Shown here: positions 1 to 64,000 of the stretch, one piece after another | Layout of the letters: every line of letters starts with the position of its first letter | Position numbering within the stretch: position 1 is the stretch's first letter | DNA from: Colwellia sp. | GTDB lineage: Bacteria > Pseudomonadota > Gammaproteobacteria > Enterobacterales > Alteromonadaceae | Length of the DNA: 64,000 nt | Reading direction: 5' to 3' | NCBI GenBank assembly: GCA_013215465.1 | Contig: JABSOW010000002.1 | Coordinates: forward strand, 248,001 to 312,000 | Program-made: the position numbers and the translations under genes | The notes under the pieces: generated by a model | The model's database searches: none | Seen by the model: only the letters and a program-made list of their open reading frames with translations | Told to the model about the DNA's origin: nothing

Positions 1-631
1 TGATAACATCACCAGTTTTAGTTTTAAGTGCTGCTATATCACCATTGTTATGTTGCTCTATTTCAACAATATGCGCGGTACGATGTTCTACGCCACGACT
101 AATGGCAAGTTCAGCAAGAAATTTACCTAATAAATGAGAATCAAAATGATAACCATATTCCATTTTAAACGGAAAGTTATTTGGTGCAACGGGGCTTTTT
201 CCTTGTTTTGCTAACAAGCCATTAAGTAAAAAGTCTTCTGGCTGGGTATGGGTAGCTAACCCTAAGCGCCGAGTACGGCAATTAACGGCAAAAGATCTTG
301 ACGTAAACGTATCGACTTGTGAAGGAAAAGGATGGCCATAACTATTAATGCCTGATTTAGGGCTCCAGCCATCAAAGCGAATACTAACTTTATAGGTGGC
401 ATTACAACGCAACATCCACTTCGACTCTGGTATCTCAAGTATTTCAAAAAAGCGTTTTAAGGTCGGTGTAGACCCTTCACCCACACCAATGATGCCAACA
501 TCAAGTGATTCAACTAAGGTTATTTGTACCTTTTTATCGGCCCATTTTTTAACAAATAAATTAGCTGCCATCCAGCCCGCAGTACCACCACCTAAAATAA
601 CAAGTTTCAACGGTTTATTGAAATCTCTCAT
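1..631 (-). CDS. Flavin-dependent halogenase family protein, N-terminal part, cut by the window edge
   Basis: An open frame runs from an ATG at 631 to the window edge, giving about 210 residues with no stop. The start encodes a dinucleotide-binding GGGTAGW motif near residue 13, then VGEGSTPT and ATYKVSIRFDGW, matching the FAD-binding and active-site lysine regions of the tryptophan halogenase family. The ATG overlaps the stop of the upstream halogenase gene (ATGA at 628-631), so the two are translationally coupled in one minus-strand operon headed by a TonB-dependent receptor. It differs clearly from the halogenases at 628 and 30251 and belongs to another subfamily. Family membership is clear; the substrate is unknown, and free tryptophan is not implied. 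The WxWxIP motif would lie outside the window. Confidence 0.85.
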   Translation of the reverse strand, partial: MRDFNKPLKLVILGGGTAGWMAANLFVKKWADKKVQITLVESLDVGIIGVGEGSTPTLKRFFEILEIPESKWMLRCNATYKVSIRFDGWSPKSGINSYGHPFPSQVDTFTSRSFAVNCRTRRLGLATHTQPEDFLLNGLLAKQGKSPVAPNNFPFKMEYGYHFDSHLLGKFLAELAISRGVEHRTAHIVEIEQHNNGDIAALKTKTGDVI

Positions 632-2142
632 GAGACAGAACCTTTTAATATCGTTTGTAAAAACTCATCATGACTTGGCAAAGAAGCAATAGGTTCGTTT
701 TTTGCGGCTTTAATTTTTTTCAACATATCTAGTAGAGCATCAGAAGAAACACTGTTAGCAATGGGATGATAATCTTTAGGTATTATACCTTGCCCAACCA
801 TAACTTGTAGCCAAGAGCTATCAAGAAAAAGGTCATTTTGTTTTCTAAATAATCGTCCGCTTTCAGAAAAAATTTCTATTTTATGGGCTAAAGTATCCGG
901 AATATCCATTGTACGCATGTCATGCCAAAAGCGACTATCGGTGCGCTGATTTGCATGGTAATGCAAAATAAGAAAATCCCGAATTTGTTCAAACTCAATT
1001 TTAGATTGATCATTATATGCAGAGACAAGCGCACTATTAACACCTTGGTGTGGAAATAAATTCACTAACCGAGTGATAGCTGATTGAATTAAATGAATGC
1101 TGGTTGACTCTAATGGCTCAAGAAAACCACTTGATAAACCAATAGCGATTACATTTTTGTGCCATTGTTTACGTCGACGTCCAGTAGTGAAACGAAATAA
1201 TTTAGGCTCACTCAAAACTTTAGAGTCTAAATTACTTAATAATAATTCTTTAGCTTGTTCATCACTATAATAACGACTGCTATAAACTAGGCCATTACCG
1301 TTGCGGTGCTGCAATGGAATGCGCCATTGCCAGCCAGCAGAATGCGCAATTGAACGAGTATAAGGTAACGTTTTTTCTAAACGTTCAGACGGCACCGCAA
1401 TAGCACGGTCACATTGTAACCAATGACTCCAATCTTCGTAGCCAGTTGATAGTTTTTCTTGAATCAGTAAACCTTTAAAGCCAGAGCAATCTATAAATAA
1501 ATCACCATTTATTTGGCTACCGTCTTTTAATTGTAATGCTTGGATATAACCAGTTTCATTACATTGCTGAACATGTTCAACCATGCCCTCAGTGCGTTTG
1601 ACTCCTATTTTCTCACTAAATTTTCTTAAAAAATTGGCGTATAAGCCTGCATCAAAATGATAAGCATGCGGAATTTCATAAAGTGGATTTTTACTGTTAA
1701 TATTGGCAAATTTACCTGCTTCAGCACATAAGTAATTTAAATCGTATTGCCAAAGTTGTTTGTCATCTTCAAGTTGATTGGCTCGTTTTAATAAGTGATG
1801 AAACTGACAAAAAGCTAAACTTCGACCGGCAGCACCAAAAGTATGGTAATAACTCTCACCTTGAACTTTCCAATTTTCAAACTTAATCGCAAGTTTTATG
1901 GTCGCTTTGGTCTCTCGTAAAAACTCAGCATCATCAATGCCTAAAACATGGTTAAATAACTTAATGGGGGGTATAGTTGCTTCGCCAACGCCGACCGTAC
2001 CAATAGCGTCTGATTCAACTAATTCAATTTCAATCGCTGAACCAATCAGTTTTTTAATCATAGCCGCCGACATCCATCCCGCCGTACCACCCCCTAAAAT
2101 GACAACTTTTTTAATAATGTTATTCATATTTTTTTTCATCAT
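628..2142 (-). CDS. Flavin-dependent tryptophan halogenase family protein
   Basis: This 504-residue cytoplasmic flavoprotein has GGGTAGWMSAA for FAD binding near residue 18, VGEATIPP, and KATIKLAIKFENW containing the lysine that in PrnA-type enzymes carries the hypohalous adduct. It also has WQWRIP, the family signature that excludes mono-oxygenation, and FLEPLESTSIHL with the conserved glutamate. All hallmark residues are therefore present. It lies 183 bp downstream of a TonB-dependent receptor, with a terminator in between, and overlaps the next halogenase by 4 bp. In marine gammaproteobacteria such genes travel with glycan TonB receptors, and their substrate there is not established. A paralogue with about 60 percent identity by eye lies at 30251-31738. 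The start has a second ATG immediately after the first; either could be used. Confidence 0.88.
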   Translation of the reverse strand: MMKKNMNNIIKKVVILGGGTAGWMSAAMIKKLIGSAIEIELVESDAIGTVGVGEATIPPIKLFNHVLGIDDAEFLRETKATIKLAIKFENWKVQGESYYHTFGAAGRSLAFCQFHHLLKRANQLEDDKQLWQYDLNYLCAEAGKFANINSKNPLYEIPHAYHFDAGLYANFLRKFSEKIGVKRTEGMVEHVQQCNETGYIQALQLKDGSQINGDLFIDCSGFKGLLIQEKLSTGYEDWSHWLQCDRAIAVPSERLEKTLPYTRSIAHSAGWQWRIPLQHRNGNGLVYSSRYYSDEQAKELLLSNLDSKVLSEPKLFRFTTGRRRKQWHKNVIAIGLSSGFLEPLESTSIHLIQSAITRLVNLFPHQGVNSALVSAYNDQSKIEFEQIRDFLILHYHANQRTDSRFWHDMRTMDIPDTLAHKIEIFSESGRLFRKQNDLFLDSSWLQVMVGQGIIPKDYHPIANSVSSDALLDMLKKIKAAKNEPIASLPSHDEFLQTILKGSVS

Positions 2143-2274
2143 TTATTACCCAACAAGATTTGTTCGTTATTTTGATATTAACAGATAAAATATTAGCGAT
2201 TGATCGTTATCCAAAAAGATAGTTAAATACTTTTAAAGTAAATAAATTTTTTATATCTAATCTACACATATAAA

Positions 2275-2309
2275 AAAAGGCCTCCAGTTATGCAACTATG
2301 AGGCCTTTT
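2275..2309 (-). terminator. Rho-independent terminator between TonB receptor and halogenase
   Basis: A perfect 10-bp stem, AAAAGGCCTC at 2275-2284 and GAGGCCTTTT at 2300-2309, encloses a 15-nt loop just after the receptor stop codon. The arms supply their own A and T tracts. It should terminate most transcripts after the receptor and let a fraction through to the halogenases. Confidence 0.8.
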
Positions 2310-2325
2310 ACTCATCACTACTTAT

Positions 2326-5232
2326 TTAAAAAGTATAATTTAAGTTCATTAAGTAAGTAGGACCAAACTGACGACGAGATGAAACAATACCCGTATCATC
2401 ATCAATTGTTTCTTCATCTTCATCGGTTAAGTTAGTACCTGATAGCGATATCGTTAAACCTTCAAGTGCTTTGATACCTGATTTATCAAAGTTATAGCTA
2501 ATTTGTGCATCAACCAGTTGAATCTCATCGCGAGTAGCATTATTTATTTTGTTCGAACCACCACGTTCATACGTAAGATATGCCGAACGTTTCGTGGTCG
2601 CAACACGGAACTCAAAACCATTTACTTGATAATAAGCGGTAATTGAATACGAATGATCTGACTGCCCAGGGATAGCGCTTCCATCTTCTAATTTAGCATC
2701 GACATACGTTTTAGATGCGGCAATACCTAAACCGTCTAATGTGTCAGATAAAATATTAAAGGGGATGTTAGCGGTTAATTCATATCCTTTTACCGTACCT
2801 TTAAGCCCATCTTCAAAGAAGCTATATGTGCCATAATCTGGTGGTGTAATTGTGTCACCAGCAGAGAAGGGAAGATCTGTTGGTCCATAAAGACCATCTT
2901 CATCTGCAATACGATCATGATAACCTGCAATAAAGTAATCTACCCCACCATTAGTTTTATCATTACGAAAATTAATAATTTGCTCACTATCACGTGTCCA
3001 GTTAGTTATATCTTTATAGAAATAGGTAAGTGAAAAATACCCTTCGTCACTAAAGTAGTTTTCATAAGCAATATCAAAATTATTGGCTTCTAGTGGATGT
3101 AATTCAGGATTACCTGAAGATTTTGACCATGGTGAGCCATAGATCTCGATCGCCTCTAAAGTATTTGGCACTGCAATTTCATCAATGTTTTGCGCAAACT
3201 TAACAAAACCGGCAGCTTTCATTTGATCAATTCGTGCACGGCTAATCGTTTTATTGGCGGCAATACGAATGAATTGATTTTCGGCAATTTCTAAACTTAA
3301 ATTTAAGCTAGGTAATGTATGGCTGTATTCAGCGCCACCATCAACAAAACAAGCGTCATCAACTATGTCATCATCATTGGTATCACACACTTTAAAGTTA
3401 GCGCCAACAACACCAACAGTTCCGGTAGATGATTGATCTGTTTTTATATACTGTAAACCAATATTACCCGTTAATAGCATATCACCGAACTCAGTTTCAA
3501 AATCGGCTTTTGCATATAAGGTGATAACTTCTTCCTTAACTTCATAGGTATCACCAATACGATCCGGTTCGAGTAAACCTGCATCGTTTAAGATATATGT
3601 ACCATCATTGAAAGGAGCAAGACCATCATAAGCGACCACATTACCAAGACCTGCCCAAGTTAAATCAGCAGAGCCGCTAACATATTCAGATGGAATACCA
3701 GTAGATAAAGGATATGCGGCGGCAGTTGCAAAGAATCCTTTATTGATTTTCTCTTTAGTGCGATCAGAGTAATTAAGCCCTAAAGTCACGCTAGTAATAA
3801 AACTGCCATCTACATTACCCTTTACTTCAAATTTAACCGTGGTGAGTTCTTCACTAAAATCAGCAAAATTTAAAAAACCATCTTGTGCGTTTAAGTAATT
3901 GATTGGTGTTCCATTAGCGCGTAATTCATCGGTTTCAAATTGATCGGCTAAACTGGCAAGACCGCCTCCCCATGCTTGAGGACCAGCCAATTGTAATAAA
4001 CTAGGATCTGATAAAGAATCAAGTCCGGTTGAGCCAGTAAAAAAGATTCCACTGTCACTCATCACAAATTCACGAGAACCTAATTGAGCGTCTGTTAACG
4101 TACCAGAGCGACCTAAACCTGAATAAGACTCACCACGTAAATCACGTTTTTTTGACTCACTGTTAGCAATGTCAATTTCAACAGACCAGTCATCCGTAAG
4201 AAAGTACTCAACATTTAAACCTATTGCTTGTAATTGACCTTCTTTTTCTCTTGGATCAGTACGAAAGACAGGATTAGCGCCAACTTCAGTACCAGTAGTG
4301 TTAATACCATTTCCTATTACATTAGCAGAAGAGAAAGGTTGAATAATTCCTCGTGAGACACCTGAATCTGAATAATCAATATCTAACACATCAAGAACAA
4401 GGTTTAAGTCATCGTTTGGCTGGTATTGAATTACCGCAGAAATAGTATCACGTTCAAGTTTAGTGCTTATCGAATGCGAATCAAGACCTGTTGGTAAAAT
4501 TTGACCTGCGTCATTAGCTGCATATCCCCACACACCATATTTACGTTGATTATTTGGTGACTCCGTAGTTGCCAGTGATAATGCTAATCCAATCGTATCA
4601 TCTGCAAATTTATCAACAAAAGTCAACGCAACACGATGTCCTTTATTATCAAAGTCAGGGTTATCTGACTCTTGAGCACCAAGTTCATAACTACCCGTAA
4701 GGGTAATTGAGGCTTTAGCTTGTAAAGGACGAACCGTTTGTAAATCTACCGTACCACCAATACCCTGAACCATTAAGTCAGCTTCTGTAGATTTATAAAC
4801 TGTCGCACCCGTCATAATTTCAGACGGATACAAGTCAAATTCCACGCCACGGTTGTCACCGATGCCAATGACTTCACGACCATTTAAAGAGGTACCAATA
4901 AAATCTTCTTTAAAACCACGTATTGAAATACCAGAAGTACGACCATTACTACGTTCACCCGTAAGCCCTGGTAAGCGAGCTAATGACTCAGCAATCGAAG
5001 AGTCCGGTAATTTACCAATATCTTCAGCAGAGATTGATTCAACAATAGATGCACTACTCATTTTAATTGCTTGTGATTTTATTAAGCTGCCACGAATACC
5101 TGTTACTTGAATCACTTCAACTTCTTGTTCCGCTGCTTTAGCTTCTTCAGCGGCAAAAGCTGGTGTACTGAGTGCCATTAAACCACTTGAAAGTAGCGCT
5201 AATGTCATTTTGCTTGGTTTAAAATTTAGCAT
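2326..5232 (-). CDS. TonB-dependent outer-membrane receptor, glycan type
   Basis: This 968-residue protein starts with a signal peptide ending in AFA (about residues 1-27), followed by a TonB-box-like stretch containing EVIQVTGIR. The plug domain shows SAEDIGKLPDSSIAESLARLPG and an ISIRGF motif. A long beta-barrel ends in a terminal phenylalanine (MNLNYTF). Such receptors import oligosaccharides across the outer membrane using TonB energy. An AGGGGAG ribosome-binding site precedes the ATG by 9 bases. The gene is divergent from a pullulanase and its promoter region carries two ATACGTAT palindromes, so the likely substrate is a maltodextrin or pullulan fragment (inference). A close paralogue lies at 31879-34788. 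Confidence 0.92.
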   Translation of the reverse strand: MLNFKPSKMTLALLSSGLMALSTPAFAAEEAKAAEQEVEVIQVTGIRGSLIKSQAIKMSSASIVESISAEDIGKLPDSSIAESLARLPGLTGERSNGRTSGISIRGFKEDFIGTSLNGREVIGIGDNRGVEFDLYPSEIMTGATVYKSTEADLMVQGIGGTVDLQTVRPLQAKASITLTGSYELGAQESDNPDFDNKGHRVALTFVDKFADDTIGLALSLATTESPNNQRKYGVWGYAANDAGQILPTGLDSHSISTKLERDTISAVIQYQPNDDLNLVLDVLDIDYSDSGVSRGIIQPFSSANVIGNGINTTGTEVGANPVFRTDPREKEGQLQAIGLNVEYFLTDDWSVEIDIANSESKKRDLRGESYSGLGRSGTLTDAQLGSREFVMSDSGIFFTGSTGLDSLSDPSLLQLAGPQAWGGGLASLADQFETDELRANGTPINYLNAQDGFLNFADFSEELTTVKFEVKGNVDGSFITSVTLGLNYSDRTKEKINKGFFATAAAYPLSTGIPSEYVSGSADLTWAGLGNVVAYDGLAPFNDGTYILNDAGLLEPDRIGDTYEVKEEVITLYAKADFETEFGDMLLTGNIGLQYIKTDQSSTGTVGVVGANFKVCDTNDDDIVDDACFVDGGAEYSHTLPSLNLSLEIAENQFIRIAANKTISRARIDQMKAAGFVKFAQNIDEIAVPNTLEAIEIYGSPWSKSSGNPELHPLEANNFDIAYENYFSDEGYFSLTYFYKDITNWTRDSEQIINFRNDKTNGGVDYFIAGYHDRIADEDGLYGPTDLPFSAGDTITPPDYGTYSFFEDGLKGTVKGYELTANIPFNILSDTLDGLGIAASKTYVDAKLEDGSAIPGQSDHSYSITAYYQVNGFEFRVATTKRSAYLTYERGGSNKINNATRDEIQLVDAQISYNFDKSGIKALEGLTISLSGTNLTDEDEETIDDDTGIVSSRRQFGPTYLMNLNYTF

Positions 5233-5398
5233 TGAATGTTCTCCCCTAGCTATCCTTGATTAATTTTTTATCAGCCGGCTTCCCGTTGGCTTAATAATTA
5301 TATGTTTTTTTGTCACCTTAGCTGCATACCTTTTAAATGTAGCAGTGAATTTGTGAACAACTTTAATATAAAGGGGAGATTTACCGATGAATAGTAGC

Positions 5399-5452
5399 TG
5401 CATACGTATTCATAAGGTGGATTGGCTCTACGGGGCGTTGAATACGTATGCA
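5399..5452. promoter_or_regulatory. Pair of mirror-image ATACGTAT operators between the receptor and pullulanase genes
   Basis: TGCATACGTATTCA at 5399-5412 and TGAATACGTATGCA at 5439-5452 are exact reverse complements of each other, and each is nearly palindromic around a central CG. Their centres are 40 bp apart, close to four helical turns. Palindromes with a central CG suit LacI-family repressors, and the site sits between divergent glucan-uptake and glucan-degradation genes. The regulator itself is not in the window. The sequence pattern is direct; the assignment to a maltose-type repressor is inference. Confidence 0.7.
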
Positions 5453-5527
5453 ACGCCGTAAAACTGTTTTTTTATATCGCCTTAACAGGTAAGTTAACAG
5501 CAATAAAAATTTACTAGATTTGTCACA

Positions 5528-8368
5528 ATGAAAAAACATAATAGCTTACTTTTTATTTATGCAGCATTCTTTGCTTCAATGCTGTTAACTGCTTGCGGTG
5601 ATAATGCTGAAAAGCAAAATTCGCCCTCTGTAGTCGTTGAGAATAATTCGATTATTACCACCGAGCTCGTTAGTCTAGCGAGTGATAGCGCAGTCCATTG
5701 GTTAACACCTTCCTTATTAGTCATGCCTAAATCTGATGAGGAAGTGCTTTATCAGCTACTCAATACCTCAACAACAGATTCAGATGGCCTTGGTCTATTC
5801 GAAGTAGATTTACCAAATTATTTAGCGAAAAAATTTCCACACCTTGCTGACTTTCAAGCTTATAAAGTTGATTTGTCGCCTTCGCAAGTTAAAGGGTGGC
5901 TAAAACAACCTTTAATGGTAATTGTGCTTGATAGCAATAATAGAACACAAAAAGTGTCCTTTGTACAAATAGGTGCGGTGTTAGATGCGCTTTATACCGA
6001 GGGCGAAAATGATGCCAACGAAGTGACTGATTTAGGGGCGACAATTACAGAGCAGGGGGTAAGCTTTAAACTCTGGGCGCCGACAGCGCAGCAAGTGAAG
6101 TTATTGCTTTTTAATGATGATTTATCTCCGGCACAAACAGCTAGCATTACTATGGTTGAAGACACTAATACCGGTATTTGGTCTGCTACTGGTGATAGCT
6201 CACTTAATGGCACTTACTATCAGTATCAAGTCACTGTTTATCATCCGCAATCAAAAAAAATTGAAACCCTTATCACCACTGATCCTTATTCATTGAGCTT
6301 ATCTACTAATAGTAAATTTTCACAGCTTGTTGATTTAAATGATGCTACTACCCAACCGGTAAACTGGAATACTCACCCAGTGCCGACGGTTAAAAATGTT
6401 GAAGATAATATTTTTTATGAAGTGCATATTCGCGACTTTAGCGCTAATGATAACGCACTTTCTAATAATGAATTTCGAGGGAAATATAAAGCGTTTAGTG
6501 AGCAAAATTCGAGCGGGGTAACACATTTAAAAGTATTGAAAAAAGCAGGGCTAAACAATATTCATTTACTGCCCACTTATGATCTTGCCACTATTAATGA
6601 GGACACATCACAGTCGATAGATCTTAATGACACTGTTGCCCGAGTTAAAAAGCAAGTGTGTGATACCGCACCAACGATTACCATTTGTACAGCAGATTTT
6701 AATAATGAGCAAAGTCTAAAGTCTTTATTAAAGAGTTTTGATGTTAGCAGTGCACAAGCGCAAAAAGTAGTGAGTGAGCTGCGTCAATTTGATAATTTCA
6801 ACTGGGGTTATGATCCTTTTCATTACACAGTACCAGAAGGTAGTTATGCGTTAAAACCACAGGGTAAAAGCCGTTTGGTTGAGTTTAGAGAAATGGTACA
6901 GAGTATTCATAGTTTAGGCTTTCGCGTGATCATGGATGTTGTTTATAACCATACTTATCAATTTGGTTTGAAAGAAAAGTCTGTACTCGATAAAATTGTC
7001 CCCAATTATTATCATCGCCTTAATATCACCACCGGTGAAGTAGAACAGTCAACGTGCTACACCTGTGGAAATACAGCGACAGAGCGGGTGATGATGGCAA
7101 AACTAATGTCAGATTCATTGGTTACTTGGGCGCGTGATTATAAAATAGATGGCTTTCGCTTTGACTTAATGGGTCATCAAGAAAAAAATGCCATGCTTGT
7201 AGCGCGAGCAGCGGTACGTGTAGTAGATGCCGATACCTACTTTTATGGTGAAGGCTGGAATTTTGGAGAAGTCGCTAATAATAGCCGCTTTGTTCAAGCT
7301 AGTCAGTTAGAGTTAGGTGGTACTGAAATAGGTACTTATAGCGACAGATTACGTGATGCAGTGCGTGGCGGAGGCAATAATACCCGTGATTCACAAGGGC
7401 TAGGTAATGGTTTACTGATGCAGCCAAACGAACGTCAGCCACAAGGCGCTTATCTAAAAGGTAATAACCAACAAGAATATGAGCTGAGCATGGATCAATT
7501 ACGTGTTGGTTTAGCCGGTAATTTATCCGCTTTTCCGCTTTATCAAAAAAATGGTGCACAGGTATTAGGCAAAGATATTCCTTACGGAGAGCAACCAACA
7601 GGTTATGCCTTAGACCCTGCGGATACCATTAATTATGTATCCAAACATGATAACCAAACCTTGTGGGATAACAGCCAGTACCGTTTACCCTTCGATGTTT
7701 CCACGCAAGACCGCATTAGAATGCATTCACAGAGTTTATCGTTCGTAATTTATGCCCAAGGCATTCCATTCTTGCATATGGGCAGTGAATTTATGCGCTC
7801 AAAATCTTTTCTTAGAGATAGTTACGATTATGGCGATTGGTTTAATCGTATTGATTTTTCTAAGAGCAATAATAACTACAATGTTGGTTTGCCGCCTAGT
7901 GATAAAGATCAAGAAAACTGGCCGTTGATTAAAGAAGTACTTAAGGGGCATCAAGGTAGAGATCATGTTACGGCAAAAGACATTGAATTTAGCGCTAAAG
8001 TGTTTGAAGAAATGATAGCACTACGAATGAGTTCACCACTATTTAGATTAACAACGGCTAATGACATTATTGACAAAGTGAGCTTTCTTAACACAGGTAA
8101 TAAATCATTGACGAGTCACCAATTGGGGTTATTGGTGATGAAATTAGATGACACTATGGGTGAAAAAGTTGATGATAACGTGGCAAGTTTGATGGTGATT
8201 TTTAATACTAGCACTAAAGCGCAAACCTTCGCTTACCCTCAAGCTAACGACTATCAACTTCATCAAATTCAACAAAATAGCGTAGATGATATGATAAAGC
8301 ACAGTAGAGCGGACGAAAAAGGCTTTACTGTACCGGCATTATCCAGTGTGGTATTTGTTAAGTATTAA
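5528..8368 (+). CDS. pulA: Pullulanase-type alpha-1,6-glucosidase, lipoprotein (GH13)
   Basis: This 946-residue protein has a lipoprotein signal (LLTAC, cysteine near residue 23). An E-set/CBM48-like domain follows around residues 175-270 (SFKLWAPTAQQVKLLLFND), then a GH13 catalytic barrel. GH13 regions are visible: VIMDVVYNHT (I), GFRFDLMGH with the nucleophile Asp546 (II), YGEGWNFGE with acid/base Glu575 (III) and YVSKHDNQTL (IV). The YNWGYDP-type motif (FNWGYDPFHY) typical of pullulanases is present. It should debranch alpha-1,6 links of pullulan, starch or glycogen fragments at the cell surface or in the periplasm, feeding the divergent TonB receptor. No strong Shine-Dalgarno sequence is seen before the ATG, but the signal peptide supports this start. 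Confidence 0.92.
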   Translation: MKKHNSLLFIYAAFFASMLLTACGDNAEKQNSPSVVVENNSIITTELVSLASDSAVHWLTPSLLVMPKSDEEVLYQLLNTSTTDSDGLGLFEVDLPNYLAKKFPHLADFQAYKVDLSPSQVKGWLKQPLMVIVLDSNNRTQKVSFVQIGAVLDALYTEGENDANEVTDLGATITEQGVSFKLWAPTAQQVKLLLFNDDLSPAQTASITMVEDTNTGIWSATGDSSLNGTYYQYQVTVYHPQSKKIETLITTDPYSLSLSTNSKFSQLVDLNDATTQPVNWNTHPVPTVKNVEDNIFYEVHIRDFSANDNALSNNEFRGKYKAFSEQNSSGVTHLKVLKKAGLNNIHLLPTYDLATINEDTSQSIDLNDTVARVKKQVCDTAPTITICTADFNNEQSLKSLLKSFDVSSAQAQKVVSELRQFDNFNWGYDPFHYTVPEGSYALKPQGKSRLVEFREMVQSIHSLGFRVIMDVVYNHTYQFGLKEKSVLDKIVPNYYHRLNITTGEVEQSTCYTCGNTATERVMMAKLMSDSLVTWARDYKIDGFRFDLMGHQEKNAMLVARAAVRVVDADTYFYGEGWNFGEVANNSRFVQASQLELGGTEIGTYSDRLRDAVRGGGNNTRDSQGLGNGLLMQPNERQPQGAYLKGNNQQEYELSMDQLRVGLAGNLSAFPLYQKNGAQVLGKDIPYGEQPTGYALDPADTINYVSKHDNQTLWDNSQYRLPFDVSTQDRIRMHSQSLSFVIYAQGIPFLHMGSEFMRSKSFLRDSYDYGDWFNRIDFSKSNNNYNVGLPPSDKDQENWPLIKEVLKGHQGRDHVTAKDIEFSAKVFEEMIALRMSSPLFRLTTANDIIDKVSFLNTGNKSLTSHQLGLLVMKLDDTMGEKVDDNVASLMVIFNTSTKAQTFAYPQANDYQLHQIQQNSVDDMIKHSRADEKGFTVPALSSVVFVKY

Positions 8369-8531
8369 TTGCTGCCGCTGATTTTTATGATCTTAACTAT
8401 TGATAATTTTCAGTGGGTGTCTTCTATATTTCTATATTGACCACCTATCGCAAGACGTGTCGGTTCCGATAGCTGATACCAAACCATTGATTAACAATGT
8501 TTTTATTTTTAATGCCTTGTGTCGCACATAA

Positions 8532-8556
8532 AAAAGCACCTTAATCAGGTGCTTTT
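8532..8556 (-). terminator. Rho-independent terminator at the end of the truncated receptor gene
   Basis: A 10-bp stem, AAAAGCACCT at 8532-8541 and AGGTGCTTTT at 8547-8556, has a 5-nt loop. The truncated receptor reading frame runs into its upstream arm and stops there at 8545. The hairpin was therefore probably the original 3' terminator and not coding sequence. Confidence 0.75.
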
Positions 8557-9312
8557 GTTGTTGTTATAGTTGTGGTGTTTACTTACCGCATTGGTTTTAT
8601 CTAAATCTTCTTTGATATCTGTCCACGGGTCAGCAGCACTGTTGTATTCAACGGCATAAGTCCAGCTACTGTCGGTTGATATAACACTGTCCATCACTAA
8701 ATAACGTTGGTAATTATCTTCACCGAAAGTGATGCTTGCGGTGCCTTTGTTAAGCACATCACTATGACGCAGTTGCGCGCTACCAGCACCACTAAAATCA
8801 CCTACTTCGGCGTAATAAGGCCCTTTTTTATATTCGATACTGCCAATGAGTTCAGGAATAACAAAGTTCAAATCACTATAACCTTGGCCATGACCATGGG
8901 TACGCATATTAACCGGCATGCCATCAACAAAAGTGGCAAAATCAGTACCGTGATCTAAATTGAAACCACGTAAGAAGTATTGATTCGCTTTACCTGTGCC
9001 ACTGTGTTGCGTTACCACTATGCCAGGAATAGACTCTAAAATTTCTCCGGTACGTAATAATGGACGAATTTCAATCTCTGCTTGACCAATCAGGCCTTGT
9101 GACGCCGAAATGGCTTGGCCTACTAAATTGGTTTTATGGCCAAGCACTTGCGTAACTTCAGCCATGCTTTTGTTGTCATTGGCAGTGTTATTGGTTATAT
9201 CATTAGCAGTATCAGTTGCTAGCGCAGCTTGTTGTGCATAAAGCTCAGGTGTAGTGAGTAAACCTAGGCCAATACAGACAGTTAAATAGCGCTTTATTAA
9301 TTTTTTGTTCAC
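8545..9312 (-). pseudogene. TonB-dependent receptor under B12 control, truncated after the plug domain
   Basis: Only 255 residues remain of a receptor that would normally be 650-750 long. A signal peptide (to about residue 26) is followed by a plug domain with LESIPGIVV, FLRGFNLDHGTDFATFVDGMPVN and IEYKKGPYYAEVGDFSGAGS. About 85 residues later the frame leaves the barrel and ends in SKHHNYNNNKST, which is encoded by the terminator region. This fits an internal deletion that removed nearly all of the barrel and joined the 5' part to the 3' untranslated region. A cobalamin riboswitch lies 150 bp upstream on the same strand, so the intact gene probably imported cobalamin, a precursor or cobalt. 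A protein without a barrel cannot act as a pore. Confidence 0.8.
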
Positions 9313-9462
9313 AGAACAATCCTCTATTTTATAAAAATATAAACAGCGTTAAGGGGATTTATACAACAGAAAATCATATCGAGGGAGCAATGCGAAATTG
9401 AATCGATTTAGAAGAGTATATTGCAGACAAGTCACCCTGCTTGTCGGTAGTAATAATTAATT

Positions 9463-9580
9463 CAGGCCGGTCTCCGGGCTTATGTCGCTGTTATGACGAC
9501 AATTACCGTTGCAGGGGCAGCGTAGGATTTTAACCCACTTCCCGATTATCCGATTTTTACTGAAAAAAGGCACCTCAATT
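9463..9580 (-). ncRNA. Cobalamin (B12) riboswitch
   Basis: Reading the minus strand from about 9580 downwards gives the ordered landmarks of the cobalamin aptamer: GAGGTGCC, GGGAAGTGGG, AATCC, the B12 box GCTGCCCCTGCAAC (about 9508-9521), and the closing AGCCCGGAGACCGGCC (9465-9480). The spacing and order match the family. It precedes the minus-strand truncated TonB receptor by about 150 bp and should repress it when adenosylcobalamin is abundant. A further hairpin (GACAAG/CTTGTC, about 9425-9446) lies just downstream and may be part of the expression platform. Confidence 0.93.
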
Positions 9581-9796
9581 AAGTGCGCTAAATTAACATG
9601 TAGTAATCATAAGTAAAGGAAATATTAAGGTTTTTACTTTGTGGTTAATCTGTTTGAGCGAGATAATTATTTGTATCAGCAGTTAAAGTTCTCATCGTCG
9701 TTTCTTTGTGAATTTAACTATTCTTTTGTTAATCTTCATGTGTATGATATGCGCCAATTTAAGTGAAAATAGCATAAATAAGAGTCGAGTAGCTGA

Positions 9797-11284
9797 ATGA
9801 GTAAACTAGCTAAATGTTTAATGATCCAAGGGTGTACTTCTGACGCGGGTAAAAGTATGTTGGTGGCCGGTTTATGTCGGATCTTTAAACGCAAGGGTAT
9901 TGCTGTGGCACCGTTTAAACCACAAAACATGGCACTCAATAGTGCGGTGAGTAGTGAGGGTGGCGAAATAGGGCGAGCGCAAGCTTTGCAAGCGGTTGCT
10001 TGTGGTATTCCCGCATCAACACATTTTAATCCGGTATTATTAAAGCCGAGTAGCGATCAAAAATCGCAAGTGATCATTAATGGCAAGGTTGCCAATATCT
10101 TAGATGCGAAGAATTTTTCTTCGATTAAACCGATGGCATTTGAGGCGGTTTTGGCTTCTTATCAACATTTGCGTGAAAACTATCAGCTGATTTTAATTGA
10201 AGGTGCTGGTAGTCCTGCAGAAGTTAATTTACGTAAAAATGATATTGCCAATATGGGCTTCGCTGAAGCCGTTGATTGTCCGGTTATTTTGGTGGCAGAC
10301 ATTGACCGTGGTGGCGTTTTTGCCCATTTAACCGGCACCATCAATTTATTATCTGAGTCTGAACAAGCTAGGATCAAAGGTACGGTGATCAACAAGTTTC
10401 GTGGTCACATTGGTTTATTGCAATCGGGCGTTGATTGGCTAGAAAGTTATAGTGATAAGCCGGTATTAGGGGTATTACCTTATGTTAAAGAGCTGAAATT
10501 GGATGCCGAAGATGCCATCAACCTTACGCCCAGTGCTAGCAGTGGTTTAATTAAAATCAAAGTGCCGATTTTATCGCGTATTAGTAATCATACCGATTTT
10601 GATCCGTTGAAATGGCATCCCGATGTAGATTTAGAATTTGTTGCCCCAGGGCAATCGTTAGTGGGTGCAGACTTGATCATCCTTCCAGGCACTAAAAATG
10701 TATTACAAGACTGTCAATTATTGCAAGATTCAAACTGGCAGCAAGATATTAAAAAACATTTACGCTATGGCGGCAAGTTAGTCGGTATTTGTGGTGGTTT
10801 TCAAATGTTGGGTATGAAACTAAACGATCCACAGCACATCGAAAGCAATAACGATACTATGCCGGGTTTGGGGCTACTAGACTTTGAAACCGAACTTTAC
10901 CCAGAAAAACAATTAAAACAAGTTAGCGGTCAGTTTAGCTTTGACGGCTTTCATGGTGACATTCAAGGCTATGAAATTCATTGCGGCATATCCACGGGTC
11001 CCGCATTAAGCAATGCTTTTTCTACCATTACCGATCAAAATAATCATCGCTATAGTGAAGGGGTAGTGTCAGCAGATGGACAAATTATTGGTAGTTATAT
11101 CCATGGCTTGTTTGAACATCAACACTCATTACAAGCGTTATTAACTTGGGTATCAGGTAAACAAATTGTCGCGCAAGATTGGTCGCAAATTAGAGAGCAA
11201 GAACTCGACCGATTTGCCGACTGTTTAGAGCAACATTTAGATATCGAGGCAATAGAAGAAATTATCGCGCAGTCTAATGGATAG
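9797..11284 (+). CDS. cobQ: Cobyric acid synthase CobQ
   Basis: This 495-residue cytoplasmic enzyme has the expected family length. It amidates adenosylcobyrinic acid diamide at positions b, d, e and g using glutamine and ATP. The N-terminal ATP-binding domain shows MIQGCTSDAGKSMLVAGL and PFKPQNMALNSAV. The C-terminal type-I glutamine amidotransferase domain has GICGGFQMLG with the nucleophilic cysteine and a GSYIHGLFEH histidine segment. It is the first gene of a plus-strand cobalamin group with cobO and a bluB-like gene, divergent from the B12-riboswitch receptor. The frame is intact, in contrast to its neighbours on both sides. Confidence 0.95.
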   Translation: MSKLAKCLMIQGCTSDAGKSMLVAGLCRIFKRKGIAVAPFKPQNMALNSAVSSEGGEIGRAQALQAVACGIPASTHFNPVLLKPSSDQKSQVIINGKVANILDAKNFSSIKPMAFEAVLASYQHLRENYQLILIEGAGSPAEVNLRKNDIANMGFAEAVDCPVILVADIDRGGVFAHLTGTINLLSESEQARIKGTVINKFRGHIGLLQSGVDWLESYSDKPVLGVLPYVKELKLDAEDAINLTPSASSGLIKIKVPILSRISNHTDFDPLKWHPDVDLEFVAPGQSLVGADLIILPGTKNVLQDCQLLQDSNWQQDIKKHLRYGGKLVGICGGFQMLGMKLNDPQHIESNNDTMPGLGLLDFETELYPEKQLKQVSGQFSFDGFHGDIQGYEIHCGISTGPALSNAFSTITDQNNHRYSEGVVSADGQIIGSYIHGLFEHQHSLQALLTWVSGKQIVAQDWSQIREQELDRFADCLEQHLDIEAIEEIIAQSNG

Positions 11285-11310
11285 TTAAAAAAACGAATAG
11301 AGAATCATTT

Positions 11311-11909
11311 ATGAATGAAGTAGAAAGACATTTAAAAAGAGCGCAAAACAAAAAAATTAACGTTGATAAAGGCGTCGCCAAAGCCTTTTTTTGAAAAAGG
11401 CATTATGTTAGTGATTACTGGCAATGATAAAGGAAAATCTACGGGCGGCTTTGGTAATGTTGCCCGTTGTGTTGGTCATGGTTATAAAGCGGCTGTGGTA
11501 CAATTTATCAAAGGTAAATGGGCTAGCGGTGAGCGCGCCTTATTAGAAAAAACGGCGTACCTTTTGCCATTATGGGGGCGGGGTTTACCTGGGAAACACA
11601 AAACCCCGAGGCGGATAAAATTGCTGCCAACAAAGTCTGGCAAGAAGCCAAAAATTTTTTAGCCGATCCAGATATTCATTTGGTATTGCTTGACGAATTA
11701 ACTTATATGCTTAGCTATGAATACTTACCAAAAGATGAAGTATTGTCGGCTTTAACAAACCGCCCCAAGAGCAATCTGTGGTGATTACCGGACGACGAGC
11801 GATTGAAGAAGTTAATTGCTATGGCAGATACGGTAAGTGTATTCAATATACCAAACATGCCTTTAGAGCGGGTATTAAAGCCCGACAAGTGTCGATTGGT
11901 AGTCTGTAA
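11311..11909 (+). pseudogene. cobO: Cob(I)alamin adenosyltransferase, multiply frameshifted
   Basis: An ATG at 11311 starts a CobO/BtuR-like protein: an RAQNKK segment, the ATP-binding GNDKGKSTGGFGNVARCVGHG, FIKGKW, then GFTWETQNPEADK, LVLLDELTYML and a conserved C-terminal end stopping at 11907. The family reading is recovered only by switching frame about five times: an extra T in the T7 run near 11386, a missing A near 11550, a missing C near 11763, an extra base near 11812, and a missing base near 11843. Several are in homopolymers, so sequencing error is possible, but five in 600 bp beside clean cobQ and bluB frames points to decay. This locus would then not adenosylate corrinoids; a PduO-type enzyme elsewhere might. 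Confidence 0.85.
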
Positions 11910-11962
11910 AAATAAGTCTAATGATGGAAGAAGTGATAAACAAGTAATGATGGAAATATATT

Positions 11963-12610
11963 TTGAGTAAATCGTTCAATGAAACCGATTGTCAAATCTT
12001 GGAAGAAATTCTAAGGCTACGTCGTGATGTTAGAGGTAATTACTTTACCGATGAGCCTGTATCTAAAGCGCTGATCAGCCACTTAATCAAGGCCGCTTTG
12101 TATGCGCCGTCAGTGGGCTATTCTCAACCTTGGCAGTTTGTGGTTATTCGTAATGAAAGTGTTAAACAACAGGTTTATCAGTCATTTAAACAAGCAAATG
12201 CTGTTGGCAGTAGTTTGTTTTTAGGCGATAAAAAACGCGACTATAAGGCGTTAAAACTCGAAGGGATTTTAGAAGCGCCAGTCAATATAGCGATCTTTTA
12301 TAAACCCAGTAAAACACCAGTATTAGGGCAAACTAGCATGAAAGATATGGGACGTTTCAGTGTCGTTTGCGCTATTCAAAACCTGTGGTTAATGGCGCGG
12401 GCATTAAACATTGGTGTCGGTTGGGTTAGTATTGTTGATGCGCAGCAAGTGAAACAAGCGGTTAATGCCGACGAAGATGCTGAACTAATTGGCTATTTGT
12501 GTATCGGCTATGTTAAAGAATTTTTAGACGAGCCAGAACTAAAACAAAAAGGCTGGGCGGAGCAAAAAAACAGTCAGGATGTCGTGTTCTTCGATAGCTT
12601 TCCCAGATAA
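11963..12610 (+). CDS. bluB: 5,6-dimethylbenzimidazole synthase BluB-like flavoprotein
   Basis: This 215-residue nitroreductase-fold protein carries BluB-like motifs: RRDVRGNYF (FMN phosphate contacts), YAPSVGYSQPWQFVVI, GQTSMKDMGRFSVVCAIQNLWLMARALNIGVGWVSI and a C-terminal tail. BluB cannibalises reduced FMN to make dimethylbenzimidazole, the lower ligand of cobalamin, which fits the adjacent cobQ and cobO. The start used is a TTG at 11963 with only a weak purine-rich stretch (ATGGAAA) ahead; no in-frame ATG lies nearby. The frame is intact, so lower-ligand synthesis may persist after loss of cobO. Confidence 0.85.
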   Translation: MSKSFNETDCQILEEILRLRRDVRGNYFTDEPVSKALISHLIKAALYAPSVGYSQPWQFVVIRNESVKQQVYQSFKQANAVGSSLFLGDKKRDYKALKLEGILEAPVNIAIFYKPSKTPVLGQTSMKDMGRFSVVCAIQNLWLMARALNIGVGWVSIVDAQQVKQAVNADEDAELIGYLCIGYVKEFLDEPELKQKGWAEQKNSQDVVFFDSFPR

Positions 12611-12623
12611 ATTCTTACTGAAT

Positions 12624-13157
12624 TTAAACATTACAATAGCAACCTTTTACGTCGCCGATGATTAAATCTGAATTAAAACCTTGGGCATAATTTTGTAGTA
12701 CAGTTTCAACGTAGCCATTTGATTGCGAACAAGATAGCCCTACCGAATAAGGGCCAAAATACAATAAATTTTCTATGGCACTGACAATTAATATTGATGG
12801 CGTTGAGGGGATAATAGTTAACAAGTCGGCAGGTAAACGAATGTTTAGTACATTAAAGTCATCTAACTGTGCTTTTTTATTGATAGAGGCTTTGTGATCT
12901 TCGCTATATTTTGTACACGAACAGTCATTACTAGTAAAATGGATAATAGTATTACTTAAATCGACATTTTTTAGTGCTTCAATTTCTCTTATTTTTTCAA
13001 TCAGCGAGCTACTTTCTCGCCCAGCTAATTTCATATTAGGATCGAATGAAGTTAAACGATTGCTAATAAAATATATGGCAGCAATAAGCGTTAACAAAAG
13101 CCAAAGAAAAAACACGATATAATGATATCGTGTTATGTTTTTATTTAAAGCAGGCAA
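12624..13157 (-). CDS. Membrane-anchored thioredoxin-like protein, DUF6436-like
   Basis: This 177-residue protein has one N-terminal membrane helix (about residues 11-30) and a periplasmic part with [14 protein letters not shown], where the cysteines resemble a redox-active pair. It ends with [14 protein letters not shown] and a GCYC motif. The layout, with a thioredoxin-like core and a tail in which FGPYS is followed by a cysteine-rich end, recalls the gammaproteobacterial DUF6436 family; this is from memory and moderately sure. Its start overlaps the end of the upstream chemotaxis receptor gene by 17 bp, so the two are probably co-transcribed. Function unknown. Confidence 0.6.
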
Positions 13158-14607
13158 TGCTAGTCTCTAATGAAGCGACAGCTTTAGATATTTGCTCTGC
13201 TTCTTGAGCTAGCATATCAACTTTTATCGCATCATCTTTCCCTAATAAACTCATATTTTCAGTGCTTTGAGAAATCTCATTGGTTGTTATTGCTTGCTCT
13301 TCTACAGCAGCGGCGACAGAATTTGCTATATCACTTGATAGTGCTACTAATTCTGCAGCATGGGTAACTTCCTCATTTGCTTTCTCGGTCACACCAATAA
13401 CAGTATCAACCGCTTTAATACAGCTTTCCATTGATTGCGTGGAAGATTTTGAGTAACTAACCAGTTTCGTTAATGTGTCACCAATTTTATCTGTACTTTC
13501 CTTTGTTCTATTTGCTAATGCTCTTACTTCATCGGCAACTACAGCAAAACCGCGACCTTGCTCTCCTGCTCTGGCCGCTTCAATTGCCGCATTTAACGCT
13601 AATAAATTGGTTTGATCGGCAATACTTGTTATTTCTGATAAAACAGTAGTGATAACATCACTTGAACTAGCTAAAGCCGCTATTTCATCATTTGTTCTAT
13701 TTAAAGTATTGCTGAGTTCACTGTGTTTACTATTTATTTCTTCAATGTATTGATTTGTTGCCTGCGTTGAAGTACTTGCTTCTTGCATTTTGTCATTTAA
13801 GTTAGCAGTATCTTGCGCTATTGAGGCGACCGTTACTGCCATTTCTTCAACAGAAGAGGCAATTATTTCAGTCTCTTGTTGCCTATTACTCGCTGATGTT
13901 TCAAGTTCAGTTTTTGCTGATATCAAGTTATTTGAATTTACTATAAAGTCATCAGTTTGATTTTTTACACCAGTAACTACGTTATCAAGCACAGATAACA
14001 GTTGATTAAATCCTTCTAGTATTGCATTGCCGTTTGTATCGGTTCTTATCTTTAAGTCGAGTGAATTTTCATTAGCGGTTAATTTATAAATTACTTGTGC
14101 TAATTCTTTGCCTACTAGACTGTCGTCATATAATGTTTTTGCGATAAACCCTGCTATTGCCGCCTCTACAATGGCATATGCGGCATGAATGATAATGGTT
14201 GAAAATAATAGTCGATCTTGATCAAACACATAGACAGCCATTCCATTTACTTGCATAAAATAAAAAGAGATATGATGTACTGCAATTAAGCCGACAGCAG
14301 TAATAAATACTTTCCAATCACTAAAAACGATTAAACTAGCCATTAAAATGAAAATTTCAAAATGAACTTCTATCAGGCCGTTCATTTGATGGATATGTAG
14401 GCAAGCAAATATCATTGCCGCCAGTGCTGATGTGTGCTTAGTTAATGTTGCATTGGGCGCTGTTTTCATCATCCATAATGGTACAAACATGGCTGGCAAT
14501 CCGATAAAAAATGCCTCCATATAGGTACCGTATACAAATGCTAAAGCAATTGATTCAACAAAAAGTAATATAAGAACACTTGAAAAAACTTTATTAATTT
14601 TATCCAT
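13141..14607 (-). CDS. Methyl-accepting chemotaxis protein with a multi-spanning membrane sensor
   Basis: The N-terminal 170 residues consist mainly of hydrophobic helices (about six), with histidines in the membrane segments ([19 protein letters not shown]). There is no large periplasmic domain. The C-terminal half is the signalling coiled coil with the hairpin tip [22 protein letters not shown] and methylation-type helices. It should relay a membrane or intracellular cue to CheA. An upstream in-frame ATG exists at 14625, but the ATG at 14607 (MDKINK) follows a TAGGGAAATA ribosome-binding site and is preferred, giving 488 residues. Confidence 0.88.
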
Positions 14608-15056
14608 TATTTCCCTACCAATCATTTAACCAATTAGATAATTTCTACATATAATAAAATTTAAAAATACGGGTTAAATGTAATTCTGGCTATTCATATT
14701 GATAAGTCGTACTACTTAAATTAATGAGTAATACTACTTGCTTTGACCATACTATAACGGCTGTTTACCGTAAAGTTTCAGTGATTTTATACTTAGCTCA
14801 CCTCTAAGTATATATTAAGATGAAATGTTTTAGTTTTTAAAAGTTCTATATTCACTTTTAACAGGCAGGCAACTATATTTATTACATTATTGAAATTAGT
14901 GGCAATAATTAAAGTCTAGCTACTTACGTAAATGGCTTTGCTGATCAATGCACAATAACGCTCCAGAAATGACTTTCAACATCAACGCGCATTTTGTACA
15001 AAATAAGTTCTTTTTTATTTGTTATAATAATCCGTGTTTTTTTGTCGGTGAGTAGC
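14608..15056. other. Intergenic region between divergent chemotaxis receptor and AraC regulator
   Basis: About 450 bp of AT-rich sequence has no convincing gene. It holds a direct repeat TACTACTT (14710-14717 and 14732-14739, 22-bp period), which could be an operator. The AraC reading frame can be extended upstream to a TTG at 14994, but no ribosome-binding site supports that. Confidence 0.5.
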
Positions 15057-15896
15057 ATGGTTATAAAGAAAGAAAGAGCAGACTATCATTATGCCAGTGA
15101 ATTAGGTGGTATAGAGCTGCTTGATGCTAATTTCCACAAGCAAAATTTTTCTCGCCATAGTCATGAAGGTTATACCATAGGGGTAATTGAGTCAGGTGCA
15201 CAACGTTTTTTTCGCACCGGCAGTGATCATGTCGCGCCTGTGCATAGTATTATTTTGGTTAATGCGGATGAAGTGCACAATGGTTGTTCAGCGACAGAAG
15301 ATGGTTGGGCGTACCGCGCTATGTACCCCTTACCTGCGTTATTTGAAAACATTAGTGAGGAGTTGGGGTTAAATCAAGGGGCGCCTTATTTTCCTCAGGC
15401 CGTTGTTCACGACCAGCAATTAGCGCAAATGTTGCGCTTAACCTTTACGACACTAAATGGCTCAGATAACCGTTTATTACGAGAAACGCTTATTTACTCT
15501 GCCATGGTTAAATTAATGTCTCGTCACGGAAAAAGTAAGCTTGCTTTTACCCAGGCTAACATTGATAAGAAGCACTTACTGTTGGTAAAGCAGTTTTTAG
15601 ATGAGCACCCAGCAGCTGACATTTCTTTAGCAGAGCTTGCTAAGTTGGCAGGGATCAGCGCGTGTCATCTATTAAGACAATTTCAGCGTTATTTTGGCTT
15701 GCCGCCTCATACTTATCAAATACAATCTAGATTGAGGTTGGCTAAAAAATTAATCCGTAAAGGGCTTAAAATTCTTGATGTGGCACTGGATTGTGGTTTT
15801 CATGATCAAAGTCATTTCCATCGTCATTTTAAACGGGCAATGGGAATTACCCCTGGTACCTACGCAAAAGCTGTGGCTGCTAATTCTATACAATAA
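15057..15896 (+). CDS. AraC-family transcriptional regulator of azlCD
   Basis: The protein is 279 residues if it starts at the ATG at 15057, which is preceded by GGTGAG. The N-terminal half is an AraC-type cupin sensor (FSRHSHEGYTIGVIESGAQRFF). The C-terminal half has two helix-turn-helix motifs (ADISLAELAKLAGISACHLLRQFQRYFG and ILDVALDCGFHDQSHFHRHFKRAMGITPG). It lies 53 bp upstream of azlC on the same strand, an arrangement common for regulators of amino-acid efflux pairs. Its 3' half is duplicated at 28378-28795. Confidence 0.9.
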   Translation: MVIKKERADYHYASELGGIELLDANFHKQNFSRHSHEGYTIGVIESGAQRFFRTGSDHVAPVHSIILVNADEVHNGCSATEDGWAYRAMYPLPALFENISEELGLNQGAPYFPQAVVHDQQLAQMLRLTFTTLNGSDNRLLRETLIYSAMVKLMSRHGKSKLAFTQANIDKKHLLLVKQFLDEHPAADISLAELAKLAGISACHLLRQFQRYFGLPPHTYQIQSRLRLAKKLIRKGLKILDVALDCGFHDQSHFHRHFKRAMGITPGTYAKAVAANSIQ

Positions 15897-15949
15897 AATA
15901 ACGTAATCGTTGAGTAAACTGTGACTAAAGTTAATTACAAGAGTGAACT

Positions 15950-16678
15950 ATGACCGTATCAACCAATACCGCACCGCTACAGTTTTCGTCAAAATATACT
16001 GCTATGTGGCGGGGTGCTCTGGCAATATCGCCTTTGTCTATCGCTGTAATTCCTTGGGGAATACTGGCAGGTTCTTTTGCTATTGAAGTGGGCTTATCAC
16101 CCCTTGAGTCACAGGCAATGTCAGCCATTGTCTTTGCCGGTGCAGCACAATTGGTGGCACTTGGCATGATAAAAACGGGCATTGGAATTGTTGGCATTTT
16201 ATTGACCACGCTACTGATCACATCACGGCATTTTCTTTATAGCATGGCATTGAGACGGGATATTAGTCCGCTACCAACAAGGTGGCGTTTATTACTTGGT
16301 TTTTTGTTAACCGACGAACTGTTTGCCATTGTTGCCACGGATAACTCGCAGCGGCATAAATTTGATCGTTGGTATGCCCTAGGAGCCGGATTATCTTTTT
16401 ACCTAAGCTGGAACCTTGCCACGCTGCTAGGGGTGCTTGCCGGAAAAAATATACCTAACATAGAGCAATGGGGATTAGACTTTGCTATTGCGGCGACGTT
16501 TATTGCCTTAATAGTGCCACTAATTAAAAATAAATCTATTTTAATTAGCGTACTAGTTTCATTGGTTAGCTCGGTGAGTTGTGTATTGTTAAATATTGAA
16601 GCGGGATTATTGATTTCTGCCCTATTAGGCATGACTTGCGGTACCCTACATGAAAAACTCAAAGGGGAACGCGCATGA
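15950..16678 (+). CDS. azlC: Branched-chain amino acid exporter, large subunit AzlC
   Basis: This 242-residue inner-membrane protein has several hydrophobic helices and typical AzlC motifs: PWGILAGSFAIEVGL, QAMSAIVFAGAAQLVALG, TSRHFLYSMALR and DELFAIVA. AzlC and AzlD together export branched-chain amino acids or their analogues. The stop overlaps the start of azlD (ATGA at 16675-16678), so translation is coupled. A diverged, broken copy lies at 28849-29569. Confidence 0.92.
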   Translation: MTVSTNTAPLQFSSKYTAMWRGALAISPLSIAVIPWGILAGSFAIEVGLSPLESQAMSAIVFAGAAQLVALGMIKTGIGIVGILLTTLLITSRHFLYSMALRRDISPLPTRWRLLLGFLLTDELFAIVATDNSQRHKFDRWYALGAGLSFYLSWNLATLLGVLAGKNIPNIEQWGLDFAIAATFIALIVPLIKNKSILISVLVSLVSSVSCVLLNIEAGLLISALLGMTCGTLHEKLKGERA

Positions 16679-16977
16679 TTTGGTTAATTATTGTTGGTAT
16701 GGCTAGCTTGGTATTCGTTAGTCGCTATGCCTTTCTTGAGCCTAAATTACCCTTGAAATTAAGCCATAACACCCAGCGGTTTCTTAGTTATGCTGCCCCC
16801 GCTGTGCTAACGGCTATTTTCGCTCCTATTGTCTTGGTACGAGAAAATTCGCTAGCGATAACGTTTGATAATAACTACTTGATTGGGGCTATTATAGCCT
16901 GCCTGCTCGCCTATTTTACCCGTAATACCTTGTTAACCGCACTGGTGAGTATGGGGGTGTTTTTCTTTATTCTTTAA
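16675..16977 (+). CDS. azlD: Branched-chain amino acid exporter, small subunit AzlD
   Basis: This 100-residue membrane protein has about four hydrophobic segments and the AzlD pattern RYAFLEPKLPLKLSHNTQRFLSYAAPAVL. It overlaps azlC by 4 bp and is its obligate partner. A second copy at 29566-29868 differs mainly in the first 25 codons, with only conservative changes. Confidence 0.92.
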   Translation: MIWLIIVGMASLVFVSRYAFLEPKLPLKLSHNTQRFLSYAAPAVLTAIFAPIVLVRENSLAITFDNNYLIGAIIACLLAYFTRNTLLTALVSMGVFFFIL

Positions 16978-17006
16978 CCGAGAGCAAAGCCCTTTACCCT
17001 TGTTAA

Positions 17007-18707
17007 TTAATGGCACAGATGCGTTTCCCTAGAAATAGGAAGATCTACTGAAACCTGATTACGTCCATTATTTTTTGATTGGTAGAGAGCTTGATCGGCT
17101 CTTTTAATTATTTCCATAATTTTATTTTCCGATTTCTGTTGTATTGCTATGCCAATACTGACGGTAATTTCAAATTGTTCCTGCTCATAATTAAATTTAT
17201 GTTCCTGTATCTTTTTACAAATTTTATCTGCAACAATTTTGGCTTTAACTATTGTTGTATTTGGCATAATAACGGCGAATTCCTCACCGCCATATCTTGC
17301 TAAAATATCGATGGAGCGAAGATTCCCTTTCAATAATAGCGCAATTTCAGTGATAACATAATCACCGCAAGGGTGACCGTAGCGATCATTTACTCGTTTA
17401 AAATGATCAATATCAATCATCAATAAACCCAACATCATCCCGTTTCTGTTTGCTTCTAATACCCTAATATCACCATGCTCTATCAGATGTCGGTGATTAA
17501 ATAGACCGGTCAAATGATCACGAATAGATAACTCCAGTAGCTGTTTGTTTTTATGATCTGAGACATTTTTCATTTCTTTAAGGTTTTTGGCCATGTTATT
17601 GAATTTATTTACTAAATTTTCAAGTTCATCATGTTGACTTATTTGTTTAATATCAATATCAAACTCACCAGAAGCAATGATATCTAAACTGTCGATGACT
17701 TTTTTCAAAGGTTTAACAATAAAATAGGATAGTAACGAGGATAATATTATTATTACCATCACAGTGAAGATGAGCAGCAGGTAAAATTGCTGTTTTAAAG
17801 TATTTATCAACTGAAACGCTTGTTCAATTTCTTGTTCAGCTAATAAAATAAATTTTAGACCATCTATTTCAGCAATAATAGAGACACCTAAAACAGATTT
17901 GCTTAGATGATTTTTCCAGATGCCTTGGCTTTCTTTATTGAACTGACGTGCCTGTTTAATAGGATGTGTGTCAAAGTTAAAAGAGTGCTGATTGTCTATT
18001 AATGATTTTTCTGATGTGGTGATCCCCCTACCTTCAATAGTAAGCATATATATTGATTCACCGGCGGAGAGTATGCGGTGTTCTGATTTAGCTCCTAAAC
18101 TGTGAAGTAGCTCACCAGAAAATAAATCTTGTATTTTATTCATACGGTAATGATTAACCAAAACGCCAAGCGTTAATTGTGTTTTGTCATTACTAATAAT
18201 AGGGGAAGCTACAGCCCCTAACAGCTGTAAATTAGGGTAGTGAATAAATTTAGCAACATAACTTTGGGAAAGGCCTTTTTGATAGTAAAGTTTTTCCGAT
18301 AGATCTTTTCCAATCCGACTGGCTAAAGTGGAAGCGATGATCAAGCCTTGAGTATTAACAACATCAATAAACATTAAGTTACTTTTAGTTGGTAATTTAT
18401 TTTGTCTTAAATGGTCGTTTAAATGTTGTGCTGAGCTAAGTTTATTCGTTATTTTAATTAATTCATTCTTAATAAAACCGTCTGAAGAAAAGTCAGTAGT
18501 ATTGGTTTTTAATGTTTCTAAAAACAGGTGAATTTCTCCAACTTTATACTCTGCGCTCATGCTTAATTGTGCTAGTGTGATTTTCCTTAAGGCGTCTTCA
18601 CTGCCGATAAAAAATAACTTACTTAGCAGTAATAAAGGAAAAATGGCAACCAAAAGGAGTGAAATGGTTAATTTTACTCTAAGTGAAAAATTTTTAATTC
18701 GCTTCAT
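17007..18707 (-). CDS. Diguanylate cyclase with periplasmic sensor and HAMP (GGDEF)
   Basis: This 566-residue protein has a membrane helix (about 12-32), a Cache-like periplasmic domain (about 35-300), a second helix (about 303-325), HAMP (about 325-380) and a GGDEF domain. The active motif is GGEEF, with RSID upstream matching the RxxD inhibitory site, so an active cyclase with product inhibition is likely. It makes cyclic di-GMP in response to an outside signal. It is convergent with azlD, and its last 30 codons or so are copied at 29898-30001. The upstream neighbour is an EAL protein. Confidence 0.88.
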   Translation of the reverse strand: MKRIKNFSLRVKLTISLLLVAIFPLLLLSKLFFIGSEDALRKITLAQLSMSAEYKVGEIHLFLETLKTNTTDFSSDGFIKNELIKITNKLSSAQHLNDHLRQNKLPTKSNLMFIDVVNTQGLIIASTLASRIGKDLSEKLYYQKGLSQSYVAKFIHYPNLQLLGAVASPIISNDKTQLTLGVLVNHYRMNKIQDLFSGELLHSLGAKSEHRILSAGESIYMLTIEGRGITTSEKSLIDNQHSFNFDTHPIKQARQFNKESQGIWKNHLSKSVLGVSIIAEIDGLKFILLAEQEIEQAFQLINTLKQQFYLLLIFTVMVIIILSSLLSYFIVKPLKKVIDSLDIIASGEFDIDIKQISQHDELENLVNKFNNMAKNLKEMKNVSDHKNKQLLELSIRDHLTGLFNHRHLIEHGDIRVLEANRNGMMLGLLMIDIDHFKRVNDRYGHPCGDYVITEIALLLKGNLRSIDILARYGGEEFAVIMPNTTIVKAKIVADKICKKIQEHKFNYEQEQFEITVSIGIAIQQKSENKIMEIIKRADQALYQSKNNGRNQVSVDLPISRETHLCH

Positions 18708-18800
18708 GTTTAATGGCTTACTCTATACTAAAAGTAGGTAATAACTGTTTCAACATTTGTTATTCTAGTAGTCATAGTTATGACGTTAACTCCTTTGATA

Positions 18801-20120
18801 CTAGTTTAAATGATAGCTGTCTGATTTCTTAAAGTAGGTGCTGTTGCAGAAGGTCTGTTCTTTTAATGATGATGGTTTGGCGTAAAAATATCCTTGTACT
18901 AAAACATCGGCAATACCAATATCCTTTATCAAATTATGTTGAGAGATATTTTCAACACCCTCAATTACGATGATCACCCCTAATTTATCGCATAGTTGCA
19001 GTAAAGCTATCAAGGTTTCTAGCTTTCGTGTGCTTGTTTCAATATCACAAACTAAACTACGGTCAATTTTAATAATATCGACATCTAAATTATTGATATA
19101 ATTAAGCGTTGAGTATCCCGAACCAAAATCGTCTATAGCAATTTTTATGCCCTGTTGTTTTATCCACTGAAAGTGATTAACCACGTGATCAAGAGAAACT
19201 GGAGATGAGTCAATTTCAGTTGCTTCAAAAATCAATCGAGATTTGTCTATACCAAATTCATCAAAACTCTTAAGTAACGCTTCAATCAGTGTGATATTAA
19301 TAATTTGTGGCATGTTGAAATTTAAGGCAAAACTGATATTTTGATATAAGTCACCATGCTCATGTAAAAAAATAACCAGTTGTTTTGCTACATAAAGCGC
19401 TACTTTAGACAAGTAACCATTTTTACTGGCCAATTCAATTATCGTCATTGGATTAACCGCGCCATATTCGTCATGTTGCCAGCGTAATAATATTTCAACC
19501 ATGATCACTTCTCCGGTATTGATATTAAATATTGGTTGAGCAGCTAAATGCAATATTTTATTGTTCATCGCCTTTTCTAGCTCAATAAACATATCTCTGT
19601 CGGTATGACTATAATAGTCCAAGTGATGATTAAAATATTGCCAATTTAGTGCTTCTGACTTTGCTAATTTAAGTGCAATATCCGCCCGTCTTAACACTTC
19701 AGAATGTTTTTTTATCTGTGTAGTAAGATCGACCAACCCAAGAGATAATTGAATATCGATAAAGTCATGGCCATAAGGGATAGGTTGTGCAAGGAGCTTC
19801 ATAAACTGGTTTATTTCGCCCATACTTTGATGTTTAAAAATAATCCCAAACTCTACCTGTTTTAAATGATAGAGGGTAGCATCTTCTTTCAACACCTCAG
19901 TTAACCGCTCAATCAGTATAGATAACACATAGTCAGCTGCTTTGCGGCCAAAATCATTGAAAATTTTGCTATATTTATTAATTTTTAAGATAGCAAAGGA
20001 AAGTGAAAATCCTAAATCAATTTGCTGGTCAATATTTAACTGAATATCTAGATCTTTAAATAAATTGTCTCTGCTGCCAATTTTATCTAATTGCTTGGGG
20101 TTACATTGTAGTACTTGCAT
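18801..20120 (-). CDS. Degenerate-GGDEF/EAL cyclic-di-GMP phosphodiesterase
   Basis: This 439-residue cytoplasmic protein has no membrane helix. Residues 20-165 form a GGDEF fold whose signature has become VEFGI, so it is inactive as a cyclase. Residues 180-425 form an EAL domain in which the signature reads EILLRW. The other catalytic landmarks are kept (DDFGSGYSTL, IIKIDRS, EGVE, QGYFYAKP), so phosphodiesterase activity is plausible. A GGAG ribosome-binding site precedes the ATG. It lies directly upstream of a diguanylate cyclase gene on the same strand, a plausible opposing pair. Confidence 0.87.
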   Translation of the reverse strand: MQVLQCNPKQLDKIGSRDNLFKDLDIQLNIDQQIDLGFSLSFAILKINKYSKIFNDFGRKAADYVLSILIERLTEVLKEDATLYHLKQVEFGIIFKHQSMGEINQFMKLLAQPIPYGHDFIDIQLSLGLVDLTTQIKKHSEVLRRADIALKLAKSEALNWQYFNHHLDYYSHTDRDMFIELEKAMNNKILHLAAQPIFNINTGEVIMVEILLRWQHDEYGAVNPMTIIELASKNGYLSKVALYVAKQLVIFLHEHGDLYQNISFALNFNMPQIINITLIEALLKSFDEFGIDKSRLIFEATEIDSSPVSLDHVVNHFQWIKQQGIKIAIDDFGSGYSTLNYINNLDVDIIKIDRSLVCDIETSTRKLETLIALLQLCDKLGVIIVIEGVENISQHNLIKDIGIADVLVQGYFYAKPSSLKEQTFCNSTYFKKSDSYHLN

Positions 20121-20415
20121 TATCTCTGCTCCATTTTTAGTATAGATTATTATTATTATCGAACGGTAATGCTACTCAGGAAATCAAATAGACCAATAAT
20201 AAATAGACACCTTTTCCTTGGCTTTACTATAGAGATAATGCGCTAAAAAAACAGGTCAAGGGGATAAATCGGGAGATGCTCCCGACAAATAGTTCTTTTA
20301 TCTATGTTAGTGTTGATCCAGATTAAAGTCGTTTAAAGACAAGTATGTATAAGTATAAATATTTGTATCTATATTTTACTTGTACGCTGTGAGTAGTGAC
20401 TAGGGAGTGGGCATT

Positions 20416-22905
20416 ATGAAGATAAAAAAGTTGTCATATTATTTACCTTTTATAAAAATTGACAACGGTCTTTCCTCGCACCAATGGCATCATAAATTTA
20501 AACTGTCGTTACTTTTTATATTTCCGTTATTAATTTCAATCAGTGGCGGTTTATTTCAAATAGATAAGCTAACAACTCGTGCATCGCAACTGGCTAACTT
20601 AGAACGACTAACAAGCTTAACTATTAAAGTCAGTCATTTACTGCATATACTACAAAAAGAACGAGGTTATGCTGGCATTTATATCGCTACTAATGGCACT
20701 AAATTTAAAGCAGAGTTACTTGAACAACGAGAGTTAGCAATAATAAGTAATAGACATATTTATAATTTACTTAGATCAAAAAGCATTACTGTTAACCGAA
20801 AGTTTGAACAGAGATTACATAACTTTAATCAATATTTAGCTGAATTTAAGCAAGTTCGTCTTCAAGTTGACCATTTAACCATCGATGAAGCTAAGGCAAT
20901 TCAGCTCTATAGCCAATTAAATAATAAGCTACTTGATGTTGTTGCTACTATTGTTCAACTAACCGTTGATAGTGAGCTGACTCAGGCATTTTCTGCTTAT
21001 ACATTGTTTCTTAAAGGTAAAGAAAGAGTTGGTATTGAAAGGGCAAGATTTAGTATTATTTTTGCTAGGGGATATTTTTTAGCCAATGAATATAAAGAAT
21101 TGGTTAAGTTGGAAATAGAACAAACGCTTTTTTTTCATGAATTTGAGGAACTAACAAGTGCCGGATTATATAAGTCATTTGGCGAACTTTTTAATGATCA
21201 AGTATTTACCTCTGTCCAGCAAATAAAAACTAATGCCTTGGTTAACAACAAGGTTAACATCACTGTTACCGACTGGTTTAATATCATCACTAATAAAATA
21301 GATAAACTAGATTTGTTCGCAGATAAAATATCAGAGGAACTTATTTCCAATGCTATCCGCTTAAAGCAAAGTAGTAAACAGGAGATGCTTTATTGGCTGA
21401 CATCATTAATACACCTTTACATTATTACCACTGTTGCCGGTATTTGGTTAATTACCCACATTAACCGTACAGCAATCAATAGAATTAAAGAATATCAGAG
21501 CTTGTTTTCTAATAATTCAGCGGCCATGGTGGTAATACATGCAAAATCACAAAATATTCTCTACGCAAATCAGAGTTTTTCTAAACTGTTAGGTTATAGC
21601 CAACAGCAACTCTCTAAACTTAATGTCACTGATTTTCATCGTAAAAAAGATATCGCTCACATTTTAAAACTTTTTGAAGGTATGGTATCCGGAGAAATAT
21701 CGGTAGCTGAAAAGGTGTTATTTATCCGTAATGACGACAAAGTGTTTTTTGCCGATATATTCGTATTTCCAATCATTATAGATAAGCAAGAATATCTTGC
21801 CGCCCACGTAGTAGATATAACCAGTAAACTACAAGCTAAACAGTACATCGAACAATCAGAATTAACCTTACAAATGATATTAGATAGTATCAATTCAGCA
21901 GTTGTAGTAGTTGAAGTGAAAAATCAGCAACCTGTCTATATGAATAAAAAAGCGATTGAAATATATCAAAATAGAGAGGAAGATGAATCGGTTTGGTCGT
22001 TACTCGAACAAGGTTTTTTCTCTAATTTAAACGATGACTTTGTAAATAATTCAATCATTAAAAAACAATACTTCAATAAATTAAAACAACGTTGGTACCA
22101 AATTAGCAGTAATATTATTGATTGGAGTGATGGTCGAACTGTCTGCTTAAAAATGCTCAAAGACATTACCGAAAGTTATGAAGCAGAGCGTCGAAATAAA
22201 AATTTACTCACTGAAAACCGTCAATTGTTGTGTAGAAACTACCGGTTAATAGAACAAGAACGTAAACATATAGCTAAAGAGCTGCATGATGAATTAGGTC
22301 AACTATTAACTGGCATAAAACTTCAGGCAGATTTTATTGCTCGCCAAACAGGTAAAGAGCATGAAGCTTTACAAAGTTCAGCTCAAAGCATTGTTCAGGC
22401 GACCAGTGAGTTAATTAAATCCACCCGAGATATTACTAATAATTTGCGACCAATTATTCTTGATCAATTAGGCATAATTGACGCGATAAAAGAGTTAGTA
22501 CAAAACTGGCGTAATCTAAATAAAAACATTCAATTTGAGCTTAACACTGAGAGTTTACCTTATCAGTTAAGCGACGAACTCCAAATAAGTGTTTACCGAA
22601 TTGTGCAAGAAGGGATCACTAATGCATGTAAACATGCCGATGCCCATCACATTGAAATAATACTAAAATTTCTACCCTTATCTCACGACCATAAGCGGTT
22701 TTTGTTGCAATTAAAAATTCAAGATGACGGAAAAGGCTTTGCGCAACATAGTGAATATTCTAACGGCATGGGGATCATTAACATGCGAGAGCGAACTGAA
22801 GCACTTAATGGTGTTTTTTGTTTGATAAACAAAGCAAACAAAGGGGTAGAAATTTTTATTACCATCCCACTTGAGCCCATATTGCAGGAAGAGCTATGCC
22901 ATTAA
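20416..22905 (+). CDS. NIT-domain sensor histidine kinase with two PAS domains (NarX/UhpB type)
   Basis: This protein of about 829 residues has a membrane helix, then a NIT-like all-helical periplasmic domain (LLHILQKERGYAGIYIA, then KFKAELLEQRELAI). A second helix (about 328-350) follows, then two PAS domains (about 355-475 and 480-590), HisKA_3 with the phospho-acceptor His624 in AKELHDELGQLLTGIK, and an HATPase domain (GMGIINMRERTEAL). NIT domains are associated with nitrate or nitrite sensing. A GTG at 20407 is possible, but AGGGAG at 20402-20407 is correctly spaced for the ATG at 20416. The next gene, its response regulator, overlaps by 10 bp. Confidence 0.9.
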   Translation: MKIKKLSYYLPFIKIDNGLSSHQWHHKFKLSLLFIFPLLISISGGLFQIDKLTTRASQLANLERLTSLTIKVSHLLHILQKERGYAGIYIATNGTKFKAELLEQRELAIISNRHIYNLLRSKSITVNRKFEQRLHNFNQYLAEFKQVRLQVDHLTIDEAKAIQLYSQLNNKLLDVVATIVQLTVDSELTQAFSAYTLFLKGKERVGIERARFSIIFARGYFLANEYKELVKLEIEQTLFFHEFEELTSAGLYKSFGELFNDQVFTSVQQIKTNALVNNKVNITVTDWFNIITNKIDKLDLFADKISEELISNAIRLKQSSKQEMLYWLTSLIHLYIITTVAGIWLITHINRTAINRIKEYQSLFSNNSAAMVVIHAKSQNILYANQSFSKLLGYSQQQLSKLNVTDFHRKKDIAHILKLFEGMVSGEISVAEKVLFIRNDDKVFFADIFVFPIIIDKQEYLAAHVVDITSKLQAKQYIEQSELTLQMILDSINSAVVVVEVKNQQPVYMNKKAIEIYQNREEDESVWSLLEQGFFSNLNDDFVNNSIIKKQYFNKLKQRWYQISSNIIDWSDGRTVCLKMLKDITESYEAERRNKNLLTENRQLLCRNYRLIEQERKHIAKELHDELGQLLTGIKLQADFIARQTGKEHEALQSSAQSIVQATSELIKSTRDITNNLRPIILDQLGIIDAIKELVQNWRNLNKNIQFELNTESLPYQLSDELQISVYRIVQEGITNACKHADAHHIEIILKFLPLSHDHKRFLLQLKIQDDGKGFAQHSEYSNGMGIINMRERTEALNGVFCLINKANKGVEIFITIPLEPILQEELCH

Positions 22906-23516
22906 AAATACTCATTGCTGATGATCATGCCATAGTACGTAGCGGCTTGACACTGTTAGTAAACTCTCAGCCTAACTATCAGGTTTTAGCAAGTGTTAGC
23001 AATGGTGAACTGTTACTCTCAGAATGTCAGCAAAATCTACCCGATCTTATTATCACTGATTTATCCATGCCTGGGATTGGTGGCGTTGAATTAATACGTC
23101 GTTTACTACTTAAATGGCCAAATATTAATATTATGGTGTTCAGCATTTATCAGAATCCTTATTTGGCCAAGCGTCTGATTGATATGGGCATAAAAGGCTA
23201 TATCAGCAAAAATAGTGATACTGATATTATTTTAGCTGGCATTACCGCGATTACTCAGGGAAAAACTTATATTAGCCCTGATATATGTTTGCATATGGAA
23301 GAAGAAAAACCCCTGTCAAAGCTCACCGCTAGGGAACTCGATATATTCTGCTGTATAGCCAAAGGCTTAAGTGCAAAACAGTCTTCAAAAAAACTTTTTT
23401 TATCAGAAAAAACTGTTGCCAATAATATATCTATTATTAAGAAAAAGCTAAAAATTGCCAGCTCAATCGAAATAGTTCATTTAGCCATGCTTGAAGGGCT
23501 TGCTAGTCCTAGCTAG
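22896..23516 (+). CDS. LuxR/NarL-type response regulator
   Basis: This 206-residue protein has a receiver domain with acidic ADDH near the start, phospho-acceptor Asp55 in IITDLSMPG and the conserved lysine in GYISKN. A LuxR-type helix-turn-helix follows (LTARELDIFCCIAKGLSAKQSSKKLFLSEKTVANNISIIKKKL). It overlaps the kinase gene by 10 bp and is its cognate partner. Target genes are unknown; the closest downstream gene is a chemotaxis receptor 150 bp away. Confidence 0.93.
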   Translation: MPLKILIADDHAIVRSGLTLLVNSQPNYQVLASVSNGELLLSECQQNLPDLIITDLSMPGIGGVELIRRLLLKWPNINIMVFSIYQNPYLAKRLIDMGIKGYISKNSDTDIILAGITAITQGKTYISPDICLHMEEEKPLSKLTARELDIFCCIAKGLSAKQSSKKLFLSEKTVANNISIIKKKLKIASSIEIVHLAMLEGLASPS

Positions 23517-23666
23517 ATAGTCCTATTTATATTAATAAAAAGTTTCATAATCACTATTTGGTAAAGTTTTTGTGAGAAAAATTATTTCAAAGTATTTAGA
23601 AAAATTGATTAGGTGGTAAATAAATAATTATAAAAAAGTAAGTACCCCCAACCGCAAGGAATAATA

Positions 23667-25682
23667 ATGATTAGAAAAATAAAAATAAGTTCAAGATTAA
23701 CTGTAGGTTTTTTAATATTAGTACTCATACTGGCAATTTCATCTATTAGTTCAGTATTCCAAATTACATCTATTACAGAAAATGCTAACAAAGTTGTTGA
23801 ATTACGAATTCCTACAGCCCAAGCAAGTGCTAGTGTGTTAAATGGAGTTAATCATGCGCTTGCCGCGTTAAGAGGCTGGATGTTATTGGGCGAGGATAAA
23901 TTTAAAGCAGAAAGACAGTTAGCATGGGATAGCGAAATAACCCCGGCAATATTAACATTAGATAAAATGTCTGTTAATTGGACAAACCCTAAAAATATAG
24001 CCCGTTTAAAAGAAATAAAAGCCTTACTAAACGATTTTGAACAAGAACAAAAAAATATTGAAGATATAGCGCAAACGTTACAAAATATACCGTCAATTGA
24101 GATGCTTTATCAGCAAGCGGTACCACAAGCTTCTATTATGTCGAAAGAGATTACAAAACTGATTGATATTGAACTTACTCGTAATGCAAGTATTGAAAGA
24201 AAAGCTTTATTGGGTATGATGGCTGATGTTCGAGGTTCACTTGGTTTAGCGCTTGCTAATATCCGTGGTTACTTATTGTCAAGAGAAGAAGATTACCGAC
24301 ACTCTTTTGAACAATTATGGGATAAAAATCAACGAAGATTTGCAGATTTAAAAGCACAACAAGCTTTATTAAATAATGAACAAAAACAATCACTGATACT
24401 ATTTTCTGAAGCAATGGATGTTTTTACGCCATTGCCTGAGCAAATGTTAGACTCACGAGCGTTAGATACCTGGAATTTAGCTAATCACTGGCTGGCAACC
24501 AAAGCAGCCCCATTAGGATTTAAAATAAAAGTTATTTTAAATGAAATGGCCATTAATCAAAAAACGTTATTAAAAAATGATGCTAATATTTTAGTTGATA
24601 GCAGTGATACTGCCATTTCTATGGCTTGGCTATTGCTCTTTGTCGGTATTATTGCCGGCATTAGCTTAGCCGTCATCATCATTCGAAGTATTATCCCACC
24701 TCTAAACTCGATATCAAAAAAATTATTACAAATAAAGAACAATAACGACTTAACCATTAATCTTAATAATCAAGGCAGTGATGAAATATCAGCAATGGCT
24801 GATGCGTTAAATAATGTATTTTCTACCTTTAAAACCTCTTTACATGAGGTTTCACATGCTAGTAATCAAATATCGGTAACCGCAGAAGAAACCTCGGTTA
24901 TCTCAACTCAAATAGCCAACTCAATCCAAAATCAAGCGGGACAAACTGAGTTGATTGCCACGGCTATAAATGAAATGACCGCGACAACAAAAGAAGTAGC
25001 ACAAAGTATATCTAATACGTCTAATGCTTCTGATGAAGCACATGAACATGTCAGTACCGGTACAGAAATAATGCAAAAAACGATTGCTACTATTAACGAA
25101 CTAGCAGACAAAATATTAGATACCAGTCAAACAGTTAATGAACTAGAACAAAACAGTCGTGAAATAGCTAGTGTACTTGAAGTCATTAATTCAATTGCAG
25201 ATCAGACCAATCTATTAGCGTTAAACGCAGCCATTGAAGCCGCAAGAGCAGGTGAACAAGGAAGAGGTTTTTCTGTTGTTGCTGACGAGGTACGTGCATT
25301 AGCGGCAAGAACACAAACGTCAACGGGTGAAATCAGTACCATTATAAATAAATTACAACAAAGTGCTAAAGTGGCAGTGACTTCTATTGTTGAAAGCCAA
25401 GAACAAGTTGATGAAGTTGTTAATCAAGCGAAGTTATCTAGCGAAGTACTTATTACTATTTCCGAAGTTATTACCAATATAAATGATATGAGCAGCCAGA
25501 TAGCAACAGCATCAGAGCAACAAGGTGTTGTCGCAGAAGAAATAAATATAAATGTGGTCAATATTCATGATAAAACGCAAGAGAATGTTGAAGCTGTATC
25601 AGAATCATCAAAATCTGGCCGTGAATTGGCAGAGTTGTCTCTGCAGATGCAAACACTGGTATCAAGATTTAAGATTGCTTAA
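23667..25682 (+). CDS. Methyl-accepting chemotaxis protein with HBM-like helical sensor
   Basis: This 671-residue receptor has helix 1 (about 12-32), then about 275 periplasmic residues that are all-helical and internally repetitive ([13 protein letters not shown] near residue 70, [13 protein letters not shown] near 200). This suggests a helical bimodular (HBM/McpS-like) domain, a class known to bind organic acids. Helix 2 (about 312-335) and HAMP follow, then the signalling domain with the tip [25 protein letters not shown] precedes the ATG by 7 bases. It is transcribed separately from the two-component pair. Confidence 0.88.
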
Positions 25683-25700
25683 TTTGTAGTACGTATTGTG

Positions 25701-25727
25701 CATCCCCTAAATTTTTTATAGGGGGTG
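25701..25727 (+). terminator. Probable rho-independent terminator after the HBM chemotaxis receptor
   Basis: CATCCCCTA at 25701-25709 pairs with TAGGGGGTG at 25719-25727 (one G-T pair) around a T-rich loop, 18 bp after the stop codon. It is followed by a weak T tract. Confidence 0.55.
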
Positions 25728-25841
25728 TTAATCTCTTAAGCTAAAACAGGCTCAGGAACGGATTTACAAAAAAGTTATTTACAGAGGTCAACAATAAAGT
25801 ATTATTTTCTCATTAACCAAGTACTATCCATGAGCAAACCA

Positions 25842-27380
25842 TTATTTAAATGTTGTGCTCAAGCCATCAATTAACGCGGCATTTTTGTTTACTTCAATGC
25901 CGGTATTATTTACTTGTTGTGCTAATTCGGCATTATTTTTAGATATATCATCAATAATTAAGATGCTTTTATTCATTTGATTAGCAACGACACTTTGCTC
26001 TTCTGTTGCGGTAGCTACTTGAGCTGTCATGTCACTGACGTCGTTTATACTATTGACAATATTGCTCATTGTTTGTTGTATCTTAAGGGTGCCTTCAGAG
26101 CATTGTTCGGCATTAATTTTACTTGTGAGCATTACTTGACTCCATTCCTTTAACGTTGTTTGTAGTTTAAGGACCGAAGTTTGTATTTGTACTGTAGCAT
26201 CTTGAGTTCTGCTTGCCAGTGTTCTAACTTCATCAGCGACAACGGCGAAACCTCTTCCTTGTTCACCTGCTCTAGCTGCTTCTATAGCGGCATTTAGCGC
26301 CAATAAGTTTGTTTGATCAGCAATGCCTTGAATTTCAGACATAATGACTGATATTTCATTTACATCACCAACCAATTCATTGGCATTGTTCGCCGCATTT
26401 TCAACGTTATGAGACAAGCTGATAATTTTCTTTTGATTAACTTCAATCACTTCAATATTTTGCTGGCATTCATTTTGAATACTGACCACTTTGTCATGAG
26501 TAAATGTGGTATTAGAACTTACCTCGTCTATAGTTGAGCTCATTTGAGTAATTGCAGTGGCAAATTGTGCTAAATGCGAATTTTCTTCTTGTATGCCTGC
26601 AAGCATTTCACTTGATACGCTTTCTAATTCAGCAGAGAGTTTTACTAAGGTACGGCCTGAGTCACGGCTCCGTCCTAATATGGTGCTAATTTTTGCTTTA
26701 TATAACTCTACAGGGTAAGTAATTATGTTGGTTAGTCCTTTTCCGGAATAAACCATTCGTGATGGACTATCAAATGACAACTTGGCATTGGCGGCCGCAT
26801 TGGGGAAAAATATTAGTTCTTCAGCGAAAATAATGAAAAGCAAACCAATACATACCAATAGGATTACCGATGAAAATACAGCATTACCATAGGTTAAATT
26901 TGTAATGAAAGCTAAAGTGATGACCATTAAGCCCATAATACGTTTTAAATTGGTATTGGCATTAAAATCTCGAGTGGATTTACCGCTATTTAATTTATCA
27001 TAAAACAGTTGTGCTTTTTTCTTTTGTTCATCTAGCGGCTTGGTTCTTACCGACTGGTATCCAGTGATCTTATCATTTTTATATAAAGGGGTTACATAAG
27101 CATCTACCCAATAAAAGTCACCATTTTTACATCGGTTTTTCACCATACCACGCCATGAGTCACCGCGTTTTAATTTCTCCCATAAATCCTTGAATGCGGC
27201 TTTAGGCATATTAGGATGGCGAACAATATTATGATGTTGTCCGGTTAACTCATCTAAGGAGTAGCCAGCTACCTGACAAAACTCTTCATTAGCATAGGTT
27301 ATTCGCCCTTCAAGATCTGTGATTGATACTAATTGTTCAGAGTCTGAAAAGGTTTTTTCATTATTTGATAGGTGAGTCAT
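25842..27380 (-). CDS. aer: Aer-type PAS chemotaxis receptor (aerotaxis/redox)
   Basis: This 512-residue protein begins with a cytoplasmic PAS domain of Aer type ([21 protein letters not shown], then [44 protein letters not shown]), which binds FAD in E. coli Aer. Two close membrane helices follow (about 148-190), then a signalling domain with the [20 protein letters not shown] tip. It should steer cells by oxygen or redox state. It is convergent with the HBM receptor. Confidence 0.9.
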
Positions 27381-27574
27381 AAGTAAAAATCCATTTTATT
27401 TAGTCAAAGATATCTTAGCCGTTAAATCGTAAAATTACTAACTATTTCATTAATGAGAGGTATTAGGCATTGAGAAATATTTTAAGCCAATATAAATTTC
27501 TTACTATTTATTAATATCAATATATAGTTATCTACTTACTGCTCTATAAACAAGTTGCGAGGATACTGCTTATT

Positions 27575-27895
27575 TCAACAATGATTATAGGGTACATTTT
27601 TTGCCGTGCATGCTCTAATTGAGCAGGAAAAAAGTATTATCTGTGCTGTTAGCCGTGCATTTTTTAAAAATTTAGCGAGTAAGCTATCTTCATCTTCAAC
27701 ATGGTTGGGATCAGGTTTTACACAATCAATAGGGCACACGCTCACACAGGTGGGTTTGTCATAATGACCAATACACTCGGTGCATTTATCAGCATCTATT
27801 TCGTAAATGTGCTCACCTAAGGTAATCGCTTCATTAGGGCATTCAGGATCGCACATATCACAATTAATGCAGCTGTCTTCAATAAACAAAGCCAT
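27575..27895 (-). pseudogene. Second copy of the YfhL-type ferredoxin gene, frameshifted near its end
   Basis: The first 78 codons equal those of the ferredoxin at 46081-46326, including every cysteine (CINCDMCDPECPNE and CTECIGHYDKPTCVSVCPIDC). An extra T in a run near 27660-27665 changes the last three residues and adds about 28 foreign residues before a stop at 27575. Since both 4Fe-4S motifs survive, the product could still fold. It is called a pseudogene because it lies in a duplicated fragment and has a changed C-terminus. Confidence 0.75.
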
Positions 27896-28377
27896 ATGAA
27901 CTAAAGCCTACTTATCTACTTGGTTTTGCGCGAAGGGATGGCGAGTGGTGCCGCCCTCAGTTAAATAACGCATGATAATTCCAAATGCTAAATCTAGCTC
28001 TGTATCTAGTTCAATGGCAACCTTATGACCTGAGCCTTTGGCATCAGTGATGGTTTCACCTGTTTTACAGTGGATCATGTTTGTTAGGGTAAAGCTAATA
28101 TTGCCGTTTGGCGTCATTAATTCTAAGGTATCACCGACAAGAAATTTATTTTTGACATCAATTTCAACTAAACCTGATTCTTCATTTCGACCTAGTACTT
28201 CACCAACAAATTGTTGTGTATCGCTTTTTGAATAACCATAATCATAATTTTGTGTGTCAGAAGGGCGGTGACGTTTCAAAAAACCTTCGGTATAGCCGCG
28301 ATGTGCTAAATGCTCTAAATCCGTATTTAATAATGGGTTAAATGCTTTGTTGGCAATGGCATCATTCATTGCTTGTT
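27645..28377. repeat. Direct repeat of the trhP 3' end plus ferredoxin (copy of about 46075-46808)
   Basis: Line-by-line comparison shows virtual identity between 27660-28376 and the block 18,431 bp further on, apart from one T insertion in the ferredoxin. The copy ends abruptly at about 28377, inside trhP, where it is joined to an araC fragment. Both copies have the same orientation and so flank the 18.4-kb carbohydrate segment as direct repeats. Confidence 0.92.
27908..28377 (-). pseudogene. C-terminal fragment of trhP (U32 family)
   Basis: This codes for the last 153-155 residues of TrhP exactly as in the complete gene at 46339-47724, keeping the reading frame to the stop, but it lacks the N-terminal 300 residues. 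At about 28377 the sequence switches to araC. There is no start region, so it is a dead fragment. Confidence 0.92.
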
Positions 28378-28795
28378 GCGAGAAACGCTTATTTACTCTG
28401 CCATGGTTAAATTAATGTCTCGCCACGGAAAAAGTAAGCTTGCTTTTACCCAGGCTAACATTGATAAGAAGCACTTGCTGTTGGTAAAGCAGTTTTTAGA
28501 TGAGCACCCAGCAGCCGACATTTCTTTAGCAGAGCTTGCTAAGTTGGCAGGGATCAGCGCGTGTCATCTATTAAGACAATTTCAGCGTTATTTTGGCTTG
28601 CCGCCTCATACTTATCAAATACAATCTAGATTGAGGTTGGCTAAAAAATCAATCCGTAAAGGGCTTAAAATTCTTGATGTGGCACTGGATTGTGGTTTTC
28701 ATGACCAAAGTCATTTCCATCGTCATTTTAAACGGGCAATGGGAATTACCCCTGGTACCTACGCAAAAGCTGTGGGTGCTAATTCTATACAATAA
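28378..28795 (+). pseudogene. C-terminal fragment of the AraC-family regulator
   Basis: It encodes the last 138 or so residues of the regulator at 15057-15896 with very few substitutions (for example KKSIRKG for KKLIRKG). Both DNA-binding helix-turn-helix motifs are kept, but the sensor domain and promoter are absent. A truncated AraC domain could still bind DNA if it were expressed, but no start signal is visible at the joint. Confidence 0.9.
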
Positions 28796-28848
28796 AATAG
28801 CGTAATCGTTGAGTAAACTGTGACTAAAGTTAATTACAAGGGTGAACT

Positions 28849-29569
28849 ATGACCGTATCAACCAATACCGCACAGCTACAGTTTTCGTCAAAATATACTG
28901 CCATGTGGCGAGGAGCCTTGGAAATTTCGCCCTTATCCATAGCCGTAATTCCCTGGGGAATACTGGCAGGTTCATTGGCAATTGAAGTAGGTTTATCAGC
29001 CGTTGAGTCACAGGCAATGTCAGCCATTGTCTTTGCCGGCGCAGCACAATTGGTGGCGCTTGGTATGGTAAAAGCGGGCATCGGAATTGTTGGCATTTTA
29101 TTGACCACGCTACTGATCACTTCTCGGCATTTTCTTTATAGCATGGCATTGAGGCGGGATATTAGCCCATTACCAACAAAGTGGCGTTTATTACTCGGTT
29201 TTTTGTTAACCGACGAACTGTTTGCCATTGTTGCCACGGATAACTCGCAGCGGCATAAGTTTGATCGCTGGTATGCGTTAGGGGCAGGGTTGTGTTTTTA
29301 CATCAGTTGGAACGTTGCTAGGGGTGATAGCCGGAAAAAACATTCCCAACATAGAGCAATGGGGATTAGATTTTGCTATAGCCGCTACTTTTATTGCCTT
29401 AATAGTGCCATTAATTAAAAATAAATCTATTTTAATTAGCGTATTGGTCTCGTTAGTTAGCTCGGTGAGTTGTGTAGTATTAAATATTGAAGCGGGCTTA
29501 TTGATTTCTGCTCTATTAGGTATGACTTGCGGTACTGTACATGAAAAAATCACCGGAGAAGGCGCATGA
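28849..29569 (+). pseudogene. azlC: Second azlC copy, inactivated by an 8-bp deletion
   Basis: The gene begins at an ATG equivalent to that of azlC and follows it to about residue 157. There GGAACGTTGCTAGGG replaces the longer original and lacks 8 bp (near 29310-29320). The frame shifts and stops early; the original frame resumes as an open stretch to 29569. The difference in total length from the intact gene (729 against 721 bp) confirms the 8-bp loss. Confidence 0.88.
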
Positions 29570-29868
29570 TTTGGTTAATTATTATAGGAATGGCTAGTTT
29601 GGTATTTATTAGTCGTTATGCGTTTCTTGAGCCTAAATTACCCTTGAAATTAAGCCATAACACCCAGCGGTTTCTTAGTTATGCTGCCCCCGCTGTGCTA
29701 ACGGCTATTTTCGCTCCTATTGTCTTGGTACGAGAAAATTCGCTAGCGATAACGTTTGATAATAACTACTTGATTGGGGCTATTATAGCCTGCCTGCTCG
29801 CCTATTTTACCCGTAATACCTTGTTAACCGCACTGGTGAGTATGGGGGTGTTTTTCTTTATTCTTTAA
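29566..29868 (+). CDS. azlD: Second AzlD copy
   Basis: A complete 100-codon frame differs from the AzlD at 16675-16977 by only one or two residues near the N-terminus (MIWLIIIGMASLVFISRY). It retains the ATGA overlap with the broken azlC copy. Without AzlC from the same transcript it could only work with the intact AzlC at 15950-16678, and translational coupling to the shifted azlC frame is doubtful. Confidence 0.75.
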   Translation: MIWLIIIGMASLVFISRYAFLEPKLPLKLSHNTQRFLSYAAPAVLTAIFAPIVLVRENSLAITFDNNYLIGAIIACLLAYFTRNTLLTALVSMGVFFFIL

Positions 29869-29897
29869 CTGAGAGCAAAGCGCTTTACCCTTGTTAA

Positions 29898-30098
29898 TTA
29901 ATGGCACAGATGCGTTTCCCTAGAAATAGGCATATCTAATGAAACCGGGTTACGTCCATTGTTTTTTGATTGGTAGAGTGTTGTGGTTGGCTCTTTTAAT
30001 TCGTCCGCAGTAATCGGTTTAAAGCCACCGTCTTTAGACCGTGGTTGTTTAGAATAGCCCCTCAGGTAAGTAGATCCCTCATACCCCGCGTGCAGCAA
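29898..30098 (-). pseudogene. Remnant of the diguanylate cyclase 3' end fused to unrecognised coding sequence
   Basis: The last 24 residues (LYQSKNNGRN and PISRETHLCH) copy the C-terminus of the GGDEF protein at 17007-18707. Upstream of about 30001 the frame continues into a segment I do not recognise (GYSKQPRSKDGGFKPITADE). That segment reads like real protein and not random translation, so it may be the tail of another lost gene. The joint marks the right edge of the duplicated azl block. Confidence 0.6.
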
Positions 30099-30209
30099 AG
30101 TCTGAATTTACTTAATCAACGCGTAGGTCAATGATACTTGTGTTATCGATTTACCTCTGCATGGCAAGGTCAGTTTTCATTGCCATGACCAAAAAATAAA
30201 TACGTGTTG

Positions 30210-30235
30210 AATAAGCCGCTCATTAACGGCTTATT
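30210..30235 (-). terminator. Hairpin terminator downstream of the second halogenase
   Basis: AATAAGCCG at 30210-30218 pairs perfectly with CGGCTTATT at 30227-30235 around an 8-nt loop, 15 bp beyond the halogenase stop codon. The following T tract on the minus strand is short, so efficiency is uncertain. Confidence 0.6.
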
Positions 30236-30250
30236 TATATCGCTGACCTA

Positions 30251-31738
30251 CTATGTCGTATAGCGCTTTAAAAAATCATCATGACTTAACATGGGCTCTA
30301 AAAGTTGCTGTTTAGTTTGAGATATTTTGTTCAGAGTATTAATAAGCTCTTCGTTATTAAATACTTTAGCCGCTGGATGATAGTCTTGCGGCATAATACC
30401 TTGCCCTAACATGACTTGCAGCCAAGAAGCATCACGAAAAATATCATTATTATCATTATGGATATTTGCGGATTGCTTAAAAACATCTATCTTTTGCTGT
30501 AATCTCGCGGGAATGTCCATATTGCGCATGTCACGCCAGAAGTCAGAATCGTTTCGTTGATTGACATGATAATGAAGAATAATGAAGTCGCGTACGGTTT
30601 CAAACTCTTCCTTTGATTCGGTATTATATAAATCAACAACGGCTTCTGAAATTCCATCATTAGGAAATACTTTGAGTAAGCGAATAATGCCCGATTGAAT
30701 CAAATGAATACTGGTCGATTCTAGTGGTTCAAGAAAGCCACTAGACAAGCCAATCGACACTACATTTTTATGCCATTGTTTGATCGTTCGGCCGGTATTA
30801 AAACTTATTTTTTTAGGTTGTTCTAACGCTTTTGAGTCTAAATTATTCATTAGGACATCATGTGCATCATCATCATTGATGTATTTTGAACTATAGACAA
30901 AGCCATTGCCGTTGCGATGGGCCAGTGGTATACGCCACTGCCAACCTGCCGGGTGTGCGATACTGCGGGTATAAGGTAAGGTATTTTCAAAACGCTCAGT
31001 CGGCACGACTATGGCACTATTTGCGGGTAACCAATGATCCCAGTGTTCATAACCTACCTTTAATGCTTTTTGAATTAGCAAAGCTTTGATACCGGTACAA
31101 TCAATAAACAAATCGCCACTAATTTCTTCGCCACTTCTTAAGCGTAATGCCTGAATAAATCCGGTTTTAGGCGCTATTTTAACCTCGTCAATAAAGCCTT
31201 CAGTGCGTATAACGCCCGAGTTTCCAGCTATCTTACGTAATAACTTACCGTATAGTGCCGAATCAAAATGATACGCGTAGGGTAGATTATGGATGGGGTT
31301 TTGTGCTTTGATTTTATTGAATTTATTGTGATTACAACAGAGGTAGTTAAGATCGAAATCCCACAGAGATGACTGCATTCCTACTTGTTTAGCATGTAAC
31401 CAATGATGTTGAAAATCACAAAATCCCATATTGGCACCTGGTGCGCCAAAGGTATGATAATAACTCTCGCCTGGCACTCGCCAATTCTCAAATTTTATCG
31501 CCAGTTTAATGGTCGCTTTTGTTGCGCTGAGAAACTCTTTTTCATCGATACCAAGAAACTGATTAAATATTTGCAGTGGTGGGATTGTCGCCTCTCCGAC
31601 CCCAATAATGCCAACCTCTTCTGATTCCACCAATTCAACGTCAACGGTCTGATGCAACACTTTTTTTATCAAAGCGGCGGCCATCCATCCTGCTGTTCCT
31701 CCTCCAGCTATCACTATTTTCTTTATTGGCGTTGGCAT
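30251..31738 (-). CDS. Flavin-dependent tryptophan halogenase family protein, second copy
   Basis: This 495-residue flavoprotein has GGGTAGWMAAALIKK near residue 12, VGEATIPPLQIF, KATIKLAIKFENW, WQWRIPLAHRNGNG and FLEPLESTSIHL, so all halogenase hallmarks are present. It is a paralogue of the protein at 628-2142. It lies 140 bp downstream of the paralogous TonB receptor, again with a terminator between the two. It belongs to a sugar-catabolic island and so probably acts with that receptor. The true substrate is unknown. Confidence 0.88.
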   Translation of the reverse strand: MPTPIKKIVIAGGGTAGWMAAALIKKVLHQTVDVELVESEEVGIIGVGEATIPPLQIFNQFLGIDEKEFLSATKATIKLAIKFENWRVPGESYYHTFGAPGANMGFCDFQHHWLHAKQVGMQSSLWDFDLNYLCCNHNKFNKIKAQNPIHNLPYAYHFDSALYGKLLRKIAGNSGVIRTEGFIDEVKIAPKTGFIQALRLRSGEEISGDLFIDCTGIKALLIQKALKVGYEHWDHWLPANSAIVVPTERFENTLPYTRSIAHPAGWQWRIPLAHRNGNGFVYSSKYINDDDAHDVLMNNLDSKALEQPKKISFNTGRTIKQWHKNVVSIGLSSGFLEPLESTSIHLIQSGIIRLLKVFPNDGISEAVVDLYNTESKEEFETVRDFIILHYHVNQRNDSDFWRDMRNMDIPARLQQKIDVFKQSANIHNDNNDIFRDASWLQVMLGQGIMPQDYHPAAKVFNNEELINTLNKISQTKQQLLEPMLSHDDFLKRYTT

Positions 31739-31823
31739 AAACGTTCCTTTTATTTATATTATTCAACTGTGTGGTGCATATTTTGACTGTTATGTTTAAA
31801 TCAAACATAACAGTCACTAGAAA

Positions 31824-31861
31824 AAAAGACCCCACAGTCAAATGACTAATGAGGTTCTTTT
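31824..31861 (-). terminator. Terminator-like hairpin between the second receptor and halogenase
   Basis: An imperfect stem, AAAAGACCCCA against TGAGGTTCTTTT, with inner arms AGTCA/TGACT, lies 18 bp past the receptor stop. It occupies the same place as the hairpin at 2275-2309 but has a different sequence. Confidence 0.65.
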
Positions 31862-31878
31862 AACGAGAGAGCGATTAT

Positions 31879-34788
31879 CTAGAATGAATAATTAACATTG
31901 AGTATATACGATGGTCCAAATTGACGACGAGATGAAACAATGCCACTGGCATCGTCTAACGTCTCTTCAATTTCATCAGCTAAGTTAGTACCAGATAACG
32001 ACACGGTTAAGCCTTTTAGTTGATTAATACCAGATTTATCAAAGTCGTAGCTTATCTGCGCATCAACTAAGTTAACCTTATTTCGAGTCGCATCAGATAT
32101 TTTATTCGAACCACCACGTTCATAGGTCAAAAATGCCGAACGATTCGTTGTTGCAATACGGAATTCAAAACCGTTAACCTGGTAATAAGCCGTCACAGAG
32201 TATGAGTGATCAGATTGACCAGGAATGGCCGTTCCATCTTCTAATTTTGCGTCAACATAAGTTTTAGATGCTGCAATACCTAAGCCGTCTAAGGCATCTG
32301 AAAAAATGCTAAATGGAATGTTGGCGGTTAGTTCATAGCCTTTCACGGTACCCTTGAGTCCATCTTCAAAGAAAGAGTATGTTCCGAAGTTAGGAGGTGT
32401 TGCTAAGTCGCCGGCAGCATAGAAGACGTCAGCGGGTCCATAAATTCCATCCTGCGGAATGACGACATCATGAAAGCCCGAAACAAAGTAATCGGCACCG
32501 CCATTGGTTTCATCATTGCGGAAGTTAATTAATTGGTTACCATCACGGGTCCAGTTAACTAAATCTTTGTAGAAATAGGCAATAGCGACATAGCCTTCCT
32601 CGTCAAAATAGTTCTCATAAGAGATATCGAAATTATTTGATTCCAGCGGATGTAATTTGGGATTACCACTAAACTTTGACCACGGTGAGCCATACTTCTC
32701 TACGGCCGCCTGGCTGTTTGGAACCGTGATATTTTCGACACTCTGTGCAAACTTTACAAAGCCAGAGGCTTTCATTTGATCGATGCGTGCACGGCTAATG
32801 GTTTTGTTTGCGGCAAAGCGAACAAATTGATTGTCGGCAATTTCTAAGCTTAGGTTAAAACTAGGCAGAATATGACTATAATCTTCACTGACATAGGTAA
32901 GACAGCCAGCATCGATGACATCATCATTGTTTTCGTCACAAACTTTGAAATTAGCGCCAATAACTCCGATAGTACCTACAGATGATTGATCTGTTTGTAC
33001 ATATTGAACACCAACATTACCGTTTAAAAACATACCATAAACATCAGTTTCAAAATCACTTTTTACATATAGAGTGATAACTTTTTCTTCTACTTCATAG
33101 GTATCACCCACGCGGTCAGGTTCAAGGAGACCCGCATCATTTTTAATATATGTACCGTCGTTGTAAGGAGCAAAGCCATCATAAGCGACAACATTACCAA
33201 GACCCGCCCAGGTTAAATCTGCGGTGCCATAAATATCTTTTGATGGAATCGATGTGGTATGTGGATAGGCGGTAGTGGTGACAAAATAACCTTTGTTTAA
33301 CTTGTCTTTATAGCGATCTGAATAATTTACCCCTAATGTGATAGTAGTAAAAATGTCACCATCCAAGTTACCTTTAATTTCTAGTTTTACTGTGGTTAAC
33401 TCTTCAGTGAAATCAGCATAGTTCATGAAACCATCTTGAGCATTTAGATAAGAAAAAGGGGTACCATTAGCTTGTAATACATCGGTCTCAAATTGATCCG
33501 CTAAACTTGCCAGTCCACCACCCCATGTCTGAGGGCCGGTTAATTGCAATAAATTTGGATCTGACAAAGCATCAAGTCCTGTTGAACTTGAAAAAATAAT
33601 GCCATCTTCAGTCATTTGAAATTCGCGCGAGCCTAATTGTGACGAATTTAACGCACCAGAACGAGCTAGGCCCGCATAAGACTCACCGCGTAAATCGCGT
33701 TTTTTTGACTCACTGTTGGCAATATCAACTTCAACGGACCAGTCATCATTAATGAAGTATTCAACATTTAAACCAATTGTCTGTAATTCACCTTCTTTTT
33801 GTCTTGGATCAGTTCGTAATACCGGATTTGAGCCAATCATGGTGCCTGTTGAATTAACGCCGCTGCCGACCACATTGGTGGAGGAAAATGACTCAACAAT
33901 GCCGCGTCGTATACCATTATCTGAATAATTAATATCTAGGACATCAAAAATAACGTTTAAACTATCGGTGGGTTGATATTGAATCACCGCCGAAATAGTC
34001 TCTCGCTCGAGACGAGTACTTGTCACATGGCTATCAATCCCTGTCGGTAAAATTTGTCCGGCATCATTTTCTGCATAACCCCAAACGCCGTATTTACGTT
34101 GGTTATTTGGCGATTCACTGGATGCCAACGATACGGCGACACCGATAGTATCGTCTGCAAATTTCTCGACGAAGGAAAATGCGAATCGGTGCCCTTTGTT
34201 ATTAAATTCAGGGTTATCAGAATTACGGCCACCAAGTTCATAACTGGTATTAAGTGTAATGGACTCTTCTGCTTGTAAAGGACGTACAGTTTGTAAATCG
34301 ACCGTGCCACCAATGCCTTGGACTATTAAATCCGCTTCGGTGGTTTTATAAACGGTCGCGCCAGTCATTATTTCAGACGGATATAAATCATATTCCACGC
34401 CTCGATTGTCACCAATACCAATGAGTTCACGACCATTTAGAGAGGTGCCGACAAAATCTTCCTTAAAACCACGTACGGAAATACCTGAGATACGGCCGCC
34501 GCTACGTTCACCACTAAGGCCGGGTAAACGGGCTAATGATTCAGCAATAGAAGAGTCCGGTAATTTACCAATATCTTCAGCTGATAATGATTCAACCATC
34601 GATGTACTGCTCATCTTTATTGCTTGTGAGCGAGCTAAAGCACCACGTATCCCTGAGACTAAAATAACTTCTATTTCTTGTTCACCCGATTTTTTAACGT
34701 TATCATCTGCTGCAAAGGCTATGCCTGTACTTAAGGCCGATGAAACGGCTGCTGCGATGATGCCAATTTTATATAATTTGTTTCCCAT
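31879..34788 (-). CDS. TonB-dependent outer-membrane receptor, paralogue of the receptor at 2326-5232
   Basis: This 969-residue protein has a signal peptide ending in AFA (about residue 26), VILVSGIRGAL at the TonB-box position, and a plug with SAEDIGKLPDSSIAESLARLPG and ISVRGF. The barrel ends in VNYSF. It aligns along its whole length with the first receptor, well over half the residues being identical. An AGAGGAAG ribosome-binding site precedes the ATG. Its promoter has the AAATCGG direct repeat shared with the Gfo/Idh and GMC operons, so it probably imports the glycoside degraded by those enzymes. Confidence 0.92.
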   Translation of the reverse strand: MGNKLYKIGIIAAAVSSALSTGIAFAADDNVKKSGEQEIEVILVSGIRGALARSQAIKMSSTSMVESLSAEDIGKLPDSSIAESLARLPGLSGERSGGRISGISVRGFKEDFVGTSLNGRELIGIGDNRGVEYDLYPSEIMTGATVYKTTEADLIVQGIGGTVDLQTVRPLQAEESITLNTSYELGGRNSDNPEFNNKGHRFAFSFVEKFADDTIGVAVSLASSESPNNQRKYGVWGYAENDAGQILPTGIDSHVTSTRLERETISAVIQYQPTDSLNVIFDVLDINYSDNGIRRGIVESFSSTNVVGSGVNSTGTMIGSNPVLRTDPRQKEGELQTIGLNVEYFINDDWSVEVDIANSESKKRDLRGESYAGLARSGALNSSQLGSREFQMTEDGIIFSSSTGLDALSDPNLLQLTGPQTWGGGLASLADQFETDVLQANGTPFSYLNAQDGFMNYADFTEELTTVKLEIKGNLDGDIFTTITLGVNYSDRYKDKLNKGYFVTTTAYPHTTSIPSKDIYGTADLTWAGLGNVVAYDGFAPYNDGTYIKNDAGLLEPDRVGDTYEVEEKVITLYVKSDFETDVYGMFLNGNVGVQYVQTDQSSVGTIGVIGANFKVCDENNDDVIDAGCLTYVSEDYSHILPSFNLSLEIADNQFVRFAANKTISRARIDQMKASGFVKFAQSVENITVPNSQAAVEKYGSPWSKFSGNPKLHPLESNNFDISYENYFDEEGYVAIAYFYKDLVNWTRDGNQLINFRNDETNGGADYFVSGFHDVVIPQDGIYGPADVFYAAGDLATPPNFGTYSFFEDGLKGTVKGYELTANIPFSIFSDALDGLGIAASKTYVDAKLEDGTAIPGQSDHSYSVTAYYQVNGFEFRIATTNRSAFLTYERGGSNKISDATRNKVNLVDAQISYDFDKSGINQLKGLTVSLSGTNLADEIEETLDDASGIVSSRRQFGPSYILNVNYSF

Positions 34789-34902
34789 TACGACTTCCTC
34801 TATTATTGTAAAGTTGCTGCACTATTAGGTGTGATTGTTATTTTTTGTTGGTTTTTTATGCGTGATTGATGTTAATAGATGGTCGTTATTATTGTTAAGA
34901 TA

Positions 34903-34930
34903 AAATCGGTTTTAACTATGATTAAATCGG
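34903..34930 (-). promoter_or_regulatory. AAATCGG direct-repeat operator upstream of the TonB receptor
   Basis: AAATCGG occurs at 34903-34909 and 34924-34930, a 21-bp period or two helical turns, as expected for an AraC-family dimer on direct repeats. It lies 115 bp from the receptor start. A further conserved block, GATTGATGTTAATAGAT, starts at 34864 and is found at exactly the same distance from the repeat upstream of the GMC operon. On the minus strand it gives TATTAA, a possible -10 box. Confidence 0.75.
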
Positions 34931-35090
34931 CGCTGTGTTAAATTTGTTCCTGTTGACAGCAGCATAGTGTGGTCAGTTAAAGGCCATATCGTTGGTTGAT
35001 AAGTGTGAGATAAAATGTTTGGATTGGTAAGATCAACGGTTGAAAGTTTGATGCTTATATTGAAAACGATTGTTATTTGATCTGTAATTA

Positions 35091-35124
35091 GCAGGGGGAT
35101 AATTTTAAGAAATCATCCCCCTGC
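35091..35124 (-). terminator. Strong hairpin downstream of the SSS symporter
   Basis: GCAGGGGGAT at 35091-35100 pairs perfectly with ATCCCCCTGC at 35115-35124, a GC-rich 10-bp stem with a 14-nt loop, 35 bp past the symporter stop. There is no clear T tract on the minus strand, so it could stabilise the mRNA 3' end instead of terminating. Confidence 0.5.
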
Positions 35125-35158
35125 GCTAGACTGAATTTAGTTTAAAATAAAGTCACTG

Positions 35159-36721
35159 TTACCACCAAGTCGCATACAAGGCGCCGATAATAATAATTAA
35201 GGCTATTGCCGCAATATTAAAGGATTTGGTGGTGTCGAAGTTTATGGATGAAATATCAACGCCCTGATGTTCAACCTCACCCCTGTGGGCCAAAGACACA
35301 AGCACAGCAAGCACCAAACAGGATAAAAAGACTAAACCAACCCGGTCGATGAAGGGTAATTCTGGCCACCAAATTTTAAGAATAAACGATAACACTGCCG
35401 AGCTTATTGCGGCAGTAAGCGCACCATTAGCCGTCGATTTATTCCAAAATAAGCCAAGTAAGAAAATCACCACGATGCCCGGAGTAAAGAAGCCGGTGAA
35501 TTCTTGGATATATTGAAAGGCCTGATCAAATTGGCCCAATAATGGTTGGGCGACCAGTAAGGCGACAGATAATGCTATTAAGGTGGTTATTCGACCGATT
35601 CCTACATAGTGCCCTTGGCTCTGATTAGGCTTTATGCGCTCGTAGATATCCATGGTAAAGATGGTTGCAATGCTGTTGGTCATCGAAGCCACCGAAGAAA
35701 CAATTGCAGCGACTAGCGCGGCAAAAATTAGTCCTTTCAACCCTTCTGGCATCAATTGCATCATTGCGGGATAGGCATTATCTGGTGAAGGTAAATTAGG
35801 GTGTAATACCACCGCTGCTAAGCCTGGCAACACGACGATAATAGGCATTAGTAGTTTTAGGTAGGCTGCAAATGCGATGCCCTTACGCGCTTCATCAATA
35901 TTCTTAGCAGCCAGCGCTCGTTGAATAATATATTGATTAAATCCCCAATAAGAAAGGTTCATGATCCACATGCCACCAATCAATACCGAAATACCTGGCA
36001 AACTCGCATAATGAGGATTATCACTATTTAAAATCATGTCAAATTTTTCTGGAGCGACATTGGTTAAGATCTTAAAACCTTCGATAATTCCCTGACCGTG
36101 GCTCACTTCATCGAGCGCTAAATAAGACAGTACCAAGCCTCCGAAAATTAGCAGCACGACCTGGATGATATCGGTAAAAGCCACGGCTTTAAGGCCGCCG
36201 TAGAGAGAGTAGGCGACGGAAAATAACGATAAAAATATCATGCCAAACATCATATCAACCCCGGCAATGGCGTTAATTGCTAAGCCGCCTAGCCACAGAA
36301 TACTGGTTAGGTTAACGAGTACATAAACCCCAATCCAGAAGATGGCCATTAGCGTTTTTACCCGTGAGTCATAACGCTGTTCGAGGAACTGTGGCATGGT
36401 ATAAATTTCGCTTTTTAGAAAGATAGGTAAAAAATATTTACCTACAATCAACAAGGTGATTGCCGCCATCCATTCATAAGACGCAATGGCCAGGCCTATG
36501 GCGTAACCTGAACCAGACATGCCAATAATTTGTTCAGCCGAAATATTGGCTGCTATCAAGGAGGCGCCAATAGCCCACCAGGGCAACGACTTGCCGGCAA
36601 GAAAGTAGTCATCGGTACTACGGTCATGATTTTTTTCGCTACGCGAGATCCATAATGCAATCAATAATAAGCCGATCACATAGATGACAAATATCGAAAC
36701 GTCTAAACTAGATAAATTCAT
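35159..36721 (-). CDS. Sodium:solute symporter of the SGLT type
   Basis: This inner-membrane transporter has about 13-14 hydrophobic helices and SSS-family motifs: STDDYFLAGKSLPWWAIGASLIAANISAEQIIGMSGSGY near the N-terminus, and YSLYGGLKAVAFTDIIQ. The N-terminus fits sodium/sugar cotransporters. The ATG at 36721 (MNLSSLD) with AAAGG upstream is preferred over one 11 codons earlier, giving 520 residues. It follows the MFS gene after a hairpin and precedes the TonB receptor promoter, so it probably moves the same sugar inward. Confidence 0.9.
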   Translation of the reverse strand: MNLSSLDVSIFVIYVIGLLLIALWISRSEKNHDRSTDDYFLAGKSLPWWAIGASLIAANISAEQIIGMSGSGYAIGLAIASYEWMAAITLLIVGKYFLPIFLKSEIYTMPQFLEQRYDSRVKTLMAIFWIGVYVLVNLTSILWLGGLAINAIAGVDMMFGMIFLSLFSVAYSLYGGLKAVAFTDIIQVVLLIFGGLVLSYLALDEVSHGQGIIEGFKILTNVAPEKFDMILNSDNPHYASLPGISVLIGGMWIMNLSYWGFNQYIIQRALAAKNIDEARKGIAFAAYLKLLMPIIVVLPGLAAVVLHPNLPSPDNAYPAMMQLMPEGLKGLIFAALVAAIVSSVASMTNSIATIFTMDIYERIKPNQSQGHYVGIGRITTLIALSVALLVAQPLLGQFDQAFQYIQEFTGFFTPGIVVIFLLGLFWNKSTANGALTAAISSAVLSFILKIWWPELPFIDRVGLVFLSCLVLAVLVSLAHRGEVEHQGVDISSINFDTTKSFNIAAIALIIIIGALYATWW

Positions 36722-36894
36722 ATTTTTAAAACCTTTAATTTTTCTGTGCCGCAATTCTTATGCAATGTAGATATTGAGCGTGCTAGTACAAAATGACGCT
36801 GACAAATGAACTAATCATGCCTATAGTTCTCTGGTCAGGTGCCATCTCATACTTTGGCGATTAGATTCTGTGTGGCAAGAGGGGTCTGTGATCT

Positions 36895-36927
36895 AAGCGC
36901 TCTTTTCGATGATGGAGAAGAGCGCTT
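36895..36927 (-). terminator. Hairpin between the MFS and symporter genes
   Basis: AAGCGCTCTT at 36895-36904 and AAGAGCGCTT at 36918-36927 form a perfect 10-bp stem with a 13-nt loop, 22 bp after the MFS stop codon. No T tract follows on the minus strand. It could be a processing or attenuation site that separates symporter expression. Confidence 0.45.
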
Positions 36928-36948
36928 GCGCTATATTCACAAATATAC

Positions 36949-38175
36949 CTAGAGTGTTTGGCTTATGTTTGTGTCACTTGTGGCGTGTCGCTGCCTACGC
37001 ATATAGATAAACAGTGCGGTAAAACTCACGATAAGTAGCATGGGGAACACAATCAGCTCACCCAATACGGTTTGTCCGGCCACTAATTCTGGATTTTTAA
37101 CTTGTTGATCTATGGCTAGATGGCGTGCTTCGTCGATCCAAGTGCCAATAATCGGGTTATAGATACTCACGGCAAACATGCCGGCACCACTAAGGATTGA
37201 TAAACCTAAGGCGCCTGTTTGTGGCTGATTTTCTGCGACAAAACCTAGCATGGTCGGCCAAAAATAAGTGACGCCGAGGGCGAAAATGATCGCACTAAGG
37301 TAGACTAAATTTCCGGTTGCTATACTCATCGAATAGATACCAATGCAAGCAATAACGGCGGATAAGAGCAATACACCAATTGGGTCTAGGCGTTTGATTA
37401 AAGGGCCTGCGAAATATCGACCAACCGCCATAATACCGGTAATCAAGGCCATGATTAACATGGGTGATGCACCTGATTCTCCTAATATTCTGTCTATCCA
37501 TTGCTGAGTGCCAAGCTCGGTTGTTGCGGTTAATGTCATGCAAAAAACCATAAATAAAAATAATGGAGAGGAGAGTGCCCTTAGGCTACTCAAGCCAGTC
37601 TGAGACGTTGAATTAAAGGTCGGTAAGGTATACTTGAGTAACATTGCGCCATAAATAACCGTAGGTATTAGCATCAATGCGATTTGTAATTGCCAGCCTA
37701 AATCTAAATCGGTCATAAATTTAGATGCCAAGGCGCCAAGCACGATACCAGCTGGAAACCAGACATGAAAACGGTTAAGCATGATGGTTTTTTTATCACG
37801 ATAAATCTCTGTGATTAGCGGATTACAACCCGCTTCTACCGCGCCGTTAGCAAAGCCAATGAAAAATGTTGATATTAGTAGGCTCCAAAAACCAGTGGCG
37901 TTAATCGTTAAACCTAATCCTAATAGATGAAAAACAAACGCGATGCTGAGCAAACGCTTAGCTCCTAGTCTATTATAGACAGCTCCACCAAGTAAGGTAG
38001 CGACAGGAAATCCGAGAAAAGCCATGCTATTGACCCAACCCAGTTGACTGTCCGTCAATTGATATTCACTCGCTAGCTGGCTTAAAATACCGGCTCGAAT
38101 GGCAAAGGTCATGGCGGTTACTGTTAATGCTATACAACACAATCTAAAAATTGCTTTTTCATTGTAATTATTCAT
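36949..38175 (-). CDS. MFS sugar transporter
   Basis: This 408-residue protein has about 12 membrane helices and an MFS-type loop 2-3 motif (GGAVYNRLGAKRLL). Helix 5 has NGAVEAGCNPLITEIY, which recalls the fucose permease-like FGHS family. An AGGAG site lies 9 bases before the ATG. The start overlaps the isomerase gene by 8 bp, placing it in the Gfo/Idh operon. It probably carries a sugar or its keto-derivative across the inner membrane. Confidence 0.85.
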   Translation of the reverse strand: MNNYNEKAIFRLCCIALTVTAMTFAIRAGILSQLASEYQLTDSQLGWVNSMAFLGFPVATLLGGAVYNRLGAKRLLSIAFVFHLLGLGLTINATGFWSLLISTFFIGFANGAVEAGCNPLITEIYRDKKTIMLNRFHVWFPAGIVLGALASKFMTDLDLGWQLQIALMLIPTVIYGAMLLKYTLPTFNSTSQTGLSSLRALSSPLFLFMVFCMTLTATTELGTQQWIDRILGESGASPMLIMALITGIMAVGRYFAGPLIKRLDPIGVLLLSAVIACIGIYSMSIATGNLVYLSAIIFALGVTYFWPTMLGFVAENQPQTGALGLSILSGAGMFAVSIYNPIIGTWIDEARHLAIDQQVKNPELVAGQTVLGELIVFPMLLIVSFTALFIYMRRQRHATSDTNISQTL

Positions 38176-39244
38176 CGCACTTCTCTCCTATTGCTAATCC
38201 GAGTATTTGCTGATTAAGTTGTTGATCTGCCGCAACAGCAGCAAAATGGTCAAAGGCAATTGAGGTAGGTTCGATAATGTGATCCGTGATAAACGGAGCA
38301 CCTTCTAATGCTCCTTGCTCAGGGGATTTAATACAACATTCCCACTCTAATACAGCCCAGCCATCAAAGCCGTATTGGGTGAGTTTGGAAAATATTTTCT
38401 TGAAATCAATTTGGCCATCACCTAAAGAACGGAATCGACCTGCTCGATCTTTCCAGTCTAAATATCCGCCATACACGCCCACTTTGCCGGTCGGGTTAAA
38501 TTCTGCATCTTTGACGTGAAAAGCTTTAATCCGCGGGTGGTATAGGTCAATAAAAGCGAGGTAGTCTAGCTGTTGCAGCAAGAAATGGCTCGGATCATAT
38601 AAGATGTTTGCTCTGGGGTGATTATCTACGGCGGCTAAAAAATACTCGAAAGAGGCTCCGTCATGTAAATCTTCACCGGGATGTAACTCATAACAAAGGT
38701 CGACTCCTGCCTGATCAAAAGCATCAAGAATGGGGAGCCAACGCTGAGCAAGTTCCGTAAATCCTGCTTCAATTAACCCCGGTGGACGTTGAGGCCAAGG
38801 ATAGAGGGTTGGCCATAATAATGCACCAGAAAATGTAGCGTGGGCTTTTAATCCCAGGTTTTTACTGGCGATTGCGGCGAATTTTAATTGCGCTATGGCC
38901 CACTTAGTACGAGCCTTCGAATTATTGCGATATTGTGCGGGGGCAAAACTATCGAACATTTGATCATAGGCAGGGTGTACCGCAACGAGTTGCCCTTGAA
39001 TATGAGTCGATAACTCGCTTATTTGTAATCCGGCCTTAGTAACAACAGCAGTAATCTTGTCGCAATAAGTGAGATCCTTTGCCGCGCGTTCAAGATCGAT
39101 AAAACGACTATCGTTAGTTGGAATTTGTACTGCCCGATAACCAAGATTATAGGCCCATTGACAAATGTTTTCTAAGTTATTAAATGGGGCAATGTCTGAT
39201 GCATATTGGGCAAGAAAAATTGCAGGTCCTTTAATTTTTTTCAT
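38168..39244 (-). CDS. Sugar phosphate isomerase/epimerase (AP endonuclease 2 fold)
   Basis: This 358-residue cytoplasmic TIM-barrel protein has metal-ligand type motifs YELHPGEDLHD, ILYDPSHFLLQQLD, IKAFHVKDAEF and AVLEWEC. It overlaps its neighbours by 14 and 8 bp. Members of this family beside Gfo/Idh/MocA oxidoreductases commonly isomerise or epimerise keto-sugars. In this island a role in handling 3-keto-glucose or a similar product is plausible (inference). Confidence 0.87.
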   Translation of the reverse strand: MKKIKGPAIFLAQYASDIAPFNNLENICQWAYNLGYRAVQIPTNDSRFIDLERAAKDLTYCDKITAVVTKAGLQISELSTHIQGQLVAVHPAYDQMFDSFAPAQYRNNSKARTKWAIAQLKFAAIASKNLGLKAHATFSGALLWPTLYPWPQRPPGLIEAGFTELAQRWLPILDAFDQAGVDLCYELHPGEDLHDGASFEYFLAAVDNHPRANILYDPSHFLLQQLDYLAFIDLYHPRIKAFHVKDAEFNPTGKVGVYGGYLDWKDRAGRFRSLGDGQIDFKKIFSKLTQYGFDGWAVLEWECCIKSPEQGALEGAPFITDHIIEPTSIAFDHFAAVAADQQLNQQILGLAIGEKCDE

Positions 39245-40403
39245 TATCTATCTCTGCTAAAGTCGATGGGGAAGCTATATTGAACGTGTGCCATTTTTGT
39301 GATGATTGGCTGGCAGCCACAGTATTTTCAATAAAAGCCATGCCGCGAATAGCCTGTTTGATACCAGGAACGTCATATTGCTTACCGTCTGGATTTTTTA
39401 ATAGCTTACTAAATTGACGATAGATATTGGCAAACGCTTCAAGGTAACCCTCCGGGTGGCCTGCTGGGGTGCGGATATTATCAAGAGCGTACTCGCATAA
39501 TTCGCCAACACCACTGCGAATTATGCGACTCGACTGGTTGGGATACTTCATTAGCAGTTCATTGGGGTTGTGCTGTGACCAGGTTAAACTAGCTTTATCA
39601 CCGTAGACCTTGATATTTAAATTATTTTCTTCGCCTATGGATATTTGGCTCGCAATTAATACGCCGCGCGCGCCATGGTTAAAGCGTAATAATACAGTGC
39701 CGTCATCGTCTAACAGTCTACCGTCTACCGTGGTATTTAAGTCAGCACAAATCTCAGTGATTTCCTGCCCACTGATGTATTCCGCTAAATTTGATGCGTG
39801 CACGCCAATGTCGGCCATACAACAGCTGATACCCGATAATGCGGGGTTAAGGCGCCAAGATGCTTGTTTAGTGCTTTCATCATCTTTGCTACTAAGCCAT
39901 CCTTGAGGGTATTCAACAACTATTTTGACTATTTTTCCTAAATCTCCCTGAATCACTCTATGCCTAGCTTCCTTAACCATTGGGTAACCGGTGTAGGTGT
40001 GGGTTAAAGCATAATTAATATTATGCTTTAATATTAATTTTTCTAGCGCGATGGCTTCGCCGAGATTTAGCGTAGCAGGTTTGTCGCTGATGACATTAAA
40101 ACCGTACTCGATAGCCATTTTTGCGATAGGGAAATGCAAATGATTAGGCGTCACTATTGCTACCATGTCTATGCGATCATCTTGGCGCAGAGCTTCCTGA
40201 TGTAACATCTCTTGATAACTGCCGTAACAACGAGATTTATCTAGATAGAGTGAGCAGCCAAACTCAATAGATTTTTGTGGGTCGCTACTAAAAGCGCCGC
40301 AAACCAACTCAATTTGATTGTCCAGTTGAGCCGCTATACGGTGTATTTTGCCGATAAAAGCGCCAGGGCCGCCCCCGATCATACCTAATCTCAATTTACG
40401 CAT
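39231..40403 (-). CDS. Gfo/Idh/MocA family NAD(P)-dependent oxidoreductase
   Basis: This 390-residue protein has an N-terminal Rossmann motif (RLGMIGGGPGAFIGKIH), a conserved VTPNHLHFPIAKMAIEYGFNVISDKPATLN with the catalytic lysine, and DIGVHASNLAEYISG with the usual histidine region. AGAGGA precedes the ATG. It is the first gene of an operon with the isomerase and MFS genes and lies 72 bp from the AAATCGG operator. Family members oxidise or reduce sugars at C3 in 3-keto-glycoside pathways, which suits the neighbourhood. Confidence 0.9.
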   Translation of the reverse strand: MRKLRLGMIGGGPGAFIGKIHRIAAQLDNQIELVCGAFSSDPQKSIEFGCSLYLDKSRCYGSYQEMLHQEALRQDDRIDMVAIVTPNHLHFPIAKMAIEYGFNVISDKPATLNLGEAIALEKLILKHNINYALTHTYTGYPMVKEARHRVIQGDLGKIVKIVVEYPQGWLSSKDDESTKQASWRLNPALSGISCCMADIGVHASNLAEYISGQEITEICADLNTTVDGRLLDDDGTVLLRFNHGARGVLIASQISIGEENNLNIKVYGDKASLTWSQHNPNELLMKYPNQSSRIIRSGVGELCEYALDNIRTPAGHPEGYLEAFANIYRQFSKLLKNPDGKQYDVPGIKQAIRGMAFIENTVAASQSSQKWHTFNIASPSTLAEIDNEKN

Positions 40404-40474
40404 TAATTCCTCTTACAAGTATTAAACTTAATGGTAATCTATCTTAATGGTTGGCCGTATTTGTAGTTAAGATG

Positions 40475-40502
40475 AAATCGGTTTTAACTATAACAAAATC
40501 GG
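40475..40502. promoter_or_regulatory. AAATCGG direct-repeat operator between the Gfo/Idh operon and the PAS-AraC gene
   Basis: AAATCGG is at 40475-40481 and 40496-40502, again a 21-bp period. It is 72 bp from the Gfo/Idh start and 67 bp from the divergent PAS-AraC start, so it may serve both, including autoregulation. Confidence 0.75.
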
Positions 40503-40568
40503 CGTCATGTTTAATTTTGTTGTTAGTTGTGATAACGTGTGATTTGGCTAATTATTTGAAGTTATTTT

Positions 40569-41357
40569 ATGCAAGACAATGAAAATAATAAATGTATTAA
40601 AAACCTGATTGATTTGTTTGGTGTTAAACAAATCATAAAAATGTTTGATTTAATGCCTGATATTCTATTTTGGATAAAAGATGTTAATGGTGGAATAGTG
40701 TACGGAAATAAATTTTTTCTCGAACATATCGGCGTGCAAAATTTAAACAAAGCGATTGGTTGTACCGATTTTGATTTTTCACCTTATCATATTGCTAAAC
40801 AATTCACTGTTGATGATCAAAAAGTGCTTAAGGGTGAATCAGTTCATAATAGGCTCGAGTTGAATATTACCCCAAGTGGAGAAACAGGTTGGTTCACCAC
40901 ATCAAAATGCCCTTTATTTGATGATGAAAATCGCACGATAGGTTCTTATGGGATATCGAGACATCTTGAGAAAACATCATTGGCATTAGCAGGTATGGAT
41001 GCCCTCAAAGTACCCGTTGAATATATTCGTACCCATTACATGGACGAAATTCCACTAGCTGAACTTGCTGAAGTTAGCTGCTTGTCAATAAGTGCATTGG
41101 AACGTCGGTTTAAGAAACACTTAGATAAAACTCCGAAACAGTTTATCAATGAAATACGTTTGGAAAATGCCCGACGCTTACTCGTTGAAACGAATTTACC
41201 GATAGCAACAATAGCAAATGATGTTGGATTTTCGGATCCCAGTTATTTTAGCAAACAGTTTAATCAGCTGTTTGGGCAGCGCCCATCGATGTCACGCTGT
41301 GCGCACGCTGATTCATATACCCATGATACTTCAAGATACGAGTTTCAGGATGACTGA
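40569..41357 (+). CDS. PAS-AraC transcriptional regulator, probable activator of the glycoside island
   Basis: This 262-residue protein has an N-terminal PAS domain (about 20-135: MPDILFWIKDVNGGIVYGNKFFLEHIG, then a C-terminal strand ending in GSYGISRHLE). Two AraC helix-turn-helix motifs follow (IPLAELAEVSCLSISALERRFKKHLDKTP and IATIANDVGFSDPSYFSKQFNQLFG). It is divergent from the Gfo/Idh operon and probably binds the AAATCGG repeats at three promoters. Its last 15 or so residues (YTHDTSRYEFQDD) are encoded by the end of a MITE-like insertion that supplies the stop codon. The HTH motifs lie before this and are intact. Confidence 0.88.
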   Translation: MQDNENNKCIKNLIDLFGVKQIIKMFDLMPDILFWIKDVNGGIVYGNKFFLEHIGVQNLNKAIGCTDFDFSPYHIAKQFTVDDQKVLKGESVHNRLELNITPSGETGWFTTSKCPLFDDENRTIGSYGISRHLEKTSLALAGMDALKVPVEYIRTHYMDEIPLAELAEVSCLSISALERRFKKHLDKTPKQFINEIRLENARRLLVETNLPIATIANDVGFSDPSYFSKQFNQLFGQRPSMSRCAHADSYTHDTSRYEFQDD

Positions 41358-41584
41358 GCGATTCATGATCAAGGCGCATCTTTTTATTAAGGGTTATCCC
41401 ATTAAAAATAGATGCAATGAAGAGCATGATTTGCTCAGTCATCCCCGACGGGCTGGTTTAGAAACGCTTTATGCTACGTTATTGATTTCGACAAGGAGAA
41501 CAACCATTCTCTTCAATCAATGCCTGACCTAAAGATGTTTCTAATTCCAGCTGAATCCGGCATCTTGAGGTAACATGGGTATAT
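41315..41584. mobile_element. MITE-like element, copy 1, inserted in the 3' end of the PAS-AraC gene
   Basis: This 270-bp block is about 85 percent identical by eye to 52050-52314. Its ends are inverted repeats: ATATACCCATGATACTTCAAG on the left and the reverse complement of a matching right end (CTTGAGGTAACATGGGTATAT, 41564-41584). The centre is a long imperfect palindrome: GGATGACTGAGC (41348-41359) pairs with GCTCAGTCATCC (41433-41444), with an inner GCATCT/AGATGC stem. It has no transposase gene and is therefore non-autonomous. Confidence 0.82.
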
Positions 41585-41838
41585 ACTTAACTTGAGCTGT
41601 GGATAATCATTATTGCCAATAACGTCGGTAATTTAGTGTAGTTTAGTGCAATAAACTGGCGCTAGTCACTAAAATATCGTCTCTGTAAGTTAATTGGGTT
41701 GCTATTTATTTAATTTCAACGCGTTACAGGTGTCTTATCCACAGTGAAGTTGAATTAAACGGTATGAAGGAAAGATAAAATCAGACAATGATTAAAGCAG
41801 CCTGATTTTATCAATATTAACCTAGCGTTTTTTAAGCG

Positions 41839-42648
41839 CTAAAGTGCCTTAATTTTGATGTTACGAAACCAAACTGGGTCATTGTGATCTTGTAAGCCAA
41901 TCAATCCTTGCACCGCGACATTGTGCCAATTCGGGTTCAAACTCGGAAACTTGCTATGGGATATCATTTCGTGCCATTGCGGCGTATCCATAACATACTC
42001 AACCACGATAACGCCATTTTGTTTATGACTAACGTGTCGGTTGTTGACCGTTATTTCAATGTTATTCCATTGTCCAATGGGTTTGGCGTTCTGCGGCTGC
42101 GCAGCAATTAAATCATAAAGGGAACCTGCTTGACGATTACCGTTCTTTCCTCTGTTGGCATCGGGATGGCCGTGGTTATCCAATATTTGCATTTCTGGGG
42201 CATTACGCCAAATATAGTCGCCTGTTTCGAAATGTTGCTTGTTATTTTCACTGCCTAAATAGAAAATTCCAGAATTTCCATTTTTCGAAATTTTCCATTC
42301 AAGTTTTAAAGTAAAATTTTGATATTGTTGTGGGAAGACGATATCACCACGATCAGCTTTCTCATCTGCGGTCATATTTACATCGCCCTTCATGTGCAGT
42401 GTGCCATCAATGACCTGCCAGTTAGAAGGGAAATCCGAGCGTTTAAAACCGCGCCATTGACCTGAACTCTGGCCATCAAAAAGCAGTTGCCAACCCTGTT
42501 GCTGCTCAGAAATACTTAAACTGTTGTGCGCTAGAGTAACAGGTTCAAGCTGCACATTAGATTTTTGACAACCCAATAACGTTGTTACCACAGCGAGCCC
42601 AACGAGAGCACGAATGGAACATGCTTGAATATTTTTAATTTTAAACAA
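41839..42648 (-). CDS. DUF1080 lipoprotein, probable 3-keto-glycoside hydrolase/lyase
   Basis: This protein of about 269 residues has a lipoprotein signal (TTLLGC). A single jelly-roll DUF1080 domain (3-keto-disaccharide hydrolase family, PF06439) follows: QLLFDGQSSGQWRGF, FTLKLEWKISKNGNSGIFYL, EMQILDNHGHPD, and a terminal VWFRNIKIKAL. Family members act on 3-keto-glycosides made by flavin or NAD dehydrogenases. The start is a TTG at 42648, placed 6 bp after GAGAGG; another TTG at 42654 abuts the Shine-Dalgarno sequence too closely. It is third in the GMC operon. Confidence 0.85.
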   Translation of the reverse strand: MFKIKNIQACSIRALVGLAVVTTLLGCQKSNVQLEPVTLAHNSLSISEQQQGWQLLFDGQSSGQWRGFKRSDFPSNWQVIDGTLHMKGDVNMTADEKADRGDIVFPQQYQNFTLKLEWKISKNGNSGIFYLGSENNKQHFETGDYIWRNAPEMQILDNHGHPDANRGKNGNRQAGSLYDLIAAQPQNAKPIGQWNNIEITVNNRHVSHKQNGVIVVEYVMDTPQWHEMISHSKFPSLNPNWHNVAVQGLIGLQDHNDPVWFRNIKIKAL

Positions 42649-42660
42649 AATCAACCTCTC

Positions 42661-43281
42661 TTATAGTGACCAAACTTTAGTGTTTTCGTGTACCGGCATA
42701 GAACCGATGTAGTGACCAGGAATAGGATCGTAAGCTAAATACTGTTCGGCAATGAGTTCCGAAGTGAAGTAAGCTTCAATAGTTAACTCTCGTAGTGAGA
42801 TAAGAAAACCATATAACTGATGTAATACCTGTTGTGACGCCGGTGGATTTACCTCAGCCACCAAGGCAAAGATGTTTGCAGTATCGGTGCCATTGAGCTG
42901 ATAAAGAGCCTTAACAAAGCGTTGTTGTTGCTGTGGCGATGCTTGGGAAAAGGACTGGTTATTTTTGGCCTTAAATTGCTGCTCAAATTGTGCAATGCCT
43001 TCTTTGAACTGTTGTCCTTGCTTGTGGTCGAAAATATCAAGGTAAAGTAAATCAATAAACTGTGGAACGTCAACATCATCTGAACCTGGGGTCTGGCCTT
43101 TAGGAATTATACATTCCGCTACCGCCGATATTATCGCACCTTGTTCGGGCGAGAAAAATTTTGGTGTCCAGCTTAAGTTAGAACGTTGTTGGCAAGACTG
43201 CAGTACACTCATGATTGTCACTGAAGATACTATCACTCCCGCACTTAAGGCAATTTTTTTAATGGCTTGTCTTCTATTCAT
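42661..43281 (-). CDS. Gluconate 2-dehydrogenase subunit 3 family protein
   Basis: This 206-residue protein has an N-terminal RRQAIKKIALSAG (twin-arginine-like) followed by a hydrophobic stretch and a lipobox-like LQSC. The body has FFSPEQGAIISAVAECIIP and DVDVPQFIDLLYLDIF, typical of the small subunit that partners and exports membrane GMC flavoproteins. It starts 2 bp after the GMC gene stop. The GMC protein has no signal of its own, so it is probably carried out of the cell by this Tat-type subunit. Confidence 0.85.
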   Translation of the reverse strand: MNRRQAIKKIALSAGVIVSSVTIMSVLQSCQQRSNLSWTPKFFSPEQGAIISAVAECIIPKGQTPGSDDVDVPQFIDLLYLDIFDHKQGQQFKEGIAQFEQQFKAKNNQSFSQASPQQQQRFVKALYQLNGTDTANIFALVAEVNPPASQQVLHQLYGFLISLRELTIEAYFTSELIAEQYLAYDPIPGHYIGSMPVHENTKVWSL

Positions 43282-43283
43282 TT

Positions 43284-44993
43284 TTATAACCTCTTCATCT
43301 TGAGTTGTTCGGCAGCATAATTAGCCGCACGCGCAGTAAATGCCATGTAGGTCAGCGACGGATTTTGACATGCAGATGATGTCATAAAGGAGCCGTCAGT
43401 AACAAAAACATTTGGCACGGTATGAACTTGATTGTGCTTATTTAGGATCGAGGTCTTTGGGTCATGGCCCATGCGAGCAGTCCCCATTTCATGAATACCA
43501 AGGCCAGGGCCTATTTGTTGCTCAAACGTTTGGACATTTTTAAACCCTGCATTCTCTAAGATACTTTTTGCTTTTTTCTTCATATCTTTTCGCATGTTAA
43601 GTTCATTTTCTTTCATTTCAACGTCGAAGGTTACCGTCGGCAGTCCCCATTGATCTTTCTGTTCATAATCAAGGAACATTTTATTATCATGAGCCGGTAA
43701 AAACTCGCCGAAGCCCATGATACCCATACGCCATGGACCCGGTGCGGTAAGTTCTTTTTTTAATTCCTCGCCAATGGTGAGCTCCTGGATACTACGCGAC
43801 CAATTTTCTCTTCCCGCCGACCCTTGAAAACCATAACCGCGGATAAAGTCAACTTCTTCTGAATTTTCATGCAAATTATGGAAGCGAGGGATATAAACTC
43901 CGTTTGGACGCCTTCCTTTATAATATTTATCGTCAAAGCCATCGATCATGCCTGCCGCGCCTATGCCAAGATGATGATCCATCATATTATGACCTAATTC
44001 ACCTGAATCATTGCCTAGACCATTAGGAAAGCGTGTGGACTTAGAATTAAGCAAAATTGATGTGGTGGCGACTGTTGATGCACAGCAAAAAATGATCTTT
44101 GCTTCGATAAACAGCTCTTTATGAGTTAAGGTATCAATAACTTTTACCCCGGATGCTTTTCCGGTTTTTTCGTCATAAATAATAGAGTGAACAATGGAAT
44201 TAACTCTAATTTCCAAGTTGCCGGTACTGTGGGCAGCAGGTAGTGTCGATGACAGGCTACTAAAATAACCGCCAAATGGGCAGCCGCGCATACAACGATT
44301 TCGGTATTGGCATTTACTACGATTATTAAACTCTTTGTCGCCAGTGAGATGGGCGACGCGCCCCGGCGTTACCACCAAGTCAGGATTTTGTTTAGCTATC
44401 TCACTTTGCAAATGTTGTTCTACGCAGTTTAACTCCATCGCGGGTAAGTATTTTCCGTCAGGTAATTGGCTCAAACCGATATTGTCACCTGTGACACCAA
44501 TAAATTCTTCAACGTGATCATACCAATGAGATATGTCTTTATATCGCACAGGCCAATCGACAGCGATACCATCCTTTTTATTGGCCTCAAAATCAAGGTC
44601 GCTTAAACGATAGCTGTGACGACCCCAAGTGATTGAGCGACCTCCCAAATGATAACCTCGGATCCAATCAAAACGTTTAATTTCGTTATAGGGATGTTCG
44701 TTATCATCAACAAACCAGTGGGCAGTGCTTGGCGAATTGACAAAGCCAGTTCTCGCTTGCTTAATTTGACGGTTATTTTGTTCTGGCGTGATTTTTCCCC
44801 GATATTTTTGATCCCAAGGATCGTCAGACATCGTGGTGTAATCTTTGATGTGTTCTACGTGGCGGCCTCGTTCCAAGACGAGCGTACGCAGACCTTTTTC
44901 ACACAATTCTTTTGCGGCCCAACCGCCTGAAATTCCACTGCCAATGACTATGGCGTCATATGGCGTTTGTTCACTATTCTTATTATTTATCAT
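43284..44993 (-). CDS. GMC-family FAD oxidoreductase, probable glycoside 3-dehydrogenase
   Basis: This protein of about 569 residues has FAD-binding AIVIGSGISGGWAAKELCEKG and LERG at the N-terminus. It also has a GGRSITWGRHSYR motif, a cysteine-rich CQYRNRCMRGCPFGGYF, and C-terminal IHEMGTARMG and QNPSLTYMAF with the catalytic His and Asn. Paired with subunit 3 and a DUF1080 gene, it fits periplasmic dehydrogenases that oxidise sugars at C3. Upstream ATGs at 45059 and 45041 exist but lack ribosome-binding sites. The ATG at 44993 (MINNKN), with AGG 9 bases ahead, is preferred. Confidence 0.85.
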   Translation of the reverse strand: MINNKNSEQTPYDAIVIGSGISGGWAAKELCEKGLRTLVLERGRHVEHIKDYTTMSDDPWDQKYRGKITPEQNNRQIKQARTGFVNSPSTAHWFVDDNEHPYNEIKRFDWIRGYHLGGRSITWGRHSYRLSDLDFEANKKDGIAVDWPVRYKDISHWYDHVEEFIGVTGDNIGLSQLPDGKYLPAMELNCVEQHLQSEIAKQNPDLVVTPGRVAHLTGDKEFNNRSKCQYRNRCMRGCPFGGYFSSLSSTLPAAHSTGNLEIRVNSIVHSIIYDEKTGKASGVKVIDTLTHKELFIEAKIIFCCASTVATTSILLNSKSTRFPNGLGNDSGELGHNMMDHHLGIGAAGMIDGFDDKYYKGRRPNGVYIPRFHNLHENSEEVDFIRGYGFQGSAGRENWSRSIQELTIGEELKKELTAPGPWRMGIMGFGEFLPAHDNKMFLDYEQKDQWGLPTVTFDVEMKENELNMRKDMKKKAKSILENAGFKNVQTFEQQIGPGLGIHEMGTARMGHDPKTSILNKHNQVHTVPNVFVTDGSFMTSSACQNPSLTYMAFTARAANYAAEQLKMKRL

Positions 44994-45393
44994 TGTTATA
45001 AACCTATTTGTTAAGGAATTCCTGGTGTGATGATGTGCCATGTTGTGAAATCTGTTCATGATGATTCAACGTGGAGTAGCTAACAAATATATTCACCCCC
45101 CCATTGAGTTCGAGTTTGCTAGACCAACTAATCTTTGAGCTGCTTGATGCTGCAAGTACGCAATCGATTCAGTAATACTTAAGCCAAAAAACGTGGTTCT
45201 TTCTCTGGTAAATTCAGCTTCCACCGTTTTTTTTTGTGCGACATTTAGCTTTGATTACTTTGTTAGGCATTGGGACTATTGCTATCTCTAATATTTTTAT
45301 CATCTGAGCTGGTCACTTTTATTCACTCTCTTGAACTGGTTGTTTTTAATACTCGATTGATGTTAATAGATAGCTGTTTTTGTTGTTAAGATA

Positions 45394-45421
45394 AAATCGG
45401 TTTTATATATGAGTAAATCGG
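45394..45421 (-). promoter_or_regulatory. AAATCGG direct-repeat operator upstream of the GMC operon
   Basis: AAATCGG is at 45394-45400 and 45415-45421, with the same 21-bp period as the other two sites. The block GATTGATGTTAATAGAT starts at 45355, the same 39-bp distance as upstream of the TonB receptor. The site is about 400 bp from the preferred GMC start, so the mRNA leader is long or an intermediate promoter exists. Confidence 0.72.
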
Positions 45422-46074
45422 CGTCGTTTTATATTTGACCAACGTTTAAGTCGATGTGAAAAATTACATTTAGGGTTATATTGATTTGGTTGGTGTGAAT
45501 AAAAATGTATGTTTGATCGTAGAAAGAACGCTAACATGGCTTGCCAAAAAAATCGCAATGGAAGCCAACCTAAACTGAGAAACAACACTTCCTGTAACTT
45601 TGTCGAGTTTTTGTATTGTAATTTGTTTTCGCAAGGTGAGGTATAAACTATTAGACATCAGGGGCACAAATAATAACGCTGGTGTGATTGGACACTGCAT
45701 GTTGTTATGTCGGGTATTTTTCATGATTGGATGTTTATTGACTGATTCACCAGCGCATATTTAACAAGTATCTTTTTTAAACATAGTGTATTACGTTCAA
45801 AAACTACCAATAAAAATAAATATGTGATCATTCTAAATGGACTAAATACTCCAATAACATCGTTGCTTTCAATCACACACGTCAGCTATTGCTCAATCAA
45901 GCACCTTGTTCTTGAAAATTTATCCTCATTAATATTTGATCATTAACTTACTGGTATTGGTATAACTAAAGAGTATCCTTTGTGCTGTTAGGACTAGCTA
46001 ATACCTAAAATATTAGCTAGTCCTAACAAAAAATTGAGCTTTATTGATGAGCGTTTATATTAGTATTTTAGAGT
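45422..46074. other. Gene-poor stretch between the glycoside island and the ferredoxin
   Basis: About 650 bp of AT-rich sequence with only short overlapping open frames on the minus strand (up to 82 codons, 45476-45724). None has a ribosome-binding site or recognisable domain. It may hold remnants of a lost gene. The trhP-ferredoxin direct repeat begins at its right edge near 46075. Confidence 0.5.
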
Positions 46075-46080
46075 GGACTG

Positions 46081-46326
46081 CTAGCTGTGCATTTTTAAAA
46101 ATTTAGCGAGTAAGCTATCTTCATCTTCAACATGGTTGGGATCAGGTTTTACACAATCAATAGGGCACACGCTCACACAGGTGGGTTTGTCATAATGACC
46201 AATACACTCGGTGCATTTATCAGCATCTATTTCGTAAATGTGCTCACCTAAGGTAATCGCTTCATTAGGGCATTCAGGATCGCACATATCACAATTAATG
46301 CAGCTGTCTTCAATAAACAAAGCCAT
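46081..46326 (-). CDS. yfhL: YfhL-type 2[4Fe-4S] ferredoxin
   Basis: This 81-residue ferredoxin has two cluster motifs, CINCDMCDPECPNEA and CTECIGHYDKPTCVSVCPIDC, the second with the long insertion typical of YfhL and the Allochromatium ferredoxin class. It lies 12 bp downstream of trhP on the same strand. In E. coli, YfhL and TrhP have both been linked to tRNA uridine hydroxylation, so the operon layout fits an electron-donor role (inference for this organism). The start ATG is identical in the duplicated copy. Confidence 0.92.
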   Translation of the reverse strand: MALFIEDSCINCDMCDPECPNEAITLGEHIYEIDADKCTECIGHYDKPTCVSVCPIDCVKPDPNHVEDEDSLLAKFLKMHS

Positions 46327-46338
46327 ATGAACTAAAGC

Positions 46339-47724
46339 CTACTTATCTACTTGGTTTTGCGCGAAGGGATGGCGAGTGGTGCCGCCCTCAGTTAAATAAC
46401 GCATGATAATTCCAAATGCTAAATCTAGCTCTGTATCTAGTTCAATGGCAACCTTATGACCTGAGCCTTTGGCATCAGTGATGGTTTCACCTGTTTTACA
46501 GTGGATCATGTTTGTTAGGGTAAAGCTAATATTGCCGTTTGGCGTCATTAATTCTAAGGTATCACCGACAAGAAATTTATTTTTGACATCAATTTCAACT
46601 AAACCTGATTCTTCATTTCGACCTAGTACTTCACCAACAAATTGTTGTGTATCGCTTTTTGAATAACCATAATCATAATTTTGTGTGTCAGAAGGGCGGT
46701 GACGTTTCAAAAAACCTTCGGTATAGCCGCGATGTGCTAAATGCTCTAAATCCGTATTTAATAATGGGTTAAATGCTTTGTTGGCAATGGCATCATTCAT
46801 TGCTTGTCGATAAACCTGCGCGGTTCGGGCGCAATAATAAAAAGACTTTGTTCTACCTTCAATTTTCAGAGAATGCACCCCCATTTTAATTAAACGATCA
46901 ACATGTTCAACAGCACGTAAATCTTTTGAATTCATAATATAAGTGCCATGTTCATCTTCAAATGCTGGCATATACTCACCTGGACGACCTTGTTCTTGTA
47001 ATAAAATCACCTCATCAATAGGTTGTGGCTTGTCTTCAGGAATATAAATTTCTGGTGCTTTACTGGTAGGGGACACTGCAACAATATCACCGGTTTCTGT
47101 TTCTTTAGCTTCGTGGATATCATATTTCCAACGGCATGAATTAGTACAAGTGCCTTGGTTTGGATCGCGTTTATTAATGTAACCAGATAATAAGCAACGG
47201 CCTGAATAGGCCATACACAATGCACCATGAACAAACACTTCAAGTTCCATTTCTGGACAATGAAAACGAATATCTTCAATTTCATCAAGTGATAATTCTC
47301 TAGATAAAATAACCCGCTCAACGCCTTGTTGTTGCCAAAATTTAACCGTAGCCCAGTTAACAGCATTTGCCTGTACAGATAAATGGATAGCAATATCAGG
47401 GTAGTTTTCACGAATCATCATGATCAAACCAGGATCTGACATGATCAAAGCATCAGGTTGCATTGCTATAACGGGGGCAATATCCTTTAAAAAGGTTTTT
47501 AATTTACCATTGTGTGGAGCGATGTTATTAACTAAATAGAATTTTTTCCCTAAAGCGTGAGCTTCAGCTATACCTATTTTGATATTTTCTAGAGAAAATT
47601 CGTTATTTCTGACCCGAAGAGAATAGCGAGGTTGGCCGGCATAAACAGCATCTGCGCCATAAGCAAATGCATAACGCATGTTCTTAAGACTACCAGCAGG
47701 GGAAAGTAATTCAGGTTTCAGCAT
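46339..47724 (-). CDS. trhP: TrhP (YegQ), U32-family tRNA 5-hydroxyuridine synthesis protein
   Basis: This 461-residue protein of peptidase family U32 has MLKPELLSPAGSLKNMRYAFAYGADAVYAGQPRYSLR at the start, EVFVHGALCMAYSGRCLLSGYINKRDPNQGTCTNSCRW with clustered cysteines for an iron-sulfur cluster, and LKIEGRTKSFYYCARTAQVYRQA. TrhP is required for prephenate-dependent hydroxylation of wobble uridine in several tRNAs. The gene has normal length and is followed by its ferredoxin. Its last third is duplicated at 27908-28377. Confidence 0.93.
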   Translation of the reverse strand: MLKPELLSPAGSLKNMRYAFAYGADAVYAGQPRYSLRVRNNEFSLENIKIGIAEAHALGKKFYLVNNIAPHNGKLKTFLKDIAPVIAMQPDALIMSDPGLIMMIRENYPDIAIHLSVQANAVNWATVKFWQQQGVERVILSRELSLDEIEDIRFHCPEMELEVFVHGALCMAYSGRCLLSGYINKRDPNQGTCTNSCRWKYDIHEAKETETGDIVAVSPTSKAPEIYIPEDKPQPIDEVILLQEQGRPGEYMPAFEDEHGTYIMNSKDLRAVEHVDRLIKMGVHSLKIEGRTKSFYYCARTAQVYRQAMNDAIANKAFNPLLNTDLEHLAHRGYTEGFLKRHRPSDTQNYDYGYSKSDTQQFVGEVLGRNEESGLVEIDVKNKFLVGDTLELMTPNGNISFTLTNMIHCKTGETITDAKGSGHKVAIELDTELDLAFGIIMRYLTEGGTTRHPFAQNQVDK

Positions 47725-47825
47725 AAGTTTAACATCTTTAACGAGGGCTCATTTTAAAGAACCAAGAAATATGGGCGCATATTATAAGAAAATACCACAC
47801 GCTGGGCAATCTAAAGTAATTATAA

Positions 47826-47860
47826 CAATCAAACTATTGATACCAATCAAACTATTGATA
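47826..47860. repeat. Tandem 17-bp direct repeat upstream of trhP
   Basis: CAATCAAACTATTGATA occurs at 47826-47842 and again at 47844-47860, separated by one base. It lies in the 298-bp region between divergent trhP and the HDOD gene. It may be an operator or a simple slippage duplication. Confidence 0.6.
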
Positions 47861-48022
47861 GTAAGCCTATTTATTTATAATTCAGGCGAAAGGGTAAAAT
47901 AGTTATTGTTGTATTTCTGTACAATATTGAAAAATATTAAAAAAAGCTTGGTGTTCATTAAAATTGTGTTAGTTTTAATAGTATAGAGTGAATGTTGTAC
48001 CATAACAGTAAAGGGGAATTCT

Positions 48023-48865
48023 ATGGCGGCCGAAAATGCCTTGTATACGATTTTAATGGAAAAAATAAAACAAGATGCTTTGGTTTTACCAACGTTACCA
48101 GAAGTTGCGCTTAAAGTTAGACAAGCAGCTGATGATCCAGATATTAACTTAAGTCATATGAGTGATATTATCGGACAAGATCCGGCACTTGCTTTGGGTA
48201 TGATAAAAGTAGCCAATAGCGCTTTATTAGGGCGAAGTGTTAAAGTTGAAACGGTATCTCAAGCAGTTACCCGTATAGGCTTACGTCAAATCAAGAGTAT
48301 TTCAACGGCAATGGCGCTTAAGCAAGTTTTTGTTTCTGAAAATGAAGTTGTTGCTATGCAGATGAAAAAATCTTGGCATAAAACAATAGATATAGCATCA
48401 GTGGCAATTAGTTTAATGAGTTTGTATCTTAAAGATAATAAACATACTCCGCTAACGTTAGATACTATAACCCTTGCTTCATTAGTGCATAATATTGGTG
48501 TATTACCTATTTTGACTGAAGCTGAACAGCATCCTGATATCTTTGCAAATCCTACCTTTTTACAGCAAGCTATTGCCAAGTTATCAGGAAAAGTTGGTGG
48601 CGCTGTTACTCGTGCTTGGGGCTTTTCAGATGAATTAACTTTACTCGCTGAAAGCTGGAGTGATTTAACTATTCTGCCAAAAGAAATCCATTATTTAGAT
48701 TTCATTCGCGCCGGGGCAATTTACCACAATATATTTAAGAATGAATCAACCAAAGAAGTGCTATTAAATAGCTTTGTCAAAAAAGGGTTATTACCGGATG
48801 CTGATTTTATGAATACTGATGACTTTAAAGACTTATGTGCGGACGTTAAATCAATGTTTACTTAA
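48023..48865 (+). CDS. HDOD-domain protein
   Basis: This 280-residue cytoplasmic protein is a single HDOD domain: LPTLPEVALKVRQAADDPDINLSHMSDIIGQDPALALGMIKVANSALLG, then VSQAVTRIGLRQIKSISTAMAL and LASLVHNIGVLPIL. It is an HD-related fold without the metal-binding HD pair, usually in signalling scaffolds of polarly flagellated bacteria. An AAAGGGGAA ribosome-binding site precedes the ATG. No partner gene is adjacent. Confidence 0.9.
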   Translation: MAAENALYTILMEKIKQDALVLPTLPEVALKVRQAADDPDINLSHMSDIIGQDPALALGMIKVANSALLGRSVKVETVSQAVTRIGLRQIKSISTAMALKQVFVSENEVVAMQMKKSWHKTIDIASVAISLMSLYLKDNKHTPLTLDTITLASLVHNIGVLPILTEAEQHPDIFANPTFLQQAIAKLSGKVGGAVTRAWGFSDELTLLAESWSDLTILPKEIHYLDFIRAGAIYHNIFKNESTKEVLLNSFVKKGLLPDADFMNTDDFKDLCADVKSMFT

Positions 48866-48899
48866 GAATTTATACAGTTCGAATTCAAACCTTCAATAC

Positions 48900-48924
48900 A
48901 AAAGCAGCCTAATAAGCTGTTTTT
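48900..48924. terminator. Bidirectional terminator between the HDOD gene and epd
   Basis: AAAAGCAGC at 48900-48908 pairs with GCTGTTTTT at 48916-48924 (one G-T pair), with A and T tracts on either side. It lies between two convergent genes and its right arm reaches the epd stop codon, so it can end both transcripts. Confidence 0.7.
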
Positions 48925-49958
48925 TAAGTTGCCATTTGTTCAGCTGTGTCTAACATTCTGTTAGCAAAGCCCCACTCGTTATCACACCATACTAGCATTT
49001 TAATCAACCGTTTATGGCTAACCCGAGTTTGGTTACCATCAACAATACAAGAATGTGGATCATGATTAAAATCAACAGAAACTAATGGCTCTTCCGTATA
49101 AGCTAATATGCCCTGTAAACCATTATTTTGTAGAGAGGTTGATTGAGCTTTTTTGATTACTTGGTTTATTTCATCAATAGTGACGTTATTATTCACCGTA
49201 ACACTTAAATCCATCGCAGTAACATTGAGCGTGGGTACACGAACGGCTATTGCTTCGAATCGACCTTTAAATTTAGGTAGGATCCTTTCTATCCCTATGG
49301 CTAATTTAGTATCAACGGGGATAATGGAATGGCTTGCGGCACGTGCACGGCGTAAATCAGGGTGATAAGCATCAATCACTTGCTGATCATGCATTGACGA
49401 ATGAATAGTGGTTATTGTGCCACTTTCAATGTCAAAAGCATCATCTAATACTTTAATTACTGGCACAATACAGTTAGTGGTACATGAACCATTAGAAACA
49501 ATACGATGATCATTGTTTAGCTGTTGATGGTTAATGCCATAAATAATCGTGGCATCAATATCGTGGGTACAAGGGTGTGAAAATAATACTTTTTTAGCAC
49601 CCTGTTTTATATGCGCTAAACCATCGGCTTGACTACCAAATTTTCCCGTACAATCTAGCACTATATCAACCTGATGTTTTTGCCAGGGTAATTGTTCTAA
49701 CTGTTCGACATGATATAAAGCAATATCATTTTGTCTGTCGTTATTAGTGAAAATAGATAATAGTTCACCTTGTTGCTCTACTTTAAAAGCAAAGCGACCA
49801 TGGGTGGTATCATATTTCAATAAATGTGCAATGCCGCTAGCAGGTGCTAGATCATTAATAGCAACAATATTGAATTTGTCGGCTTTATCGTTTTCATAAA
49901 TAGCTCTAACAATGCTGCGACCAATACGGCCAAAGCCATTAATGGCAATGTTTATCAT
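48924..49958 (-). CDS. epd: D-erythrose-4-phosphate dehydrogenase
   Basis: This 344-residue enzyme of the GAPDH fold has [18 protein letters not shown] for NAD binding, [19 protein letters not shown] with the catalytic cysteine, [41 protein letters not shown] features ([18 protein letters not shown]), and [21 protein letters not shown] at the end. The [11 protein letters not shown] and [14 protein letters not shown] signatures separate Epd from GapA. It oxidises erythrose 4-phosphate for pyridoxal phosphate synthesis. It is 65 bp downstream of transketolase, which makes its substrate. The residue before SCTTN is Gly where E. coli has Ala. Confidence 0.93.
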
Positions 49959-50023
49959 AGTTTTATTTCACTTAAGCGATAAGCGGCAAGTTGCTTGGCT
50001 TCTTACCGATTATCATTTTAACC

Positions 50024-52012
50024 TTACAGCTGGTTAACCGTGTTAACGACATTGTCAACGGTAAAACCAAAGTGCTCAAGTAATACATTACCTGGCGCAG
50101 ACTCACCAAAGGTAGTCATACCCACTACAGCACCATTTAAGCCAACGTACTTAGCCCAAAAATCAACATGAGCCGCTTCAATAGCGACACGTTTGGTGAC
50201 ATTTGCCGGTAATACTGATGCTTTGTAGTCTTTGCTTTGAGCATCAAAGACATTAGTTGATGGCATTGAAACCACACGTACATTTTTACCTTGTTCAGTT
50301 AATACTTTGGCTGAATCAACCGCCAAACCAACCTCAGAGCCAGTTGCAATTAAAATAATGTCTGGTGTACCAGCGCAATCTTGTAAAATGTAACCACCTT
50401 TAGCAATATCACTCACTTGTGCTTGGTTACGCTGCATTGCCGGAAGACCTTGACGAGAGAAAATCAATGCTGAAGGTGCTTTTTGACTTTGCACGGCAGC
50501 TTTCCAAGCAACGGCTGATTCTGTCGCATCACAAGGGCGCCATGTAGTTAAATTTGGTGTTGTTCTTAGGTTGGTTAATTGCTCAATAGGTTGATGAGTA
50601 GGACCATCTTCACCTTGACCAATAGAGTCATGAGTATAAACAAAGATGTTTTGAATACCCATCAATGCTGACATTCGTACGGCATTGCGAGCATATTCCA
50701 TAAACATCATGAACGTAGCGCCGTAGTTGATGAAACCACCATGAAGCGAAATACCATTCATAATGCCGCTCATGCCAAACTCACGTACGCCGTAGTAAAT
50801 ATAGTTACCAGCAGCATCAGTTTCAATACCTTTTGAGCCCGACCAAAGTGTTAAGTTTGAACCGGCTAAATCGGCAGAACCACCTAGCAATTCAGGTAAT
50901 ACGTTACCAAAGGCTTCAATGGTATTTTGTGAGGCTTTACGCGAAGCGATATTTTCGCTATTTTCATGACATTCTTGGATAAATGCATTGGCTTTATCTT
51001 CAAAATCTTGCGGTAATTCACCTTTAATTACCCGACGTTCAAACTCAGCTGAAAGCTCAGGGTAAGCGGCTTGATAAGCACTGAATTTTTCATTCCAGCT
51101 TATTTGGCTAGCAGTGCCTTTCTCTTTTTGATCCCATTGGGCGTAAACATTTTCAGGTACTTCAAATGGCGCATGAGGCCAGTTTAAGAATTCACGTGTA
51201 GCAGCTACTTCATCATCACCTAGTGGTGCACCATGACAGTTATGGGTGCCAGACTTATTAGGAGAGCCAAAACCAATAATCGTTTTACAACAAATCATAC
51301 TTGGCTTATCTGTTACTGATTTTGCTTCAACAATAGCCGCCGCAATAGCCGTAGAGTCATGACCATCAACACTAATTACATGCCACCCATACGCTTCAAA
51401 GCGTTGTGGAGTATTATCAGTAAACCAGCCTTCAACATGACCATCAATAGAAATACCATTGTCATCCCAGAAAGTGATTAATTTTCCTAAACCTAATGTG
51501 CCTGCTAATGAACAGACTTCATGAGAAAGACCTTCCATTAAACAACCATCACCGACAAAGCAGTAGGTGAAGTGATCAACAACATTATGATCTTCGCGGT
51601 TGAATTGCGCTGCTAAAGTTCTTTCAGCAATTGCCATTCCTACCGCGTTTGAAATACCTGCGCCAAGTGGGCCTGTTGTGGTTTCAACACCTGGAGTATA
51701 ACCATATTCTGGATGACCTGGCGTTTTAGAATGTAATTGACGGAAGTTTTTTAAGTCATCAATAGATAAGTCATAACCCGTTAAATGTAATAAAGAATAA
51801 ATTAGCATTGAACCATGACCATTTGAAAGTATAAATCGGTCACGATCAGCCCAGTTAGGATCACTTGGGTTGTGCTTTAAGAAATCACGCCATAAAACTT
51901 CAGCGATATCCGCCATCCCCATCGGGGCACCAGGGTGTCCTGATTTTGCTTTTTGTACTGCATCCATGCTTAAAACACGAATTGCATTCGCTAGTTCTTG
52001 ACGCGACGACAT
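50024..52012 (-). CDS. tkt: Transketolase
   Basis: This 662-residue enzyme transfers two-carbon ketol units in the pentose phosphate pathway. It shows [20 protein letters not shown], the thiamine diphosphate site [49 protein letters not shown], and the transketolase motif [25 protein letters not shown] ribosome-binding site precedes the ATG. It forms a likely operon with epd. A MITE-like element begins only 38 bp upstream of the start codon, in the promoter region. Confidence 0.95.
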
Positions 52013-52049
52013 ATTAGCTCCAGATCTATTTTGTAGTGATAATGTTTTG

Positions 52050-52314
52050 ATACCCGTGATACCTCAAAATGCGAGTTTCAGGATGTATGAGCGATTCATG
52101 GTCAAGACGCATCTTTTTATTAAGGGTTATTCCCTTAAAAACAGATGCAACGAAGAGCATGATTTGCTCATACATCCCCGTAGGGCTGGTTTAGAAACCT
52201 TTTATGCAGCGTTATTGATTTCGACAATAGAACAACTATTATCTTCAATCAATGCCTTGCCTAAAGACGTTTCTAATTCCAGCTGAATCCTGCATTTTGA
52301 AGTAACACGGGTAT
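52050..52314. mobile_element. MITE-like element, copy 2, in the tkt promoter region
   Basis: This 265-bp block matches 41315-41584. The terminal inverted repeats are ATACCCGTGATACCTCAAAA on the left and the reverse complement of a matching right end (TTTTGAAGTAACACGGGTAT, 52295-52314). The central stem uses GGATGTATGAGC (52081-52092) and GCTCATACATCC (52166-52177). It differs from copy 1 at two positions in each arm, and both pairings are preserved. It lies between the divergent tkt and kinase-like genes and may affect their expression. Confidence 0.82.
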
Positions 52315-52565
52315 ATACAATTTAATTGCGCGTATTTTCCACTACCACAAGGCAGAGCGCAAATTAAATCTCATTATTTTTATCTGTTTCTTGTTATATA
52401 GACGTAAAAAGAGGTTTGAGGATAACGCGATAAGATGAATAGCATTATGAAAATCAGCCATCGAAGCGGCTCAACTGTTGACGATAAGTTTGAGAAACCG
52501 TCAGAAATAGTGCTAGTATTGGTTAGGTAAGTGAAACTTTAACTCTTTGAATTATTATAAATATA

Positions 52566-54896
52566 ATGAAAAATACACTTCAGCCATTCATTTTAACCAT
52601 TGCTATTTATCTTTGTGCCTGTGCCAGCACTGTTTTTTTTATTACGCCTTATTCTTTTACCAGTTTTATTGGACCGGCTGCAGGTATAGCAACCGCATTA
52701 GTTATTTTTTTTGGCGCGAAAATATTGTTGGCTATTGCCGTTGCGACAATACTGTTTTGCTTGTATTTATTTTTTGCACTGAACTTGCCGATAGAATCAT
52801 CCATGTTCATCATTACTTTATTGGCTATTGTGCTGCAGGGTTTTTGGGCAAAACAGCTGACTCTTAATGAAATTAAGCAGCAGAACTGGCTTAAATCACG
52901 GCGATATTTATTATGGTTTTTATTTAAGGTAGGGCCGTTAATATCATTGGTTTCAGCGTTCACTGTAATGATAGTTGTCACCTTAGAAAGTAAAACATTA
53001 GGCAATAATTTATTTTTTACTTTTGTTAATGGTTGGTCGGGAAGTGTATTATTTTCAGTTTTTTTCACTCCAATGTTATTACTCACCCAAGGTAGGCAGC
53101 AGCTAAGTTTACCTAAGCGAACTTTCATCATAATAGCGTCGACTTTAGCTTTTGTGGCAATTGGTTTATTAATTAAAATATCTCAAAATGTTCAGCAACA
53201 TCAACGTCAAGATACTTTTCATCAAATAAAAAACAATGTACTTCAAGGAATTCAAAAAGAAATAGACATTACTATTGATGAGATAAATAGTTTGTCAGCA
53301 TTTTTTAAGGCGAGTAAAGATGTTGATTTACCAAGATTTAATTTATTCACGCAACAAATATTTAAAACTAAATCAAGTGTTAGGGTGCTTGAATGGGCGC
53401 CTATTACGCGCCATAAAGACAGAGTTTCTTTTGAAAAACAACATAATATTATTATAGAGAAAGGTGCGAAGGGGGTTACGCAAAAAGCAGGAAACAGAAG
53501 TCGCTATGCACCTATACGCTACATATATCCTTACCTAGGTAATGAATCTATTCTTGGGTTAGATGTGCTGACAAACCCCAATGGTGTTATTTCTATGGCT
53601 AATGTCATTAGTAGCAAGCATGTTATTGCCAGTGCCCCCATTAACTTAATACAAGATAGCCATGCTAATTTAGGTGTTCTTTTTGTTTCTGCAGTATTTT
53701 CTGGCTCAACAGATCTGCTAACAAATATTGAGCGAGGGAGTTCAGATACGTTACTTGGTTTTGTTATTGCCGTAGTGCAATTTAAAAATTTTTTTCAGCA
53801 TATATCGCCATCGGAAACTAATAAAATTGATTTGTTTATTGAAGATGTAACTTCGGCAGTGCCATATATATTATTTGGTCGGCAACTTAATGAAAACCAT
53901 CGTCATGTTGAAAGTGTTTTATTACCGGTTAATTCACGTCAGTGGCGAATTAGTTTAGGCGAACATCAACCATGGCAACTGCAACAAAAAAATTGGCAAG
54001 TATGGGGAATGTTACTTGGCGCAACATTTGGCGGCATGTTTTTTCAAGTGTTGATTTTAATGATGGCAGTATATTCTAATGAATTAAGCTCTCAGGTTAT
54101 TAGAAAAACTCGGGAGTTGATTATTGCTAAAGAGCAGTCGGAACATAAAAGTACGGCGAAAACTAATTTTTTATATACATTAAGTAGTGAACTGCAAACC
54201 CCTTTACATGCCATTAAAGGTTTTTGTCAGCAGTTGCTAAAAGCTGAAAATAAGGATAAGAATAAAATAATTAAAAATATAGAATTAGCACAAGATAATA
54301 TGCAAAAGCTGCTTCATATGGTGGTTGACATATCTAAAATTGAATTAGGGAAATCTGACGTTAATAGTGAACCATTAGATTTTCATGGTTTTTTAGGGCG
54401 TATTGACGGTATGCTTTCCGCTAAAAAATCATCTAACAAGATGACCGAGCCTCAAGAAAAGAGTATTACCTTTTTAATTGACTCAAATGTACCGCACTTT
54501 ATTAACAGTGATGAGCTTAGAATTCAGCAGCTTTTAATCGCTTTTTGTGAAGGCGTTCATGAATTATTTGGTATTAGAAATATGCGCTTAACAGTGAAGG
54601 TACATAGTCATCACCTTAATAGTGCTACCTTGCTATTTATTTTTACTAACCATGATGATGAGCCTGTTGATAATACAGCCCCTTTTAATCACTTTATTAA
54701 TACTAATATGGCCTTGTTTAGTACTCAAATAGCAATGGCTAAAGAGGTTTGTCAGCTGATGAATGGTGATGCTAACTTGGCAGTATCAGACTCTGGTGAA
54801 AGAGTATTAACGGCTTCTATCAAAATTTTAATTACTTCAACAGAGCAACAACACGCGTATCAATCACATCTCTTTGATGAAACACAAGATAAATAA
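52566..54896 (+). CDS. MASE1-CHASE sensor with a degenerate histidine kinase domain
   Basis: This 776-residue protein has a MASE1-like multi-helix membrane region (about 1-190), a CHASE domain (about 215-450: VRVLEWAPITRHKDR, SSDTLLGFVIAVVQF), a last membrane helix (about 478-500) and a HisKA-like helix. The kinase signature reads FLYTLSSELQTPLHAIKG: Ser541 replaces the phospho-acceptor histidine (SHELRTP becomes SSELQTP). The HATPase part lacks a clear N-box asparagine and G boxes. It therefore cannot be a normal kinase and may be a pure ligand sensor or scaffold. No response regulator is adjacent. Confidence 0.85.
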   Translation: MKNTLQPFILTIAIYLCACASTVFFITPYSFTSFIGPAAGIATALVIFFGAKILLAIAVATILFCLYLFFALNLPIESSMFIITLLAIVLQGFWAKQLTLNEIKQQNWLKSRRYLLWFLFKVGPLISLVSAFTVMIVVTLESKTLGNNLFFTFVNGWSGSVLFSVFFTPMLLLTQGRQQLSLPKRTFIIIASTLAFVAIGLLIKISQNVQQHQRQDTFHQIKNNVLQGIQKEIDITIDEINSLSAFFKASKDVDLPRFNLFTQQIFKTKSSVRVLEWAPITRHKDRVSFEKQHNIIIEKGAKGVTQKAGNRSRYAPIRYIYPYLGNESILGLDVLTNPNGVISMANVISSKHVIASAPINLIQDSHANLGVLFVSAVFSGSTDLLTNIERGSSDTLLGFVIAVVQFKNFFQHISPSETNKIDLFIEDVTSAVPYILFGRQLNENHRHVESVLLPVNSRQWRISLGEHQPWQLQQKNWQVWGMLLGATFGGMFFQVLILMMAVYSNELSSQVIRKTRELIIAKEQSEHKSTAKTNFLYTLSSELQTPLHAIKGFCQQLLKAENKDKNKIIKNIELAQDNMQKLLHMVVDISKIELGKSDVNSEPLDFHGFLGRIDGMLSAKKSSNKMTEPQEKSITFLIDSNVPHFINSDELRIQQLLIAFCEGVHELFGIRNMRLTVKVHSHHLNSATLLFIFTNHDDEPVDNTAPFNHFINTNMALFSTQIAMAKEVCQLMNGDANLAVSDSGERVLTASIKILITSTEQQHAYQSHLFDETQDK

Positions 54897-55027
54897 CAAA
54901 TTCACTTGAATTACCTAAGTAAATAGTTTATTTTTTAATCAGGTTGCACGTTACTCTAAAGAGAGTCATTTGTTGTTCCTTAGAGTGAAAAATAGAAATG
55001 CAACCCAATATTAATTAGGTAAATACA

Positions 55028-55162
55028 ATGCGTAAGTCATCCCCTAGAGGATTAAAGCTGACGACGGTTATTTTTGCAGTATTAATAATGGCCATTTCAG
55101 CGATATTGAGTAATACCTCAGTAGCTGATGACATGGAAGTAAAAACAGCACAAGCAGAATAA
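55028..55162 (+). CDS. Small single-helix membrane protein, 44 residues
   Basis: The frame runs from an ATG at 55028 to a stop at 55160-55162. The peptide is MRKSSPRGLKLTTVIFAVLI followed by more hydrophobic residues (MAISAILS) and a short polar tail (DDMEVKTAQAE). This gives one membrane helix with a positive N-terminus, in-side by the positive-inside rule. A strong terminator follows 33 bp after the stop, which supports a real transcript. Homology is not recognised. It lies 131 bp after the degenerate kinase gene and could share its transcript. Shine-Dalgarno is weak. Confidence 0.55.
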   Translation: MRKSSPRGLKLTTVIFAVLIMAISAILSNTSVADDMEVKTAQAE

Positions 55163-55195
55163 TAATTTCATAATTGATTTATTGACTGAAAATTC

Positions 55196-55230
55196 AAGCC
55201 GAATACTCAAGAAAGAGTATTCGGCTTTTT
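55196..55230 (+). terminator. Strong rho-independent terminator after the 44-residue gene
   Basis: AAGCCGAATACTC at 55196-55208 pairs perfectly with GAGTATTCGGCTT at 55215-55227, giving a 13-bp stem with a 6-nt loop, followed by TTT and further T-rich bases. Confidence 0.9.
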
Positions 55231-55524
55231 CTTTGAATTCTGTAAATAACGGTACTAAATATTAAAATTTCAAGATAGTGCGCTTCAGGGCATAACCAAC
55301 GTTAGTTTGATTTCTTATGTGATATAATAATGTCGATTAATATACATAAAAGTAACGTTTATCTAGCTTTCAGGTGAACAAATACACCTCTACAGTTAAG
55401 TAACGACACTGTAAGTACAACAAAAATCAGCAAAAACATCGTATGTATAAATTTCGAGCGTTTATCTGGCTTTTTTATTCAAATTACCAGATAATCACTG
55501 TTTAATTTTTGAACAGTGATTGTT

Positions 55525-56127
55525 ATGCGTAGTCTTCTTGTTTGCATATGCGGTTTAATACCTCTTTTTTCTTTGGCCAATGACGCCGCACCTTTCGAAA
55601 TCTCCGGCCTATGGGCTTCTCGGGCGACTGACGGAACTAATTTATTTGGGAAAAAACAAACGATTACCTTTGATGATACCAATAAGTTAAACATACAATC
55701 TAATCTGTCTTTTGATGCTTATCGTCAAGGAGATTTATTATTCAATTATTATCAAAGACAATTCAAACTCATCCCATTTGAGCGACAAGCTGAAAATAAA
55801 ATTACACTTCACTATCTACATTTAGGTGGCAGTGTACCTATATCTAATCCGGAGGGTTTTTGGTTGTCTGCGGGTTTTGGCGTGACTTATTTTGCAACTC
55901 AGAATAGCCAGTTTGATGATGAAACAAAACTTTCAGTGAGTTTGGGCCTGTATCGTAACTTTAAAATAAATGAGCGTTTGAGTTTTAGTTTTGAGTCTAG
56001 AGTGTATGGTACTTATTTAAATACGAATGATTCATTATTTTGTCAGCAGCAACAATGCGCCATATCTGCTTCAAAGGATCTATGGCTGCAACAAGAAGTG
56101 AGTTTCAACGTTCATTATGTTTTTTAA
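55525..56127 (+). CDS. Hypothetical outer-membrane beta-barrel protein
   Basis: The protein is about 200 residues, with a signal peptide (MRSLLVCICGLIPLFSLAND, cleavage near residue 19). Alternating hydrophobic and polar strands follow and the protein ends in VHYVF, a typical C-terminal outer-membrane phenylalanine. A GTG three codons earlier at 55516 is possible, but the ATG at 55525 gives a cleaner signal peptide. The fold resembles small 8-stranded porin-like proteins; no specific family is recognised. It is convergent with the Cache-GGDEF-EAL gene. Confidence 0.7.
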   Translation: MRSLLVCICGLIPLFSLANDAAPFEISGLWASRATDGTNLFGKKQTITFDDTNKLNIQSNLSFDAYRQGDLLFNYYQRQFKLIPFERQAENKITLHYLHLGGSVPISNPEGFWLSAGFGVTYFATQNSQFDDETKLSVSLGLYRNFKINERLSFSFESRVYGTYLNTNDSLFCQQQQCAISASKDLWLQQEVSFNVHYVF

Positions 56128-56230
56128 TCCCCTAAAGTAAACTCAAACAATTTTTTTCAAAGTGGCTTGGGTATAAAGGAGTAACGTTGATACAAAAGCG
56201 GATCTTTAATAATTATAAGTTAATGACTAT

Positions 56231-58747
56231 TTATGGCTGCCAACTCACATCAGGCTTCCAGCCACTAATCCACGTTGGAATATCACTGGCAGGCATCGGT
56301 CTGGCAATGCCATAACCTTGTGCTAATTCACAGCCGAGTTGTAATAGTACAGTGCCATGTTCAATCGTTTCAACACCTTCAGCAATCACATCACGTTTGA
56401 ATGATTTAGCTAAAGCTATCACGCCTTCAATAATGGTTAAATCATCCGTATCAATCAACATGTCTCGTACAAATGTTTGGTCTATTTTAATTAAGTTGGC
56501 AGGTAATCGTCTAAGATGAGTAAGTGATGAATAGCCTGTGCCAAAATCATCTAGGGCAAAGTTTACGCCAAGCGCTATACAGGCATTCATGATGGTTGAA
56601 ACATGTTGTACATCCTCTAAGGCACTTGTTTCTAGAACTTCCAGCTCTAAATGACGGGGGGCAACGTCGGGGTGAGCTGCTAGCAGTGTTGTTAATCTAG
56701 CCACGAAATTAGTTTGCTGTAATTGTACTGCGGCAATATTTACACTAATGTTTAAAGGGAGATTAAGCCCCATTGCTTGCCATTGACTAATTTGTGTCAG
56801 TGCACTGTCAATCACCCATTCACCCAATTCAATCATCATGGGATTATTTTCAATGACAGGTAAAAATTCGAGCGGATTTAATCGTCCTCGTTCTGGATGT
56901 TGCCAGCGAATAAGCGCCTCAACACCTATAACTGTACCTGTGCGCATATTAACCTTAGGCTGATAATAAAGCACAAATTCCTGATTATCTAATGCGGTGC
57001 GAATAGCCTCTAAGCTTTCCCTTTGTACTTTAACTGCGTCATCTTGAACCGTATCAAATAAATGATAACGATTCTTACCTGATTCTTTAGCCACATACAT
57101 GGCTTGGTCTGCATGGCGCATGAGCTGATCGGCACTCACATTATCTTGTGGGTAAAGGGTGACGCCAATACTGGCTGATACCTTTAATTCCACATTACCG
57201 ATTTTGACAGGCTCTGACGCTGCCAATAAGAGCCGCTCTAATACCGGCTCACAATCTTCAACTGTGGTTAAATCGGCTAATACCGCAACAAATTCATCAC
57301 CGCCAATACGAGCTAAGCTATCTCCTTCACGAAGAGCCTCTTTCATGCGGAGCGAGGCGATAATTAATAATTTATCACCCAAATCATGCCCATAGGTATC
57401 ATTGACGTGCTTAAAGCCGTCTAAATCAAGAAAGACCACCGCCAGTAAATTATGATGCCGTTGGCTTTGCATCATGGATTGCCTTAAACGATCGGCTAGT
57501 AATACGCGATTGGGTAGATTAGTTAACACATCGTGCAACGCTTGATGTTGTAATTGTTCCTTTATCGTATTTAATTCTGAGAAATCTTTGTTGATTCGAC
57601 TTTCATATAAGGAAAAACGACGCGCCAAATAGTTAGATAACATAAAAGAGAGCATAACAAAAAATAGCGTAACAAATAAACTGAGCCATAATATTTTTAG
57701 AAACTCACTCTTATTTTGTTGACTAATATATTCTTCTCTTTCAGCGAGATAACTTTCTATTTCACTGATATAAGTACCCGTTCCAATGGCCCACTTCCAA
57801 TCGGGTAACCCTTTTATAAAACTGACTTTTTCTGCCGGTTGCCCAGTACTCGGCATTAGAGAACTCTCATAATAAAGAAAACCTTCACTATGTTTAGCCA
57901 TTTTGACAACTTCTTCGATGGTTGAAATACCGTGTTGGTTACGAATCTCCATTCTGTTGGTACCGACATATTCTTCACTGTAATGAGACAGAATATTTCC
58001 CTGGTAATCAATGACAAAAAAATAGCCATTTTTTCCATAACGAATGCTATCAATTCGCTTTAATAAACGTGCCTTAATGTCGTTTTCTACATCAATGACA
58101 TACTCACCTGTTCCGATAAACCAGTCATAAGGCGCAAAATACTTACCGAAGCCTATTTTTTCAAATTCTTGACTCTTATTTTGAGGTTTTATAAACCACC
58201 AGCGATAAAATCCTTCTCCGGCTTGTTTGGCTATTTGCCCCATATCACGAACTATATAGTTACCTCGAGTATCTTGAAAATCCCACTGAGAAGTACCTTC
58301 CATTGCGGGTACTACAGGGTGCATAACATTGGTTCCTGTTGTCTTGTAAATGAAATAGTAACCTCGACCTTGATTAAAGCGAATGCTTCTTAGAGCATCT
58401 GTGATTAATTTGGTGACCTCCGCTTCAGATGACTTTTTGTTTTGTTGATATATCGTGGTCGCAATACTATGTGCCTGATAGATACGTTCTTTAATATCTT
58501 TTTTTAAAATGGCCTCTGTACTGCTTTTTTCGTAGTTTATCTCTTGATAAAGCTGATTAATCTGTGCTTTTATGGTTTCTTTTTCTGTATCAACAAAGTT
58601 TTTATGTGATGTGGAAATATCACTCTCAAGTTTGATCTTATTGTCATTAATCACAATAAAATTTACCCAAACAGCAAAAGCAACTACGATGACCGGTGGT
58701 ATGATTTTAATCAATCGGAGTAGTTTTAAGTCTTGGGTTATGTGCAT
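56231..58747 (-). CDS. Dual sCache sensor with GGDEF and EAL domains
   Basis: The protein is about 838 residues: membrane helix (about 15-35), two sCache_2-like domains in tandem (GRGYYFIYKTTGTNVMHP ... WFIGTGEYVIDVE and NGYFFVIDYQGNILSHY ... WKWAIGTGTYISEIE), a second helix (about 355-378), GGDEF (IGGDEFVAVLAD, with REGD as RxxD site), and EAL (EALIRWQHPERGRL, DDFGTGYSSL, LIKIDQTF, EGVET). Both catalytic motifs are intact, so it may act as cyclase or phosphodiesterase depending on ligand. The ATG at 58747 follows AGGAA 9 bases upstream and is preferred over the more distal 58834. Confidence 0.9.
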   Translation of the reverse strand: MHITQDLKLLRLIKIIPPVIVVAFAVWVNFIVINDNKIKLESDISTSHKNFVDTEKETIKAQINQLYQEINYEKSSTEAILKKDIKERIYQAHSIATTIYQQNKKSSEAEVTKLITDALRSIRFNQGRGYYFIYKTTGTNVMHPVVPAMEGTSQWDFQDTRGNYIVRDMGQIAKQAGEGFYRWWFIKPQNKSQEFEKIGFGKYFAPYDWFIGTGEYVIDVENDIKARLLKRIDSIRYGKNGYFFVIDYQGNILSHYSEEYVGTNRMEIRNQHGISTIEEVVKMAKHSEGFLYYESSLMPSTGQPAEKVSFIKGLPDWKWAIGTGTYISEIESYLAEREEYISQQNKSEFLKILWLSLFVTLFFVMLSFMLSNYLARRFSLYESRINKDFSELNTIKEQLQHQALHDVLTNLPNRVLLADRLRQSMMQSQRHHNLLAVVFLDLDGFKHVNDTYGHDLGDKLLIIASLRMKEALREGDSLARIGGDEFVAVLADLTTVEDCEPVLERLLLAASEPVKIGNVELKVSASIGVTLYPQDNVSADQLMRHADQAMYVAKESGKNRYHLFDTVQDDAVKVQRESLEAIRTALDNQEFVLYYQPKVNMRTGTVIGVEALIRWQHPERGRLNPLEFLPVIENNPMMIELGEWVIDSALTQISQWQAMGLNLPLNISVNIAAVQLQQTNFVARLTTLLAAHPDVAPRHLELEVLETSALEDVQHVSTIMNACIALGVNFALDDFGTGYSSLTHLRRLPANLIKIDQTFVRDMLIDTDDLTIIEGVIALAKSFKRDVIAEGVETIEHGTVLLQLGCELAQGYGIARPMPASDIPTWISGWKPDVSWQP

Positions 58748-59352
58748 CAGCAAGCATTCCTGAATAGATGAATGGCAACTATATATGAAAAACAGTAAAA
58801 AACGTAATCTCAATATATACAATGAGCTAATCAACGTAATATATACGATACACTTTTCATGTCATAATGCTCGAAACGTTTATATTGACGAGTGTGAGTT
58901 CAATTAGTGAATGCAACATGTGTCAACGTTACGTTAGGCTAAAGCCCAAAAACGCCCAGAATTAGGCTAAAGTACAGTTAAATAGTAAATCTGCAAGCAT
59001 GAATAACTCAAGCACATCTCAAAAGAGCCTTTAGTGTCAATTAGGCTTTAGCGCAAATCAAAACACTCCAATAGTAATTTTTTTGACTTTAGTTAGTCGA
59101 CTGACACGGGGGGATGGCAAAGATGCTTTTACTTGGAGTTCTGTAAATAACTGTACTTATCATCAATTTGATCTTAAAAACAAACTGCTTTTTTGAGTGT
59201 AGTTAAAAACAGTCTAACTTATTGATGTATAAAATTTAACCTGATATAGTCCCTTCGCTCAAAAGTGAGGGTTCAGCCTTTAATGAATATATTTAAAGTA
59301 AGTAGCTGACTCCCTAGTATTTATTATAAAATTGAAATATAGGGAATGAAAA
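58748..59352. other. Intergenic region upstream of the large lipoprotein
   Basis: About 600 bp with no gene. It contains TTAGGCTAAAG twice (about 58935 and 58962) and TTAGGCTTTAG (about 59040), a loose repeat family. It also contains TTCTGTAAATAACTGTACT (about 59139-59157), nearly repeated at 55237-55256. It may hold remnants of insertion elements. Confidence 0.5.
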
Positions 59353-62300
59353 ATGTCGGGTATTTGGACATTACTATTGTTAGTGTTAACTCTTTTAGTC
59401 GGCTGTGGAGGAAGTGAAAAAGCAACTACAACTACAACTACAACTACAACGGCTGAACAACCATCTGTTATTCACATTACGGCTACCCCAGGAACGCAAC
59501 TTCCAGCAAGCTCAGTAAAAATCAATGGAATTGCTCAATTAGGTTTAATTTCAGGGGCGAAAATTAAATTATTTAAATTACCTGAAATGACACTTCTTGC
59601 TGAAAGCAATAGTTCAACTAGTACTAATAATTATGGGTCTTTTAGTTTTTCAGATGTGTCCGTTAATAATGATGATTTATATCTTCTAGAATCTGTTGGA
59701 GGGGTCGATACGGATCCAAATGATGATGGACTGGTTTTAGATAGTGATATGATAAATGTCAAAGGTTCATTTAAAGCTATTGTTCAAGGTAAAGAGCTGA
59801 AGACTGATAAAGTTAGGATAAACGTTTTAACAGATTATATTTATCAGTATATGAGAGGCACTAGTATTAAAGCTCTCGGAGTCGAGACATATGTAAAAGA
59901 ACTTAACTTATTATCAGAAGTTCTAGCTGCCGATATTAACAATGATGGTATTACAAATTATGAAGATGTATTAAATTTTGACCCCCTCGTTGATGCTAAC
60001 AAAATAAACTTTAATTACGATGAGTTACTTAATTTCTATGTACCTGCAATACACGAAAACTTAGATGATAAGGAATTTCTAAAACGAATCCTTTATTTAT
60101 CTAAATATCAGATAGATGTTTCTGTCAATGAGTTTCAAATAGCTCCTTTTGATTTTAAAGCGAGCCTTTCAAAATTGCCCAGTGATATAACTGTAAAATG
60201 GCAGGTAAATGGTAACGAACATGATTTTTCTAAAAATTATAACGTAACCAAAGGGGGAACTATCAGTTTAAAGGCTAACCTATATTATAAAAATGAAAAA
60301 ATATCCGAAATTGAAAAAACAATTTATGCGGCAACGGTACAAACGATAACATCAGGAGAATCAAGTCAAAGTGAGTCTGTTAATCTCGATATTAGTAGTG
60401 AGTTTGGTGATGGGGCTAGTGTTTACATACCTTCTGGAGCATCTTCACAAAATATAATAGTTGAGGTAAAGAAGCTAACGACAGGTCTTGTCCCTGTTGA
60501 AGGCTCACCTGTAAGTGATACTATTATATTATACCCAGCAGGGGCTACATTTTCAAAACCGATTACAGTAGCCATATCTTACTTTGGTGAATATGATCCT
60601 GAAAGTTTTATGGTTGCTCGTTATTCAGAAAATGGTAATTTAGACTATTTAACACCTACACAAATTGATGTGGAAAATTCCTTAGTCTACTTTGAAATCA
60701 ATCACTTTAGTACATTTGTTGTTCACCATAACTGCTTGTTTCTAGAGTGTAAAAGTTTTAGATCACGCTTTAGTAAGATTAAAGATTTACTTCAATCTCA
60801 TTATGTAGGAGAGGAAGACTGGGGTAAATGGACAGATGAAAAATGGGAGGAAATATTAAATACTAGTGTCAATGGTATTGCTGGTGGGTCAACTGTTTAT
60901 GATTATTTTATTAATTTAAATAATATAATGACAACAGTACAAGTAATAGATGAAGGAAAATATGAATTTGATGGCGACACTAAATTTGTTGATGAAAATG
61001 CTAGGTATCTATCTACTTATGAGTTTTTATATCCAGATGATGAAACAATTAGAAATGCTCAAAAAAAATGGAATGATATTAAAGAAGGTCTTGAAAGGAT
61101 ACAATTGATTTCATCTGTAGCTGGCGTTGCTGCCAATACTAAAAGTCTTGTTATATCAGTATTTGCTATGACCGGGTTACCCACAGATCTGGATCCTGCA
61201 ACAGTTATGAGTACATTATTTGGTGACTATATATATAACCCTGTACAATTAGGGGATATTTTGGTTGGTAGCGCAAACAGGATTGCCTTAAATACTCAAA
61301 TTAAGAAGTACTTCTTCGCCAGAGATAGTTCTACTTTTGATCCAACTAGTAAAATTAGTTTTGACGAATTTATTTTAAACACTGTTAACGAGTATAATGA
61401 AGGCTCTGGCTGGCTAGGTAATTCTTATAGCGGTGTTGGAAAAGGGGTTGAATCTTCTGATTTTTTTAAAAACGTTGATAATTTATATCTTTACTATAAT
61501 AGATATAAAACTATCCATGAAGATTCAAGCTACATAAATACATGCGGCAGTATTTATGACCCATATTGTGAGGATAATTTATACTATATAACACCAGAAG
61601 CTGGTTTTTCTTCATTGGTAATGAAAGTTCATAAGGAGCAATTAAAGCAAGAAGAAAAAAAATATATAGAGGAAAACCCTACACACTATATAAAAGACTA
61701 TAAGATTGACAGTGGAAATACAAAGTTGTCAGGAAAAAATTCTTATGTAAATATTTCTATTAATACTAATAAACGGGAGGGAACTAAAATACAGTTTACT
61801 CTTAAAGCTGAAGGCTCTGAAAATCATTTAAAATCCTTCTCTCCAAAATTTTCTATTTACAAAAAGTGTGACCCATTTGATTTTAGCTGTAATAAAAATG
61901 ATTTATCAGGTTTGACATACAATAGTTCAACTATTAATGAAAACAGCTCTGGTGAGATTGTTACAGAAGTTAATTTCACGGCACCTAATGTTGAAGGGAA
62001 TTTTGAGTATGAATTCAAGTTTGAATATAATGACTCGCTAATTAAAACATATTTGAATGATGGGCATAGGCTCACACTCTTTGTTACACAACCTCCTGTA
62101 CAGAACTTACCTCCACAGATTATAGAACTAAGAACTATTTCGGGTGATAAAACTTTTGCTTCTGGAGATTATGTAAGTATTTCTATCGATGCATTTGACC
62201 CCGATGGCTCTATAAATGATTATCAATGGTCAATACCTAAATGGACAATAGAAAAAAGCTATTATAATAATCGTTCTAAAATAAGTTTCACTGCGCCAGA

Positions 62301-62820
62301 GGTAAGTGAGCCTACTAATATTGGAGTATTTGTCAGGGTTACAGATAATAAAGGTGCAACAAAAGGTAAAGCTATTGTTTTAGAAGTTATACCTAAAATG
62401 GCAGGTAAAGTGGATTACGAATCAAATCATTGGATTTTAAAGACTAAATTTATATTTAAAAATCAACAAGATTCAATTATAAGCGTTCCGACTGACGCAT
62501 ATGTTCGATTTGTGCCTAGAAGTTTTGCCGATAATGGTAACCACGAGGGGATCATCTGTAAAGTTCAATCTGATTCAAGTTTAGGTTCTTGCTCTGTTTA
62601 CTCAGACATAATCAACAATATTGATTTAGCCCTGAGTAACGCTTCTGAAACCTACCAAGTTGCAGTTTTTAAAGAATATAAAAAATTAGGCGAAACCCAG
62701 TGGAACTGTGGAGAGGATACATATAAATTAATAAGTAGACTAGCTAGTTTGTCAGATATTATAGTTTCACCTGATGATTATCAATCTCGTGGAGGAGAGG
62801 ACTGCAGCTCTGATGATTAA
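59353..62820 (+). CDS. Large surface lipoprotein with calcium-binding-like and PKD-like domains
   Basis: This 1155-residue protein has a lipoprotein signal (LLVGC, Cys18) and a tract of nine threonines (residues 25-33). Further on come an EF-hand or dockerin-like DINNDGITNYEDVLNFDPL (about 193), a ZU5-like GDGASVYIPSGASSQNIIVEVKKLT (about 355), and a PKD-type segment near the end (ISIDAFDPDGSINDYQWSI, about 940). The middle (about 480-800) is unrecognised. It is probably an exported adhesion or matrix protein. Base composition is strikingly AT-rich compared with the rest of the window, which suggests acquisition. AGGGA lies before the ATG. Confidence 0.75.
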   Translation: MSGIWTLLLLVLTLLVGCGGSEKATTTTTTTTTAEQPSVIHITATPGTQLPASSVKINGIAQLGLISGAKIKLFKLPEMTLLAESNSSTSTNNYGSFSFSDVSVNNDDLYLLESVGGVDTDPNDDGLVLDSDMINVKGSFKAIVQGKELKTDKVRINVLTDYIYQYMRGTSIKALGVETYVKELNLLSEVLAADINNDGITNYEDVLNFDPLVDANKINFNYDELLNFYVPAIHENLDDKEFLKRILYLSKYQIDVSVNEFQIAPFDFKASLSKLPSDITVKWQVNGNEHDFSKNYNVTKGGTISLKANLYYKNEKISEIEKTIYAATVQTITSGESSQSESVNLDISSEFGDGASVYIPSGASSQNIIVEVKKLTTGLVPVEGSPVSDTIILYPAGATFSKPITVAISYFGEYDPESFMVARYSENGNLDYLTPTQIDVENSLVYFEINHFSTFVVHHNCLFLECKSFRSRFSKIKDLLQSHYVGEEDWGKWTDEKWEEILNTSVNGIAGGSTVYDYFINLNNIMTTVQVIDEGKYEFDGDTKFVDENARYLSTYEFLYPDDETIRNAQKKWNDIKEGLERIQLISSVAGVAANTKSLVISVFAMTGLPTDLDPATVMSTLFGDYIYNPVQLGDILVGSANRIALNTQIKKYFFARDSSTFDPTSKISFDEFILNTVNEYNEGSGWLGNSYSGVGKGVESSDFFKNVDNLYLYYNRYKTIHEDSSYINTCGSIYDPYCEDNLYYITPEAGFSSLVMKVHKEQLKQEEKKYIEENPTHYIKDYKIDSGNTKLSGKNSYVNISINTNKREGTKIQFTLKAEGSENHLKSFSPKFSIYKKCDPFDFSCNKNDLSGLTYNSSTINENSSGEIVTEVNFTAPNVEGNFEYEFKFEYNDSLIKTYLNDGHRLTLFVTQPPVQNLPPQIIELRTISGDKTFASGDYVSISIDAFDPDGSINDYQWSIPKWTIEKSYYNNRSKISFTAPEVSEPTNIGVFVRVTDNKGATKGKAIVLEVIPKMAGKVDYESNHWILKTKFIFKNQQDSIISVPTDAYVRFVPRSFADNGNHEGIICKVQSDSSLGSCSVYSDIINNIDLALSNASETYQVAVFKEYKKLGETQWNCGEDTYKLISRLASLSDIIVSPDDYQSRGGEDCSSDD
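59425..59448 (+). repeat. Hexanucleotide tandem repeat ACTACA x4 in the lipoprotein gene
   Basis: Four perfect ACTACA units followed by ACG code for nine consecutive threonines directly after the lipid-anchored cysteine region. Unit gain or loss keeps the reading frame, so spacer length could vary without breaking the gene. Confidence 0.85.
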
Positions 62821-63238
62821 TAATTATACTTTTTCGTAACTTAACTTGTATCTAGTCTGTTTTAAATAAGACTAGATACAAAAAATATTAGCACTCGAGA
62901 ATCAATAAAAATATCTCATAAATAATAAACGAGTGAAATAATATTTATTATAAGTTGAGACTATTAAACACGACTTCTAGGGTGGTTTTACTGATGTCGT
63001 GACTACATACGGTCTACATTTTTATGCTGTACATGCATAAGCAGCTGATTAAAAGAGATAAATAAGCGTAATAAAATTAATAAACTGTTGAGGGGAAATA
63101 ATCTTACTGACAGCTTATTAGAAATACTCCTTCCATGAATTTTTCCCACTCACAAATAAATATGCTACACATATGCTACATAATTATTATTTTGGTGTTT
63201 TGTTTGAGTGTCAATTGGTTGTAAGTTATTGATTTTTA
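62821..63238. other. Non-coding stretch with a large hairpin between the lipoprotein gene and tRNA-Arg
   Basis: A perfect 13-bp stem lies at 62846-62858 (TTGTATCTAGTCT) and 62869-62881 (AGACTAGATACAA), 25 bp after the lipoprotein stop. It has no T tract on the plus strand, so it is not a classical terminator. The remaining 350 bp contain no gene. Near the tRNA there is ATGCTACA repeated with variation (about 63162-63181). Confidence 0.55.
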
Positions 63239-63315
63239 TGGCGCCCTTGAGAAGATTCGAACTTCCGACCTAGCGCTTAGGAGGCGCTTGCTCTATCCTG
63301 CTGAGCTACAAGGGC
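63239..63315 (-). tRNA. tRNA-Arg (anticodon CCT)
   Basis: The minus strand from 63315 folds into a cloverleaf: acceptor GCCCTTG/CAAGGGC, D arm GCTC/GAGC, anticodon stem AGCGC/GCGCT with loop CTCCTAA giving anticodon CCT, T arm GGAAG TTCGAAT CTTCT, discriminator G and encoded CCA at 63239-63241. It reads AGG arginine codons. Such tRNA genes are common integration sites for islands. Confidence 0.95.
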
Positions 63316-63403
63316 ATAATTACCAAGTATTTATAAATCCTTGGTAATTATTTGAGTATTATATTGTTTTACTTCGGTAAAGTTAAGTTTTATTATTTCA
63401 AGG

Positions 63404-64000
63404 TTAATAACGTACTGCTAAATCATTTATTTGGATATTACCTAATAAACCATTGTCTAAGGTAATCGCGGTAGAACTTTGTTTTGTTACTTTAGTTACT
63501 TTGACTTTAAAAGGGCTGACATTATAACCAGCGTAGATTTTACCTTGATTATTGGTAAAGTTATTACTGTGTAGTAATGAAAATTCATCGCCAATTTTTA
63601 CACCATGATATCGGCCTAAATTGATGGTTATTTTATTGCCATTTACTTGTACTATTTTACCTTCGCTAGGTTCGCACATAATATTTTCATCTATGTCATT
63701 TACCATGGTATCAAGTAGTGCACTTATCATGCTACCGTAATTGCTTTGCCAAAATATCGTGCCATTTACATCAATGTTTTCTCGTTTGTTGAACTCCCAA
63801 ATGCCAGTGTTTTTATAGCTATTTTGCCAGACTAATTCTCCATCGATGCCGCTATATAAGTAGAGGGTAAAGTTAAAGTTTCTAGGGTAGGTTCCTTGTT
63901 GCCATATTTTCCAACTATTGCTTCTTTGCTGTTCAAAGGAAATATCGTTAATTTCACTAAAAAGTATATATTGGCTATCAGTAGTGTCAGCAAGTGACAT
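63404..64000 (-). CDS. flgT: FlgT-like flagellar assembly protein, C-terminal part
   Basis: The visible frame of 198 residues runs to the window edge, so the true start probably lies outside. It resembles the middle and C-terminal domains of FlgT: TYPRNFNFTLYLYSGIDGELVWQNSY, INDLLDTM-type helix (MISALLDTMVNDIDE), EGKIVQVNGNKITINLGRYHGVKIGDEFSLL and LLGNIQINDLAV. FlgT is a periplasmic protein of the H-ring around the flagellar basal body of Vibrio-type polar flagella. This agrees with the many chemotaxis receptors in the window. It lies 88 bp upstream of the tRNA on the map and shares its strand. Confidence 0.75.
   Translation of the reverse strand: MSLADTTDSQYILFSEINDISFEQQRSNSWKIWQQGTYPRNFNFTLYLYSGIDGELVWQNSYKNTGIWEFNKRENIDVNGTIFWQSNYGSMISALLDTMVNDIDENIMCEPSEGKIVQVNGNKITINLGRYHGVKIGDEFSLLHSNNFTNNQGKIYAGYNVSPFKVKVTKVTKQSSTAITLDNGLLGNIQINDLAVRY

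Follow-up and report, generated by a model that had tools for sequence, protein, structure and literature searches.

Genes and repeats at the locus

The window, a 64,000-nucleotide stretch of Colwellia sp. DNA, carries three groups of minus-strand genes, treated here as target operons, and the gene of a PAS_4-AraC regulator (Table 1). Homology supplies two candidate pathway enzymes: the TIM-barrel protein is predicted to be a 2-hydroxy-3-keto-glucal hydratase, and the PF06439 protein (solved relatives include PDB 4hxc at 1.9e-58 and 8rr2 at 9e-57) a 3-keto-glycoside cleaving enzyme. The Gfo/Idh protein, a family match but below every NCBIfam equivalog cut-off, is a predicted 3-keto-sugar reductase, and the GMC protein, whose best solved relative is the large subunit of fructose dehydrogenase (2.8e-32) and whose gene starts ~300 bp from the predicted -10 element, a predicted FAD sugar C3 dehydrogenase. 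As judged from their families, the targets fit the oxidation, elimination, hydration and reduction of 3-keto-glycosides, plus uptake via a TonB receptor.

Table 1. Genes, operators and predicted promoters of the locus (operons are the predicted target operons; the matrix and profile R1 are described in the text)
Feature	Position	Strand	Description
Tryptophan-halogenase-family gene	30251..31738	-	Downstream of receptor, putative member of operon 1; Pfam Trp_halogenase 6.5e-179
TonB-dependent receptor	31879..34788	-	First gene of operon 1; 969 aa; Pfam Plug; TIGR01782 476.5 bits (cut-off 310)
Predicted core promoter 1	34869..34898	-	-35 TTAACA (34893-34898), 18 bp, -10 TAACAT (34869-34874); by eye
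Operator 1	34894..34932	+	Core 34903-34930; promoter side toward TonB receptor; matrix 47.5 bits; R1 37.3 bits
Sodium:solute symporter	35159..36754	-	May be last gene of operon 2, after a gap of ~194 bp; Pfam SSF 1.4e-68
MFS transporter	36949..38175	-	Operon 2; Pfam MFS_1 5.8e-26
TIM-barrel enzyme	38168..39244	-	PDB 8ro4 "2-hydroxy-3-keto-glucal hydratase", E 1.7e-162, residues 1-350
Gfo/Idh oxidoreductase	39231..40403	-	First gene of operon 2; Pfam match; solved relative 3v5n 4.9e-94
Predicted core promoter 2	40441..40470	-	-35 TTAACT (40465-40470), 18 bp, -10 TAAGAT (40441-40446); by eye
Operator 2	40466..40505	+	28-bp core 40475-40502; matrix 49.3 bits; R1 38.3 bits, E 7e-9 in genome
PAS_4-AraC regulator gene	40569..41357	+	262 aa; PAS ~residues 26-133, two HTH motifs ~153-241
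3-keto-disaccharide hydrolase (PF06439) family enzyme	41839..42654	-	Pfam 9.9e-47, 159.8 bits (cut-off 26.8)
Gluconate_2-dh3 small subunit	42661..43281	-	Pfam 1.5e-26
GMC oxidoreductase	43284..45059	-	First gene of operon 3; Pfam GMC_oxred_N and _C
Predicted core promoter 3	45360..45389	-	-35 TTAACA (45384-45389), 18 bp, -10 TAACAT (45360-45365); by eye
Operator 3	45385..45424	+	Core 45394-45421; promoter side toward GMC operon; matrix 43.6 bits; R1 36.3 bits

The regulator matches Pfam PAS_4 (2e-11), HTH_18 (4e-24) and HTH_AraC (3e-17). All three domains, and with them the two HTH motifs of the AraC/XylS family, are present in 50 of 50 aligned proteins (the window's own and 49 of the 110 orthologues, from a total of 114, that passed length and stop filters), among which S173 and S175-F181, around the first HTH, are invariant. 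The first-pass annotation had called this the only AraC gene of the island, which does not hold for the window: a second AraC gene lies at 14994-15896, and a 153-aa frame has an HTH match at 28448-28759. No other match in the genome is full-length, however; the remaining 18 cover the HTH part only or the PAS part only at identities of at most 39%. Its divergence from a target operon, on the Gfo/Idh side, was correctly described.

An exact scan of the window finds the direct repeat AAATCGG-N14-AAATCGG at the three core positions reported earlier, each ahead of the first gene of an operon (TonB receptor, starting at 34788; Gfo/Idh, at 40403; GMC, at 45059), with operator 2 lying between the Gfo/Idh and regulator genes and its promoter side toward Gfo/Idh. 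The genome-wide scan proposed as a check on scattered occurrence returned these three exact matches and no others (4,675,572 bases in 80 contigs), and 36 matches when up to two mismatches were allowed (1 with one mismatch, 32 with two). The second string noted before, GATTGATGTTAATAGAT, is indeed common to two of the sites at 39 bp from the repeat (34864-34880 and 45355-45371), the only places where it occurs with 0 or 1 mismatch; it overlaps predicted core promoter 1 and contains the predicted -10 element.

The 7-bp repeat proved too short a description. A matrix built from sites in other genomes resolves a ~40-bp operator of two ~16-bp half-sites with CG after the second, arranged head to tail at 21-bp spacing (two turns) and sharing TR-N2-A-N-AAAWTCGG; each half-site is itself bipartite, its two boxes lying roughly a helical turn from each other. 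Such an in-phase direct repeat of bipartite half-sites is what is expected of the AraC/XylS family. Trained without the window, this matrix scores its three sites at 49.3, 47.5 and 43.6 bits and the next place at 8.7; a matrix from 55 loci whose regulators are <56% identical gives 46.9, 42.7 and 40.3 bits, a next place of 11.6 and a maximum of 11.0 on 30 Markov-simulated windows. That next-best place (3479, by either matrix) is inside the receptor gene of a paralogous receptor-halogenase pair (628-5232), which has no operator upstream. Searched against the genome, profile R1 (117 sites of at least 28 bits, reduced to 52 by identity) recovers the three operators at 36-38 bits. Two weaker matches, C9:90683 (18.5 bits, E 0.013, the next best) and C45:114460 (16.9 bits, E 0.039), were not counted as sites.

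Conservation of the operator with the regulator

In other genomes, 97 of 114 loci have, upstream of the PAS-AraC orthologue, a site no more than two mismatches from AAWTCGG-N14-AAWTCGG, in a single orientation throughout although both strands were scanned. The two-turn spacing that had been likened to AraC-family direct repeats is exactly 21 bp at 88 of the 114, the next commonest spacing accounting for 3. Among the 17 loci with no good site upstream of the regulator, three (L122, L133 and L181) have their target operon elsewhere, with the site in front of it; the remainder stand as exceptions. The matrix, trained on the 96 of 114 loci with a site within 250 bp, finds 133 places of at least 18 bits in 1.89 Mb, mostly the training sites themselves, vs 0 for a reversed-matrix control. 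Sites of at least 25 bits number 125, of which 108 face a homologue of a pathway gene of the window within 900 bp (Gfo/Idh 79, TonB receptor 21, others 8) and 17 face genes outside the window's families.

Across 395 genomes of the family, a full-operator match at E<=1e-4 occurs in 96 of the 105 with the regulator and 2 of the 290 without it, and at E<=1e-3 in 102 of 105 and 5 of 290 (Fisher 4e-84), "without" meaning no match at E<=1e-50, a definition by which a very diverged regulator could be overlooked. The exact 14-base core alone, unlike the full operator, is not diagnostic (33/105 and 24/290). Training of the profile on sites of regulator-bearing genomes makes the "present" half of this comparison partly circular, a concern that does not touch the "absent" half, the window's own sites or 18 extra loci outside the training regions. 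These 18 were hand-chosen around some of the higher-scoring sites among the matches listed by a search with stricter filters that scored 16 candidates per genome (20 regions with two exceptions added), and of their 19 sites 17 point at genes for a TonB receptor, GMC/small subunit, Gfo/Idh protein or 3-keto-hydrolase. Fifteen are >1 Mb from the regulator or on a different contig, and three (L291, L293, L294) are ~9-14 kb from it on the same contig.

At E<=1e-3 a site is present in five genomes that lack the regulator, namely G457, G499, G574, G606 and G732. Genome G574 is 59% complete, and its site faces a TIM-barrel gene. In G606, a search for the regulator at E<=1e-8 reaches no further than the HTH level, and a 50-residue remnant of the regulator C-terminus, 86% identical to that of locus L150, adjoins the operator (L275:6477-6626, minus strand), which points to a decayed locus. 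On the other side of that operator a short frame starts, by eye, like a Gfo/Idh protein, a likeness left unconfirmed by a blastn search that used gene starts from relatives.

A predicted regulon and alternative explanations

The first-pass annotation had tied the three operons into one PAS-AraC regulon, a proposal supported by the upstream sites, their exact spacing and a co-occurrence that withstands control for the hydratase (below). From these computed regularities we infer binding and activation: the three repeats are very probably operators of the PAS-AraC protein, which would activate three 3-keto-glycoside operons. Within one AraC-type domain the two HTH motifs would occupy successive major grooves, matching the two boxes per half-site, with two protomers side by side on the two half-sites. 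The promoter-proximal half-site ends in TTAnC, overlapping the predicted -35 as at AraC-activated promoters, with the predicted -10 element 18 bp further on; given this overlap, activation would most likely proceed via RNA polymerase contact there. Thus bound, the protein would switch on uptake via the TonB receptor (operon 1), the Gfo/Idh reductase, 3-keto-glucal hydratase and MFS transporter (operon 2), and the GMC dehydrogenase, its small subunit and the 3-keto-glycoside cleaving enzyme (operon 3), the three operons jointly providing all four steps of the pathway. Sensing would most likely fall to the PAS domain, with a pathway intermediate as its probable ligand.

The same protein might instead bind as a repressor that an effector releases, a reading we consider improbable. 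Operator 2 ends 66 bp before the regulator gene and so could repress it, and overlap with the -35 suits repression too; against this, operator, TTAnC and a weak -10-like element (same offset within 1 bp, 0.3-0.5 bits per column) keep a fixed phase over the 125 sites and the promoter side is toward a pathway gene in 108 of them, whereas a repressor requires neither fixed phase nor fixed orientation. Less probable again is that another, unlinked regulator owns the operators and that the PAS-AraC gene just happens to lie nearby. The genome does encode other AraC proteins, and the five regulator-lacking genomes with sites could be read in this way, but where the hydratase is present and the regulator absent the operator occurs in 0 of 65 genomes at E<=1e-4 (1 at 1e-3, 3 at 1e-2), as against 93 of 102 with both (99 and 101 at the same thresholds). 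The site therefore tracks the regulator, not the enzymes, and its AraC-like architecture stands beside this one orthologue group at 97 of 114 loci.

It is very improbable that recombination placed the three copies as a repeated promoter cassette or mobile element with no regulatory meaning, and we reject this as the main account. Likeness does extend beyond the operator alone (83% identity over 96 bp between sites 1 and 3, 79% over 77 bp between sites 1 and 2) and the window holds other repeats. Copying of an operator-promoter cassette may be the origin of sites 1 and 3; the same operator, however, precedes the same gene families in ~100 genomes, none of the 125 sites lies inside a homologue of a pathway gene, and conservation drops to about background outside the operator and -10. 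Chance recurrence of the 14-base pattern, for all that the exact core turns up in regulator-lacking genomes of the family, can be dismissed given three exact matches inside 10.5 kb of a 4.68-Mb genome that has no others, an independent profile that separates all three from the next match by the scores above, and the simulated windows.

Activation by the PAS-AraC protein thus remains our reading. Switch and regulator recur as a pair in ~100 related bacteria, and we accordingly regard them as a genuine circuit of a known type. Predicting AraC-family operators from sequence is difficult; in this case a single orthologue group, together with its operator, is legible in ~100 genomes, with a clean negative control. 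The 39-bit operator could serve as a sequence tag for further 3-keto-glycoside catabolism genes, unlinked ones included, and, by naming the likely regulator, opens a direct test of the PAS ligand. The bipartite half-sites, the -10 in the second shared string and the family-wide circuit are new relative to the first-pass annotation. None of the titles and abstract starts listed in a literature search describes this regulator or operator; an earlier prediction may exist, for instance in RegPrecise papers, regulon databases or subscription papers.

Comparison with known systems

Activators of the AraC/XylS family use direct-repeat operators, as do AraC at araI1-I2, RhaS and MelR. The system described here resembles them in its two HTH motifs (residues 149-243 match the AraC DNA-binding domain, 2k9s, at E 9e-12), in head-to-tail half-sites 21 bp apart with the proximal one over the predicted -35, and in a regulator divergent from its target. 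It differs in having a PAS_4 sensor rather than AraC's own ligand domain, a half-site of its own and predicted 3-keto-glycoside genes as targets.

The quorum-sensing regulator VqmA joins a PAS domain to a LuxR-type output. Although its best single structure match is 7dwm (9e-6), the PAS domain here also matches 6ugl, 6kju and 6ide (1.7e-5 to 1.8e-5 alone, ~4e-9 with a family profile), which the search names only as HTH/LuxR-family regulators and which we take to be VqmA; the output here is an AraC-type HTH instead. F67, F99 and K101 of VqmA are reported to be critical for DPO binding (PMC10426928). Counted by eye along the 6ugl chain, F67 and K101 align with F79 and the invariant K113 of the regulator, and F99 with an invariant threonine, T111, so that two of the three residues are kept. 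A tentative extension, which we hold to be possible but rather doubtful, is a one-component circuit spanning the family: a re-tuned VqmA-like pocket, with an invariant threonine at the F99 position, would sense a pathway-made 3-keto sugar or 2-hydroxy-3-keto-glycal, and the AraC output would induce uptake and the four catabolic steps jointly. If this is true, Colwellia- and Alteromonas-like gammaproteobacteria would have a sensor-regulator dedicated to the oxidative cleavage of glycosides.

The closest enzymatic parallel we compared is the GlycDH-Gfo-OGE-HYD operon of Agrobacterium, which carries out oxidation, elimination, hydration and reduction of glucosides (PMC10628242); the word "regulator" does not occur in the main text of that paper. 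The Colwellia system differs in that its likely cleaving enzyme belongs to the 3keto-disac_hyd family rather than being an OGE, and in placing a TonB receptor under the same predicted control; the two systems have in common a Gfo oxidoreductase, a hydratase-like TIM-barrel protein (8ro4) and a flavin dehydrogenase for the first step.

Operator architecture and its conservation

The first-pass annotation had proposed that AAATCGG-N14-AAATCGG, seen three times and each time upstream of an operon, is the operator of the PAS-AraC protein encoded beside one of these operons. A scan of the window confirmed the exact copies at the positions listed in the table. The operators, their phase with a -10-like element, their conservation, their link to the regulator and the families of the genes concerned were all established by computation. 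The genome assembly (4,675,572 bases, 80 contigs) contains the same three exact copies and no other; relaxing the search to at most two mismatches gives 36 matches, one with a single mismatch and 32 with two. The three repeats lie on the plus strand and the three operons on the minus strand, so that the operator-to-target orientation is constant. Among 395 family genomes, in which the regulator (PAS-AraC) was scored as present at E<=1e-50, the exact 14-base core occurs in 57 (33 of the 105 that carry the regulator and 24 of the 290 that lack it), and outside the window's own genome this core is not diagnostic by itself. Four genomes of genus g14 (G654, G684, G700 and G539) carry exact copies of AAATCGG-N14-AAATCGG with a different common centre, TAATAGAAAACTAG-like, that are perhaps another element.

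Coordinates of the features in the window
Feature	Coordinates	Second copy	Operon faced	Predicted promoter (by eye)
Operator 1	34903-34930		TonB receptor	TTAACA-N18-TAACAT
Operator 2	40475-40502		Gfo/Idh	TTAACT-N18-TAAGAT
Operator 3	45394-45421		GMC	TTAACA-N18-TAACAT
PAS-AraC gene	40569-41357			
741-bp direct repeat	27646-28386	46078-46815		
Peptidase U32 fragment	27908-28369			
AraC-AzlC block	15474-17109	28373-30001		
270-bp element	41317-41586	52050-52318		
Tryptophan-halogenase + TonB-receptor pair	30251-34788	628-5232		

We compared the operator across 114 loci around PAS-AraC orthologues from other genomes (~45-68% identity). When both strands were scanned from 400 bp upstream to 60 bp inside the regulator start, AAWTCGG-N14-AAWTCGG with at most two mismatches was found at 98 of 115 loci, the window included, and was absent from 17; all 98 of these sites have the same orientation. 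In 88 of the 114 loci, pairs of AAWTCGG-like heptamers (no more than one mismatch in either, within 250 bp) have a spacing of exactly 21 bp; the runner-up spacing is seen in three. A weight matrix built from 96 sites with the window left out (effective number 47.6) contains 39 bits of information, and its strong columns, G-N-TA-N2-A-N2-AAWTCGG followed 21 bp further by A-N-TRNRACAAAWTCGG and then CG, thus define a repeat unit of ~16 bp in which a TA box and a WTCGG box lie about one helical turn apart. This matrix scores the window sites at 49.3, 47.5 and 43.6 and the next-best place at 8.7, while a matrix restricted to the 55 loci whose regulators are less than 56% identical to the window's gives 46.9, 42.7 and 40.3, with the next at 11.6 and a maximum of 11.0 over 30 Markov-simulated windows. 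Run backward, the matrix finds no place of at least 18 bits in 1.89 Mb, versus 133 with the true matrix, which are mostly the training sites themselves. R1, an operator profile built from 52 sites with the window excluded, detects the three window sites at 36-38 bits in the window's own genome and scores everything else there at 18.5 bits or less.

Promoter layout, target genes and genomic setting

Over 125 sites of at least 25 bits from 115 loci, positions outside the operator show near-background conservation (~0.1 bit per column), rising to 0.3-0.5 bits per column ~20 bp past the TTAnC end of the operator, in a block that reads TATAGT or TATTAT in many of the 25 sequences shown. The predicted -10 elements of the window fall within 1 bp of this conserved column. 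By this layout GATTGATGTTAATAGAT, a second string previously noticed at two of the three sites and indeed present solely there with one mismatch allowed, contains the -10 region read on the opposite strand. In class II AraC-type promoters the activator half-site overlaps the -35 element; by analogy, the promoter-proximal half-site would do the same here, which argues for activation.

Within 900 bp downstream of these 125 sites, the homologue of a window pathway gene that lies closest is Gfo/Idh for 79 and the TonB receptor for 21, and more rarely GMC, 3-keto-disaccharide hydrolase, MFS or TIM barrel (two each); none of the sites lies inside such a homologue. For the other 17 no homologue is found within this distance, and the first ORFs, judged by eye, resemble those for Gluconate_2-dh3 subunits, secreted TIM-barrel enzymes, a sulfatase and some unrelated proteins. 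Where the operon stands apart from the regulator (L122, L133 and L181), the site accompanies the operon. Eighteen extra loci that we chose from regulator-bearing genomes outside the training regions contain 19 sites. These face a TonB receptor in ten loci (nine of them with the halogenase), Gluconate_2-dh3/GMC and 3-keto-disaccharide hydrolase in two loci each and Gfo/Idh in three, the remaining two sites facing a DUF7133/cytochrome c protein and a gluconolactonase-like protein. The window has a second halogenase/receptor pair, adjoining a pullulanase gene and sharing 67% (halogenase) and 75% (receptor) DNA identity with the first; the weight-matrix scan of the window found no operator at this pair.

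The catabolic genes lie within a 17.7-kb stretch flanked by the 741-bp direct repeat (99.2% identical), which takes in the end of a peptidase U32 gene, leaving a U32 fragment in the left copy, and a frame that looks ferredoxin-like by eye; the island was possibly acquired or exchanged at this place. The two AraC-AzlC blocks are 93% identical, with the AraC frame truncated in the second. The 270-bp element is MITE-like, with terminal inverted repeats by eye and 49 matching stretches in the genome (22 near full length), and the 3' end of the PAS-AraC gene falls within one copy, which supplies the gene's last ~13 codons, whose residues are not common to the orthologues.

Co-occurrence of operator and regulator

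The operator site follows the regulator. Scored as an R1 match at E<=1e-3, the site is present in 102 of the 105 regulator-bearing genomes versus 5 of the 290 others (Fisher 4e-84), with corresponding counts of 96 and 2 at E<=1e-4 and 104 and 14 at E<=1e-2; since the training sites of R1 came from genomes with the regulator, the positive rates are partly built in, unlike the negative ones. The regulator and the pathway go together, so the hydratase (match at E<=1e-80; 167 of 395 genomes) was used as a pathway control. At E<=1e-4, 1e-3 and 1e-2, respectively, the site occurs in 93, 99 and 101 of the 102 genomes with both genes, in 0, 1 and 3 of the 65 with the hydratase and no regulator, and in 2, 4 and 11 of the 225 with neither; the three genomes with the regulator and no hydratase have it at every threshold. 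Given 0 of 65 at the strictest threshold, control of the hydratase in regulator-less genomes must differ. One of the site-bearing genomes without the regulator at 1e-3, G606, keeps a 55-bit operator next to what is left of the regulator C-terminus, a 50-residue remnant (L275 6477-6720; 86% identical to the C-terminus of the L150 regulator), and no full orthologue was found in this genome, hence its locus has decayed. Another, G574, is 59% complete, and the others are G457, G499 and G732. The window's own genome encodes a single full-length protein of the PAS-AraC type.

Predicted pathway, regulator and known systems

The solved 2-hydroxy-3-keto-glucal hydratase 8ro4 is a very close relative of the TIM-barrel protein (1.7e-162), the best solved relative of GMC and its small subunit is a fructose dehydrogenase, and the candidate cleaving enzyme belongs to the 3-keto-disaccharide hydrolase family. 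Together with Gfo/Idh, these predicted functions fit the Agrobacterium scheme of oxidation, elimination, hydration and reduction (PMC10628242).

We propose that the regulator would bind the three operators and, once bound, activate the three operons, with an inducer that would be made by the pathway or taken up for it; the end of operator 2 lies 66 bp ahead of the regulator start, and this operator possibly controls the regulator's own gene as well. AraC-type activation at direct repeats is of a known kind; among the titles and abstract openings listed by the literature searches, none described this orthologue group, its operator or its regulon.

All 50 aligned regulator proteins combine PAS_4 with an AraC-type double HTH. 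Invariant among them are S173 and S175-F181, which flank or lie near the first HTH as placed by analogy; this agrees with the near-invariance of TCGG in the operator. By itself, the PAS part matches four solved chains at E<=0.001, 7dwm (9e-6) and 6ugl, 6kju and 6ide (about 2e-5), and with the family profile the latter three, which we take to be VqmA, match at about 4e-9. F67, F99 and K101 are critical for DPO binding by VqmA (PMC10426928) and stand at those numbers in the 6ugl chain, counted by eye. F67 and K101 correspond to F79 and the invariant K113 of the regulator, whereas the F99 position is occupied by T111, also invariant. Judged from these alignments, the PAS domain likely has a small-molecule pocket with a VqmA-like layout and other chemistry.
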